Assembly (NCBI GenBank): GCA_963682055.1
Contig: OY821751.1
Location: 5,890,001-5,954,000 of the forward strand
From: Primula veris
Taxonomy: Eukaryota; Streptophyta; Magnoliopsida; Ericales; Primulaceae
DNA: 64,000 nucleotides
Direction: 5' to 3'
Both the position numbers and the translations under genes were made by a program. Under the pieces are notes generated by a model. That model was not told where the DNA came from, made no database searches, and was given only the letters and a program-made list of their open reading frames with translations. Shown here piece by piece: positions 1 through 64,000 of this stretch (the stretch's first letter is position 1; the number at the start of each line of letters is the position of its first letter).

Positions 1-954
1 TGTCAAAATGTTTCCGTTTGACGTTGGAGCTTTCGACCACATTGGCCTTTGCCATCGGGATGACAGCACCACCGACTCTCCTCACGGAGCGACGGTTGCT
101 CACCTCGATGTTGAGCTTCTCAATGAGCCCCTCCAACCTCATTTCCTTCAGCTTGTGCTTCAGGTAGTTTTGAAAGTCTTTCCATGACGGCGGCAATTTC
201 TCAATCATGAGTGCCACCTGGAAAGGCTCATTAATAACTAGCCCCTCAGCCTCAAGGCGGTGATAAATCAGTTGGAGCTCCTCAACTTGCTCCATGACAC
301 CCCTGCTGTCAGTCATACGGTACTCGTGAAAGTCCGTGACAACAAATCTCTTTGTGCCAGCGTTATTCACTTTGTACTTATTTTCGAGAGTCTCCCACAG
401 CTCCTTTGCAGTAGCTTTGGGCTCGAAAACACTGAACAGCGTGTCATCTAGAGCATACAGGATATAGTTCTTGAATAGGTAGTCAGCATGTCTCCATGCC
501 TCAACCGCAGAGAACGACTGCTCGTCCAGATCGTCCTCGCTTAGGACGGGAGCAGTCTCCTTAAGAAACCTGGTCAGATTCAGGGTCGTGAGATAAAACA
601 GCATCTTTTGCTGCCAACGTTTAAAGTTGTCTCCCCTGAATTTTTCCGGTTTCTCCAGATGAGAAGTCGGCAAAGTAGGCACAGCCGAATACATCGGTGC
701 CTTGCCCTTGGCCGCAGCCTTGGCTCTTGCCGCAGCCTTAGCTGCGGCCTTGGCCATAGCCGCTGCTTCGGCCGCAGCCTCAGCTTTGGCTGTAGCATCC
801 GCCATGGCCGCAGCTGCTGCGGCCTCAGCCGATGCAACTGCGTCATCAGCGTTAGCCACCACATTCGCATCGCCCCCAGTGTTATGGACAGGCCCACCAA
901 CCACTGGTCATGCTCACCCCCGATAGGCAACTGAATAGGCGACGTGTTAGTCAT
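1..954 (-). pseudogene. Copia-type Gag, partial and frameshifted
   Basis: Translation of the minus strand gives a Ty1/copia Gag of the plant UBN2 type, cut by the window edge. Reading from the likely ATG at 954-952, about 20 residues are in one frame. Near position 885 a single-base indel shifts the frame; the rest is open to position 1. After a strongly alanine-rich stretch (about 850-700, AEAAA/AKAAA repeats) comes the typical order of motifs: a 'KPEKFRGDNFKRWQQKM' stretch near 630, then 'YILYALDD', 'ELWETLENKYK' and 'LPPSWKDFQNYLKHKL'. In this family Gag packages the element RNA into cytoplasmic particles. The matching 5' LTR lies just upstream at 1311-2648. No canonical initiator-Met primer site was seen between the LTR and gag. 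The frameshift suggests an inactive copy. Confidence 0.85.
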
Positions 955-1310
955 CTGAAACGACAACACAAAACGTATGAGATACGTGTACCAAAAATTC
1001 TATAAACAAACACCAAAACTGATATTTGGGTTTGTAAAAGAATTAACAACCAAATAATAAATTAAACTTTTTATCCTTTTAAATATCAATGCGGTTGATA
1101 TTAAAAGGATTTAAACGATTCTTATTGAATACCAATACGGTTGGTATCAACAAGAAAATAAAATAAAATTAAAACTGTTTGGAATTTTTTTCTTTGTAAT
1201 TCAATTTCTAATATAATTTAGAATTGAAAACAAGAAAGCATTATTCCTTATAAAAAATAAATAATTGTATTAATCAATACACGAAAGAAACAACAGATAT
1301 CGGTTAAGAT

Positions 1311-2648
1311 TGTTGGTTTCCGTGTACGAAATAACAATTAATAATAATAAAAGGACTAAACAATAATTAATTAAAACCAGTGTAATCTTTATTAATTTCC
1401 AAATGAAATACAATAAACTGATTACAACATGTAGGTACTGAAAATAATTAAAGCAAACGTTATCAGATTATTATTAATTAATAATCTGATGCACTGAATT
1501 GCAATAAATAGAAACTGCCGGACTGGAAAGTACAAACTTAACAGCCGGACTGTTCTGTTTGAAATTGAAATTACAGGACTGAATTGAAACTATTCTAATT
1601 ACAGAATTAAATTACAGAATAGTAATTGCAGCAAAAAACAGAACTTTAAACTAATTACAGATAAGTACAAACAGAATATAAAGCTACAGCTAAGGACAGC
1701 AATTGAAATACTAAAATAAAAAAGGACAGAATTGAATGCGTAAATGAAATGGACAGAATTAAAAGACGTAAATGAAATGGACAAAATAGAATAAAATAAG
1801 ACGAGGCTACTGTTAACAGTATGCCCTTAACCGGTATTCGCCCAACCACCTTAAGGTTTCTGGTTGTGTTGGCCCTTCGATCCCAAGGTACAACGTCTCG
1901 GATGACTCGCCGGAAACTGGCGACGAGTCAAGGTCGAGCTGTTGGTGGGTGGTTCTCTCTGGTTCTAAAATGTAATGCTGTTTTTGAGAGATGATATATG
2001 CTTCTGTATTTTATTTCAGAATATTGTCTATTTGACATGTGGGGGGTCTGGCTATTTATAGGCTTGCTGAGTATCTCAGCCATTAAGGTCACTTTACTAC
2101 TGTCAGTTTTCGAAATTCGAAACTGCAGTATTAACTTTGCAATCAAATCATATTTTTTGCAGTATTAACTGCAAAAACGCGCTTTTCCCGAACAGGCGCG
2201 CTTTTCCCGAAGAGTTAAAAACCCGTCGAGCAAGCCCGCCCGTCGAGCAAGCCCGCCCGTGTGTGGTACACAATACACACATGTGTATATGGACACACTA
2301 CTTGATATCCACATGGGATATCCTAGTATATATATTGTAAAAATCACTCATGATTTTCCAATGTGGGATAACCCTCATGGGTTAAATCTCATTTCTTTTC
2401 TCATTTTCTAGCATTGGCTTTATTGACTCTTTCGAGTACCAACCTTCGAGTCCAATTATCATTCACACCCTTCCTCCGAATAGGTCATGCGATATACCGT
2501 TGCGAAGCTAGTCGCACGAGCTACTCAACCGCATTGAGTATGGCCTCAGAAAAACTGAGGAGTCGCATTGAAAATTGACTCAAAGATGGTCCCTGACCAC
2601 TTGGAACAACCATGTATAAAATACATGTTTTCCTACATTTTTCCAACA
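1311..2648 (-). repeat. 5' LTR of the truncated Copia element
   Basis: The 1.34-kb block begins TGTTGG and ends CCAACA. It is nearly identical, apart from small indels, to the solo LTR at 48608-50021, which fixes both ends. On the minus strand a TATAAATA box lies near 2060, consistent with an element transcribed leftward into gag. The LTR contains a GC-rich stretch of tandem units (CCCGTCGAGCAAGCC type, about 2215-2262) that differs in copy number from the solo LTR. The outer flank is TGTAG; the partner end is outside the window, so the target duplication cannot be checked. The open reading frames within it look accidental. Confidence 0.9.
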
Positions 2649-3230
2649 TGTAGCAAGTACATACGATACCCAATTTGCTTCGTAATAGCCTCTAAACTCA
2701 TATAATTTGTTTTTTCTTTTGCTTATAAGTATTACTACAGTTGGTTGCTTAGAATTTTCGCTGAGCTTTTCGTTTCTGTCGTGAAAAGGCTAAATGTTAA
2801 GCTGAACAAACCCAACACAGCTTATTATTATAAAAGCTGCAGCCAAAAAACACAAATAAGAGTTGCAAACAACTACTCATCTGATCACAAGGTGAAATTG
2901 TAGCTAAAGTTTTATGTAAGCACATATCCAAGGCCAATAGAGTACCTGAAAAAGCAAGCTCTCAAATCTAGGAATATCAATGTTCACAGGCAATTTCATG
3001 GTTCCTAAAGAAACACCATCTTCATCATCATATGCCACCGGTGAAGCTCCACTTTTTCCCTGAACTGCCTTCGAAATGCTTGCCCGGTTACTTGATAAGC
3101 TACTACAAGTTTGTTTAAACTTGAATGAAAATGGTAGTGAACAATGGACAATACTTGCTGTTTTTGGGTGTAAATGAGAATGGGACTGTGTGGTAGAGGC
3201 TTGATGGAGAAGCTGTCCAACTGAAGCCAT
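2649..3230 (-). CDS. Exon 1 (and start of intron 1) of a plastid-targeted protein gene
   Basis: The coding exon runs from the ATG at 3230 to a CAG|GTACTC donor after 2946 and encodes 95 residues. The first ~60 residues are rich in Ser, Thr, His and Lys with almost no acidic residues, as expected of a chloroplast transit peptide. They are followed by an acidic DDEDG patch and a conserved-looking segment, GTMKLPVNIDIPRFESLLFQ. That segment resembles the N-terminus of a small plant family of plastid proteins of unknown function (DUF7148 from memory, unverified). The remaining exons would lie further left, but the Copia LTR begins at 2648, so the transposon sits within intron 1 or replaces the rest. 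A poly(T) tract lies upstream of the ATG (about 3271-3299). Whether the gene is still expressed cannot be told. Confidence 0.6.
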
Positions 3231-3268
3231 GGCAATATAAGATAGAGATATAAATATATATATATAGT

Positions 3269-3303
<35 letters not shown>

Positions 3304-4269
3304 AGTAGTTTATCTAGAGGTTTTATGGTGAGAAAGCATGGCTTTGATTCTGAGGTGGAGTTGGGATATTTTTTTTGTTTTTTTTGTTTTTTTTTTATCA
3401 CCAAAAAACATAGTATATATAATAAATTGGAACATAACACAGATATACAGTTAAAACGTAAATAAACAATCTAAGGCAACAAGATACTCGAAACTACAAA
3501 CATATAACAAGGCATGGTAATAAATAAATAAGACAATTTAATTCGTATTATGTCTAAACTAGTCTCCTCAAGAAAATGACACAATCAGCTCAAAATCTCT
3601 CAATTAGGTTCCATCCAACAAAAAACTCGCAGAGTAAGGTTTGACCAACCGTCAGACTCATGAATATCCAGGCTTCAACCTCTGTAACATAACCCATAAT
3701 TAGTCATCCTCGTCTATGATATTCCATCAGGATGGAACCGTGTCCACGTTTTCCAAGCCTACGAAACAGCCCTATCACCAAATATCACCAAAAGTCTCAT
3801 AAAAGACCAAGAGCTCAACCTCTGTAACATAACTGAAAGATATTCTAGCAGTCCCTCTTATTTGAGCACAAAATCAAAATAGACAAGACCTTGTACACGC
3901 TATCTAGGCTTATAGAACTCGATCCCTCTAAACTAGGGGCCACCCAAAAAAGGACATGTGTCAAAAATCGATCACTAATTACAAGTATTTTGAAAGAATC
4001 AGGTCTCAGGCTCTGTAGCATAACTCATAATCACTCTCGTATCTAGAGTAAACCCAGTCCATGCTAAATCGAGCCTATGTAAAGTAACCAGGTTTATCCC
4101 AATATATAAGATCGTATGAACGCACATAACTAAAAAGGACCACCATACTGGTTCATCAAGCTATCACCTGTAAAATGGAAACCTAAACGAAATTTCTTGA
4201 ATTTGACATTACCTCATTTCCTAATTAACAGCTTATTTACATTTAGCTACGTTTTGTAAGAAACAACCT

Positions 4270-4305
<36 letters not shown>

Positions 4306-4480
4306 TAACAAAGCTGAATTCATCAAGTTTGGAAGGTTCAGAAAAGAAAAAACTCCCACCTTTTAAGCTGCATGACCAAAATTATATTTACTAGTTTAAA
4401 GCTGTTAACAAGAGTTATAACTTAATACTGTAACTTCTAAGCATGATACAAAGGCCAAAAAAACATAAGTAGTTTAAGTA
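3231..4480. other. Intergenic DNA with two long poly(T) runs
   Basis: This stretch separates the plastid-protein exon from the 3' end of the VPS55 gene. It has no convincing coding region. Phrases such as 'cctctgtaacataac' recur at about 3680, 3818 and 4012, suggesting a degenerate internal repeat. A poly(T) run of about 33 bases lies at 4271-4304. It could be the A-tail of a minus-strand retroposed sequence, but I found no paired target duplication. Confidence 0.4.
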
Positions 4481-4890
4481 CACATATTTGCACTACTACT
4501 ATGATGAAATGCACCTCTCTGTTGATGACTGTGCTCGCCTACTTCTGTTCCATACAGAGAGAAAACGATAATGTTCAATTTTTATGCAAATATAGCATTA
4601 CTCAAAACTACCAGAATAATGCAAGTATATTACTGTATGTTTAGGTTCTATAAGATACATAAGCCATAGACCCAAGTGGCAGGAAAAAATGCCAATCAAA
4701 AATTATTGAACACATTAATCAGGAGGATTAGTTACAACTTGTCAAACTAAAGTTCTACTTCACAATATATCACAAGATAATTAAGTTCTGGCTTTACAAA
4801 GTGCAATTCTCAAATTCCTTTTTTTACTGGCACCAGGGCATAGTTACTCTTGAAATTGCGCAAACGTTAAGAGTTTCTAGTTTATAGTGA

Positions 4891-7800
4891 TCACCACTCA
4901 TCATCAAGGCTAGCACGATGAAAACACATCACAGTGCATACGAAAATGAAGAAGGAAAAGAACTCGATCCACATAGCTCCTGAGCCGATTAAACCCGCAT
5001 GCCTCAAGATAATGGGGATTGCTATGCTCCCCACAGTTGATGCTCCCGTTAAGAACTTGGCAGCGTCCATCCACCTGCAATACAAAAATACATAAAACTT
5101 ATGCGAGGGACAGAAATGTTGATTAATTATTTTTTCATTTTTAAAGTCTTCCTTTTCTCTAACTTCCTTTTGGATCTTGGCTCTTTGAAAGCAGGGTACA
5201 TTACAGCAAAGGTCTTCATACTGAGAGATTCTGATTTTGTCCCATATTTTCAGTTACTACCCTATTGGACCTCCAAGTTGAATCATGTATCACTGGTAGT
5301 CTTTTTAGGTTCACTTACAACAGCATAAGCCCCCATAATTTCCGTAAGTTTTACCAGTGGTCCCTTTTTATGGTGACCAGAACAGTTATACAAGGAGCCC
5401 ATTTGTAATACCTATTTATAAGTTGGACTTTTAGTGTAACTTAAACTGTGGGGACCAACAGCGTCTCAGAAACTGCGGGGATCAAATAGAGATTTACATA
5501 AGGTATGGGTCCATTAGAGTTGCAATTGAAACTATTAGATCAATGGAAATTTTATACAAAGTATAGTGACTATTGCTGTACTTCTTCCTTGAAAACAAGA
5601 CATCCTCCAAATGCCATCGGAAACATACTTCCCACTATCCCACACAGAACCCATATAATAACCCTCGTGTATGCGCAAGAAAAATGGAATGAAGGAGTTC
5701 AGGTTGCAATACAGGAAATTCAATTTGATATATAATACAAGGAGAATACTCTCGTATGAACATAATAACAATCCTTTAAAAGTTACTGCACACAATACTG
5801 GTTATCTGAAGAAACGATATACAGTATATTGCAAATTATGCCAAGAATTACTTGAGTTATATGACAGAAATACAGTATCCTTTAGCATGTTTAACAAGTA
5901 ACTAGGCTTAAATTGGCTATATAAAAGAATCACTTACCCTCCACCTTCGCGGCTTATTAAGAATTGAGTTGATCCCCCTCCAAAGAATAAGCACGGCATT
6001 GGCACCAAAACATACATTAGAGCTGCACAAAAAAGTAAAAAAATCATCAAGTAAACCACTAAATGATGTTGTCATTCAAAATTTTATCCATTCACAAACC
6101 TGATAACATAGGCCACCAGTTGTTGTACAATGCACAAGCCTGCACCAAGTATAAACGAAAAGATCACTATGCATATTCTTTGAACATGAAATTGTTCTCA
6201 AGGCCTTGAAAATATAAATAATAAAGAAATAATATAAGGATTCCGTAGGGCCTAGGGAAATAAAACAACGCACGCTGGAGATATTACTCGAAGAAGACTT
6301 TGCACTGTGAGGTGACCAAAGACTCGAAAGGTGTAAGGCCTTATTGGAGAAATTTTATCCAGTGAAATACTTTTACAAATAAATGTTACTTATGATCTCT
6401 ATATTAAAGGGTTTGGGGAAGGTCAAAACAATCTCCCGTGAAGAATTTTGTTGGTTAGTCAATAGAAGGAAGAGTTTTCACCTCTGGGTTGCGCTAGACA
6501 AAAGATCTAATAACTTAAGACAAGTTGCAAATTTGCAATTCTATTAGTTTTAACAAAATTTTTTTTTAAAATATGTTGCGTTCTATGGATGCAATACAAT
6601 ATGGAATTACTCCATCTAAAACAAGTAGAAAAATGTTGAATAAATTCGAGCTCAGTGTTTCTTATTTGCTGCTGTATATTGCAGCTAAAATATACATTAA
6701 TTTCTTGTGTTTACTTTATTATACTGCAGCTAGGGCTGCATCTGGATTTGAACAAATATAGGGTACAACGGATCTGTAGCTGTAAGGAGACGTTTTAAAA
6801 ATTATGACTTATAACTTCAAAAGGGCGAGAGAAGTATGTTTTAATGGAAAAGAAAAACGAGAGGGAAACAAGATTGGATTCTATTAGAGGCTAGTAATTT
6901 GTGCAAAAAGTATAAAAACAAGTAAAGAAAAAGGTCTCTAATTAAGCATCTCCGAAACTGAATTATTAATAATTTTTGGGTCCACAGGAAATGCTTCACA
7001 TTCTTCAGAATTCGCAACATGAAGAGGCTGAGAAAATGGGTTTGTATATACTTGATTACACTGGGGCATAAAAAACCAGAACATAATAAGAAGAAATATA
7101 AGAAAAAGTTAAGGTAGTCACCAAAATTTGTAGAAGTATACTGGATGAGAACATAAAAGCGAGTCCTGCAAGCCTGCACAAGTTAAATGTCAGATGAAAT
7201 TTCATCAACTGAAGCAATAAAAATTGATATTTTATATAAAATATCATAACGACTTACACTGCGAGTACAAGAAGGAACCACCATAAGTACCGGATTCATA
7301 GAACACAAAAGTAGAAATGATTAGTACCATAATAACGTTGACATAAACATTACATACAAAGCAGAAGCACATTTTACTAGTGTTAGAACACAGTGATTTT
7401 CACTCAAGCACCCTTGTCAATGACGATCAACCAAACATGAGTTGAATAAACTTTTACTTGAACAAAAGATATTAGCTCAGTTCAAAATGGTCTTAAATGT
7501 TTCTTGTTTATTTAAGCTTCAAGCATTCACTAAATCAAGCATTTTCGCCCTTAACATTAAAGAAACGTGAGTGAGTAATTCGCCCTTAACCTTCTAAGTA
7601 CCAGGGGCTTCTTTGGCTTATGTGTCCATCTATCTTAAACCTTCATTTCTTTTAGACCACAAAATAAAGAAAACTCAGCTTTGAAACTGTTCAACCAAAA
7701 AAAGTGCAACTTGTAAACAAAAAGTTACAACCAAACAAGTCCTGATTTTAATTTAATAATCTGATTTTCGAACAGACTTGATCAACTCTAAGGCCCTCAC

Positions 7801-10288
7801 AAATCAAAATCCCAATTAAAATTTTGAGCATAACAATCTGAGCTTTACCTACCGATCTAGCACAATAAGAGGCCCACCAAAATCGTTAAATTGAACATCT
7901 TTGACTTCTTTTCAGGCTGCTAATTGAATACATGGGGTTTAGGTAATCGAAACCATGTCATCGATTCGAAGGTCACAATCTCAAAATCCTAACTCACTTT
8001 AGATGATACTTGTGAGATTACCAACTAATCCCGCACAAAAAGAGGCACGGTCATATCGTTAAATTTGTTAAACGTCTTTTTACTTCAAGTCCGCATTTCA
8101 GATTAAACACGCGAAGTAAAAATGTAAATATAACATTTTTAATTGTTCTCCAGCCTATTAACTAAATACCTGAATCTCAGCTAATCGAAATCGAAAACCA
8201 GGTAACCAATTCCAAGGTCACACACAGTAAAAATCCCAAAATCTCAAATTAAAATAAGATGATAATAAATATGAGCTTACAAACTAATCCCACAAATAAA
8301 TAGGCACATACCTAAATCGTCAAATTCGTTAAAGTTAACAACTTTTACTTCAGATCTTCAATCCCAGGTTTCAGATTAAACAAGACCTAAAAATGAATTA
8401 CTAGTCCAAACAATATGTATACACATATGTAACTGTGTAAAATTGTAAATTTAAATTTTTTAATTGTTCTCCAGGCTCTAAACTAAATACCCGAATCTCA
8501 GCTAGTCGAAATCGAAAACCAGGTAACCAATTCCAAGGTTATACAAAGTAGAAACCCCAAAATTCCAATTTAAAACTAAGATGATAAATTATTCTAAATA
8601 TGAGCTTATAAACTAATCCCACATAGAAATAGGCACATACCTAAATCGTTAAATTCGTTAAAGTTAACATCTTTTACTTCAATCCCGGGTTTCAGATTAA
8701 ACAAGACCTAAAATTGAATTACTAGTCCAAACACTATGTATACACAGGTTATTATACAAAAATGTGACATTTAACATTTTTTAATTGTTCTCCAGGCTAT
8801 TGATTAAGTACCTGAATCTCAGCTAATCGAAATCGAAAACCAGGTAACCAATTCCAAGGTCATACAAAGTAAAAAACCCAAAATCCCAATTTACAATAAG
8901 ATGATAAATTATTATAATATGAACTTACAAACTAATCCCAGGTAGAAATAGGCACGTACCCAAATCGTCAAATTCGTTAAAGTTAACATCTTTTACTTCA
9001 TTTTCGGGTTTCAGATTAAACCCAAGAGGTAAAAGGTTGAACAAGACCTAAAAATGAATTACTAGTCCAAGCAATATGTATACATACATGTAATTATGTA
9101 AAATTGTAAATTTAACATTTTTAATAGTTCTCCAGGCTATAAACTATATACCTGAATCTCAGTTAATCGAAATCGAAAACCAGGTAACCAATTCCAAGGT
9201 CATACAAAGTAAAAAAACCCAAAATAAAAAAATAAGATGATAAAATATTATAAATATGAGCTTACAAACTAATCCCACACAGAAATAGGCGCATACCCAA
9301 ATCATCAAATTCGTTAAAGTTAACATCTTTTACTTCATTTTCAGGTTTCAGATTAAACACGAGATAAAAGGTTGAACAAGACCTAAAAATTGAAATACTA
9401 GTCCAGACAATATCCATACACATGTAATTAAGTAAAAATGTAAATATAACATTTGTAATTGTTCTCCAGGCTAAACTAAATACCCAAATTTCAGCTAATC
9501 GAAATCGAAAACCAGGTAATTAATTCCAAGGTCATACAAAGTACATAACAAAATTCCTATTTAAAATAAAATAATAATGAGCTTACAAACTAATCCCACA
9601 CAGAAATAAGCCCATACCCAAATCGTCAAATTCGTTAGAGTTAACATCTTTTACTTCATTTTTCGGGTTTCAGATTAAACACGTTAAACAAGACCTAAAC
9701 ATGAATTACTAGTCCAAGAAATATGTATACACAAATGTAATTATGCAAAAATGTAAATTGAACATTTTTAATTGTTCTCTAGGCTATTGAAAACACCTAA
9801 AATCCCATATTTAAAACAAGATAATAAATATAAGCTTACAAACTAATCATACACAGAAATAGGCAGATACCCAAATCATCAAATTCGATAAAGTTAACAT
9901 ATTTTACTTCAATTCCGAGTTTTAGATTAACCCAATATAGTTAAAGCTTAAAAAATAATTTATTCAAATATTAAATCATTAATTGAAGAGATAATTAGAT
10001 ATATAAATAATACATACCCAATTCGTAAAATTCGTTAAAGTTAACATATTTTACATCAATTCCGACTTTTAGAATAACCCAATAGAGTTAAAGCTTAAAT
10101 AATACAATACACATATTAAATCATTAATTGAAGAGATAAATAGATATATAACTAATAGTACATACCCAAATCATCAAATTCGATAAAGTTAACATCTTTT
10201 ACTTCAATTCATAGTTTAAGATTAACCTAACAAATTTAAAGCTCAAATAATACAATACAGATATTAAATCATTAATTCAAGAGATAAA

Positions 10289-10324
<36 letters not shown>

Positions 10325-10358
10325 TAGAGAGAGATGTACCTTCTATAGTCATCGCCAT
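4891..10358 (-). CDS. VPS55: VPS55-family endosomal membrane protein, six exons
   Basis: Exons in order are 10358-10340, 7907-7853, 7173-7122, 6139-6100, 6022-5938 and 5074-4891 (stop TGA). All junctions have GT/AG and consistent phase, giving 144 residues, the usual length for the family. The protein has four hydrophobic segments: LAGLAFMFSSSILLQIL, then NNWWPMLSALMYVLVPMP, then the FLTGASTVGSIAIPIILRH region, then FFSFFIFVCTVMCF. It ends in a short acidic tail (ASLDDEW). The VPS55/LEPROT family acts in late-endosome to vacuole sorting, with VPS68 in yeast. Exon 2 begins at a tandem AAGAAG acceptor, so 143 residues is also possible. The acceptor lacks a good pyrimidine tract, making exon 2 the least certain exon; exons 3 to 6 are secure. 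Intron 1 (about 2.4 kb) is filled by degenerate exon-2 copies. Confidence 0.88.
7800..10260 (-). repeat. Array of about ten degenerate copies of VPS55 exon 2 and flanks
   Basis: A block containing 'tcgttaaagttaacatctt' recurs at about 7883, 8055, 8320, 8650, 8965, 9305, 9625, 9875, 10025 and 10172, with spacings of roughly 145 to 340 bases. On the minus strand each copy reads like the genuine exon 2 (EVKDVQFNDF): most translate as VKDVNFNEFDDLG followed by a GT. Flanking intron sequence (CCAGGTAACCAATTCCAAGG-type and ACAAACTAATCCCACA-type stretches) is repeated with it. Only the copy at 7853-7907 continues in phase into exon 3. The array therefore arose by repeated duplication of an exon plus surrounding intron. 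Confidence 0.85.
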
Positions 10359-11134
10359 TTCGCCGAGATTTTAGTTGAGCAAAAGACTGATATTAATCGT
10401 GTTTAATGTTTATGTGTATATATATATTTATTTATTTATATCATTATATGTGTGTGTTATATATAAATATATAATCGTATGTATTGAGTTATTGTTACGG
10501 AAGGGAGAGAAAGTAAGAAGAATTGGATTCCAGACTCTTTTGAAGTTCAGAAAATTAGAAATTTTGAGTAAAAATATACAAATAAAATGTTACTTTCTGT
10601 ACTGTAACACCAAAAATTGTAAAAAATAATATGCAATAGTTTGGTTTTTTTGGGGTCATTGCAATAGTTTACTTAATTAATTAGTTATTAACCAAAACCA
10701 AAACCAAAACCAATATGCAAATTAGGATCAACTGTTTGCTTACAGAAAATTAAAAGTAATAGTTACATATCTCAAAAGGAGTAGAAATAATTTCATAAAA
10801 ATCGATTAAAGCAATATTACAAAGAATTCGACCTAAGTTAGAATGACGTACAAACGTTAGTTACACTCATATAATGCCTCGAATTTCGGATGCAAATGTC
10901 AATATGTCACTGCAAGGCATCAACGGTTTACATATTATGACATATGTATCTAATTATAAATAAGTATATTTAGCTAATTGTAAAAAGTAAGCATATGTAA
11001 GTTTTTTTATAATTAAGTTGATTGATATGTATATATTTGTAATAAGTCTTCTATAAATATCAAAGATAATTGTAGTAACGAATGTTGCCTAGACATAGGA
11101 GTTGATTTATAAACGACACCAACATGCGCATATA
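10359..11134. other. VPS55 upstream region and AT-rich spacer
   Basis: The stretch is the presumed 5' leader and promoter of the minus-strand VPS55 gene, followed by AT-rich DNA. CATA and TATA microsatellites lie inside intron 1 just before exon 1 (about 10290-10325). I see no other gene. Confidence 0.4.
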
Positions 11135-11142
11135 AATACAGG

Positions 11143-11327
11143 CAGGGGCGAAGCCATGATGTGTAAATGGGGGGTGCCAAAATATATGTACAAGTAACAT
11201 ATTTTTATGGGGTGCCAAATCTACACCTAAAAAGAAATTGTACTAAAAAAAAAATTGCGTCACTTGGGATTTCTAAAATTATGGGGGGTGCCGTGGCACC
11301 CGATCGTCCCCACTTAGCTTCCTCCTG
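11143..11327. mobile_element. hAT-type MITE with 8-bp target duplication
   Basis: The 185-bp element begins CAGGGGCGAAGC and ends with the imperfect inverse GCTTCCTCCTG. It is flanked on both sides by AATACAGG (11135-11142 and 11328-11335). An 8-bp duplication with CAGGGG-type termini is typical of hAT transposons. It has no coding capacity, so it is a non-autonomous derivative. GGGGTGCC/GGCACCC motifs inside form further inverted pairs. Confidence 0.85.
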
Positions 11328-11335
11328 AATACAGG

Positions 11336-12136
11336 TTTGACGACATAAAAATTAAGTAAAATATACTTACTAATAAGATTCAAATTCATTAGCGAAGAAC
11401 GATGAAAAAAGAGAGTTTATCTACATCGAGCCCTAACCAAAACTAGCTAAAAAGGATGCTTAAGAAAATAGATATACATATGTCATTTGTCCATAACAAA
11501 ATAGAATTGATACCGTGCAATTTAGTCAATTTTTCTATTACTCCAGAAAAAAAGAAACATTTAAATGGTTGATAATAAGCTGTGCCCACATTGGTTGGTG
11601 ATATATGTTTGAAGATACACGTGTTACTTTAGCAATACCTACGGTGATGGAAAAATTTGGTGTTCAAGGTGCCCCTTTTAATATATAATACTAAGTAAAA
11701 GTTACTCACGCGTTGTGTGTGAGACGCGTAATCAACGCGTGAGACGCGTAATGACATAAATCTCGTAATATATTTTATTTTGAACATAATATTCAGATTT
11801 GGTATCATTTATTGTAGTTATGCAGGTTAAAACGAATTGTTAATTAATTTAGCATACATCAGTAATTAGTAAAATATGGTGAATACAAATTGTTAATTAA
11901 TTATATTAGGTATATTGGTATATTAAAACATATTGAGGGTATTTTTAGAAAAATTAGACAAAATTGGGCAGGTTTTATTTCTATTGGATTGATTTATTAT
12001 AATAGAATGATAAAAAAAAAGAGTTGCACAGTTCTAAAAGACCAGGAGCATAATTTTTGTAATTCCACTTCAGCTTTCCATAATTACATGAATGGATGAT
12101 CTTTAGAGGGAGTATACTTTTATTAATTTTTTTTAA
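11336..12136. other. AT-rich intergenic DNA
   Basis: No gene is seen. A short GC-richer patch at about 11708-11755 carries the ACGCGT motif several times (direct and palindromic). Confidence 0.3.
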
Positions 12137-12168
12137 CCCAAATTAATTTACTAAAGCAACAACATTAA

Positions 12169-13441
12169 GCCTCTGTTTGTTTTGTAGTAAAATATTTACG
12201 GAGGGAAAATATTTTTCGGGTAAAGTTTTACCGTGCAAACTTTTGTTTGCATTTTATTTACAGGTGTTTGGTGCGTCAAAGGTTTCCCATGGGAATTCTA
12301 TTGAAATTCAAAAATCTATTAGTTATTTAAATTAGACAAATTCGATGCATAAATAAATAAACATTGTTCATACTTTAAACAAAATATTTTAAGATTAAAA
12401 ACATCAAAAATTAACTAAAAGTCACAAAAATTAACTAAAAGTCACAAAAATGAATAAGTTTGTGAAAGTTTAAAAACATTAGTGATTAAAATCACAATTA
12501 TTTTGACGGGAAAAAAGCTAAAAGTTCGTCTACTTTTCTGAAAGGAACTTCGTCAACATGTATATGAAACTTAACCTGAACACATATTTTATTTCATATA
12601 CGTCACTTATAATAACTTATAAATTTTCAACATATAAACTCATAAAATTATAAGTATAGAAGATATTATTGACTTTTTTTAGCTTTTTCAAATTTTCTTA
12701 GGTTTTTTAGATTTTTCGGAATTTTTTGTTTTATTTTTTTCCATTTTTTTGTTATTTTTTAGAATTTTTCCTATTTATTTATATTTTTATTGGTTAATTA
12801 GATTTTAGCTTTTTCAAATTTTCTTGGGTTTTTTAGATTTTTCGGAATTTTTTGTTTTATTTTTTCCATTTTTTTGTTATTTTTTAGATTTTTTCCTATT
12901 TATTTATATTTTTATTGGTTAATTATATTTTTGCTTTTTCAAATTTTCTTGGGTTTTTTAGATTTTTCGGAATTTTTTGTTTTATTTTTTTCCATTTTTT
13001 TGTTATTTTTTAGATTTTTTCCTATTTATTTATATTTTTATTGGTTAATTAGATTTTAGCTTTTTCAAATTTTCTTGGGTCTTTTAGATTTTTCGGATTT
13101 TTTTTAAATTTTTTTCCATTTTTGTTATTTTTTTAAATTTTTCGTGTTTTTTCATATTTTTATTGGTTAGTAGATGGAATTTAACTAATTATTAAATAAT
13201 TTTGAAAGAATAGACCTATAATTAATAATAGTTATAATACTGGTATTAGAAAGAATATAGAGAGAGGCTCCGTAAACCGTTTACAACTTTATTTGCGGGG
13301 TAATCGTTTCTCCCAATTTTAGTGGATATGTGGGAAAAGTTTTTCCAAAAAAAATGTTTTACGTTAAACCAATCACCCGGAAAATCTATTTTACCCGTAA
13401 ATGTTTGTTTACCCCCATTTTACAACAAAACAAACAGAGCC
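12169..13441. mobile_element. Harbinger/Tourist-like element nested in an older repeat
   Basis: Terminal inverted repeats of about 25 bp match at 23 positions (GCCTCTGTTTGTTTTG left; its inverse GGCTCTGTTTGTTTTG right). They are flanked by TAA on both sides (12166-12168 and 13442-13444), the PIF/Harbinger target site. There is no transposase. The flanking sequence joins exactly at TAA in a related copy at 42758-42910 that lacks the insertion, which confirms both boundaries. Most of the interior is T-rich tandem repeat. Confidence 0.88.
12679..13170. repeat. T-rich tandem repeat, period about 126 bp
   Basis: Roughly four copies of a unit starting AGCTTTTTCAAATTTTCTT begin at about 12680, 12807, 12932 and 13058, the last one degraded. 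They lie inside the Harbinger-like element. An open frame running across part of them is low-complexity and not considered coding. Confidence 0.85.
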
Positions 13442-13579
13442 TAAATAACTCATAAGTTTTATCGTATTTAAAGTAAAAAGTACACTTTTATAACTTATAA
13501 TGAAACGTTTTGGTTTATACAAATTATCAGCTTTTTTATAAATTTATCTATCACAACTATACAACTCATATTTTTGTTA

Positions 13580-14440
13580 TTTTATTAATTTATAATGTGA
13601 AAAGTACAAATGAATGAGAGACAATAAGAGAAAAGTAAGAGAGATAAATTATTATTTTAATTATAATAGAACATGTTGATCTCTTATATTTGATAAATAT
13701 TTGAGTTCATTTTAAGATAATGGATAAGTAAATTGAATAAAGTTTGATTCTATTCATATAGATTATGTAAATATTGAGATTCCATAAATATTCCATTCCA
13801 AAAATAGAAAGTTCGAAACAATTGAGATTTTTTTTTGAAATTGGATGCAGTTACTAATTCATTATATGTACAGTGAAAACTTCATTCTCGATTGTTCATA
13901 TTAATATATTATGCGCCTCTCCATCTAGCATTGGGGAGGCCTCATACAATAAATATCCTACTCTATCCTATCTTTTGTTTCATTTTTTCTTGACCAATTA
14001 CAAAAACTTTTTTGATTATGGATCTGCTGCCAGAAATTCAATGCGTAATCTAAGCATTCAATGTGTATTCCTGAATAATCTTATTTTTCAATTATTCAAC
14101 CATTTCATTTTACCAAGTTGTTAAATACAAATATAAAAATATGAGTATATGAACATAGAAATGAGTAGATGGAATAGCTACAGTAACTTTCTTCAATACG
14201 TAAGATGAAACTTACTTTTGATAAGTAAGATAAAATGAGTTTACTTTTGATAAAAGTAAAGTTTTTAGTAGTACAACCAAACACCATTATTGTTTCCATA
14301 CTTATAAGTAAAATTAAGTAAAATATAGATGTATACCAAACAAGGCCAATATATTTGGCTTTGTAAAAGCTGAAATGACACCGTTGCAGGCACCAGTGCC
14401 ACACCCACGTTCAAGATCATATGTAACTACTAACTATACC
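13580..14440. other. AT-rich intergenic DNA before the Tat element
   Basis: No supported gene. Around 14200-14300 there are several repeats of 'acttttgataa', perhaps from another short transposon whose ends I cannot define. Confidence 0.3.
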
Positions 14441-15008
14441 TGATAAAGCTATAACTTTGGTCGGTTGCGTTAGCTTTTTCAACAATGATATAATGGTAAA
14501 TCAATCGTGAATAAAGGACACTTTCTGATCTTTATTATTGCTCGGATTATTGTCCTTTTTCGGACTATTACATTTGCTCGGATTAGTATTTCGGTTTTAC
14601 AATTGTGCTCGATATGACTATTTAATCTCTCGTCTTGATCTTTCTCCCCTTTTATTCGGTGCTCGGCTGTCTTTTCTCGGTTTATTCCTCGAAGTGATAT
14701 GCTTTGGTTAATTTCTCTCTTTTCTTAACTTCTCTCTATATTTTTTGGATAGATTTTCTGGTCCTTTTCTAGGAGGGGTAGTTGGCTATTTATAGGCAAC
14801 TGCGCCTTCTAGGATATTGACAAATGTCTTCATCCTAGGGATTTTTCAGACATGGGTCCCCATTTGATTGGACTTGGGCTTTTGGTAGTAACACCTCAAT
14901 TTCTATAAAAAGTATGAGATGACCCATTTAAGTGTTGGATACCCATTTATAAAGTGGGTTGATTATTACCCGAATAAAATATTCGGGTCTAATTTTTATG
15001 TTCTATCA
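14441..15008 (-). repeat. 3' LTR of the Tat element
   Basis: 568 bp, TGATAAAG to TTCTATCA, with short inverted termini (TGATA/TATCA). It matches 30337-30888. It carries an extra 16-base stretch near 14500 that the other LTR lacks. On the minus strand a TATAAATAG box lies at about 14785. Confidence 0.95.
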
Positions 15009-15026
15009 AGTGCTCCCTGACTTCCT
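15009..15026 (-). promoter_or_regulatory. Candidate polypurine tract
   Basis: On the minus strand GAGGAAGTCAGGGAGCA directly precedes the 3' LTR (with two further bases), the position where plus-strand DNA priming occurs. It is purine-rich but interrupted, so the call is moderate. Confidence 0.45.
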
Positions 15027-15191
15027 CGGCGTGGTTTCCATGTCGGGGGAGTCATGTTTGGTTTGTCGATAACGTTACTTCGGTCTTGTCCTTCCCAATG
15101 CTTTATCGAGAAACGCAATAGACTTATGACGGTTCCCAGGGGGGCACATTTAATGTTTCCTATCCTAATATCTTTCTTCGAGAAAAAATCC

Positions 15192-15197
15192 TATAAA
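15192..15197 (+). promoter_or_regulatory. TATA box of antisense gene A
   Basis: TATAAA followed by GGGG, 61 bases before the ATG at 15253. Gene B has an almost identical TATAAAAGGGG arrangement 57 bases before its ATG, which supports both. Confidence 0.6.
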
Positions 15198-15252
15198 GGG
15201 GTGTGCTCCCTCCATACTTAGACATTTTACTTACTAATTTGCTCGTGACATA

Positions 15253-15573
15253 ATGGCTTCTTCAGGTTCTACTGGTGAGAGCTCCTTTAATTATATTTCA
15301 TATTTAGAAACGGAAATCAAGAAATCTCGTACCGCGAATAAGAAACTCGTGGCCAAGGTTTCAGACTACAAGAAAAGGTTGTCTAACATGGATTCTGATC
15401 ATCATGTGACGATGGCCGATCGGGATTGGGCCTATGAGCATATAAAGAAGCTCGAGGCTAATCTGGCCAAGCAGAAGGCAACAAAAAGGGCCTATAAGCT
15501 TGCCTTAAAGGAGTTGCATGCTCGGTCTAAACCGAGTTCGGATGATGATGAAGAAAGCTCTTCCTCGAAATAA
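15253..15573 (+). CDS. Antisense gene A: 106-residue coiled-coil protein
   Basis: Uninterrupted from ATG (15253) to TAA. It runs opposite to gag-pol within the 3' region of the Tat element. Residues about 15-90 are rich in Glu, Lys, Leu and Ala with heptad spacing, predicting a coiled coil. The tail is acidic and serine-rich (SSDDDEESSSS). Its segment KRAYKLALKELHARSK is matched in gene B by KRAYKLALKEVYARSK, so A and B are paralogues. A TATA box lies upstream and an AATAAA (15653-15658) about 80 bases downstream, so it looks like an independent transcription unit. I recognise no characterised family and assign no function. Confidence 0.6.
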   Translation: MASSGSTGESSFNYISYLETEIKKSRTANKKLVAKVSDYKKRLSNMDSDHHVTMADRDWAYEHIKKLEANLAKQKATKRAYKLALKELHARSKPSSDDDEESSSSK

Positions 15574-15819
15574 TTAGTCTTTTGTAATTTCTGTCGTAAT
15601 TTCTCTTGAATGGGGAGTCTTCTCCTCAGTTGTAATCGAAGTTTTTGAATTTAATAAAATATTTCCCTTTCCTTGTTCTTGTCTGTTTATCTTCTTGATG
15701 TCTTTTTGGATGACTTTAATTGGATTTGGAACTGTGGTTAATTCGCCGTAAATGCTCTTGGGAAGTTCAAGAGGTTGTATTTATTCGAGATGACCTTTGA
15801 TCTACTCCTTGTTTCTTCT

Positions 15820-15827
15820 TATAAAAG
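15820..15827 (+). promoter_or_regulatory. TATA box of antisense gene B
   Basis: TATAAAAG followed by GGG, 57 bases before the ATG at 15877. Confidence 0.6.
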
Positions 15828-15876
15828 GGGACTGTCCCAGTATTCTTTATGCAGTTCACTCTTTATTAAAGAACAA

Positions 15877-16199
15877 ATGGCTTCTTCTCTTGAAAACTAT
15901 GGTGACAACCTTTCTGAATACGTTGCCCGTCTGGAAGAGGAAGTTCAGAAGGTGCGTTATCTCGAGAAGAGGGTTGCCCGGCTGTCGGTGGAAGCTCGTC
16001 GGGCCGATTGGATGCCCTAGAGAAGGAGCACCAGAGGTCTTTGCTCGACAGTATTCGTGCTCGTGCCCGGATCAAAGAGCTCGAGGCCTCCAGAGATAGG
16101 CAGCTTGCTTCCAAGAGGGCTTACAAATTGGCCCTTAAGGAAGTGTATGCTCGGTCGAAAAGGAAGCCTAATGACGAAGCGGGCCCTTCTATGAAATGA
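15877..16199 (+). pseudogene. Antisense gene B: coiled-coil paralogue of A, frameshifted
   Basis: It begins MASSLENYGDNLSEYVARLE and reaches a stop at 16018-16020. From about 16005 the next frame continues without stop to 16199 and ends with KRAYKLALKEVYARSKRK, the segment shared with gene A. A single-base indel near 16005 therefore broke this copy; intact it would be about 107 residues, like A. It is Glu/Arg/Leu-rich throughout, predicting a coiled coil. AATAAA occurs at about 16260. Gene A starts MASS as well, strengthening the paralogy. Confidence 0.6.
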
Positions 16200-16748
16200 T
16201 TTTATTGTTTTCATTGTATTTTCTCTTTGTGCTTCTTCCGTAACGAAGTATCAACCAATCAATAAAGATTTCTTTTTCTTGTTTATATCTGAATTACTTT
16301 CCCAATGCAATTTATTTTGACTGCGCACGCTTGTGGCCTCATTAATGCTTTTCTTGGGCCTTGCGTTTGATCTTATCCATTGGACCTTCTTACTCTTTAT
16401 ATCTAGGGACCAATAGGATTTCTTGAGCCTTGTGCATAAAAAATCTTATTCACCAGAGTTTTCTTGAGCTTTGTGCAAAAGATCTGGGATATTTATTTGA
16501 ACCGCTGCCCTTCCCAAAAATGACGCGTGTTACGATGCCATTATTACTTACCCTCTTTAAATATTGGTAAGAATCCAAGCATTTTGCGAACAAGAGTGGC
16601 TTTTAATTACTCACGCTTTTTTAGAACCTTTTGAGAATCCAAACGTTTTTTTTTTTCTTGAACAGGCACATCTTTTAATTGCCGTCGCTTCTTAGTACCC
16701 ATTGGCGAACGGTTGCGACTCTCAATACCAGCCCTCATCTAATTGATC

Positions 16749-16756
16749 TATAAATA
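16749..16756 (+). promoter_or_regulatory. TATA box of antisense gene C
   Basis: TATAAATA, 92 bases before the preferred ATG at 16841. An in-frame ATG at 16769 is only 20 bases from the box, inside the region before any expected transcription start, so the later ATG is chosen. Confidence 0.5.
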
Positions 16757-16840
16757 ACTGCTTACAGCATGGTTACATCCACAATCCTCATCATATTATT
16801 TTCCCCCATATATAGACCCTCATCTTATAATTTCCCTAAG

Positions 16841-17134
16841 ATGTCTGGTCCTTTCACCCAATCAGCATTAGCTTTGCAAGTGGAGGCCTTTGAAGCCTCC
16901 TATAACCATGTACAAAGGCTGTTGAGGGATGCCGAGGAGGAATTGAAGGTGATGCGTTATCACCATACCGAGATGGTTCGGGAATTAACTTGGCTAAGAT
17001 CCGAACTGGCTTACTGCCGACGTGCTCGTCAGGCTCTAGTCGAAGAGAATGAGATGCTAAGGGGGAACCCGACACTGAGGGACAGGGATGTCTCTGCCGG
17101 GCCCTCTCATCGATACCGATCGACTTCCCCCTAA
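16841..17134 (+). CDS. Antisense gene C: 97-residue coiled-coil protein
   Basis: It begins MSGPFTQSALALQVEAFEAS and ends in a basic, serine/proline-rich tail (GPSHRYRSTSP). The middle (about residues 12-75) has Leu/Val heptads with many Glu and Arg, predicting a coiled coil. It shares the MSG start and general build with gene D. The frame is open further upstream to 16769, but the TATA position argues for 16841. It is followed by a long pyrimidine-rich stretch and then a cluster of TGTAAT motifs that could serve as its 3' processing region. Function unknown. Confidence 0.55.
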   Translation: MSGPFTQSALALQVEAFEASYNHVQRLLRDAEEELKVMRYHHTEMVRELTWLRSELAYCRRARQALVEENEMLRGNPTLRDRDVSAGPSHRYRSTSP

Positions 17135-17640
17135 CCTTCCCCCTTCTTTTTTTCCTTTCTCTCTGCTTTTCCCCATCTTTTCCCATCTCTTTCTTTTTCT
17201 TCTTTTTATTTCTCAGTTTCCATCATTTCTTCCTCTTCCTCTCTTGTGTTTTTTTTATACTCTGTTTTCTCGTACTTTTTATTCTTTTCTTTTTCCCTTT
17301 CTTTTTTGTTTCATTGACTTCCTTTTTAGTTGTCTGTCTCCTTCATTTCTTTATCTTCTTCTCATCTGTTTTTCTTCTGTGCCTCCTCTTTCTTTTTCTT
17401 CATCTTCTCTCCCATCACTCTTTATCTTTTTTTTTTCTTTTTTTTTTGTGCACCACTACGATGTAACAATCAGCCCTGTGATCCAAAGGGTTTTGTGTTA
17501 CATTTAGGGTTGGTCATTTTTCTTTTTGACTCTTCTTTCTTATCACTTCTTCTTTTCTTGCACTCTTCTTTTCCTCTTCTTGCTTTTCCTTTCTCTTTCT
17601 TCTTACTTTTTCTTTTTGGCGTCTCCTGCTCACTTGGTCA
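17135..17640 (+). repeat. Pyrimidine-rich tract of about 500 bp
   Basis: Almost entirely C and T on the plus strand (TTTCTTTTTCTTC-type), so nearly pure purine in the element's own RNA sense. The reading frames in it are low-complexity Phe/Leu/Ser artefacts. It separates antisense genes C and D. Confidence 0.85.
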
Positions 17641-17689
17641 GCTGATATAGTTGATCCTTTGCCTGATCTTCTGTACTAGCTCTTCTCGG

Positions 17690-17825
17690 ATGTAATAGAT
17701 ATTTTCAGATGTAATAGGTTTTCTTTTCGGATGTAATAGGTTTTTGTCTCGGATGTAATAGACCTTGATGTAACAGACCTCGATGTAATATTGTCTTTTG
17801 ATGTAATGAACAATGATGTATTCCA
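17690..17825 (+). repeat. Cluster of GATGTAATA motifs
   Basis: GATGTAAT or close variants (GATGTAAC, GATGTATT) occur about eight times within 135 bases, often preceded by TCG or TCA, and end beside AATGAA. TGTAA is a known plant far-upstream polyadenylation motif, so this may be a 3'-end signal for antisense gene C; that role is inference. Confidence 0.7.
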
Positions 17826-18066
17826 TCTTCATTAATGAAAAGTATTTTTGCCCTTTTATTTTTGCATTTATTTTTATATTGTACCTGTGGTTTATTGTTT
17901 GTCTGGAATCTAGATCTTTGAATATCTCGTCTTTATTTCTTCTGCACTGTAGTCTCAGATGTCAGTAGATGTCCCCATCACTGTCAAACATATGTGCATG
18001 CTCCCTAGTAGGTCAGGAAATGTGCAATTTCCCAAGCAAGGTCATAAAATATCATACTCTCCGTTC

Positions 18067-18074
18067 TATAAGTA
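18067..18074 (+). promoter_or_regulatory. TATA-like box of antisense gene D
   Basis: TATAAGTA, 103 bases before the ATG at 18170. Weaker than the boxes of A, B and E. Confidence 0.4.
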
Positions 18075-18169
18075 CTTCTCTTTTCTTTGGTAGTTTATCA
18101 TCTCTTTTTTCTTTTTGCTTCTCTCTTCCTCAGCCCTTTATTTTCTTCCGTACTAAACAATTTCCCAGA

Positions 18170-18649
18170 ATGTCTGGACATGTGGTGAGATATCATGCTC
18201 AGATGAAGGGCTTGGACACTGAGGTATCTCGGGTCCGCCGTCGGATGGCAAGGCTTGAGAAAGAGTATGGCGTTTTGGCCTTGAGCTTGTTCGGCTCTTA
18301 TCCCGAAGAGACGGTGAAGTGGACCGAGATCTCGGCACTGAGTCGCCAGCTCGATCACTTGTTGCTACAGAGAAACCATATGGCCAACTCCTGGTATGAT
18401 GCCGAGGAAATTTGGGACCATTCTCAAGATGAGTTTGACAACTCTCCTCAAGGCCTAGCTAGCATAATGGTAAAGAATGCTCGGCTCGTGGAGCGCGTCA
18501 GGGTTCTTACTACGGAAAACAACAGGCTCTCCTCGGAAAATGACGATTTGGTCGCCATGAACGATTCCTACCAAGCTCGGTTGAATTGTTCTGCTCGTTT
18601 TGCTTTCTCTCGGTCTGGCAGTTCGGTTTTTCCACCCATTGATCCTTAG
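18170..18649 (+). CDS. Antisense gene D: 159-residue coiled-coil protein
   Basis: It begins MSGHVVRYHAQMKGLDTEVS. The frame is open upstream to 17969, but that part has unlikely composition and lies before the TATA-like box, so the ATG at 18170 is preferred. Two coiled-coil stretches are likely: roughly residues 10-40 (VSRVRRRMARLEKEYG) and 100-140 (NARLVERVRVLTTENNRLSS). Between them is a Trp-containing region (NSWYDAEEIWDHSQDEFD). The C-terminus is Ser/Phe/Pro-rich. It shares its MSG start with gene C. Function unknown. Confidence 0.55.
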   Translation: MSGHVVRYHAQMKGLDTEVSRVRRRMARLEKEYGVLALSLFGSYPEETVKWTEISALSRQLDHLLLQRNHMANSWYDAEEIWDHSQDEFDNSPQGLASIMVKNARLVERVRVLTTENNRLSSENDDLVAMNDSYQARLNCSARFAFSRSGSSVFPPIDP

Positions 18650-18792
18650 ATTGGGCTGGTTTTCTTATGTATTTCCCCTTTTGCCATTTGTGTTTTATCT
18701 TCTGTATTTGATGAATCAGTTGTATCTTTTCGTATCTCGTGCCTGTCTTGTGAACCATTGTAACGCTTCGTACTTTGTGCCTTTTGATTCTC

Positions 18793-18798
18793 TATAAA
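18793..18798 (+). promoter_or_regulatory. TATA box of antisense gene E
   Basis: TATAAA, 77 bases before the ATG at 18870. The ATG at 18798 overlaps this box and is therefore not a credible start. Confidence 0.55.
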
Positions 18799-18869
18799 TG
18801 CTCCCTATTGCCTGTATCTCATTACCAATTTCTACCTCTCTCTTGTTTTATAATTTGCTTTTGCGTGAG

Positions 18870-19232
18870 ATGGCTCCCATCACTAGGTCTGCCTCCAAAA
18901 AGAAAGCCCTTATGGAAGAGGAGTCTACCTTTTTGCTACCTCGTCCCCCTGGCTTTGGGGAGGAGGATTTGACTCCTCTTCAACTAAAAGAAATTGAGAT
19001 GTCATGGCTGAAACATGATCTCATGTGTGCTCGGACTGAAGCGAGGAGGTTTAAACAATATTGGGACGAGGAGGGCACTGCTCGTTTCAAGGCCGAGCAA
19101 AAATGCGAGTCTTAGTCTTACGCCTTGAAACAGGTTGAGATGGCGATTTCTCGTTTGGTTAGGGAGAAGGAGCGTCTGGAGGAACTTTTGGCGAAGAGGG
19201 ATGTTGTTATGGGGGATAGTTCGAAAAAGTAG
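18870..19232 (+). pseudogene. Antisense gene E: coiled-coil protein with one nonsense codon
   Basis: It starts MAPITRSASKKKALMEEEST, with a Pro-rich stretch (LLPRPPGFGEEDLTPLQLKE) then a Glu/Arg/Leu-rich coiled-coil region. A TAG at 19113-19115 interrupts it after 81 residues. The same frame then continues for 38 more codons of the same coiled-coil character (VEMAISRLVREKERLEELL) to TAG at 19230-19232. AATAAA lies at 19288-19293. The intact form would be about 119-120 residues. No known family recognised. Confidence 0.55.
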
Positions 19233-19933
19233 GATGGGTGTATTTTCTTTTTCTGTTGTATTGTTTGTGTTTCCCCCTTTGTGGATGAATAAAACTTGTC
19301 TTGCACTTGATTCTGTCCTATTTTATTTCCTGTTTGCTTCTCTTTTATGTTTCTGAGCATACACCGAACAATATGCCCGGTTATCCCCCCGGAGAGCGTT
19401 GTTAGACTTGATGCTCCCTGCCATCAAGCTAGAAACGGTCTTCGTCCACCTTGTTCGGTGTTCCCTTTTGGTAAGGATTGGTTGAGAGTCGAGGAACTTT
19501 AATCGGGGGATATTCTCGGTGTGATAGTAGTGGTAGCGTATGTGGGAAGCTTTTCGTGGTAGGGTCCACTGGCCGTTTATTTAGGTCTAATGATGTGAAC
19601 TGCCTTGGGTAGTGGGATACGCGCTGACGTGGCGAAATCTGGAGCGTTTATATGTTAAAAAGAGCAGCGGTTGTTGACTTTTGTATGGTTGGAAAAAAGG
19701 TAAACCTCTGTTACACGAAAGGACGGTTATTATTTTATTCCTTTTGTGACTCCACTCCTTTCTATTGTGCCAAGTAACCCTGTTTATTTTTATCACAGAA
19801 TTTGCTGAAGAAAATATCTCTCTCTCTCTAAAGCATATTCTTCCCGCCAAAAAGGAAAAGAGTTTGGCCGCTTGATCTAGGGTTTCGTGGTTTTGTTGGA
19901 AGACTTGCTGCTGTTCGCGCTTGCTTGCTCATA

Positions 19934-21083
19934 ATGATTACTGTAAGTGATTTTTCGTTCTCCCCCCTTCCCTCTTTTTAGGAGTTGTATTTGATTTGTC
20001 GTTGTGGTCATAGGTGTGTCGTTGGTATATGGTTCAGATTGTCTATAGATGTCTGATGATTCTTATGTAATGTGTGTGTGTGTGGGGGGGGGGGGTGGTG
20101 GTTCTCGTTCTATTGATGTGGTTCTGGTTTGTGTATTTGGTTAGTATATTGATGGACTTTTGATGATCTTTGGATAGGAAATTTTGACCCAAAGTGTGGC
20201 CCAAGTTGGCACATTCGTGGAAAAGGATTTTAAAGAGCTCGCCGGAATACCCGACAACGTACATATTCGGCTTCCTATTTCTGACGAGGAGGTGCTGGGA
20301 TTTGTTCCTGCCGGCGAGGTAGCTGTGCGTTCGTCGGCATTCTTTACTGGGGGTCTTCGACTTCCTTTTACAAATTGGGTGGCCTCGTTCTTTGAGACCG
20401 TCCAAATTGCTCCGGCCCAACTGGCCCTAAATGGTTACCATACTCTGAATGGTATCCAAAGGCTATCGGAGTTGTCCGGAATACCGATTGAACTGAAGGA
20501 CGTCTTTGGAGTCTATAGTTTGAGCTTTGAGCGTCGCAGCTCGTATTTGAAGACTCTGCGTGCCTTTTGCCGGCTCGTTATCGGTTTGCCGGATACCAAC
20601 AAAGAGCGTAATCTTGGTATTGTAATTGCTTCCGGTGCATGGGGTTGTGCGGGACACCAGATTCCTGGACCGGCTACCAATGCTCCCATTATGCCAGACC
20701 TCGGCGCTCCCAATGTAGAGGCTCTGTTAGCTCTTTGGAAATGGTGGGGGCCTGGACCTACGCCGGATCCTGCGAGTCGTACTGCTCCCATGATGCTCGG
20801 TTACCCTATGGGGTCGGTGACCAAGGGGAATCCTGCACCCGAGATCCCCAAAGAGCCCGAGGAGGAATTCTTAAAGGTGGTCCGGGCTCGATGTGCTACT
20901 CGGCTTGGGAAAAAAGCCGTTCGTTCTAAGCGTCGTGCATCTGACCCTGTCGTTGAAACAACGAAGAGGGCTAGGGGAACCGATACATCGGTTACCGAGG
21001 AAGATGCTAACGTTGGCTCGGGCGAGGGGGTGTTTGCTGCTTCCCAAGGGGATACCGCCGAGGATGCCTCTGCGCCGGGCGAG
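19934..21083 (+). CDS. Antisense gene F, 5' part: 'putative gypsy type transposon' domain
   Basis: A tiny first exon (ATG ATT ACT, 19934-19942) with a GTAAGT donor splices in phase to an acceptor before 20178. The second exon is open to a GAG|GTATGT donor after 21083. The protein has about 300 residues here. Its first half (GVYSLSFERRSSYL, VASFFETVQIAPAQLALNGY) resembles the plant 'putative gypsy type transposon' (Transposase_28) domain, commonly found on the antisense strand of Tat elements. The second half is Pro-rich then basic (LGKKAVRSKRRASDP), a possible nuclear signal, and acidic at the end. The domain match is from memory of the family pattern. The downstream exon connection is not fully resolved. 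Confidence 0.6.
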
Positions 21084-21173
21084 GTATGTGTATATGTATT
21101 ATGATTTTCTTGTCTTTTGGTTGTTTGTCATTTTGTTCGCTAGTGCTTTGCTTTATTAGTCATCTTGTTTCAG

Positions 21174-21295
21174 CTACTGACTTCTCCATTGGTTACCCTC
21201 GCTCTATGTCGGCCCCGTCCACTCCTCGACCGGATGCTACTGTTGTTCCCCCACCAGTATCTCCTCAGGTGGAACCTTGACTATCTTTCTAGCAG

Positions 21296-21334
<39 letters not shown>

Positions 21335-22073
21335 TTTTGGTCTCTTGTGTATCTAGAAACAGATTCTTTTGGGGAAGTGATAATATAGGTGCTGTGGTTT
21401 CTTTCTGTTGGGCTTTCTTGGGTTAATTTCTTTTGATGGTCGTCATATTTTGAAGGATGTGAAAACAAAATATTGCCAGGTACCAAATAACCCCCTTGCC
21501 ATGGTGGTCTGGACCTCGCCTGGTCGTAGTGTAGGTGACGTAATGGAAGATTTGGAAAGATCTAACGCGTCCCTGACCGCGAAATTGACTTGTGCTTATC
21601 AGGAAATCGAGGGTCTGAATATTCATATTTCCAACTTGGCGATCCGGCTACGTGATTTGGGAGAGAAATTTAGTAAAAAGACCGCCCATTATACGACAAA
21701 TAAGGGTAAAGCAAAGGAACTTCTCGGTGCCCTACGACGTTCTCGTGATGAAGCCCGAGGTCGTGTGACGAGCTTGAGCTTGGTCCTTGGGGCCGTTTTT
21801 GAGGACGCGGATCTGCTGCTATCCTTTGCCAAAGCGTATTGGGCCCGAGCTCGCGCCTTAGAGGTGCTGGAGCATATAAAAGGAATGAGTGGTGTGTCCC
21901 GGGCAGAGCGCATGGTGGATGCGAAGGCCGGGGTAACTGAAACCACTGTTGCCTTGAACCGAATCGAGGCGGTCATTCGTGAGCGTTTGGGGACGCAAAT
22001 TAATTCATTGCGAGATATTCATTTTGCCGATGTAGTAGAGACTTCGGCGTCTGTTGAGGGGTTGTCGGATTAA
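21174..22073 (+). CDS. Antisense gene F, middle part: Pro-rich linker and coiled coil
   Basis: An acceptor at 21173 (TTGTTTCAG) opens a short exon whose most protein-like frame reads SAPSTPRPDATVVPPPVSPQ and could join, at CAG|GTGGAA, to an exon beginning after the acceptor CCAG at about 21480. That frame does not follow in phase from the exon ending at 21083, so the join is uncertain. The later exon is open to TAA at 22071-22073. It encodes about 195 residues (NPLAMVVWTSPGRSVGDVME onward) dominated by a coiled coil, then helices (FAKAYWARARALEVLEHIKG). AATAAA overlaps the stop. A TA microsatellite and T-run at 21299-21339 lie in the putative intron. Confidence 0.45.
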
Positions 22074-22372
22074 TAAAATAGCTTGTTTTGTCGTTTTCTT
22101 TGTAGCTTGTATAAAAAATTCTCTTTTTTTTTTTTTTTTTGTAGCTTCTTTCTTTTTTTTCTTTTTTCCCTCTCTTTTTTTTTTTTTTTTATATTCATCT
22201 CTTCTCGTTCTTCTCCCCCCCTCTTTTTTTATAGGCACATGCTACTATGTCGCACTAGGCTGGTTCTCCATGCCTAGTTAACCCGGGGTTAGGACCTACT
22301 GGTGCTGCCCGGGACGAGGTCTCATCTGGTGCGGCTAGTGAGGTGCCTGACAGGTGGCCCTACATTGTTTTG

Positions 22373-22885
22373 ATGAGCAAAAATGTCAAATTGACCGACC
22401 AATGTGCTCGACTGCGGACCAAGCTGAAAACCCAGGCGGCCTCTTTTCGAGAATACGTTCGCCGTGCCGAGCATGCTGTTGAGGTTCAGGAGCGTCGTTT
22501 GGATCGATATTGGCGTGCAAAGGACGAGTACTTCGGTAAATTAAAGTTGCTTGTGACCAAGGCCAACGTGTTGGTGAAGTATTTCCGTTTGTCCCGTGCC
22601 AGATACGATGCTTCCGCAGCTATGATCGAAGCTCGCCGTAACCTCTCTTTTGACGATGATCGCCGTAAAGCGGCCTCGGATGCTCACGAATTCGCCAAAG
22701 AAGCCGAGTTCAACGCGCGGCTTCAGACGCTGACTTGTGTTGGGGTTCATACGACCAATTTTGATGCCCTCATTTCTGAGGAGCGTTTTGATGGTGATGA
22801 GTCTGATGGGTACACAACGACGGATGACGAAGAGATTGAGCTCGGTCAATTACCGTCGTGCTCCTCCTGCAGTAGCTCTTCTTAA
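22373..22885 (+). CDS. Antisense ORF G: coiled-coil protein with acidic Ser-rich tail
   Basis: From the first ATG (22373) the frame is open for 170 residues to TAA at 22885. Upstream the frame stays open to about 22260, where an AG could be a splice acceptor, so it may instead be the last exon of gene F. Residues about 10-120 are Arg/Lys/Glu/Ala-rich with long helices (AEHAVEVQERRLDRYWRAKD). The end is acidic (DGYTTTDDEEIELG) and finishes in a run of Ser and Cys. Gene A has a similar acidic-serine tail. No TATA box is evident, and poly(T)-rich sequence (22110-22240) precedes it. Confidence 0.5.
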   Translation: MSKNVKLTDQCARLRTKLKTQAASFREYVRRAEHAVEVQERRLDRYWRAKDEYFGKLKLLVTKANVLVKYFRLSRARYDASAAMIEARRNLSFDDDRRKAASDAHEFAKEAEFNARLQTLTCVGVHTTNFDALISEERFDGDESDGYTTTDDEEIELGQLPSCSSCSSSS

Positions 22886-23179
22886 ATGAATTTCTTTAGT
22901 GTCGATGATCTTCTTGTTGCCTCCGTAATGCGGGCGAGGACTATTTATGTTATTTCTTTATTCCTGTTTTGTACCTTTCCATTGCCGTATTGCTATTTAA
23001 TTGATTGGATCGATTTTTCCTTGCTAAATCATTTGTTATTTCGTTATTCCTGTTTTGGAGATGCTTCTTGTTGATATTTTGTTGTTTAGATTGATTCTCC
23101 TTCATTGTTTTAGCCAATTTATATTGCATCGCCGCCGTAATGTGGACCTGAATAATTCCTTGCATTGTACCTGCATATA

Positions 23180-24236
23180 AATTTCATAGTATTCCTAGGC
23201 GTTCCTTCGGTAACACGCCATGTTGGGAATTTCATAGTATTCCTAGGCACTTCGGCCATGTTGGAAATTTCATAATATTCCTAGGCGTTCCTTCGGTAAC
23301 ACGCCATGTTGGGAATTTCATAGTATTCCTAGATGTTCCTTCGGTAACACGCCATTTACGGAATTTCATAGTATTCCTAGGCACTTCGGCCATGTTGGGA
23401 ATTTCATAATATTCCTAGGCGTTCCTTCGGTAACACGCCATGTTGGGAATTTCATAGTATTCCTAGACGTTCCTTCGGTAACACGCCATTTACGGAATTT
23501 CATAGTTTTCTTAGGCACTTCGGCCATGTTGGGAATTTCATAGTTTTCCTAGACGTTCCTTCGGTAACACGCCATTTACGGAATTTCATAGTATTCCTAG
23601 GCACTTCGGCCATGTTGGGAATTTCATAATATTCCTAGGCGTTCCTTCGGTAACACGCCATGTTGGGAATTTCATAGTATTCCTAGGCACTTCGGCCATG
23701 TTGGGAATCTCATAGTATTCCTAGACGTTCCTTCGGTAACACGCCATTTACGGAATTTCATAGTATTTCTAGGCACTTCGGCCATGTTGAGAATTCCATA
23801 GTATTCCTAGACGTTCCTTCGGTAACACGCCATTTACGGAATTTCATAGTATTTCTAGGCACTTCGGCCATGTTGAGAATTTCATAGTATTCCTAGACGT
23901 TCCTTCGGTAACATGCCATTTACGGAATTTCATAGTATTTCTAGGCACTTCGGCCATGTTGAGAATTTCATAGTATTCCTAGACGTTCCTTCGGTAACAC
24001 GCCATGTTGGGAATTTCATAGTATTCCTAGGCACTTCGGCCATGTTGGGAATTTCATAGTATTCCTAGACGTTCCTTCGGTAACACGCCATTTACGGAAT
24101 TTCATAGTATTTCTAGGCACTTCGGCCATGTTGAGAATTTCATAGTATCCCTAGACGTTCCTTCGGTAACACGCCATTTACGGAATTTCATAGTATTCCT
24201 AGGCACTTCGGCCATGTTGGGAATTTCATAGTATTA
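23180..24236 (+). repeat. Tandem array of an 86-bp dimer (38 + 48 bp)
   Basis: Two related monomers alternate. Both begin GGAATTTCATAGTATTCCTA. The short one (38 bp) continues GGCACTTCGGCCATGTTG, the long one (48 bp) GACGTTCCTTCGGTAACACG plus CCATTTAC. About a dozen dimers occur, with occasional swaps of the CCATTTAC/CCATGTTG ends. Each monomer start is an inverted repeat (GGAAT...ATTCC). The array lies between pol and the antisense genes, the region known in Tat elements to breed satellite-like repeats. Confidence 0.95.
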
Positions 24237-24338
24237 GTAGACAGCATAATAATATATTTTATTCATTCAAAAGAAGAAAGATAATGCCATTAAGCAAGAA
24301 GGGTAAGGTAGCACCTGTACTTGTATTCGGAGCATTGC

Positions 24339-27300
24339 CTATACGTAGTACTTTTTTAAGTTAGCCACATTCCAAGAATTCTTTTCCCCTCGGCTGTTGG
24401 CGAACAGGACGCTTTTGATTTTGTAAGAGACTGGACTTGTTTGCTTGACGATTTCGTATGGGCCTTCCCAGGTAGGGCTTAGTTTGCCATGTATTTCGTT
24501 GCGGGTATAGACCGTCACTCGTCGCAGCACCAGTTCTCCTACCATGAATTCTTTAGACCCTTTTACTCTCTTGTCATAGGTTTGCTTCACGCTTTGTTGG
24601 TACTTAGCTAGGGTAAGGGCCGCTATCTCTCGTTTCTCGTCTATCATGTCGAGCTCTTCTCTCATTCTTTGTTCATTATTTCCCTGCTCGACCAACGTCG
24701 TTCGGAGCGTGGGTAGCCCGATCTCTGTCGGTATGATGGCCTCAACACCGTATGCTAAGCTAAACGGGGTTTCCTTGGTGCCCGTCTTGGGTGTAGTTCG
24801 GCACGACCATAAAACGTTGAGTAGCCGCTCGGGCCACCTCCCCTTTGCCTGTTCAAGGGTGGTCTTGATGCCGTCTAATATTGTTCGGTTTGACACTTCG
24901 GCTTGCCCGTTCCCTTGTGGGTACGTCGGCGTCGAATAGAATTTTCGGATACCGAGTTCCTCGTACCACAGCTGTAAATTGGCATCTTTGAACTGGGTTC
25001 CGTTGTCGGCGACTATAGCGTACGGTATACCGAACCTAGTTATGATGTATTCCCAAATGAATTGTTTGACGTTGCTGGCTTTGATTTCTCGGAGGGGTTT
25101 AGCTTCGACCCATTTGGTGAAATAATCAGTCGCAACGATCAGATATTCCACATTCCCAGGTGCTCTTGGGAGTTTACCGACCAAATCAATTGCCCATTGA
25201 GCGAACGGCCATGGTGCTGATACCGGGGTCATCATAGATGAAGGGAGCCGTGGTATCTTGGCAAATCGTTGGCACTTGTCGCATCGTTGGACGTATGCAT
25301 CGGTGTCTCGCTTGATATAGGGCCACCAATACCCTTGGGTCACTGCCTTGTTTGCAAGGGATCGCCCTTTGATGTGTGCTCCGCAAGATCCTTCGTGGAT
25401 TTCCTCCAAGACCGGCAGTTGTAGCTCGGTCGGGACGCACAGTAGATGTGGTCCCCGGTAACTGGATTTGTATAGTTTATCGTCCTCGGATAGCCAGAAG
25501 CGAGGAGCTTTTCTTGTAATTTTCAGCGCTTTTATCTTGTCGACCGGAAGCGTTCCACTTCGCAGATAATGGGTCATGTCCTCCATCCATCCTAGTTCGT
25601 ACTGTATCGATGTCACCCGGTTTACCCTTTTTATTATGCTCGGGGTCGGCAGTAGTTCCACTGTGATCGACCGACTGTCAGTCAATGTTAATGTCGAGGC
25701 TAGGGTGGCCAATGCATCGGCATGTGCATTCTCGGTGCGATTGATTCTTACTAACTCGCACTGTTCGAAGGTTGCCATCAAGCTTTGGACTTTCTCTTGG
25801 TAGAGGATCATTCTATCATCTTTCGCTTGGTACTCGCCGATGGCTTGATTGACGATGAGCATGGAGTCTGAGCTTGCAATTAAGTGGGAGCATCCGAGGG
25901 ACCGGGCAATAAGCATGCCGTTTATCATGGCCTCGTATTCTGCCTCATTGTTGGTAGCTCGGAAGCCCAGTTTTATGCTTTTTTCGATGATTGCTCCCTC
26001 TCTAGACTTTAGGACGATCCTTGCTCCTGATCCGTCCTTGGTGGCTGATCCGTCGACATGTATCTGCCAGTGTGATTGTGGAGAGAGTGCCAAAGGCTCG
26101 TCATAGCCTTCGGTGAATTCTGCGACGAAATCGGCCAGGACTTGTCCCTTTATGGCATGGCGGGGTGCGAACTCGATATGAAATTGGGATAGCTCGACCC
26201 CCCAGGCGGCAACTCGGCCGCTAATGTCCGTCCGTCGAAGTGACTCTTTAATATGAAATTTTGTGTATACCCGGACCTGATGAACTATGAAATAGTGTGG
26301 CAACTTCCTGGTTGCGACGACCAATGCCAGGCACAGCTTTTCCAAGGGTAGATAACGTGTTTCGGCTTCGACCAGAGTCTTGCTGATGAAGTAGATCGGA
26401 AATTGTTCGCGACCTTCTTCTCTTAGGATGACCGCGCTCACAGCTGTAGCGGAAACTGCTAGGTAGCATGCCAGAATGTCTCCTCTGTTCGGCCTTACTA
26501 GCAGTGGCAATGTCCTCAAGTACTCTTTGAGATTGTTGAATGAAGCTTCACATTCCGGGTCCCAGACGAATTTTCTATCCTTCTTGAGTGATTCGAAAAA
26601 TGGCCGTCCCTTATCTGCGGATCGGCTAATGAACCTGCTCAGCGCGGCCATCATTCCCGTGAGCTCTTGTACCTGTTTCTTATTCTTGGGCGCTGCTAGG
26701 TTTCGTAGAGCCGTTATTTGATCGGGATTAGCCTCTATTCCTCGTCGGCTAACCATATGCCCCAAGAATTTCCCTTTGTTGATGCCAAATGCACACTTGC
26801 TCGCATTGAGTTTCAGTTTGTGCTCGCCCAGCATTCTGAAAACGTCCCTGATATCTTGAAGGTGGGATGTGGCTCTTTCGCTCTTGACGACCATGTCGTC
26901 TATGTATACCTCCATCGTCTTCCCTATATGATCTCGACATACGCTTGTTATCATCCTTTGGTATGTTGCTCCCGCATTGCGTAGGCCGAACGGCATTACT
27001 GTATAGCAATAATTTCCCAAAGGTGATATAAACGAAGTCTTTTCTTGATCTTCGCGGGCGAGGGGAATTTGATGGTATCCTGAATATGCGTCAAGGAAGG
27101 TCATCCGTTCTGCCCCCGCAGTTGCGTCCACCAGTTGATCAATCCTCGGAAGAGGAAAGTGGTCCCTCGGGCAGGCTTTGTTGAGGTTTGTGAAGTCTAT
27201 ACATACTCTCTCCTTCCCGTTCTTCTTAGGGACGACAACCGGGTTGGACAACCATTTTGGATAGTAAACCTCCCTTATGGCTCCAGCCTCCAATAGCTTT

Positions 27301-27647
27301 TGTACTTCAGCGATTATAGCTGCTCTGTGCTGTACAGACACTTTCCTGCTCCTTTGTGCTATCGGCTTGTACTCGACGTTCACACTTAGGTGGTGGCATG
27401 CTGTATTGGGGTCTATGCCCGGCATGTCTTTAGGACTCCAGGCGAATTTATCAATGTTGCTGAAAAGGAACGCTTCTAACTCCTCGGATTCCTGTTTTGG
27501 AAGGTTATCGCCGAGGAGGAAATAGTGCTCCTCGTCCATATCCGGGATATACACCTTCCTAAGTGTCTCTCCTACTTGTTCTTTGACCACCCTCTCGGTT
27601 TTGACTATGTGGTTGATCAGCTTCTTTGTGCTAGTGGGTTGTTCCAC
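24339..27647 (-). CDS. pol: Tat-element Pol: RT, RNase H, archaeal-type RNase H, integrase
   Basis: The open frame covers 1102 codons and lacks its own ATG, being the continuation of the gag-pro frame. Domains in order: reverse transcriptase (about residues 110-320; KNGKERVCIDF, FLDAYSGYHQIPL, YIDDM near 248); Ty3 RNase H (about 340-480); a second, archaeal-type RNase H (about 530-655; HVDGSATKDGSGA, NNEAEYEAMINGM, ENAHADALATLAS); integrase zinc finger (about 745-800, H-H-C-C in HEGSCGAH and CDKCQRF); and a catalytic core with Asp in WAIDLVG (about 822), Asp in ADNGTQF (about 884) and Glu in GQAEVSN (about 919). A tail about 100 residues long follows with ELVLRRV and WEGPYEIV motifs. This part is intact. 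It copies element RNA into DNA and integrates it. Confidence 0.95.
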   Translation of the reverse strand: MEQPTSTKKLINHIVKTERVVKEQVGETLRKVYIPDMDEEHYFLLGDNLPKQESEELEAFLFSNIDKFAWSPKDMPGIDPNTACHHLSVNVEYKPIAQRSRKVSVQHRAAIIAEVQKLLEAGAIREVYYPKWLSNPVVVPKKNGKERVCIDFTNLNKACPRDHFPLPRIDQLVDATAGAERMTFLDAYSGYHQIPLAREDQEKTSFISPLGNYCYTVMPFGLRNAGATYQRMITSVCRDHIGKTMEVYIDDMVVKSERATSHLQDIRDVFRMLGEHKLKLNASKCAFGINKGKFLGHMVSRRGIEANPDQITALRNLAAPKNKKQVQELTGMMAALSRFISRSADKGRPFFESLKKDRKFVWDPECEASFNNLKEYLRTLPLLVRPNRGDILACYLAVSATAVSAVILREEGREQFPIYFISKTLVEAETRYLPLEKLCLALVVATRKLPHYFIVHQVRVYTKFHIKESLRRTDISGRVAAWGVELSQFHIEFAPRHAIKGQVLADFVAEFTEGYDEPLALSPQSHWQIHVDGSATKDGSGARIVLKSREGAIIEKSIKLGFRATNNEAEYEAMINGMLIARSLGCSHLIASSDSMLIVNQAIGEYQAKDDRMILYQEKVQSLMATFEQCELVRINRTENAHADALATLASTLTLTDSRSITVELLPTPSIIKRVNRVTSIQYELGWMEDMTHYLRSGTLPVDKIKALKITRKAPRFWLSEDDKLYKSSYRGPHLLCVPTELQLPVLEEIHEGSCGAHIKGRSLANKAVTQGYWWPYIKRDTDAYVQRCDKCQRFAKIPRLPSSMMTPVSAPWPFAQWAIDLVGKLPRAPGNVEYLIVATDYFTKWVEAKPLREIKASNVKQFIWEYIITRFGIPYAIVADNGTQFKDANLQLWYEELGIRKFYSTPTYPQGNGQAEVSNRTILDGIKTTLEQAKGRWPERLLNVLWSCRTTPKTGTKETPFSLAYGVEAIIPTEIGLPTLRTTLVEQGNNEQRMREELDMIDEKREIAALTLAKYQQSVKQTYDKRVKGSKEFMVGELVLRRVTVYTRNEIHGKLSPTWEGPYEIVKQTSPVSYKIKSVLFANSRGEKNSWNVANLKKYYV

Positions 27648-27953
27648 AATGCTTCGTTGTTTTTGGAGAGTCGCGGTGATGTCTTCGCAGCGTCTTGAAT
27701 CTTCTTGACATCCTCTGGCTGTCTAGATCTCTCCCCTATCATTTGGGTATTTGACCTTTTGGTGATAGGTCGATGGTATGGCCTTCATGGCATGTAACCA
27801 AGGTCAGCCCAATATTGCGTTGTGGCCGGAGTGGTCGTTAACCACTAAGAACTCTACGGGAACCGACACGGACCCGGTTGTGACACTGAGGACGATCTTT
27901 CCCAATGGTTTAGTCGTTTCGGAGATGAATCCGATCAGCGTGACGTCCGCAGG
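27648..27953 (-). pseudogene. C-terminal protease segment with nonsense codons
   Basis: Between the gag-pro ORF and pol ORF the reading frame is the same (30335 and 27647 differ by a multiple of three). It encodes protease-like sequence (SVSVPVEFLVVNDHSGHNAI) broken by in-frame stops: TAG at 27954-27956, a TGA just after NAILG, and TAG at 27723-27725. Gag, protease and Pol were therefore originally one continuous frame, now interrupted, so this copy cannot make the full polyprotein. Confidence 0.8.
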
Positions 27954-30335
27954 CTATAGATCTTGCAGCTTGAGTTCCATTTTGTCGAAGAGCTCCCTAT
28001 ACATGATATCACAAGAGGCTCCTTGGTCGACAAGTACCCTGCTGACCGTGTCTAGGCCGATTTGAACTCGGAGGTTAATGGCGTCTCCGTGGGGGTAAAT
28101 CACCCCTTCTTCGTCAAGATCTAAGAAAGAAATTGGAGGATGTCGTCGTTGTGTGCACTGTCGTTTAGAGGTCGACGCCTGTGATGCCTTGGCTACTTGG
28201 CCAAAGTGGGCCAGCTGCCGTTGTCGCGACCGTTCCCCACCGGGGCCCTCGGGTCGTGACATATGAACGACGTTGATCGTTTTACCTTGCCGGTTGTCGG
28301 ATCCCTCGACGGCCAATTGTTTGCCTTTATTCCCAGCTCCTTTGATGAACTTGGCTAGGTATCCTGCATCGCCCCACTGGTTCATTCTCCATCGCAGGTT
28401 ACGGCAATGCTCAGTGAGATGGCCGTGATCCTCGTGATATGCGCAGAAGAGCTTGGAATCTCTCTGATTGGGGGGAGAGATGATCGGTTGTGGTCGGGAA
28501 TACCAACTTTCCCTACATATATCCTTGAGGATATCTTCAGCAGATAGGTTGAAAGTGTATCGCAGCTCGACCGGTCCGAAGGTGTTTCGGTGTTCCCTCT
28601 CTTGGGGCCGAACCTGTTGAAATGGCTTGGGTGGCATCGGGTAGGTGAGCTGGAGCGGTTTATGTTCGTTGGTCGGTGTTGGGTATGCGATCTGGAGCGG
28701 TTTGGGCTCTAGTGCTCGTGGTCGCTCTACCCTGCTATGGACCTCGGGCTCTTTGCCCTTTCTGGTCCGTTGGAATGCTTCTTCCTGGTTATTCCTAACT
28801 CTTTTGCGACCCACCTGTGCCTCGCGGACCGACTCTCTTCTCGGTAGAGTTCGGTTGAGGAAACGCATTTCGTCGTTTTTATCGGTGAGGTGGGTACAAT
28901 AGGCTAGCAGGGAATCAGTGGTCGGGAAGTTTTTGCCTATGAACTTCCTTCTCGCCCAATAGCCATTAGGGATGGAATTGATAAAGTTTTGGATGGCTAT
29001 ATTATTGGCATATCGTGGAATCTGGTTTGCTACGTCGATAAAACGTATGCAGTAATCGTTGAGCCTTTCATTTGGCATCATCGCCATTTTAAGAAGGGTT
29101 TCGATACTAACCTTCTTTTTCCGATGAGCAGCGTATCGGGTGGAGTATGCTCTTAGCAATTCTGCCCAGTTTCTAATGGAGCCCCGTGGTAAGTTATGAT
29201 ACCATGACGAAGCCTCTTGACCCAAGCTGTTTTTGAAAAATTTGCACATCAGTGCATGGTCATCACTCCACAGTTCCATCTTCGTCTTGTAGTGCCTCAG
29301 ATGGTCGATAGGGCAACTCTTCCCATCATAGAGCCTGAATTCGGGGATGACGAATCCCATAGGATTGCGGTACCGCGTGATCTGTTCGGTACATGGGGTT
29401 TCTTGGCATACGTTCCAAGCCTGTTGGAACGCGTCATCCGTGACTTGGTAGGGGGGAGGGTATCCTCCCTGATGTGGTGATGGGCCATATCCTTCCCCGA
29501 TCCTGTATTCGGGATATCTACCGTCCTTCGTGTTTGTGTGGACACGTTCCATATGAGTGTTCGGATGGACGATAGTTATTGGGACATTGCCCCCTTGGTG
29601 GGGGACTCTTGTATCGGGTCGCCGACCCGCTGCCTCCAGGGCGGCCCTGTAGGCAGAATCTTCCACTTCATGGCGTGGGTCTTTGTCGGGTTGGATAACT
29701 GGCAATACGATGCCGGCCGCTGTCATGGCCGTCATGCATGCCGCCAGCTGAGCTTGTAGCTGGGCGTAGTTCCTTTCATCGGCTAATGGAACAACATGTT
29801 GTACCTCCACCGTGGGTGGTGTAATCATCCTCGGAGAATTAGTCGGTAGTCGGGGCGACTGTCCGAGTACATGATCCTCGGGCATGCCAAACTGATGGGC
29901 TTCGTCCGTTTGTAAACGAGCACCGGAGTTGACCGAGGCTGTAGGCAAAGGGACTCTTGAGCTCGGCCCTGCTTGGGACCCGGTTAAGCGTCTTCGTGCA
30001 CGCCTTAATACGGGCACGTCTTGTTCGTCCTCCGAGGACGAAGGGTGTTCGTCGACAATCCCTTCGATGAAATGTCGGGGTGGTTCGACCGGTTGTTCTT
30101 GGTTGACGTAGGAGGTTGTTGGTTGGTTTCCGGATTGGATAGCTTCATATCTGTCGCGGATAGCGAGTAGATCGTCGAGGTCTTGTTGGCTAATTTGCGT
30201 GTTTTGGTTATTGGTTTCTACTATCTCGGGATGGGTTTTCTCTACATTGGTAACCATTGTCGCTCGTCTGGCAGAGTATTGGTATTCGAATTCTAAACTA
30301 GTTGGGAACTTGATGGTTCCCACAGACGGCGCCAT
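27954..30335 (-). CDS. gag: Tat-element Gag and N-terminal protease
   Basis: 793 codons from an ATG two bases inside the 5' LTR boundary; the next in-frame ATG (residue 27) may be the real start because the first overlaps the primer site. The N-terminal 300 residues are disordered, Glu/Gln/Pro-rich. A retrotransposon Gag capsid domain spans about residues 310-500 (FRLYDGKSCPIDHLRHYKTK, WYHNLPRGSIRNWAELLRAY). Around residue 630 is the CCHC-like FCAYHEDHGHLTEHC motif typical of Tat elements. Near residue 775 is the aspartic-protease site VDQGASCDIMY, where Gln replaces the usual Thr or Ser of the D-T/S-G triad. The frame then meets TAG at 27954-27956. Confidence 0.92.
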   Translation of the reverse strand: MAPSVGTIKFPTSLEFEYQYSARRATMVTNVEKTHPEIVETNNQNTQISQQDLDDLLAIRDRYEAIQSGNQPTTSYVNQEQPVEPPRHFIEGIVDEHPSSSEDEQDVPVLRRARRRLTGSQAGPSSRVPLPTASVNSGARLQTDEAHQFGMPEDHVLGQSPRLPTNSPRMITPPTVEVQHVVPLADERNYAQLQAQLAACMTAMTAAGIVLPVIQPDKDPRHEVEDSAYRAALEAAGRRPDTRVPHQGGNVPITIVHPNTHMERVHTNTKDGRYPEYRIGEGYGPSPHQGGYPPPYQVTDDAFQQAWNVCQETPCTEQITRYRNPMGFVIPEFRLYDGKSCPIDHLRHYKTKMELWSDDHALMCKFFKNSLGQEASSWYHNLPRGSIRNWAELLRAYSTRYAAHRKKKVSIETLLKMAMMPNERLNDYCIRFIDVANQIPRYANNIAIQNFINSIPNGYWARRKFIGKNFPTTDSLLAYCTHLTDKNDEMRFLNRTLPRRESVREAQVGRKRVRNNQEEAFQRTRKGKEPEVHSRVERPRALEPKPLQIAYPTPTNEHKPLQLTYPMPPKPFQQVRPQEREHRNTFGPVELRYTFNLSAEDILKDICRESWYSRPQPIISPPNQRDSKLFCAYHEDHGHLTEHCRNLRWRMNQWGDAGYLAKFIKGAGNKGKQLAVEGSDNRQGKTINVVHMSRPEGPGGERSRQRQLAHFGQVAKASQASTSKRQCTQRRHPPISFLDLDEEGVIYPHGDAINLRVQIGLDTVSRVLVDQGASCDIMYRELFDKMELKLQDL
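30318..30334 (-). promoter_or_regulatory. Primer-binding site
   Basis: TGGCGCCGTCTGTGGGA on the minus strand begins two bases inside the 5' LTR. It is complementary to a tRNA ending in GGCGCCA and is the form seen in Tat-lineage elements. The upstream ATG of the gag frame overlaps its first two bases. Confidence 0.85.
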
Positions 30336-30336
30336 T

Positions 30337-30888
30337 TGATAAAGTCATAACTTTGGTCGGTTGCGTTAGGCTTTTCAACAATGATATAATGGTAAATCAA
30401 CCGTGTGATCTTTATTATTGCTCGGATTATTGTCCTTGTTCGGAATATTACATTTGCTCGGATTAGTATTTCGGTTTTGCAATTGTGCTCGATATGACTA
30501 TTTAATCTCTCGTCTTGATCTTTCTCCCCTTTTATTCGGTGCTCGGCTGTCTTTTCTCGGTTTATTCCTCGAAGTGATATGCTTTGGTTAATTTCTCTCT
30601 TTTCTTAACTTCTCTCTATATTTTTTGGATAGATTTTCTGTTCATTTTCTAGGAGGGGTAGTTGGCTATTTATAGGCAACTGCGCCTTCTAGGATATTGA
30701 CAAATGTCTTCATCCCAGGGATTTTTCAGACATGGGTCCCCATTTGATTGGGCTTGGGCTTTTGGTAGTAACACCTCAATTCCTATAAAAAGTATGAGAT
30801 GACCCATTTAAGTGTTGGATACCCATTTATAAAGTGGGTTGATTATTACCCGAATAAAATATTCGGGTCTAATTTTTATGTTCTATCA
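30337..30888 (-). repeat. 5' LTR of the Tat element
   Basis: 552 bp, same ends as the left LTR. A minus-strand TATAAATAG box lies near 30675. It ends 299 bases downstream of the stop codon of the PPIL1-type gene, so the element landed in or just beyond that gene's 3' UTR, in the same orientation. Confidence 0.95.
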
Positions 30889-31186
30889 ATAGCATAGTTG
30901 ATTCTGTTTACAGTCGAGCAAAATAAACACCGGTGTTGGAAACTATTGATTAGTTAAAAAACAGCTGTCTGGCCTTTTTAGCAACATAGAAACTCATAGT
31001 CAAGGTCAAGGCACATGAAGAACCGTAACTGCCATAGTCTTAGAAGATCAACTGGGTCAGTTTTAACTTGTACAAATAAGACAATATGTCAGGTTTCCAA
31101 AATACAACCAATTGCGATAAGAAAAGATTATGATAGCACGGTCTTTTCAGCAGCAGAGTACAAGCCTTGCATAGCAGCTAGCGATA

Positions 31187-34100
31187 TTAATCTTTCACCG
31201 ATGTTCTGAGTATCTTCACATCATGGATGGGTCTGAGTATAAAGAGAAACACACAGAAGAGATTAATAAAGTTATATACAAACAAGTGTCATCAAACTTG
31301 GTGGATACATGCAAGATTACACCTAAAACAATAACAGGATGGAATGATTTTTGCCCACTACTTTGAGTATTCAAACGTAGTGAACAGTTGAGTTTATGCC
31401 CTTAGGAGTGTGCCGGGTGCAATAAGCAAACAGAATGAGAATTTATACACCTGGGAAAAATATATTGACGAAAAGATATACCTATCTGTATTATCTGTTT
31501 GAACACTGCCGAGTCGCTTAATAATTTCCATTCCTTTGCACACTCTTCCAAATATCGTGTGCTTTCCTGGCATAGATAGAAGAAAAACAATAAAGCACTT
31601 AACCAAACTCATATTGTCAATAGCCAAATAGGCACATAGCAACCTAAGGCTAGTATATTGTATCATGACATTCTAATGCTAAATGAAATTGTCTGTTTAA
31701 AGTTTAAAACCACGCATTTTAGGGGGTATTTAATCTTTCAGCTTTTGTACATTAAACTATGAACAAATTTCAATTTAGTTGATCAACTATTAATTTATTT
31801 TTTCAGTGTACTGAAGTAACTGAACTACATTTTTTTGGTTGATCCTGTGCACCACCTTCAATGTAGTATTCCCAATTTTCACGAACTTGTTGTACATTCA
31901 ACTTACATAGATTTCAATTTTGTACCATCAACTTACACGGATTTTCAATTCCTAGGTGTACTTATGACATTTCATTGACAATTTGTTTACAGAACTGAAA
32001 AAAATTGCAAGTCATAGTTAAGGGTTTAACTGACTCAGTGTACTAAATCGACAGAAAATTGTTACTCACAAGATTGGTTTTTTTGGTGACTTATGCAGAA
32101 TAAAATAAAAGGCATAGATTGGTGTACAAAAGCACAACAAACCCCACACTGGATTGAATGGAAAAAATGGTCTCCTGACCAAACCTTAATAAACAATACT
32201 AAAGGAGACTTTGTCTTTGGGGTTGACATAAAGACTGAGCGTCATTACGCAAAGTTTGTGCGAATTAAACAGATCAATCGGAAAAAAAGAAGAAACAAAA
32301 GTATGAAAGACCATACCATCTAGCGATGGGGTTGGTGCCAAGGTAATGAAGAACTGGCTTCCATTTGAATTTGGACCTGCATTTGCCATAGAAATAATAC
32401 CAGCTCCAGTGTGTTTAAGCTTTGGTGAGATCTCATCCTCAAACTTTGCACTGCATCACATAATAAAAAAACATGGCAACTTAGTTTCTACAAATTGCAA
32501 CGAAACTTTACCAAGAGGGGGTCTCTAGTAACCGGAATAAAAAATAAAATAAAAATATCTCATCTTTGTAGTAGGATACATTCTTGAATTAAAATTCATA
32601 TATAAAGTTTTTTTAGTCTAAACTGCAAAAACTTGTGCATATATTGCTCTGTAATACTCAGTGTTCTAGAAAGAAGGCATAGGCAGCAGGCGGTAGTATA
32701 CTGCTTGAACTTTATCTAGGCTCAATAGAGTAGGCAATGTTCAATCAATAACGGTCAGAGGCGATATAAAACGGGATTAGGCGACATTAGGCGGTCAAAG
32801 ATGGCAATCGGTCAAAGGCGGCCTAATTAACTTTTTAATCCCTAAATTAAAATGGAAAAGAAAAACACGACAATCCTCGCCACTTTCTTTTGTATAAAGG
32901 TTTCTTTCGCAATATTTATTCGCAAAATAAGAGTTTTGATTTGGCGATGATCACAAAGAAATTGCAAAAGGTAATTGTTTATTTTTAAACTGGAATTTAA
33001 GCCAGGGCGCACTTAGGCGGCGCGCAATTAGGCGGTGGGTCGTGGTAAACTGCCCGCCTAGCTCGCACTTTTTAGAACACTCTAATATGATGTCAAGTAA
33101 AAGATGTGTAATTGCTGAAACTAGGTTGAATAGCAGCCTTTCATTTTAAATGACACGAGCAATTATAAATACAATATCCATCGGTAATTAAATTAAAAGA
33201 TGGTGCTCATACTAAAAAAAAACTGAAAATAAATGAATCAAAAATAAAAGGAGATACAAGAATATCCTAATTTGAAATTTACCCCTAAATTGATGAATAC
33301 TTGGTTCCTAAAATTCTGAAAAGTTCCAAGTTGAACAACTTCAATACATATTAAACAAACACTTTTGCTAAGCGGATGATTTCTAATATCAAAACCTCAA
33401 GAAATTAATTAGATATCACATCCATGAACAGTAATAAGATTCACACTTAAATGGCTTCACAGTAAAAAAAAATCTTATCTTTTCGTCTAAACTGCAACAA
33501 ATGTGTACATATATACTGCAACGTAAACACTATACTATGAATCATTAGTGTTTCAAAAGGCGGTCCAAGTGGTGATTAGGCATTAAGGGAACCTAGGTGG
33601 GACAATCGGGCTAGGCAGGAAAAAGTCGGCTTAGGCACCAGGCAGACCCTTTCCGCCTAGACCCCGCCTAGCGCCTTTTGAAACCTATAAGCTTCCAACA
33701 AAGAATAGAAAAATATTACTATGATTTCATATTAAAGAACAGAAAAAAACTAGGTTGAATAGACCACCTTTCAAATACATTACAATAGGTTATTATGTTA
33801 AAAAGAAGGTGCTCATATAGAAATCAAAAGAAATAAGTGGATAAAAGGAAAAAGAGGTACAAGAATGCAGAATGTGATAACGTACCCATAAATCGATTCT
33901 CCACCTCTTCCTGTTCCGGTAGGATCCCCACCTTGTACTATAAAATCCTGATCCAAACAAAGAACGTCAACTGCAATCAGTATGCTCGCTAAGCCTAATT
34001 TTTTTTCCTTCTAATCATACATATTTATATATAAGTGCATCAAAATTCCGCTACTTATAGAAGACGAGGTACTAGGTGAAATGAGGAGGTAACTTAACAA

Positions 34101-37100
34101 TTTCGACATGCAACAAAACACAAACAAGCTCTGCTTTTGAAAATGTCTATGTTACTTGAGTCTCACTGTAATGAATTGACTATGTTCAAAAGTGCAAGAG
34201 GGGGCCAACTAATTTCGTCGTCCATAAATAACACTTCACTCAAATTTCATAATAACCTGTGGTAATTATATATTCCTATTCACATTACTGGAACCAGAGA
34301 AACTTGCATCCTAAGGGGATTTTTGATGAGCTCTAATACTCAAAATACTCCTTTCATAAAATTTAAAGTAGCTAATAATTCAAGATAAATTAATTGAGAA
34401 CCATTACACTGATAGGCTCGGTGCAGTAATATTTCCATGTCATCTTATAAATTAAACTCTCATTCTACTAACAAGATAAAACCAATTATCATTAGCTGGT
34501 TCACAACAACTGGATTCTTACTAAGTTACTCCCTACACTGTCTACCCCGTGACTAAGTTTTGCAGAATTTAAGATATACTATTTAAATTAAAATGTTTAA
34601 TCAGTGGATACTAAAGTTAGTCTCAACCCTCCCTTGGAAGTAAGATTAGACCAACTTTTGGGAATGAAAATGTGGTGACTATTCTTCCATTAGCAAAGTC
34701 AGGAACATACAAAAGAAACCGAGTGTGTAAATGGTTGTAGTGGTTTAAATCTCAGATAATTAATTTTTCTATTACAACGTGCGCCCAGTTTTAAGTAAAT
34801 CAACTTGGAAGATAAACTTATAAGCAAAAAGCACTCTGTCTAATAAGTAGCAAGACACCAAAAAGTACCTGATTCTTTTCCAGATCAAGGCTTATATAAC
34901 ACTAAACTTTTACAACAATTTCAAACGTATAAACGGATCAGCAAAAACTTCATATATATACACACACACACGCTTGAGGACTACTTTTCATGAAGCAAAC
35001 TTTCTTCATGAGAAAACTTATCAAAAATGGCAACAACAAACTTCTTCTTTGGTAATTTTTGCCACGAAAAAGCTAAAAAGGCATCATTTTTTCCTATCTT
35101 TTCTGCTTTTACACTTTCAAAACTTCTTCCTTGGTAATTTTTTCCACGAAAAAGATAAAAAAGCTTCAATCTTTTCCTAGCTTTTCTGCTTTTTTCACTT
35201 TTTTTTACCCAAAAGCTAGCTTGTAAAAAGCCAGGAACAAAAGCATTGCCAAACAGGCACTAAATATATAGAAACAGAGAGATACATGCATTGGTAATAC
35301 GGTGAAAGTTGACATTGCCATAGTATCTTAGCAAAATTACTTAAATATTATGGCAATGATAAAACTTCTTCTTTGGTAATCCTTTCCATGAAAAAGCTAC
35401 AAAGACATCATTTTTCCTAGCTTCTCTGCTTTGACATTTTTTTTAACCCAAAAGCTAGATTTTTAAAAGCTTACAACAAAAGCAATTGCTAAAACAGGCA
35501 CTAAATATATATAAACAGAGAGATACATACATTGATGATACAGTGAAACTTGACATTATTGTCATAGTATTTTAGTAAAATTGTTTATAAATTATGGCAA
35601 TAAAGAAACTTCTTTCTTCGGTAATCTTTTTCACGAAAAAACTAAAAAAAGCGTCATCTTTCCTAGCATTTCTGCCTTTTTTTACCCAAAAGCTAGCTTT
35701 ATAAAAGCTGAGAACAAAAGCATTGTCAAACAGGCACTAAATATACTGTATATAAATAGAGTTAAAGAGAGATAGATACATTGATGATACGGTGAAACTG
35801 GACATTATCGTAGTATCTTCATGAGAGACTATCAACAATGGCAATAACAAAACTTCTTCTTTCGTATTTTTTTCCACGAAAAAGCTAAAAAGGTATCATT
35901 TTTTCCTAGATATTCTGCTTTCACACTTTTTTTAATCCAAAAGCTAGCTTTTTACAAAACTTCTTCTTTGGTAATTTTTTCCAAGAAAAAGCTAAAAAGG
36001 CATTATTTTTCCTAGCTTTTCTGCTTTCATACTTTTTTTTTATCCAAAAGTTAGCTTTTTACAAAACTTCTTTATCATAATTTTATCCACAAAAAAGCCA
36101 AAAAGGCATTATTTTTCCTAGCTTTTTACACTTTTTTCTTTACCCAAAAGCTAAGAACAAAAGCATTGCCAAACAGGCACTAAATAAATATTAAACATAT
36201 ATAAATAAAGTTACAGAGATAGAAAAATACATTGATGATACGGTGAAACTTGACATTGTCATAATATCCACGACGAGAGAGCTCGATAAAGTTCCGACAC
36301 GTCCTCGGAGCATGCTTGTAATACATCTGTAATTTCACATATACATACATACATACACACATACATAAATAAATACATTACAAAAAAAAGACAAAAACTC
36401 ACACTCATAGCTTATAATAACTTAAAAGGGTAAAAGGGTAATTTAACCTCGATGGTAAAAGAACCCATGGGAGTTTCTAGAGTGACCTCCTACGGAAGGG
36501 TAAAAGGCATCATTTTTCTAGCTTTTCTGCTTCCGCACTTTTTTTTTTACCCAAAAGCTAGCGTTTTAAAAGCATAATTTTTCCTAGCGTTTCTGCACTT
36601 TTTTGTAACTCAAAAGGTAGCTTTTTAAAAGCAAGGAACTATAGCATTGCCAAACAGGCACTAAATATAAAGAAACAGAGAGAAACGGTGGCATTGTCAT
36701 AGTATTTTAGCAAAATCATTTATATATTATGGCAACAACAAAACTTCTTCTTCGGTAATTGTTTCGACCAAAAAGCTAAAAAGGCATAATCTTTCCTAGA
36801 TTTTCTGCTTCGACTTTTTTTTTTACCCAAAAAGCTAGCTTTTTAAAAGCAAGGAACTATAGCATTGCCAAACAGGCACTAAATACATATACAAAAAACA
36901 GAGTTATAGAGAGATAGATGCATTGATGATACGGTGAAACTTGGAGCATGCTTGTAATACATCTGTAATTTGACATATACATACATAAATAAATAAATAC
37001 AATTAAAAAAAAAAAAGTACTAAAATAGATACAAACTCAGAGTCATAAGTAACTTAAAAGGTAAAAGGGTAATTGTTACCTCAATGGTAAAAAGACCCAT

Positions 37101-37462
37101 GAAAGTTTAAAGGATAAAAGGCTAATTTTTACATATACATACATACATACATACATATATAAATATTAAATATACATTAAACGAAAATAGACAAAAAATC
37201 ACACTCATAGCTTATAGTAACTTATAAGGTAAAAAGGGTAATTGTTACCTCAATAGTAAAAGGACCAATGGAAGTTTATTGGGTAATATTTACACATACA
37301 TACATACATTCATAAATATTAAATATACAGTAAAAAAAAAAAGATAAAAAAACTCAGAGTCAAAAGTAACTTAAAAAGGTAAAATAATACCTCAATGGTA
37401 AAAGGACCCATGGAGGTTTCAAGAGTCACCTCTGGTGCTCCTCCTTCTGCACTTGCCCACAT
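31187..37462 (-). CDS. CYP18-2: Cyclophilin of the PPIL1/CYP18-2 type, six exons
   Basis: Exons are 37462-37391, 36326-36231, 33947-33886, 32450-32317, 31566-31482 and 31232-31187 (TAA). All have GT/AG borders in consistent phase, giving exactly 164 residues, the length of Arabidopsis CYP18-2 and close to human PPIL1. The single cyclophilin domain carries the catalytic-site motifs: [43 protein letters not shown] and [18 protein letters not shown]. These proteins isomerise prolyl bonds and, in the PPIL1 group, associate with the spliceosome. Position 32 of exon 2 reads Asn where Lys is usual (HRIIN|DFIVQ). The 5' leader has a GA microsatellite (37467-37490). Introns 1 and 2 hold duplicated exon fragments; the Tat LTR starts 299 bases past the stop. 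Confidence 0.95.
32660..33081. mobile_element. Possible MITE in a cyclophilin intron
   Basis: Inverted ends AGTGTTCTAGAAAG and CTTTTTAGAACACT enclose about 420 bp with several TTAGGCGG and CCGCCTA motifs near the termini. A clear target duplication was not found (flanks share only TAATA). It resembles the smaller element at 33550-33684 in its GGCGG-rich ends. Confidence 0.55.
33550..33684. mobile_element. Small MITE with perfect 13-bp inverted ends
   Basis: GTTTCAAAAGGCG at the left and its exact inverse CGCCTTTTGAAAC at the right, 135 bp in all, inside intron 3 of the cyclophilin gene. No unambiguous target duplication. The interior repeats TTAGGC and GCCTAG motifs. Confidence 0.7.
34960..37300 (-). 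repeat. Tandem repeat of about 235 bp carrying pieces of cyclophilin exons
   Basis: Units contain 'gccaaacaggcactaaat' (at about 35250, 35487, 35720, 36165, 36648 and 36865), 'aaaacttcttctttggtaat' and 'acccaaaagctagcttttt'. Many units also carry the 3' end of exon 2 ('attgatgatacggtgaaac'): about 35290, 35533, 35783, the genuine exon at 36231, and 36928. Copies of the 3' end of exon 1 lie at about 36450, 37075 and 37245, each still followed by a GT on the minus strand. The exon-2 copy at about 36928-36966 is internally deleted. Confidence 0.8.
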
Positions 37463-38259
37463 CTTTAGAGAGAGAGAGAGAGAGAGAGAGGTTTTGAGAT
37501 GAATGTTAAAAGGTTAATTTCAGTAGGCTGTATTTTTCAACTTACAACAAATATTTTTTCCCCTTAAAACTAAAACCGCAATAAAAACTAAAAGTGCAAT
37601 TCAGAATTGAGATTCGATTTTTTAACTTCAAAAAATCCGTAAAAACGCACATACCGTAGATTTAATCTACGGTTTACACGATTTACAGTGTTTTCACAGA
37701 AATTTTGAAATTAAAAATTAAAATTAAAATTCTAATAATTAAAATTAAAATACTGAATATTTTTTTCAAATTAAACATAATTTTTTTTTTTAATAAAAAA
37801 ACTAAATGCCTTATTTTTAAAATTTGACATATTATAAATTACCAATATTCTAACAATCTTTCAAAATAAACACAAAATTTACACAAATTTACAAAAAAAA
37901 AGTTGATTTGATAAATTTTATGTTTTTGGTTCATGTTATATTTTTGTCAAGTGTATAAGTTGATATTTATTGAATCATTAACTAAATCGTCAATTTTTGT
38001 GAAGTACCTTTGGTTTGTTTTTAACACTTGTATAACGCAATATGAAACATTAACTAAGTCGTCAATTTGGTGTTAATCGTCAATTTTCTTGAATGAAACA
38101 ATCATAAATTATATAAATTTCATAAAAGAAATTAACTCAATATGCAAACATGAAATAAATTTCATAAAACAAATTTATTAAACATTTGTTTACATCATAT
38201 AAATTTACAACAACTTGGAAAAAATAGTAATTTACATCAAATTAAAAATAAAAAACTGA

Positions 38260-39207
38260 TTATGGACTTAGGTCTATAGCTTCTTCTTCATTTGCTTTTT
38301 GCTTTCCCGATTGCTTTTCCAGCGCCATATATAACTTGAAATTTGGTCGAAAAAGTTCCTTCCATGGCGCAGCTGTCTCAGTGCGTGTTTGTTCCCACCG
38401 TGCTATAATTCCTGGTATTGGGAAGATCCCTTCTTCTTTAGGAATAACCTGAGCATAGTGACAACTGTTGACGAACACCATTACAGTCGGGATGTAATAT
38501 GTCGTTCCCCGAGGCGGACCAGTATAAAGAGGTAAAAAAGTACTGTTCCACACGTTTACCCCTCCATCATTATTTTGCCATAAGGACAACAATACAATTG
38601 GAATATTGTAATGAGAAGCAATTAAAAACCCATAAGACGGAAATCTCATCCATTTGTCAGAAGGTGCGGGATTTGTAGCATGATAAAAATTTAAACTTGA
38701 TAAAATATAATCATACCGGTAAGCTTCAAAGCCAAGATTCTCAAACAGCTCATAATAAACACCTTTCATCTGCTGCAGCTCTTGAAACAACTCACATCTT
38801 ACCGCATACCAATCATCTTCCTCATGTTGTTTACCCGTCACATTTGCAAGTACCCGGAACCCACAGTTACCATCCCCACGCACATCATAAACCGTTTCGA
38901 TGTAACTATGTAACATGACCCATATTTGGTCACTGTACAGGAAGGTTGGTCTATTGGGGGTGGGTTTAGGGTTCTGGTTTTGCGGCCTCCTAGTTGGGTT
39001 TACCCTTACCTCCGGTGTTTCATCCGCCTTACCTTTGCCCTTGTCCCTACTAGCACCAGCACTCTGTTCCTCCACATACTCCCATCCCGACTTATCTCTC
39101 TTACTAGATTTGTCTCCTTTTCTAGGTCTCCCCCTATTTACTCTCACTTCGGGGTCACTGATGGATGTTCTGGCTGGTACGGTTATCTCTCGGAGTTGTG
39201 TTTTCAT
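38260..39207 (-). CDS. OTU-type cysteine protease, left arm
   Basis: 315 residues from ATG to TAA. The first ~90 residues are basic and disordered (SISDPEVRVNRGRPRKGDK). The OTU domain follows with the catalytic Asp112 and Cys115 in DVRGDGNCGFRVL and the catalytic His250 in NSCHYAQV. OTU proteases remove ubiquitin or related chains. In plants such domains also occur as parts of Mutator-like transposons, and the inverted-repeat setting favours that here. The frame is open upstream of the ATG for about 37 codons (VEGDLEEFKSVYASKTN), so the protein may once have been longer. All three catalytic residues are kept. Confidence 0.75.
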   Translation of the reverse strand: MKTQLREITVPARTSISDPEVRVNRGRPRKGDKSSKRDKSGWEYVEEQSAGASRDKGKGKADETPEVRVNPTRRPQNQNPKPTPNRPTFLYSDQIWVMLHSYIETVYDVRGDGNCGFRVLANVTGKQHEEDDWYAVRCELFQELQQMKGVYYELFENLGFEAYRYDYILSSLNFYHATNPAPSDKWMRFPSYGFLIASHYNIPIVLLSLWQNNDGGVNVWNSTFLPLYTGPPRGTTYYIPTVMVFVNSCHYAQVIPKEEGIFPIPGIIARWEQTRTETAAPWKELFRPNFKLYMALEKQSGKQKANEEEAIDLSP

Positions 39208-39676
39208 ACGCCGTTTTTCAACATTAGTTTTGCTAGCATAAACACTTTTAAACTCTTCTAGATCACCCTCTACCCCATAATCATCGGTGTTCCCATTATC
39301 ATCAATTACGTCTAATTTTTTCTAGAATGGATGAATATATTCTAGAGGAAGAGTCTTTCCGAATAAAATATGTTCACTCATAATATGATGACAAGGTAAA
39401 CCGTGAGACAATTTGAAATTGTCTCAATATGTTCACTCATAATATGTTCACTCCTAGTTTTGCGGTTTCAAATTGTCTCACGGTTTACCTTGTCATCATA
39501 TTATGAGTGAACATATTTTATTCGGGAAGCCTCTTCTTCTACAATATATTCATCCATTCTAGAAAAAATTAGACGTAATTGATGATAATGGGAACACCGA
39601 TGATTATGGGGTAGAGGGTGATCTAGAAGAGTTTAAAAGTGTTTATGCTAGCAAAACTAATGTTGAAAAACGGCGT

Positions 39677-40624
39677 ATGAAAACACAACTCCGAGAGATA
39701 ACCATACCAGCCAGAACATCCATCAGTGACCCCGAAGTGAGAGTAAATAGGGGGAGACCTAGAAAAGGAGACAAATCTAGTAAGAGAGATAAGTCGGGAT
39801 GGGAGTATGTGGAGGAACAGAGTGCTGGTGCTAGTAGGGACAAGGGCAAAGGTAAGACGGATGAAACACCGGAGGTAAGGGTAAACCCAACTAGGAGGCC
39901 GCGAAACCAGAACCCTAAACCCACCCCCAATAGACCAACCTTCCTGTACAGTGACCAAATATGGGTCATGTTACATAGTTACATCGAAACGGTTTATGAT
40001 GTGCGTGGGGATGGTAACTGTGGGTTCCGGGTACTTGCAAATGTGACGGGTAAACAACATGAGGAAGATGATTGGTATGCGGTAAGATGTGAGTTGTTTC
40101 AAGAGCTGCAGCAGATGAAAGGTGTTTATTATGAGCTGTTTGAGAATCTTGGCTTTGAAGCTTACCGGTATGATTATATTTTATCAAGTTTAAATTTTTA
40201 TCATGCTACAAATCCCGCACCTTCTGACAAATGGATGAGATTTCCGTCTTATGGGTTTTTAATTGCTTCTCATTACAATATTCCAATTGTATTGTTGTCC
40301 TTATGGCAAAATAATGATGGAGGGGTAAACGTGTGGAACAGTACTTTTTTACCTCTTTATACTGGTCCGCCTCGGGGAACGACATATTACATCCCGACTG
40401 TAATGGTGTTCGTCAACAGTTGTCACTATGCTCAGGTTATTCCTAAAGAAGAAGGGATCTTCCCAATACCAGGAATTATAGCACGGTGGGAACAAACACG
40501 CACTGAGACAGCTGCGCCATGGAAGGAACTTTTTCGACCAAATTTCAAGTTATATATGGCGCTGGAAAAGCAATCGGGAAAGCAAAAAGCAAATGAAGAA
40601 GAAGCTATAGACCTAAGTCCATAA
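39677..40624 (+). CDS. OTU-type cysteine protease, right arm
   Basis: Mirror copy of the left-arm gene, also open over 315 residues. It differs at three sites (Ile for Val near residue 10, Thr for Ala at 61, Arg for Gln at 76). Catalytic Asp112, Cys115 and His250 are all present. With both frames intact and diverging from one spacer, transcripts from the two arms would be fully complementary. The two upstream regions face each other across the 47-bp spacer. Confidence 0.75.
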   Translation: MKTQLREITIPARTSISDPEVRVNRGRPRKGDKSSKRDKSGWEYVEEQSAGASRDKGKGKTDETPEVRVNPTRRPRNQNPKPTPNRPTFLYSDQIWVMLHSYIETVYDVRGDGNCGFRVLANVTGKQHEEDDWYAVRCELFQELQQMKGVYYELFENLGFEAYRYDYILSSLNFYHATNPAPSDKWMRFPSYGFLIASHYNIPIVLLSLWQNNDGGVNVWNSTFLPLYTGPPRGTTYYIPTVMVFVNSCHYAQVIPKEEGIFPIPGIIARWEQTRTETAAPWKELFRPNFKLYMALEKQSGKQKANEEEAIDLSP

Positions 40625-41198
40625 TCAGTTTTTTATTTTTAATTTGATGTAAATTACTATTTTTTCCAAGTTGTTGTAAATTTATATGATGTAAACAAAT
40701 GTTTAATAAATTTGTTTTATGAAATTTATTTCATGTTTGCATATTGAGTTAATTTCTTTTATGAAATTTATATAATTTATGATTGTTTCATTCAAGAAAA
40801 TTGACGATTGACACCAAATTGACGACTTAGTTAATGTTTCATATTGCGTTATACAAGTGTTAAAAACAAACCAAAAAAACTTCATAAAAATTGACGATTT
40901 AGTTAATGATTCAATAAATATCAACTTATACACTTGACAAAAATATAACATGAACCTAAAACATAAAATTTATCAAATCAACTTTTTTTTTTCTAAATTT
41001 GTGTAAATTTTGTGTTTATTTTGAAAGATTGTTAGAATTTTGGTAATTTATTTTATGTCAAATTTTAAAAATAAGGCATTTAGCTTTTTTATTAAAAAAA
41101 TCATGTTTAATTTGAAAAAAATATTAAGTATTTTAATTTTAATTGTTAAAATTGACCAAATTTATTTTATGTAATTTTTTTTTATGAAAAAACGCTGT

Positions 41199-41345
41199 AA
41201 ACAGTAGATTTAATCTACGGTTTACAGTTAATCACTGTAAACCGTAGATTAAATTTACGGTCTACAGTCAATGACTGTAAACCGTAGATTTAATCTACGG
41301 TTTACAGTGAAATACTGTAGACCGTAGATTAAATCTACTGTCTGT
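41199..41345. repeat. Run of four palindromic units in the right arm
   Basis: Four units of the form CTGTAAACCGTAGATT-AATCTACGGTTTACAG, each itself nearly palindromic, are separated by 5-10 bases. The left arm has only one such unit (about 37655-37692), so the motif was amplified in one arm only. Confidence 0.8.
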
Positions 41346-41867
41346 GCGTTTTTTCAGAATATTTGCAGTTTAAACATCCATCTCTTCAGAATTACGATTT
41401 GTAATTCTCATTTACGGTTTTGACGTTAAAACATATTGTTTACAGTCGAAAAATACAGTATATAAGTCTACTATACTAATACTAAAGTTTTTGCAATTTT
41501 CCTTTGTTTCTGGAACAAAAATATTTTGTTTGGACTTTTTAGTTTAGATCCGTTGGCATTTGGTCATGTTTGTAAGTTAAGTTTTGCTTGTGTTATGCTT
41601 TTTTTTTCCTATGTTATTTTTTTTGATTGTTTTTAAATCAACGTTTTATTTTATTTCTAAAGTGTTTGTTCAAAAAAATCTGTAAAATTTTACTTTTTAT
41701 ATATTTTTAGGTATTTATTAATATTACTATCTTATAAATTGTCAAAACAAATAATAAATACTCAAAAAAATATAGAAAGTCAAAAATTACAGATTTATTT
41801 TGAACAAACACTTTAGAAATAAAATAAAACGTTTATTTAAGAAAAAAATTAAAAAAAATTACGAATA

Positions 41868-42236
41868 CCCATGGGTGGAAATAGTACAATACCATGATAA
41901 TTTTCGTGATATTATTATTGTACCGCACATGTATGGTACAATACATTACAAAATTCGAAAAACAACACACAAGTGTTTAAAGATATATAACACTTCATTT
42001 ATGAATATTTGAACAAGATTATAAACATGATCATAGTTTGTGCAACTTATTTTGTATTTTAAATGTTAAAGAATATTAATAATTATATGTGTGGTACAAT
42101 AGCATGATATAGAAAATCGATTACAATTACCGTACGTACTATATGTGCGGTAGTACCGCAAGTGCGGTATAAGTGGTACGATATGGATGATAATTACGAT
42201 TGGTTAATATATTATATTACAAAATTCCACCCCTAC
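41868..42236. mobile_element. Possible hAT-like MITE
   Basis: CATGGGTGGAAAT on the left and the inverse of TAGGGGTGGAATTTTG on the right frame about 370 bp containing many GTACCGCA/TGCGGTA pairs. A target duplication was not identified. Confidence 0.4.
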
Positions 42237-42757
42237 AAATATCTATAAAAAAAACGATAGTATAACCAAAACATGTTATTACAAACATTACCAATTGTGC
42301 GTCCATGTTTTAGCACATTAGATCTGGCTTTATAAAAGCAGAAACGACTCCATTGTATGATACGTCTATGTTTAATTGAAAACAGTTTGTATGTTCTGCT
42401 AAAACCAGTGTGATCAACTGAAACCAGTCTATGATTATATTTTAAAAAAAAAATTAACTAAAATCTTTTTGTTTTTTTTAGTAATTAAAGTATGGATTAC
42501 AATTTACAGTATACGTAAAGTTACAACAGATAAAAATTAAACAAAACTTAAACTTTATCAAAATTACAAATTTGCTCCTTAACATCTTAGAGCAAACGCA
42601 GCAGTTTTCGTACATTTTTTCTCATATTTAAAATAATTAGTATCACTTTTATATTTTTAGGGTAACAATTTAACTTTATACTTTTTTCAACTTTCCTATC
42701 AAATTTATTATCATAACTAAATATTACTGTATTTTAATATAATTCTATCAATTTTTT

Positions 42758-42910
42758 TCAACCCAAATTAATTTATCAGAACAAACACATTAAATAACTT
42801 ACAAGTTTTATCGCATTTAAAGTAAAAATTACACTTTTACAACTTATAAGGAAACGTTTTGGTTTATACAAATTATCAGTTTTTTTTATAAATTTCTCTA
42901 TCACAAATTA
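42758..42910. repeat. Empty-site copy of the repeat hit by the Harbinger element
   Basis: The sequence matches 12137-12168 joined directly to 13442-13560, with a single TAA (42791-42793) where the other copy has the 1.27-kb insertion between two TAA. Shared text includes ACCCAAATTAATTTA and GAAACGTTTTGGTTTATACA. Confidence 0.85.
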
Positions 42911-43285
42911 TCAGTTCGATAACTTTCTTTTTTATCCTAAATTGTAATCATGTAGAAGTTTTAGGGCCAATTCTGACGGCGCGAAATCGTGGTATCCCTG
43001 ATATTTTCACCCTCATCGAAAACCCGAGCCTACGAGAAAAATTTAAAAGTACAAGTCGTAGTGAACCTGAATACTAAGAGTTCAGATTATCGTTTTGAAG
43101 TCCAATCTAAAAGGTGTCATTAGAAAAGTACTTGTACATGACCGCCTCTTTGTTGTTTGAACATGATCAAATACTATTCACTACAAGACATTGTTTATTT
43201 ATTGACAAATGATCCGTTGGTATTATAACATACTTGCTGTCACTACATGAAAAAGTTAAGATAATATCAATTTATCTTTTGAAAA

Positions 43286-43374
43286 CTGATGGTAAAGTGA
43301 GTGTCACTAAATTTTAGCAACAATTTAACAATAAAAATTGTTGCTAAATTTAACGACACTCACTTTACCATCAG
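43286..43374. repeat. Inverted repeat, about 38-bp arms
   Basis: ACTGATGGTAAAGTGAGTGTC and its inverse ending CATCAGT enclose a short AT loop. A CACTACATGAAAAA sequence at about 43246 resembles a CACTA terminus, but no matching right end was found. Confidence 0.6.
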
Positions 43375-43723
43375 TTTAGCAACATACGTTCTGATGGTAA
43401 GCTGACATTATTTTACAGTATGTGTTTGTGACTAAATTGGTAATAAAATTAGTAACATAATTTTGTTTCTATTCTGTTACAAATTTAGCCACAAATACGT
43501 CAGAGCAACAAGAGAGCATTTGTTACTCTTGAGGCATCTTTATTTCTTCAGTTTCATAAACAAAGTGGAGAGTTGTATTAAATGGTCACCACAACATGTT
43601 TTTGGAGGTTATGGTGGATTAGATCGAGCTAAGAAAAGGGAAGTTGTTTATGCATCCGTTTAATGATTAGGGGAATAAAGTCCTTAGTGTTTAGCAAAAT
43701 GAATTAAATAATTGTTTGCATTA

Positions 43724-43916
43724 CACTATAAAAAAATGCTCAAATAGCGACGGAATTAGTGACGCTATTTTTTGTTACGAGCTTATTAGCGACGGTTTTT
43801 GTTACGGCTTTGTGACAGTTTAGTCAATTTGTGACGGTTTTGTGACAGTTTAGTTAATTTGCGACAGGTTTGTGACAATTTTTGACTCTCACTAAATCAA
43901 ATATTATTTTGTAGTG
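43724..43916. mobile_element. CACTA-type MITE with TTA target duplication
   Basis: 193 bp, starting CACTATAAAAAAATG and ending TATTTTGTAGTG, with TTA on both sides (43721-43723 and 43917-43919). A 3-bp duplication and CACTA ends define the En/Spm superfamily. The interior repeats GTGACGGTTTTGTGACAG-type units. There is no coding capacity. Confidence 0.85.
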
Positions 43917-44842
43917 TTAATTAAGTCAATTTCAAAAAGAACTTCAGAATTCCTTCACAATCAGATACTATGATTCATAGTCAAAATGTTTTTTTTTTTT
44001 TTTTTATAAGGTTCATGATCAAAAAGTTAAACTACTATAATATCTCAATTATTGTACAACATTTAATCACACATAATTAATCTCTCTTAACTGCTACAGT
44101 AGTACCTAATGAAAATAATAGCTCGAGTTAACCCTATTTTTGCTTTAATAAAAATTTGACCTATTACTTTACGGCTATATATGGTGATCAAGCTTAGCTA
44201 CTACCATAATCACATTTTAATTCATTTGCACTCACTCAATTTGATAAGAGCAAGTTTTTGACATTTTCTCTTAATTAATGATGGATGATCAGTAATTCTC
44301 TAATGAATGAGATAGTAAAATTTAAGCTGGTCCTCCCAAAGTCTTCAAAAACTTTAAAAACAACAGTTTTTTTTTTTAACCGTCATGTGGTTTAAATAAA
44401 AACCGAAAGGTCAGATCATATTGAAAAAAATTCGTTAGAATTATAATGTTTATGTGATCAAAATAAAGAATGTAAGAATTTTTATGTACTATAATTTAAA
44501 AGTAAACCACATTGTCAATTCAGATACTTTTTATGATCTAAATAATGTCTTCACATATAAAAATGACCAGTTAATTATATGTCATACTCACGAAATGTCG
44601 GGTCTATCTTTGGTGGAATTAAACTATATAGAAGCTTTCTTGAAACTTGAAACTACATATAGTGATCATGAACGTTAATTATCCTGAACATGTTTATCAT
44701 TAATATAACTACTAGTATCTTTTTTAAGTGAAAAGTATTCACTTGTATATATAACTAAATTATCAACCACCCCTCTTAGTAATCTGTTCCATTAGCAACT
44801 TAATATAATTGTATAATACCAATTTGTTTATGCATGGCCTCC

Positions 44843-44850
44843 TATATAAG
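44843..44850 (+). promoter_or_regulatory. TATA box of the CASP gene
   Basis: TATATAAG, 112 bases before the ATG. A CT/CA-rich leader (about 44897-44925) follows, as is common in plant 5' UTRs. Confidence 0.6.
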
Positions 44851-44954
44851 CTCTTGCACTCTATTCCTTTTTCATCATCTCAATCTATCACCCTTTCCCT
44901 CTCTCTCTCTCACACACACACAAACTTGTAATATTCATATATATCTCTTTGAAA

Positions 44955-46372
44955 ATGAGCAATTTCGCAACAAAAAGTGATGTTGAAACAAGCCGAGAGA
45001 CTAAAGGGAAACTGGCTCAACTAGCGAGTCATGATCAAGAAGCGAAAGGAAGCTACAAAAGGGGAGTTGCGATATTCGATTTTGTATTGAGGATATGTGG
45101 TTTTGTCGCTGCTATAGCCTCAGCCGCTACCATGGGAACTACCGAACAAACCCTTCCCTTCTTTACTCAGTTCTTTCAGTTCCAGGCAGGCTACGACGAT
45201 ATACCAACTTTCCAGTCAGTACTCTTAATTATTGAACCATTTCTTATACCAACTTTCTCATTCTTTGTTGTTCAATTATTTGTAATGGGAAATTTTTAAA
45301 GGTTTTCATACTACTTTTTTTCTTGCCAAAAGGAGAATCAGAAACATGCACTAGCAAAAAAGTATCCTTTCAAAACTAGGGCGTATGTATGATCAATATC
45401 TACTACCTTTAACATGTTTAAATAATTGAACTTTTCGACAATGGTTCTAACATTTACTTAGCAATGTATTTGATGCTCATGAAAACATGGTGGGATTTTA
45501 AACATATAATTAGCGAGTATCGGTTGCTTGCGAACATAATGGGAATTAATTGATTATAACACAAGCTGGCTTTAAGTTTCTCATGACATTAACTTATACA
45601 ACTAGTCAAGTAAGTAGCTAAGTTTAGTTATAGATCTTCTTGAGTCTAATGTAAAATTACAATCAATCAAGTTACTTTTATGTAAGCTTTTAATTTTTGA
45701 TTAATCTTCTATATATATATGTAGGAGGTGCGTATTAATTCGGTTATGGATTTTTTGTCAAAATTATGCAGGTTTTTGGTGATTGCTATGGCTATAGCTA
45801 GTGGTTACCTTGTTCTCTCAATGCCATTCTCAGTTGTTTGTATCATTCGCCCACATATTACCGCTCCAAGGATGCTCCTAATCATTTTAGACACCGTAAG
45901 CAAATATTAAAGTATCACTAACTTATCATTTATTCTTATAATCCATCTGTTATGAGTATATTAATATGTCAAAATGACGGGTTCGATTGTTGATTTTCAA
46001 ATTACAGATGTCAGTGTTTATATCATATTCCATTTTTTGATGGTTTATCTCAAGATAAACCTTCAGGGAACTTATATAGGGTTATACATTTTTTTGAAAA
46101 AAAGAAAAAAACAGCCAAAAGATGAGGATCCAACTTAATTTTTTCTCCATATATAGGTGATTCTTGGTTTGACGACCGGTGCTGCTAGCTCAGCTGCAGC
46201 TATTGACTTTTTGGCCCACAATGGAAACCAAGACGCAAACTGGCTACCCATATGTCAACAGTTCAACGACTTCTGTCAAAAGGCAAGTGGGGCCGTGGTG
46301 GGATCCTTCATCACAGTAGTCATCCTTATATTTTTGGTGTTTTTGTCTGCAGTGGCTTTACGACGACATTGA
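44955..46372 (+). CDS. CASP: Casparian strip membrane domain protein (CASP), three exons
   Basis: Exons are 44955-45214, 45772-45895 and 46157-46372, with GT/AG borders and phases that join, giving 199 residues. There are four membrane segments ([77 protein letters not shown]) with short cytosolic ends. The first extracellular loop, [20 protein letters not shown] then PTFQ, is the signature of true CASPs of seed plants, and the second loop carries the paired Cys ([12 protein letters not shown]). CASPs form the endodermal scaffold that directs lignin to the Casparian strip. Expression is expected in root endodermis, which is known of the family rather than seen here. The gene looks intact. Confidence 0.95.
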
Positions 46373-46792
46373 GAAAAGGTAAAAGGAGAGACGAAATGGC
46401 TTCGAATTGGACATATATAGTTTGATGGTGTTTTGCGCTACATATGACAGAGGATCAAGTTGATGTGAGTTTGTGTGCATAGAATTGTTGTGGCTTCTGC
46501 GTGGTACGGTTTTTTTTTAGTATTTTAGTGTGACATTTTCTTGTCCTAGTCGAAAGCATTAACGCTTTCGATGAGATTAAAGAAGAATCTTCTTATTTTG
46601 ATTATGTAAGTGAATGTTTTATAAAAGTGTTCTTTTTCGTGCTGGTGAGTTTGTTGCGTATTCACATGTTATGACCGCCCGTCTTGACTTGTTCATATTG
46701 ATCATTTCACTGTCGATTCCGGTAATTTTGATTCATATAATTGTTGAAATACAAATACCCTGTGATTGGTCTATCATGCATAGATAAGAAAT

Positions 46793-48051
46793 TGTTAGGA
46801 CCAGATTTCTGGTCTAAATATTGTTTATTGTCTATTGGTTTTTACTAAATAAATCCTAACTGTTATTAAGAACTAAGACAGGATTGACAGGTTCCAAGTA
46901 CCAGTTGCAACCTCAGTTACAACCTACTAAGTTAGTAGTATTAGGTTTCAAGTACTAGTTGCAACCTAAGTTACAACCTGTGTTGACAGGTTTCAAGTAA
47001 TGTTGCAACCTCAGTTGCAACCACGAGTTCCAACCTACTGCGAAGCAGAATTCTGTCTTGTTTCATTATTCTACATTACTACTTGTTTAATGTTAAATCA
47101 TTTTAAAGTATGTAGGATATATTCTCATATAGTCTTAACATGGTTAATATGCGTATATTGAGAATATCAAAGTGTTAAGGAAAGATGTTTTATAAAAGAT
47201 ATAAAGAGAATAGTTTATAAGGTTATGTTTCCTTTTAATATATATATCTCTATTCTTATGCTTGTCCTTATCACTTGTTTCAATCTTTTGATCCTTATAA
47301 TATTCAGTAAAGATATGTTTAAAGATTGATTGATATGTGGAGTTAAATGTTTCATATGTTTATGAAAAGATATTATCTTTAAGAGATCATATCTTTATAT
47401 GTTTCCTTTCAAAGGAAAAGATTAACTCCTACTTTCAAGTGTGTTACTAAACAGGTATTAATCAAAGATGATTAGAGTCAATCCATGCTGAAGAATCTCG
47501 TGATACTTGGAGAGATTGAAGCTAATCAACCTAGTCAAAAGCAATCAAAAGATATTGAAGATAGAAGATTGTTTTTACTTGTTTATATACTTAGTAACTT
47601 AAGCTTGTAAAGGTGTGTGTTCTAAATTATAAAGAACTCATTCTTGAGAGAATACACGTGAGCTTTAAATAAGAAAACAATGGTGGGATGCCATTGATTT
47701 ATATTTGATAGTTATAGAGTAGGAGCAATATAGTGATAGGCAGAAAAACCTAGAGGGAGTCTAAGTTTTTCATTAAGATTTGAGTCATATATTGTAAGCT
47801 TTTTATAATATCATAATCTGGGTAAGTGCCCCGGAGACGTAGCCTAGTTAGGTGAACTCCGTTGTTAAATGTGCGTGTGAAGTATTTCCAAATACATTTA
47901 ATTTTAAAACAGTTCTGTCCATTAATACACTTGGTTCCAACTGCAGTTCCAACCTCACTTGGAACCTTATACACTTGGTTCCAACTGCAGTTCCAACTCC
48001 ACTTGGAACCTTACTGCAAAACTGCATCTAGAACAGCGGATAGGAATTTCA
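46793..48051. repeat. Probable solo LTR (Copia-like) with GAAAT duplication
   Basis: A block beginning TGTTAGGACC and ending GGAATTTCA is flanked by GAAAT on both sides (46788-46792 and 48052-48056). It contains 'gccccggagacgtagcc' and 'gaactccgttgttaaat', phrases typical of plant Copia LTRs. It also has repeated GTTGCAACCTCAGTT and GGTTCCAACTGCAGTTCC units near both ends. There is no internal coding region. The right end rests mainly on the duplication. Confidence 0.6.
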
Positions 48052-48607
48052 GAAATATTAATTGGGCTTACATTCTATATGATTTTTTTTCAAAATAGGA
48101 TTGAGGGCTGAAACCGTATAAGTTCTAGATGTTTTAATCAAAATACATAAAAACAAAATGTTCTCGTTTGTGAATTTCCGGGGTACAACCCTGTAACTGT
48201 ATGCACCTAATTCTATCTCCCAGTTACCATCTATTCAACCATTTGTCATTATCTTTACGGTACATTGTTCTTGCAGCTGCGATGAAGTTAGCCATGGTGA
48301 TTGTAAATATATGAGCAAATTTGGAATCCCTGATACAGCTGTTTAGGTCCCTTTATAATGGGGATCAATACTAAACTATCTAATCCCGATGCACTAAAGT
48401 TTCATTATTTTTAGTCTTGCTTAATTCCTTCTCAGTTTTGGTCCTATATTTGATAACATTCTATGATTTGTAATTTGCTATTATGGATAGAATTAGTACT
48501 TAAGCCTTGATATCTATTCCAACTAGCTAGTAAGAAGCTGTTTGGTTCTTATCCGGTATATATACATAATCAATAGTGAGCCTGATGGTTTTATTGAGAG
48601 ATAGAAA
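48052..48607. other. Spacer between two solo LTRs
   Basis: No coding region or repeat boundary seen. Confidence 0.3.
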
Positions 48608-50021
48608 TGTTGGTTTCCGTGTACGAAATAACAATTAACAATAAATAAAGGACTAAACAAGAATTAATTAAAACCAGTGTAATCTTTATTAATTTCCAAA
48701 TGGAATACAATAAACTGATTACAACATGTAGGTACTGAAACGTAAATAAAACAAACGTTATCAGATTATTATTAATTAATAATCTGATGTACTGATTTGT
48801 AATTATTAGAAACTGCCGGACTGGAAAGTATAAACTTAACAGCCGGACTGTTCTGTTTGAAATTGAAATTACAGGACTGAATTGAAACTATTCTAATTAC
48901 AGAATTAAATTACAGAATAGTAATTACAGCAAAAAACAGAACTTTAAACTAATTACAGATAAGTACAAACAGAATATAAAGCTACAGCTAAGGACAACAA
49001 TTGAAATACTAAAATAAAAAGGACATAATTGAATGCGTAAATGAAATGGACAGAATTAAAAGACGTAAATGAAATGGACAGAATAGAATAAAATAAGACG
49101 AGGCTACTGTTAACAGTATGCCCTTAACCGATATTCGCCCAACCACCTTAAGGTTTCTGGTTGCGTTGGCGCTTCGATCCCAAGGTACAACGTCTCGGAT
49201 GACTCGCCGGAAACTGGCGACGAGTCAAGATCGAGCTGTTGGTGGGTGGTTCTCTCTGGTTCTAAAATGTAATGCTGTTTTTGAGAGATGATATATGCTT
49301 CTGTATTTTATTTCAGAATATTGTGTTTGACATGTGGGGGGTCTGCCTATTTATAGGTTTGCTGAGTATCTCAGCCATTAATGTCACTTTACTATTGTCA
49401 GTTTTCGAAAATCGAAACTGCAGTATTAACTTTGCAATCAAATCATATTTATTGCAACAGTTACAGCTTTGCTGGAAGTTTTTCCCGAAACAGGCGCACT
49501 TTTTCCGAACAGGCACGCTTTTCCCGAACATGCACGCTTTTCCCGAACAGGCGCACTTTTCCCGTCGAGTAAGCCCGCCCGTCGAGCAAGCCCGCCCGTC
49601 GAGCAAGCCCGCCCGTCGAGCAAGCAAGCCCATGTGTGGTACACAATACACACATGTGTATATGGACACACTATTTGATATCCACATGGGATACCCTAGT
49701 ATATATATTGTAAAAATCACTCATGATTTTCCAATGTGGGATAACCCTCATGGGTTAAATCACATTTCTTTTCTCATTTTCCAGCATTGGCTTTATTGCC
49801 TCTTTCGAGTACCAACCTTCGAGTCCAATTATCATTCACACCCTTCCTCCGAATAGGTCATGCGATATACCGTTGCGAAGCTAGTTGCACGAGCTACTCA
49901 ACCGCATTGAGTATGGCCTCAGAAAAACTGAGGAGTCGCATTGAAAATTGACTCAAAGATGGTCCCTGACCACTTGGAACAACCATGTATAAAATACATG
50001 TTTTCCTACATTTTTCCAACA
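48608..50021 (-). repeat. Solo LTR of the Copia family seen at the left edge
   Basis: 1414 bp, TGTTGG to CCAACA, nearly identical to 1311-2648. AGAAA flanks it on both sides (48603-48607 and 50022-50026), so it is a complete LTR left by recombination between the two LTRs of an element. Its GC-rich internal repeats (about 49480-49630, CCCGAACAGGCGCGC- and CCCGTCGAGCAAGCC-type units) are expanded compared with the other copy. Open frames inside are read from these repeats and are not genes. The TATAAATAG box faces left (about 49355). Confidence 0.95.
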
Positions 50022-51330
50022 AGAAAACTCCATGGCCAATTAGTCTACTCATCTTGTATAGATTATAAAGATTTACAAGACATCCATATATTGCAAATGA
50101 GTGTTTAGAATACATTTTGAAACACTTCTGTCTTTTCTCTAATATAGAAACCTTAGCCAATCTTGCACCGCCGCAGGGCGCCTTTCATGCTTCCCCCTCC
50201 CTCGAATTCTCTATCTGCCATCCTTTTTCCGAGACTCCACCTCCCCCTCTCCCTTTCCTAGCACGTCATCCGTCATCTTCTGTACCTTATTGTTGGAATT
50301 TTGTATTACTACAAAACCGGCTTTATCCAACTATATGCCCCGATGTAGATGGGTTAACTTTTATGAAACAATTCGTACTTTATACCAAATCGAAGTACTT
50401 TTTGAGGGCTTCGAAATGGTATAAGGTATGCAGAAAACTAATAATTGGTGTGAAAGATATTGTCTAACAAAGTGGGAACACAGGGGGTATTTCGAAAATG
50501 AGTTAAATAACTCATCTGTTTGAAACCGAACAATTTAATGGTTTATACTTTATATACTATGCTTTTTGACAAGAGCTTGGGGCCTTGGGGCTCTGTGTTT
50601 TCGGGTGATAGGGGTGAGTCTTAGATAATTTTTGTCTCGGTCTCGTCCATTCGACCCACCTGTCGGTCAGTGGTCGTGGCGAGGCGCAGTGGGGTGCGGT
50701 GTACACGCTGGTTCGTGAGCCTGCCACATGGCACCCTCTCATTCCCTTATACTTTTTCCCGTCAAAACATTAACCGTCTTGATCCAAAGGTTGCAACCTT
50801 TCGAGGAGAGGTTACTGCAAGTTTGAAGAGTTGCAAACTGCACCGTTTAGTGTGAAAATTCATAATTGTTAGCATTTAACAAGAGTTACTTTTCAATAGT
50901 TTGAAATGGATGTGCATTAAATTTGAGTGTTGAAGCATTTATGTTACCAAAATTTCTATTAGTAGGTTCTTGAACATAAAAATAGTAAAGGTCCGGCTTG
51001 CGTATGTGTGATATTGGAAGGGGTGGATCACTATGAGCCTATTCAAACCATAGTATACCACGTTCATCATCAGAGTTCGATTGCTGACGCACCCAAAACG
51101 GGTTACCCAAAAAGGTTATTAATTATATATATAAAAATTGAAACCATGAAGTTACATGGGTGCAACTCTATTTCTTACGCTAAAGCTAACATAAAATCAG
51201 TCTTCATGTAATGGGTATTCATTGATTTCAGATCATAAATGCTACAAAATAAGTGTTTATCACTTTAAGTGAGTTGTGAAAACATCACACTGTAAGAAAA
51301 TATCCTAATAACAAGACACTCTGTAGCTAT
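50022..51330. other. Intergenic DNA
   Basis: Somewhat GC-richer than average at 50160-50290 and 50570-50760, but no credible gene model or known protein motif was found. Confidence 0.3.
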
Positions 51331-52100
51331 CCTTAGGGTTGGGGAAAATTCCGGAAATCCCGACCGCATCCGAAAAGAGTGCCGATCCGAAAATGTCGGG
51401 TTTTGTTATGACCCGACAAACTTCGGGATCGGATGAAAATTTTGATTTCGTCAGGTGTTCCGACCCGATTTTCTAATTAATTTTATATTTTATATTATAT
51501 AACATGATATTTTTTATTTCAACACTAAAATATAAATTAATTTATATCAAATAAAAGTGATGAGAATCGAACATTTTATCTCTAGCATGTAATATAAGAA
51601 CTCTACCATATGAGCTACAATACTTTTTGTTTCATATATTAGTTATAATTACATAAGTATAATATATATATTTGTAGTTTTGAATATATTAAACTATTAA
51701 AATAAAAAAAATATAATTAAATTAAAAAGTTATATTGTTACTTCAAAAAAGATAAATGATTAATATTTTCCGATTATAAAAATTATAATGATAATGTATC
51801 TCAATTATTATGATAATTGTTGCTTGTGTGAATAAAACTAAATATTAAAAGAATCTGATAAAAAAACGTATCAAGTTTTTTATTTACTCTATTATTTGTA
51901 TTTTCACACTATGTTTTTTACTATATGTTAATTTCTTTTTGCTTTTGTTAGAAGTGTTATTTTTAAACTATAATTATGTTTCGTGTTAATAACATGTTTA
52001 GACTTCTCAAATAAAAATTGTTAATAAAAAATGACCTTGTCGTAAAATAAAAAAGATATGTTGGGAGATTCGGGATAAATCTATCCCGATCTTATAGGAT
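51331..52100. other. Possible degenerate transposon with tRNA-like segment
   Basis: CCGACC/CGGGAT-rich sequence occurs on both sides ('aaatcccgaccgcatcc' at about 51354, 'gggataaatctatcccgatc' at about 52071) around AT-rich DNA. Ends and target duplication are not defined. Confidence 0.35.
51558..51626 (-). other. tRNA-like sequence (pseudo-tRNA)
   Basis: On the minus strand there are an A-box-like TAGCTCATATGGTAG and, about 30 bases on, a B-box-like GTTCGATTC, with tRNA-like spacing. The acceptor and T stems do not pair well, so it is a relic rather than a working tRNA. Confidence 0.45.
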
Positions 52101-52189
52101 CCCGAAAATATTAAAGTAGAATATATGAAATATGTGGTGAATTATATTGTGTTTATGTAAAATATTATGCAATTTCGACTAAACTATAT

Positions 52190-52505
52190 GCACTTTCAAC
52201 TGAAGTAGATGCAATTTTGACTAAAGTATATGCATTTTCAGCTGAACCACATGCACTTTCTGCTGAACTAGATGCACTTTTAGCTAGAGTGCATCATGTT
52301 TAGCTGAAAGTGCACGTGGTTCAGCTAAAAGTGCATCTAGTTCAGATGAAAGTAAATCTAGTTAAGATGAAAGTGCATCTAGTTTGGTCTTGTCAGTCAA
52401 AAATACATCTGGTTCAATAAAAGTGTCTCTAGTTAAGCTGAAAGTGCATCTCGCGTAGCTGAAAGTACATCTCATGCAGCTGAAAGTGCATATAGTTCAG
52501 CTAAA
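52190..52505. repeat. Minisatellite with inverted halves
   Basis: A unit of about 25 bp, AACTAGATGCACTTTCAGCTG and variants, runs in one orientation to about 52290. After that it runs inverted (CAGCTGAAAGTGCATCTAGTT) to about 52505, giving an imperfect palindrome of tandem repeats. Confidence 0.8.
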
Positions 52506-52524
52506 ATGACATCTATTTCAGTCG

Positions 52525-52725
52525 AAAAACCGAGTCCAACAGGCAACGTCCATCGAACCGAGTCCAACAACCAACGTCCATCGAACCGAGTCCAACAGCC
52601 AACGTCCATCGAACCGAGTCCATCAGACAACGTCCATCGAACCGAGTCCATCAGACAACGTCCATCGAACCGAGTCCATCAGACAACGTCCATCGAACCG
52701 AGTCCAACAGCCAACGTTATTGTTT
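52525..52725 (+). repeat. 28-bp minisatellite, about seven copies
   Basis: Units of CGAACCGAGTCCAACAGCCA plus ACGTCCAT, with ACC/ACA/TCAG variants. A short open frame runs across it because 28 is not a multiple of three and every phase is open; it is not regarded as a gene. Further copies of the previous minisatellite unit follow at 52728-52775. Confidence 0.85.
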
Positions 52726-52789
52726 AGTTGAAAGTGCATCTAATGCATATATTTCAGTTGAAAGTGCATCTTGTTTTTATGAATTCTTT

Positions 52790-53260
52790 TCCATATTTGT
52801 GTTTTTTACATTTTTATAATTTTTTGTGTATTATTTTTTTTAATTTTTGGTGTTTTTTTTTTTGGAAAATACGTTTTTATGATTTAAAAAAAAAAATTTA
52901 TGTTTTATGTGTTTTTTTTTTATAAAAATACAAAAAAAAATTTGTGATTTTTATCCTTTTTTAATAGTTTTTGTGAATTTTTTAGGAACATACATTTTTG
53001 TGATTTTTTTCATTTTCTTTGAATTTTTTTTAATAATTATAGTTTTCTTGATTTTTTTGGTAAAGATACATTTTTTTGTGGGTTTTTTGTGATTTTTTAT
53101 AAAAATAATTTTTGTGATTTTTTCCTTTTTTTTGTGATTTTCCATTTTTTTATAACTTTTTGTGAATTTTTTACATTTTTTATAATTTTTTTCGAATTAT
53201 TGTGATTTTTTTTCAGTTTTATAGAATTTTATTATAATTTAAAAATATTTTTTTGAGTTT
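52790..53260. repeat. T-rich low-complexity DNA
   Basis: TTTTTGTGATTTTTT-type repeats dominate. The same motif fills the centre of the foldback at 61592-63071. Confidence 0.7.
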
Positions 53261-53817
53261 ATAGAGAGGTAAACCATTTATATTATATTTTGGGTTATAT
53301 AATGGTGTTTTGGTAAATAAAACTAATAATTAAAAAGTGTTAGCTAAGGGGAATATGAACTTTTTAAGGTATTTAAGAGGAATATAAGTTGCTATAAAAT
53401 AACTATAGGAATTCCCTCAATTTTAAACTATATCTCTAATAATGTACTTATCCTCTAAAAATGAGCATTGTCTTGTTGACCAACTAATGAACCTTTATTG
53501 TATGGAAACTTTTATTTGATAGAAATCCGCAACTCAAAAGATTACAATAAGTTAGTATGCAATCAAAATTTGATTTGTAATAACTAATTAAGTCTTTGTA
53601 TAAAAAAAATTAGCCTCTCCAAAAATTTTGAGTATCAAGCAACAAATAAACATTAATTGTATGAAATTTCCGCCCATAGATATCAGTAATTCAAATGGAT
53701 CCCAATTTAATTTTCATTAATAATTTATTTTAAGATTACTAAATAAATAATTTGATTCGCAATGAATGCAGTCGTTTGACTTTGCTAAACGACAACTCTT
53801 TATTCAACGACATTGGC

Positions 53818-53826
53818 TATATAAAT
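53818..53826 (+). promoter_or_regulatory. TATA-like box upstream of the hairpin
   Basis: CTATATAAATGG, about 235 bases before the hairpin at 54056. It could be a promoter but has no supported gene other than the hairpin. Confidence 0.3.
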
Positions 53827-54055
53827 GGTGTATGGTTGCACTTATTCTTCATCAGGTTTGTCCGGTCCGGCCCTCGGTCTTTTCCTTTCTCTAAGGTTTC
53901 CATAATTCCTTATCTGAGTGATCTCAATACAATCCACTTTAGGTTCTACCTTTCCCTCTCAGTTATAGGTTTACAATTTCTTTTATTATGTTATTTAGCG
54001 TATTCGATTTCTCTAAATCGAATAGGGAAGTTAAGGGAGTACTTGCGACTGTAGA

Positions 54056-54132
54056 GTGACACAGTTGGATCAGACATGAACAAACCATGCACATATGCAT
54101 GTCTTGTTCGCGCTTGATTCAACTGTTGTCAC
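54056..54132 (+). ncRNA. MicroRNA-like hairpin
   Basis: The two arms GTGACACAGTTGGATCAGAC... and ...TTGATTCAACTGTTGTCAC pair over about 36 positions with only about four mismatches when G-U pairs are allowed, one single-base bulge and a 4-base loop (CATA). Partial pairing continues outward for roughly 15 bases. I do not recognise a known microRNA family. It could equally be a small MITE or other inverted repeat. Confidence 0.35.
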
Positions 54133-56067
54133 TTTACTTGCAATTTTGTGAAATGCTACACGTAATGGGGTGTAGTTGTAATTTTATAATATGTGGGGTA
54201 TTTATAATGTGGTTGGATGATCATGGATAGTATAATTTTTCTTTCTGTGTTTGATATGTATATATAAACGTTAGTTGCTCCGTAAATAATTGAACATCCA
54301 AATTTATTTATGTTTATTGCTTAATTATTAAAGTTATCTATTATGCATATTCTCGTACAATATTTTGCGATGGTTGGCTAAATTGGTGATTAACTTGAGT
54401 GTTCTTGTTCGGAAATAATTCAATTCATAATCCTTGATCGATAAATAATGAATGAAAATGATAAATTCCCACAAATGCCTACCTAACTCATTAGACCACA
54501 AAATGGTATATTATTTAGGCTAAAAAGGACTGTTTTAACAATTTTAGAGCTAATTCTAGCATATTTATGCGATTTCAAGTTAACTCACTGTTTTTCCAGA
54601 TTATTTGCGTTTATTTGTGCTTTTCAGGTAAAAGTGGCAGTTAAAAAAAAGTAACTTACGTGAATGTAATGAAGTCTAAATGGGCCAGAGTGAAGTAAAC
54701 AAGCTAAAGTCAGGTCAAGAGACCTTCATACGAAGTCTGGATCAGCCCAAGCAAAACCCGATGAGCCAAGAAACCCAAAACACAATGACCTTATAGAAGC
54801 TGATATTGATCGGTCAACCTGACCGATCAACTTAATCGGTCAAAACAGTTCAATTTTGAATTCAGATAGGATAGAGTTTGTTATTTGGTTATTCTATATA
54901 TCTCGAAAAACTAGATCAATAGAAAAATTCAGAAGTTACAGTTTCGAATAGTGTAAACAAAAATCTCATTTCCATCCCTCTTAATATATTTTTTCCATTT
55001 TTTTGTTGAAACGTGTTCGGGCTTTCATTTAATGTGTGGATTGCTATTTTCTCGGCTTGCGCAAGTTAAGTATCCTTTTGAGTATTTTTAATACTGAATT
55101 GTTTGCTTAATCTTGGTGTGTGATCTTGCATAATTAATAATTAAACAAGTATTTATAGCTTTTCTTGTGTTTTGAACTTGACAAATTTAGAATTGTTAGG
55201 TTATATTGAAAGTGCTCGTTGCGAAATCCTTCTCATGGTTGCTACAAAATAAACGTAATAGGAATTAAAACCTTGTCATCGTTAGAGTAGTAAATGTGTT
55301 AAGTTGAGTAGACGTCTACACTTTAATTAGAAAATATAGAAAAGAGTAAATCGGTGTTCTTAACACACATTTCCGAGTTATTAGAATTGCAAATCAACCT
55401 GGTTAATTCCTCGTGGATTCCACATACTCCTGGGATTTTTATATTGCAACCGCACTCGTACTCTTGTGAGATTACTTGCGTGGTAAAAAAAACCTTCGGA
55501 GGGCAGCCACTAACTATTAAATTTTTTAACTGAAAATAATATGTAGCCGCGCATATTTTAGTGATTTGTTAAAAGTTTTAAGTTCTCATATTACACTTAC
55601 AGGATGGGATCAAGTTTAGTACTGCAAGTAGACATGTTGCTAAGCATAAGGAATATAACAATCTCCTCATTTGACAAAGAGCTCGTTGATATTGTTGGTC
55701 TAATATTTTGACCGATGAATCTTCTTCAAAATTTTCCTTTTACAAAGGCTTTCGAGTTTGCATTTTTGGTATTTCTGATAAGTATTGAAAGCATACTCGA
55801 TCCGTGTGATATGATATGATGCCGTTATATTGAAATTTCCTTTTTAATTAATTGCTTACCGAAAGATGTGAGGTCCCAAAGGGTAGTAGCATGAAAATCT
55901 TCGCCAAATGTTGTACTGATATGCACTTTAAGAATTACGAAATCACAAAAAACATCCACTTGTTATTCCATAAACTTTCTTCGGATTTTCTGAAAAAATA
56001 GAGCATCAAAAAGAAGATCGGCTATTTTTATGTGCATTTAGTTTTACTAGATTTTAGATTCACAAAT
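54133..56067. other. Intergenic DNA with possible LTR-element leader remnant
   Basis: GATCGGTCAACCTGACCGAT repeats (about 54810-54842) are a short inverted repeat. Around 55400-55470 the text 'ctcgtggattccacatact' and 'actcttgtgagattactt' resembles untranslated leaders of plant gypsy elements. No coding region supports that. Confidence 0.3.
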
Positions 56068-56384
56068 CAGCATTTCCCCAAGTTTTTTTTTTTTTTTATT
56101 TTATATAAATGGTGGGTAAAACACATATTTTTATTAATTATTGGAAAATAAAATACGAAAGAAAAAACCCCACAAACAGAAATAAAGTGCTGCTAAATTT
56201 ACAACTACAAATTGCAGCAACTTGAAAGAAATAAAACTTTAGATAGAAACTAAAAAGAAAATTCACTAGAAACTTAAGATGCCTCTTGGCGAAAATCCTT
56301 TTATTTATTGGAACCACATCTTCGTTGACCAAAATGGATCTCAGACCATTTTGCGACATTCTCTCTCTTCTCATCCTTTCTTCT

Positions 56385-56900
56385 TCAATGAAAACGAAAA
56401 TTAAAAAGCCCTTTTGCTTTCAGATTTATGATGTTCCTCAATCGATCCGACAAATCACTTTTACATTCGTACTCTTTAAACCCTTCTTTACTACCAGAAT
56501 TGGCGAGAAGATCAGCAACTTGATTTGATTTTCTCATCACATGATTCACCCGGTAATCTTTATTTTTCAACTTAAAATTAATTTCATGTATAGTAGATCT
56601 TATATGCGAAAGAACATCTGCTTCTCTGTTAAGTATATTAGCTAAATACATTGAATCAGTCTCTAATATAATTTTATCCAAATAATAAAGTTGTAGACTT
56701 AAAAGTGTAGATTTAGCCTCCGATTCAATAGCCGAATTGATGATTATAGAAGCTTGAAATCTTGATATGAAATCCCCTTTTCAATCTTTTAAAATTCCCC
56801 CAACTCCACTCGAATTAATACTAGGTTTATAACACCCATCAATGTTAATTTTAACATATCCAGAGGAAAGATTTAGCCATTTCACCATAGTCACTTTTTT
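56385..56900 (-). pseudogene. LINE RNase H-like domain (RVT_3), broken
   Basis: From about 56900 leftward the minus strand reads VKWLNLSSGYVKINIDG then, after a TGA, ISRFQASIINSAIESEAKST, DKIILETDSMYLANIL and HVMRKSNQVADLLAN. The order of Asp, Glu and Asp sites fits the RNase H-like domain at the C-terminus of plant LINE proteins. One nonsense codon lies near 56780. Poly(T) downstream marks the element's 3' end. Confidence 0.8.
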
Positions 56901-56914
56901 AGCTAATAATAAAA

Positions 56915-58490
56915 AATGGAGTTCTTTTAAAGCTCATTTGTGTAGTCCAATAATTACACATTTAGCATTTGCATATAACATAATTATTTTTTCTGCGGCT
57001 AATAAAAATTCTATTAAGTGTGTTAAAAAGGTTCTAAACATGTATAATGGTGATTCAGGCCAAGAAACAAACTTTTATAAGAGTTTTGTTTATATTTCAA
57101 AAGAGGTTACACAAAACAATAAATATGATATCAGTAATTTTTTAAATATAAAGTGCAAAAAAACCTCCTTTCACTTATTTGAGGTGAAATATTTATTCTG
57201 GGAGGAGAAAGTGCATTATGTATTATCAGCTTATTTTAAAAGTTAGAAAAAAGTTAGTTGGATGGAAAGTACGGTTCTTAAATATGGGAGGAAAACTTAC
57301 TCTAATCAAGCATGTACTCAACTCCATACACATTTATACACTAGCAGCCATGAACCCTCATTTGCAAGTTATTAGAAATATTGAAAAGATTTTGGCTAAT
57401 TTTTTATAGGGAGAAAAATATGGTAAAAATAAGCACCATTGGGCTAGCTGAAAAAAGATCTGTCGCACAGCAGAAGAAAAATGTTTGGGTGTAAGAAGCT
57501 TTAGAGACATAGCAGATACTTTTAATTTAAAATTATGGTGAAAATTTAGTACTACAACTTCCTTGTGGGTAAATTTATTAAGGCAAAGTACTATAAAAGT
57601 GTTCACCTCATTGCTACTAAGGTCAAAAAAGGTAATAGTATTTGGGGTACAATGCAAAAGGTACGAGATATTGCTGAAGAGAATATGCACTAGTTAATAA
57701 ATAAATGGTCTATTTCACTAAAATTTGACAATTGGCTTGGTTCTGGTTCTATCAAAAAAGAAAGATTAGATAAAGACTTATGTTTGGATGATTTAATGAC
57801 TAATGGTAAATGGGATAATATGAATCTGATAGAAATTATTCCACTCATCTACATTATTTATTTGAAAAAGAACTAGAAGTGAATGTACATGGGAAACATA
57901 AGATAATTTGGAAGGTAGAAGACCTAGGCAAGTTCACTTTTAAGTCAACTTGAAATATTATAAGAGAGAAAAAAGAAATAAGTTGGTTTAATAAGTTTAA
58001 ATATGAAAGAATATTAACATTGAAGATTACATGTCTTATTTGGAAACTGTTTAAACATGCCATACCATTAAACTCTGCAATAAGAAAATTTGATATTCAA
58101 TTAGCATCAAGTTGTGAATGTTGCAGTGCGCATCAAGAAGAAAGAGAACACATTTTTAGCAAAGGTAAAATAGCAAAAGAAATCTTGGCCTTTTTTTTGA
58201 TAAGATGATGAGTATTATTAATAATAATATATCTTTTACTTGTAGGTTTTATCTTGGTGGTCCATTGCACATAAAAAAAAAAATGGTTGTACAACCAAAA
58301 TAATTAAAGTGATTTCTTCATTAACAGTGTGAATGATTTGGAAATCTAGATGTAGAAGTAAGTTCGATAATAAAGAAATGAAGTCAAGGGGATATTTGTC
58401 ATCAGGTTATCGATGTTTTATATATAATCTCAAAAGTGACAAAATATTTTCTAATTTATGAAATATTTATAATATTTCAAATAAAGAAGC
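56915..58490 (+). pseudogene. LINE reverse transcriptase and zinc-finger segment, inverted and decayed
   Basis: The plus strand encodes, through several frameshifts and stops, SSFKAHLCSPIITHLAFAYN (where an active RT has FADD, so the catalytic Asp pair is lost), VRKKLVGWKVRFLNMGGKLT and INSIHIYTLAAMNPHLQ-like text. These are followed by the zf-RVT-like stretch CLIWKLFKHAIPLNSAIRKF with Cys pairs (CECCSAHQEE). It then runs into WKSRCRSKFDN, which normally lies just before RNase H. Clearly non-functional. Confidence 0.8.
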
Positions 58491-58518
58491 TGCTCAAAAA
58501 CCAGCATTTCCCCAAGTT

Positions 58519-60980
58519 ATATATGCATATGAGGTATCAACTATCAAGTGTAAATTCATTAACTGATGTCGAGGCCATGGTAATAATGTGCATGTGAAAC
58601 TCTTATTTAAGAGTTTTGTGTGCAGAAAAAGAAAGGATATTCATTATAAACCTTATATATACAAACAACAATGCAAAAGAAATCTTAAATAAGAGATAAA
58701 AACCTTAACGTTTCTTCATGATTTTTTTTAATGTGTAATGTTGTGAGAATTACTGGGTTAGAACTCACAACTACTAAATTCGGATGTTGTGACATTATTA
58801 ATGCTCAAAGTGTATACTAATATAACATTGATTGAATTGATATCATTAGATTTTACAAGGGAAATTGCAAAGCCCGAGTCATAGGTGAATAAGAAAGAAA
58901 GGAAAAATCAGTCATGTTTATTAATTCAAGAACAAAAACACCAGCTTATAGTGTCACATGACCTTCGTAGAAGCCAGGATTCCTCGACCTAGTGCCTGTA
59001 TATCCCCGTTTTTGTCGAGTTCTTACGATATTTACTCATACAGATTAAGCAGTTATGGATGGGATTGAATCGAACATGAGTATTTTCCATACATATATTA
59101 CAGATACCTAGCTACTAAATCCATCCATGTTTATTTATTTATTTATAGAATTGCTATATTTAGAAATAAACAGGTAATTCTGCTATTGTTTTTTTTTTTT
59201 TTTTTTTTGCGTACTCTTAGTTTTGTTGTTGATGATAATGTTGGAATTCTTATTATATTTTGGTTTGAATGCAAATTGTATTTGTAACTTACAAAATTTA
59301 ATATTCACAATGATGGTATTGATAACTTGTAAGTTATTACGGTTTTTGTATAAAATTAAATGTATATCTATCTATTTTTCAAGAATGAAAAAATATAGAA
59401 TATGTCATATACACAAACACACACCCACACATGCATACATATATAAAGAGAGAGAATCACACCACCAACCGTTCAATCGTGCCTCGATACCGCTTCCGTC
59501 GATTCACATGTGAAAGGCGTTATAGCTTTTGAATATAGTGTCTCATTAGCCAGAAGCAGAAAGGTGGCAGAGCAAATAGTGCTTAAGTTTTACTGTTTAA
59601 CAGTCAACTCGTATATGGATTTTTTAGTTCTTCTTTCGATATCATTTACAATATCTCGTGTTACGATTTGTTTTTTATATTAATACATTTGTTGAAAGTA
59701 TTTTCTGTTTTTTCTCTATTTCTTTTATGCAGAAATTATTGTGATTCGAAACGGCGTACCCAACAGTGTTAAACACTATTTTTATTTTTGAATACGTTAA
59801 TCTTAATAATTTTGGTGTATGGATTTACAAAAAATTATCTATTTCTCTGTAATCGTTCTTAGTAAAATTATTTTCTCTTAATATTTGGTTTCGAAAATTT
59901 GATGTTTACAGCTGAAATGGTTTCAGATTGTTATATCATGTTTTTTATTTTGATGCATAGATTTTTGATAAATTATTTGGAAAATCATTTTCTGATAAAA
60001 TTTTAGTTTTAAGAAATTGGGGTTTCCGGTTGAATTGCCAAAAGCGTTTTATGTCTTGTTCTACCTGTTTTGGGGTTTATGTGGTTATCCTGATTTCGAT
60101 TTTTTTAAACCGTTACGTATGAGTATAAATTTAATATATGTGGTTTGATGCGTATGTGTAATTTTGTATTTTGTTTACAAGCTTAGATATATTTTGTATT
60201 AAATATATGTATGTAGTTGTATGTAAATACACGTACGTAATTCAATTGGATGTAACTGGCTTGTTCGGTTGGCTGCAAGTTTGATACTGTATAAACTTAT
60301 GTTGAGTGCTTATATGCAGTACCTATAGTAATAGGGTTTGTTTTTGTATAGCCTATTTTAATTATCTCCATGAAATATTTCTAATGAAATTGTCATGTAG
60401 CTTTTGTTGGTTTGTCTACAATAGTGTATTCATAATTATTGCATATACACTTTAGAGGTTGTATGGTTGTATAAGACAAATAAGTGTAATGGTATTAAAT
60501 AACAAGTTTACATGTTAGTGACATTATCCTAAAGATACTATGCGTTGAGTATGAATGGTTGCGAATGGTTGTCCAATTCATTGTTGGATCGTTTCATGTA
60601 TTTAGTAATAAGTTTATGACTATCTCATGTTTAATTTGTGAAATCGTTACTATAAGTGGCCAAGTGTTGGTTAAGATTGAATTTTTTAATTTTGCTTTAA
60701 ATTACTTTCTTGTGTGACATTTTAATGAATTGCAACTGTTGCATGTACCTGTTATTTCTTTTTACATGTAAATACTTTGTCCAGGGGAGTTAATGGTAGA
60801 ATATCTTGTTACATTATACTGGTCTCTAAACCTTTCTTATTGCCTGACTTGTTTAATTGTTTGATGTTTAAACATTTATTTACACATGTTAATAGTTACA
60901 AGTAAGTGATGGGGTCTTTAAAGTTGTTATTGACTTGGTTACGTTATGTTTTAGCTTGAGTAACTGATGGGGTTTACGAC
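58519..60980. other. Intergenic DNA
   Basis: AT-rich. A possible 3' gene remnant on the minus strand (about 58965-59030, reading RSRNPGFYEGHVTL before a stop, with AATAAA-like sequence near 58920) was too short to assign. A poly(T) run lies at 59190-59209. Nothing else is supported. Confidence 0.3.
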
Positions 60981-61354
60981 TGTAACATCCCATATTTTTA
61001 TAAATAGTTTTATTTATGATTTAATTTATCCAAAAATGTTTTATTCAAATTTTACCAAAAGCCGGTCACTCGACTAATTTTTAGCCAAAAACTGAAACTC
61101 TTCCGAAAAACTTTATTTTTAAAACCTGTTACTAATTTTATAAATAGAAAGGACCCAATAGTTTTGTTTCTAAAAATTGGTTATTTTTGAGCAGTAAAAT
61201 AATAAATTTGATTAAAAGTTAACTTTTAGAACTTTAGGGACCAAATAATTCGCTTACACAAACTTTCTCAAAACAGTTTTTACATCTTCAAATCAGCCCA
61301 CTTTTTCAAAACAGTAACCTAAATCAAGAGAGAAAAGAGAGAAAAAGAGAGAAA

Positions 61355-61437
61355 ATGGAGATTCCAAATCCTAGGAAGAAGAAGAAGAAACCACCGTTAG
61401 CGGGTTCATACTGGAAGCATCTCCTCTACGCGCTAAG
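61355..61437 (+). CDS. Possible short exon (MEIPNPRKKKKK...)
   Basis: ATG after a GA-rich leader opens 27 codons plus two bases up to a AAG|GTAACG donor-like site. It encodes a Lys-rich start and GSYWKHLLYALR. It sits in the suspected LTR, so it may be chance; no continuing exon was found. Confidence 0.2.
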
Positions 61438-61771
61438 GTAACGGGGGTTATCCATTGCGACTAGACGAGGGTGTATGTTAGGATTAGGTTTTACGTTTAT
61501 TATAAATTGGGGATTTTTGCCTTTTATATTAATTATGTTCTTATATTGTTAATTGGGGTTTAGTTGTTATATTTTAATTCTATTATTTGAAGAGATAATT
61601 AATGTTAAGCGTATTCAACTTTCAGCTCATTTCGATTTACTATACTCAACTATCAATTTTTTGATTTAGTATACTGTACTAATTTTCCGTCCAAATTGAA
61701 GGGCAAAATGGTCTTTTTACCTACTAAAAAAAAAAAAAAAACTAAATTAACTAAAACAAAGAAAACAGCAA

Positions 61772-61837
61772 CCCATGGGACTCGAACCCAGACCTCCCAG
61801 TCAAAGTGGACAGCTTTTAACCACTTGGCCACCAATA
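61772..61837 (-). other. tRNA-like sequence in left arm
   Basis: Minus strand: A-box GGCCAAGTGGTTAAAAGC, anticodon-arm-like CCACTTTGACTGG, B-box GGGTTCGAGTCCC. The anticodon loop would read CTTTGAC (UUG). The acceptor ends do not pair, so it is tRNA-derived rather than a functional tRNA. Confidence 0.65.
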
Positions 61838-62759
61838 CTTTTATTATAGTAACAGCGTTATATATATATATACTCTATCTGTGTATAGATGTGTATATAT
61901 ACACTTTGGGACTGATTTCGTAAATTTTAGAAAATTCAAATTTTATTTTTGTTTCATTTTGGTCCTTACATTTTCAAAAAAATAGTTTAAAATTACAACA
62001 AAATAAAAAAAAACACAAAAAAATTATAAAAATCATAAAAAATATAAAAAATAACAAAAATAACAAAAAATTATAAAAAAATTAAAAAATTAAAAATATA
62101 AAAAATCACAAAAAATCACAAAAAATATAAAAAATCACAAAAAATCACAAAAAATAAAAAAAAACACAAAAAAATTATAAAAATCATAAAAAAATATAAA
62201 AGATCACAAAAAATCACAAAAAATATAAAAAATCACAAAAATTTTTTTGTGATTTTTTATATTTTTTATATTTTTTGTGATTTTTTGTGATTTTTTATAT
62301 TTTTTTATGATTTTTATAATTTTTTTGTGATTTTTTGTGATTTTTTATATTTTTTGTGATTTTTTATATTTTTTGTGATTTTTTGTGATTTTTTATATTT
62401 TTTTATGATTTTTATAATTTTTGTGTGTTTTTTTTGTGTTTTTTGTGATTTTTTATATTTTTTGTGATTTTTTGTGATTTTTTATATTTTTAATTTTTTA
62501 ATTTTTTTATAATTTTTTTTATAATTTTTTGTTATTTTTGTTATTTTTTATATTTTTTTATGATTATTATAATTTTTTCGTGTTTTTTTTTATTTTGTTG
62601 TAATTTTAAACTATTTTTTTGAAAATGTAAGGACCAAAATGAAACAAAAATAAAATTTGAATTTTCTAAAATTTACGAAATCAGTCCCAAAGTGTATATA
62701 TACACATCTATACACAGATAGAGTATATATATATATAACGCTTTTACTACAATAAAAGT

Positions 62760-62822
62760 ATTGGTGGCCAAGTGGTTAAAAGCGTTCCACTTTGACTGGG
62801 AGGTCTGGGTTCGAGTCCCATG
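62760..62822 (+). other. tRNA-like sequence in right arm
   Basis: Inverted copy of the left-arm sequence. Here the anticodon stem TTCCA/TGGGA pairs fully (with one G-U) around CTTTGAC, and the T arm TGGG-TTCGAGT-CCCA is intact, but the acceptor stem is missing. Confidence 0.65.
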
Positions 62823-63408
62823 CGCTGCTGTTTTCTTTGTTTTAGTTAATTTAGTTTTTTTTTTTTTTTTTTTAGTAGGTAAAAAGACCATTTTGCCCTT
62901 CAATTTGGACGGAAAACGTTAGCTGACGTCACTATTTAACGGTTAATTTAGACGGAATATACTAAATCGAAAGTTTTCATTTAGTACAGTATACTAAATC
63001 AAAAAATTGATAGTTGAGTATAGTAAATCGAAATGAGCTGAAAGTTGAATACGCTTAACATTAATTATCTCTTATTTGAATTGTAGAAGTTGAGGCTTTT
63101 GACATATTAATTTCGAATTAATGAGATTATGGATGAGTTTGCGTGTTTTATGAGTTGATTGTGTGATATTATAGTTGTTGATGAAATTGGATGAATTTAT
63201 GTTGAATAAAGATGAATTGTAGTTTATACATACAAGGTGTTTGTTAAAATGCCTGAATGAGATTTATGTTGATAGACTTGTTTGACTAGTTATGAATCTA
63301 GCACCTATGATTATGAGTATTGTTGAATTACGTTAAAGTAACGTATGAGAATGTGATAATTGAATGGTTTTATATTATTGGCCGAGACCTTGTGATTTAG
63401 CTGTAGTG

Positions 63409-63775
63409 GCAATGGTCCATCTCTCTCCCTAATTTCGGGGACATAAGACGGCCGATGGGATAGGGAATGACTCGTCTTACGGACTGGGGCGAGTGGCGTG
63501 AGAGGTCCCAGTGTGCACTATATTTATTTTATTGTTAGCAATGGTCTATGTCTCTCCCTAATTTCGGGGACATAAGACGGCCGAAGGGATAGGGAATGAC
63601 TCGTCTTACGGACTGGGACGAGTGGTGTGAGAGGTCCAAGTGCGCACTATAAATCTATTTTTATGTTAGCAATGGTCTATGTCTCTCCCTAATTCCGGAG
63701 ACATAAGACGGCCGAAGGGATAGGGAATGACCTACCTTACGGACTGGGGTAGGTGGCGTGATAGGTCCATGTATG
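63409..63775 (+). repeat. Tandem repeat of about 130 bp, three copies
   Basis: Units start GCAATGGTCTATGTCTCTCC at about 63409, 63538 and 63669 and contain GGGGACATAAGACGGCCGA and CTTACGGACTGGGGCGAGTG. In the third copy both arms of a GACTCGTC...GACGAGTG-type pair have changed together (ACCTACCTTACGG...GGGTAGGT), so base pairing is kept. Confidence 0.9.
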
Positions 63776-64000
63776 CTATTGATGTGTGTTGAGGTTATTT
63801 AATTTATCTCGTTGTAGGATGTTATTATATTTCTTTTTATATGTTGATTATCGTAGTTGTTGTTTGTGGGTTCTTGCATTTATGGGATGAGTGACGGTAT
63901 TTTGTGGTGCCGTCCCGTCTATGTATGTGCGTGGGACTCACCGTTACAATTTTGTCTTTCAGGTACAATTTAGATTGAGACGTTCGGATAAGAGCATTAG

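What the first reader, a model, noticed from the sequence alone, without database searches (positions are those of the whole stretch)
15009..22885. A cluster of antisense coiled-coil genes inside a Tat retrotransposon
The 3' region of the element carries, opposite to gag-pol, at least five small proteins (A-E) and a larger spliced gene (F/G). Four of the small genes (A, B, C, E) have a TATA box 57-92 bases before the ATG, and D has a weaker one; A, B and E have an AATAAA soon after the stop. Single antisense ORFs are known from Tat elements such as Grande and Retand. A row of separately promoted, partly paralogous coiled-coil genes is not something I know to be described. It suggests the element hosts a small gene family of its own, perhaps structural or regulatory partners assembling through coiled coils.
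Basis: partly seen in the sequence, partly recalled or inferred. Interest (0 to 1): 0.88.

Follow-up and report, generated by a model that had tools for sequence, protein, structure and literature searches.

The report
Conserved antisense gene cluster in retrotransposon
A plant jumping gene carries, on the strand opposite its own replication genes, a row of at least five small extra protein genes that selection has kept intact, so such elements may be richer in genes than surveys limited to long reading frames could show.

Summary
A 16.4-kb Retand-like Ty3/gypsy element (14441-30888, gag-pol on the minus strand) carries five small plus-strand genes, A-E, and a larger spliced gene, F/G, between pol and the 3' LTR. 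This copy is decayed: B is frame-shifted, E has a TAG, gag-pol has stops, and F/G lacks about 1.1 kb.

Relatives settle the coding question. In the window and 20 further copies, A-E are open in 15-20 of 20-21 each. Pooled over A-E, variants shared by two or more copies are mostly synonymous (N:S 37:72, omega 0.22); singletons are not (74:42, 0.75; p = 1e-5). Against a diverged subfamily dN/dS is mostly 0.11-0.31 in all five genes, while spacers fall to 54-79% identity. TATA boxes recur at fixed distances before A, B, C and E.

Antisense ORFs with a TRP28 domain are known from Retand elements, and F is a weak match. The two surveys I read counted ORFs of at least 200 or 250 codons; A-E have 97-159. 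Only A and B are paralogues. Expression and function are untested; I infer helical, probably nuclear, accessory proteins acting on the element's own copies.

The parts
14441..15008 (-). 3' LTR of the element (element lies on the minus strand)
   Evidence: Match to 30337-30888, 13 differences in 552 aligned bases.
15253..15573 (+). Gene A, 106 aa, helical; paralogue of B
   Evidence: Open in 20 of 21 copies, omega of shared variants 0.17; dN/dS 0.15-0.27 against 5 diverged copies; model one helix 6-92.
15877..16199 (+). Gene B, about 112 aa in open copies; frame-shifted in this copy
   Evidence: Open in 20 of 21 copies, the window being the exception; omega of shared variants 0.15; relative P0006.
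16841..17134 (+). Gene C, 97 aa
   Evidence: Open in 20 of 21 copies, omega of shared variants 0.21, p 0.058; dN/dS 0.12-0.27 in 7 diverged copies, dS saturated in 3.
18170..18649 (+). Gene D, 159 aa, helical
   Evidence: Open in 15 of 20 copies, omega of shared variants 0.24, p 0.13; dN/dS 0.14-0.19 in 10 of 10 diverged copies; relatives P0001, P0002.
18870..19232 (+). Gene E, 120 aa in open copies; TAG at codon 82 in this copy
   Evidence: Open in 18 of 21 copies; no contrast within the subfamily (p 0.75); dN/dS 0.11-0.23 in 9 diverged copies and 0.41 in one.
19934..19942 (+). Predicted first coding exon of F/G (M-I-T, then GTAAGT donor)
   Evidence: Exact 15-mer in 18 of 21 copies.
20178..21083 (+). 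F exon 2, weak Transposase_28 (TRP28) match
   Evidence: PF04195, 15.1 bits, cut-off 26.2; omega of shared variants 0.15, p 2.8e-6.
21197..21205 (.). Junction of a deletion of about 1.1 kb in this copy (loses exon 3 and most of the long coiled-coil exon)
   Evidence: 20 of 20 other copies carry the extra stretch.
21480..22073 (+). G exon, 197 codons then stop
   Evidence: Open in 19 of 20 copies, acceptor CAG in 20 of 20.
22247..22885 (+). H: last exon of F/G or a gene of its own; early TAG in this copy
   Evidence: Open in 11 of 16 copies (two of the 16 are cut by the end of the fetched stretch, one of them counted as not open).
23180..24242 (.). Tandem array, 86-bp unit, 12 copies, beside pol
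24339..27647 (-). pol (RT, RNase H, second RNase H, integrase)
   Evidence: Pfam.
27954..30335 (-). gag and start of protease; three stops lie between it and pol
   Evidence: Pfam Retrotrans_gag.
30337..30888 (-). 5' LTR
   Evidence: flanking 5-mers ATACC and ATAGC agree at 4 of 5 positions.

Best explanation
This is a Retand-like Tat retrotransposon whose pol-3' LTR region is an antisense accessory-gene module: at least five small protein genes (A-E) plus one spliced gene (F/G: TRP28-like N-terminus, then coiled coil). SHOWN: the frames are real protein genes held by purifying selection while the element multiplied; their order, TATA spacing and the F/G splice borders are kept. INFERRED: each small gene is its own RNA polymerase II transcription unit on the strand opposite gag-pol, so the proteins can be made without the LTR promoter and without splicing the genomic RNA. 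The products are small helical proteins that most likely pair with one another and with the F/G protein in the nucleus and act in trans on element DNA or RNA (transcriptional control, escape from silencing, or handling of the integration complex). Likelihood of the parts: selected protein genes 0.97; own promoters 0.75; nuclear trans-acting regulatory or assembly role 0.4.
For: Open frames and omega per gene; pooled A-E shared N:S 37:72 against singletons 74:42, p 9.6e-6, with frame controls; C-D-E in order in 10 of 10 diverged copies with dN/dS of D 0.14-0.19 at dS 0.70-0.94; A and B likewise in 5 of those copies; TATA within 120 nt A 21/21, B 20/21, C 31/31, E 31/31; splice borders; helical models of A and D; TRP28 as the only Pfam hit of F. 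The review PMC7264820 (parts 1-2 of 3 read) reports an own upstream promoter and a nuclear product for the antisense gene of Grande.
Against: No transcript or protein data. Four of 20 copies share a TAG at codon 67 of D and are within 0.3-0.7% of one another outside D, so D-defective copies may multiply; copies without the TAG (L016, L018) are about as close. Taken alone within the subfamily, C (p 0.058), D 0.13, E 0.75, G 0.21 and H 0.18 do not reach 0.05. The coiled-coil exon shows no contrast (shared 22:21, singletons 17:18; 14 copies) and exon 3 only weak constraint (51:42). D lacks a canonical TATA in 21 of 21 copies of this subfamily; C and D lack a nearby AATAAA in 31 of 31. The heptad signal is borderline for A and E. 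One control frame also shows low omega (0.37).
Confidence: 0.62

Rival explanations
1. Antisense RNA is the functional product: plus-strand transcripts pair with the genomic RNA and tune its silencing, and the proteins matter little.
For: The review PMC7264820 discusses dsRNA-mediated regulation by such antisense transcripts. The TATA boxes fit any plus-strand transcript.
Against: Constraint follows codons: omega 0.22 in the coding frame against 0.98-2.70 in four other frames, and dN/dS mostly 0.11-0.31 at dS up to 0.9 and beyond. RNA function alone would not spare amino acids.
Confidence: 0.12
2. A-E work for something other than regulation in the nucleus, for instance as structural or packaging partners of the virus-like particle, through interaction with Gag in the cytoplasm.
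For: Small helical proteins would suit this role, and no nuclear signal or DNA-binding domain was found for A-E in Pfam.
Against: The only located relative in print, the Grande product, is nuclear (PMC7264820). No relation of A-E to Gag by hhalign.
Confidence: 0.2
3. A-E are captured host genes carried as passengers.
For: Introns in F/G and own promoters resemble host genes; no relatives in families searched.
Against: Kept in order in both subfamilies with low dN/dS, which a passenger would not show. Single-copy host relatives could not be looked for among the many element copies.
Confidence: 0.04
4. Chance frames in low-complexity, pyrimidine-rich DNA.
For: Spacers hold long pyrimidine runs that also give open frames.
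Confidence: 0.02

Closest known systems
Retand lineage with TRP28 antisense ORFs (Vicient 2025, PMC11963269; parts 1-3 of 5 read)
   Same: Antisense ORFs between pol and 3' LTR, TRP28 product in 97% of clusters, tandem repeats often near pol, Smc-type (coiled-coil) matches in some antisense ORFs.
   Different: That survey examined ORFs of 600 bp or more (shorter ones only if TRP28) and reports 104 antisense ORFs; A-E are all shorter than 600 bp. Here pol-3' LTR is 9.3 kb and the internal region 15.3 kb against 2.9-6.6 kb and 7.4-12.9 kb there. The TRP28 match of F is below Pfam's cut-off.
Grande gene23, Retand ORF4, PvRetro13 ORF2 (as described in PMC7264820, parts 1-2 of 3 read; original papers not read)
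   Same: Antisense, downstream of pol; own promoter and nuclear product (gene23); TRP28 (Retand ORF4); SMC domain (PvRetro13 ORF2).
   Different: The text read names one antisense protein for each; here at least six genes in a row.
eORF-3'R of plant Tat elements (Neumann 2019, PMC6317226; passages and sections 9 and 13 read)
   Same: Extra reverse ORFs in the 3' part of the element.
   Different: At least 250 codons were required there, and the authors leave open whether such ORFs have a function; here shorter ones show purifying selection.
Antisense genes of retroviruses such as HBZ of HTLV-1 (from PMC11963269)
   Same: Antisense gene on the proviral strand, regulatory protein.
   Different: Analogy only; no sequence relation tested.

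Membership tests
Tat clade, Retand lineage | Second RNase H (aRH) between RNase H and integrase (shared by Ogre and Retand, PMC6317226) | tested here: met
   RVT_3 at 531-649, between RT_RNaseH 397-489 and Integrase_H2C2 738-795; that RVT_3 is the aRH is recalled.
Tat clade, Retand lineage | Antisense ORFs between pol and 3' LTR | tested here: met
Tat clade, Retand lineage | TRP28 (PF04195) in an antisense ORF | tested here: inconclusive
   Only Pfam hit of F, profile 3-58 of 69, but 15.1 and 16.2 bits against a cut-off of 26.2.
Tat clade, Retand lineage | Place in a reverse transcriptase tree | not tested
   No reference set of plant RT sequences was at hand.
Tat clade, Retand lineage | Size range in PMC11963269 (internal 7.4-12.9 kb, pol-3' LTR 2.9-6.6 kb) | tested here: not met
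   15.3 and 9.3 kb: longer. A range found in one survey, not a defining character; I therefore write 'Retand-like'.
Ogre lineage | Plant mobile domain eORF; gag-protease and pol ORFs separated by about 274 bp (PMC6317226) | tested here: not met
   No such domain in the proteins scanned; the 306-nt interval reads as one frame with three stops, which does not exclude a spliced interval.
Coiled-coil proteins (A-E) | Long helices with heptad periodicity | tested here: inconclusive
   Helical models for A and D only; whole-length 3.5-residue periodicity p: A .050, B .005, C .043, D .017, E .055; best 28-residue stretch p.180.004.044.332.128.

The most novel reading that the evidence does not exclude
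Plant Retand-type elements carry a retrovirus-like set of accessory genes: at least six independently promoted antisense genes, five of them small orphan proteins under purifying selection and exchangeable between subfamilies by recombination. This would make them among the most gene-rich LTR retrotransposons, overlooked because surveys cut off at 200-250 codons.
Probability: 0.55. Interest if true: 0.82.

Novelty: new variant of a known kind. Interest (0 to 1): 0.72.

Why it matters
Whether the extra ORFs of plant retrotransposons have any function is a question left open in print (PMC6317226, section 13). Here five small ones and the TRP28-like one show codon-level purifying selection in an abundant family, so the element itself gains from them. 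The small genes fall below the length cut-offs of the two surveys I read, so similar modules may be common, unannotated, or mistaken for host genes. Copies are plentiful (1,698 first-look candidates for D, 150 scored), so expression and interaction tests are easy to set up.

Tried and rejected
Rejected: chance ORFs (codon tests). Rejected: that A-E form one family; in an all-against-all hhalign of ten profiles plus gag only A-B passed 30% probability. Rejected: the window's F/G as an intact gene.

Led nowhere: viral-contig scans with D, F and pol (no relatives); NCBIfam and solved structures for D, chance-level matches only; Rfam and tRNA scans (none); own-genome tallies for A and F (not completed). 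Other plants could not be searched with these tools; five database relatives (P0001, P0002, P0003, P0005, P0006) bear no species name.

Selection of data: the 20 copies are the 20 best matches after the window to 15009-16500, a stretch with A and B, so the openness of A and B is biased upward; 18 further full-length matches and one partial one (1-1236) were not fetched, and that list is itself capped (40 scored of 1,369 candidates). The 150 scored D copies (2 of 150 with a stop; 23 of 150; both counted by eye) are the best of 1,698 and 1,439 candidates. Dropped before counts for under 80% coverage: L012 for D and G; L010, L012, L017, L020, L028 for H; W for F3; W, L010, L012, L022, L024, L025, L026 for F4. 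The site test used biallelic sites only and an assumed transition weight.

Against my reading: C, D, E, G and H do not reach p 0.05 alone within the subfamily; F4 shows no contrast; one antisense control frame has omega 0.37 for shared variants (p 0.019), which I take to be overlap of silent positions, an inference; AATAAA follows B in only 1 of 4 diverged copies; diverged copies carry some stops (D of L030, E of L030 and L032).
Full report
WHAT IS THERE. The window holds one LTR element, 14441-30888 (16,448 bp), with gag-pol on the minus strand. The LTRs differ by K2P 0.024 (13 differences in 552 aligned bases), 0.9-1.7 million years at two rates recalled for plants.

THIS COPY IS DECAYED. 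A, C and D are open. B changes frame, E has a TAG at codon 82, H a stop at codon 8 of the stretch tested. The gag-pol frame has three stops between the two large ORFs. In 20 of 20 other copies about 1.1 kb lies between the points that match window 21205 and 21197; it holds exon 3 and most of a long charged coiled-coil exon. Database relatives of E and B are open over 120 and 112 residues.

TEST 1, THE SAME SUBFAMILY. One search listed 41 matches to 15009-16500: 39 over the full query (the window itself included), one over 1-1236 and one short piece. I fetched the 20 best after the window. Open frames: A 20/21, B 20/21, C 20/21, D 15/20, E 18/21, F exon 2 17/21, G 19/20, H 11/16. Mutations after insertion should be private to a copy and near neutral; variants shared by two or more copies mostly arose while the lineage was transposing. 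Omega of singletons, then of shared variants: A 1.52, 0.17; B 1.04, 0.15; C 0.83, 0.21; D 0.54, 0.24; E 0.50, 0.40; F 0.72, 0.15; G 0.67, 0.33; H 0.85, 0.40. Fisher p: A 0.0064, B 0.01, C 0.058, D 0.13, E 0.75, F 2.8e-6, G 0.21, H 0.18. Pooled A-E: singletons N:S 74:42, shared 37:72, p 9.6e-6; in the five other frames omega of shared variants is 0.98, 2.44, 1.17, 2.70 and 0.37, the last being an antisense frame. Sites are treated as independent.

TEST 2, A DIVERGED SUBFAMILY. A 79% relative of D (P0002) led to a second subfamily in the same genome (150 scored of 1,439 candidates, 86-94% identical to P0002). In the 10 loci fetched, C, D and E follow in the same order in 10 of 10. Against copy L009: D 0.14-0.19 at dS 0.70-0.94 (10 of 10, one with a stop); E 0.11-0.23 in 9 (two with stops) and 0.41 in one with dS 0.09; C 0.12-0.27 in 7, dS saturated in 3. 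Upstream stretches of five of these ten copies gave A 0.15-0.27 (5 of 5, no stops) and B 0.16-0.27 in four; the fifth B is cut off in its stretch (0.44 over 64 codons) and gives 0.31 over its full length in locus L032. A against B: 0.22 at a near-saturated dS of 2.4. DNA between the genes diverges more: L031 against L009 is 54% upstream of C, 58-79% in the C-D spacer blocks, 80-86% in C and 77-83% in D. At host-like rates a dS of 0.8 means tens of millions of years, far older than the window's insertion (inference).

PROMOTER AND END SIGNALS. TATA[AT]A within 120 nt before the ATG: A 21/21 (-60 or -61), B 20/21 (mostly -56), C 31/31 (mostly -92, -86 in four diverged copies), E 31/31 (-73 to -106); D 0/21 in this subfamily, 10/10 in the other (-86 to -108). 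The motif occurs in 64 of 421 windows of 120 nt on the plus strand here and 69 of 421 on the minus. In the five diverged upstream stretches one lies at -56 to -60 before 10 of 10 A and B genes. AATAAA within 150 nt after the stop: A 21/21, B 21/21, E 30/31, C 0/31, D 0/31; in diverged copies A 5/5, B 1 of 4. Copies are related, so these are not independent counts, and no transcript was seen.

F/G. The predicted start ATGATTACT|GTAAGT is exact in 18 of 21 copies. Exon 2 gives Transposase_28 (TRP28, PF04195) as its only Pfam match, E 0.027 here and 0.013 in L013, below the curated cut-off. Borders: exon 2 donor GT 21/21; exon 3 AG 19/20, GT 20/20; coiled-coil exon AG and GT 14/14; G acceptor CAG 20/20. 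Selection on exon 3 is weak (shared 51:42) and the coiled-coil exon shows no contrast (22:21 against 17:18).

PROTEINS. A is modelled as one helix, residues 6-92 (mean pLDDT 85.9), D as three helices (73.1); only three sequences stood behind each model. Periodicity at 3.5 residues, whole length: p 0.050 A, 0.005 B, 0.043 C, 0.017 D, 0.055 E. Helical is well supported for A and D; coiled coil is likely for B and plausible for the rest. Only A and B are homologous.

EXCHANGE AND DISPENSABILITY. Copy L033 is 87-99% like L009 (one block 74%) around C and in the first part of the C-D spacer, and 90-97% from the end of D on; in the four blocks between, with most of D and its upstream part, it is 64-80% like L009 and 94-99% like the other subfamily's L036. 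The D segment has been exchanged. Four of 20 copies share a TAG at codon 67 of D and are within 0.3-0.7% of one another outside D; copies without it (L016, L018) are about as close, so the history is not clear-cut, but D-defective copies seem to have multiplied, perhaps helped in trans.

MECHANISM. The layout frees these proteins from the LTR promoter. PMC7264820 reports for Grande an own upstream promoter and a nuclear antisense product; PMC11963269 predicts DNA binding for TRP28. The best reading is a set of helper proteins acting in trans, probably in the nucleus, assembling with one another and with F/G. Coding status and selection are shown; promoters are supported; the rest is inference.

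KNOWN AND NEW. Antisense ORFs in Retand elements are known. Seven searches of open-access papers listed no paper whose title or abstract start describes a row of small selected antisense genes; of the listed papers I read three, in part. Steinbauerova 2011, Kejnovsky 2006 and Gomez-Orte 2013 were not read. Cut-offs of the two surveys: 600 bp (PMC11963269) and 250 codons (PMC6317226), above all of A-E. Lineage: the second RNase H lies between RNase H and integrase, as in Ogre and Retand; no reverse transcriptase tree was made.

Noticed in passing
37893-40991: Near-perfect inverted duplication (arms 1,526 nt, 99% complementary, 47 nt apart), each arm with a 315-aa ORF that looks like an OTU-type protease (recalled resemblance, not searched), perhaps from a Mutator-like element.
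   Followed up: partly
61590-63073: Dense nest of inverted repeats; the outermost listed pair has 93-nt arms, 100% complementary, like a foldback element.
   Followed up: no
8045-10298 and 35008-37392: Two stretches of diverged repeats on either side of the element, the first spaced about 320-340 bp.
   Followed up: no
L011, L014, L017, L020 (gene D, codon 67): Four closely related copies share a TAG in D, hinting that D-defective copies multiplied with help in trans.
   Followed up: partly
L033: Mosaic copy: most of D and its upstream part come from the other subfamily, while C, E and most flanks match the window's subfamily.
   Followed up: partly
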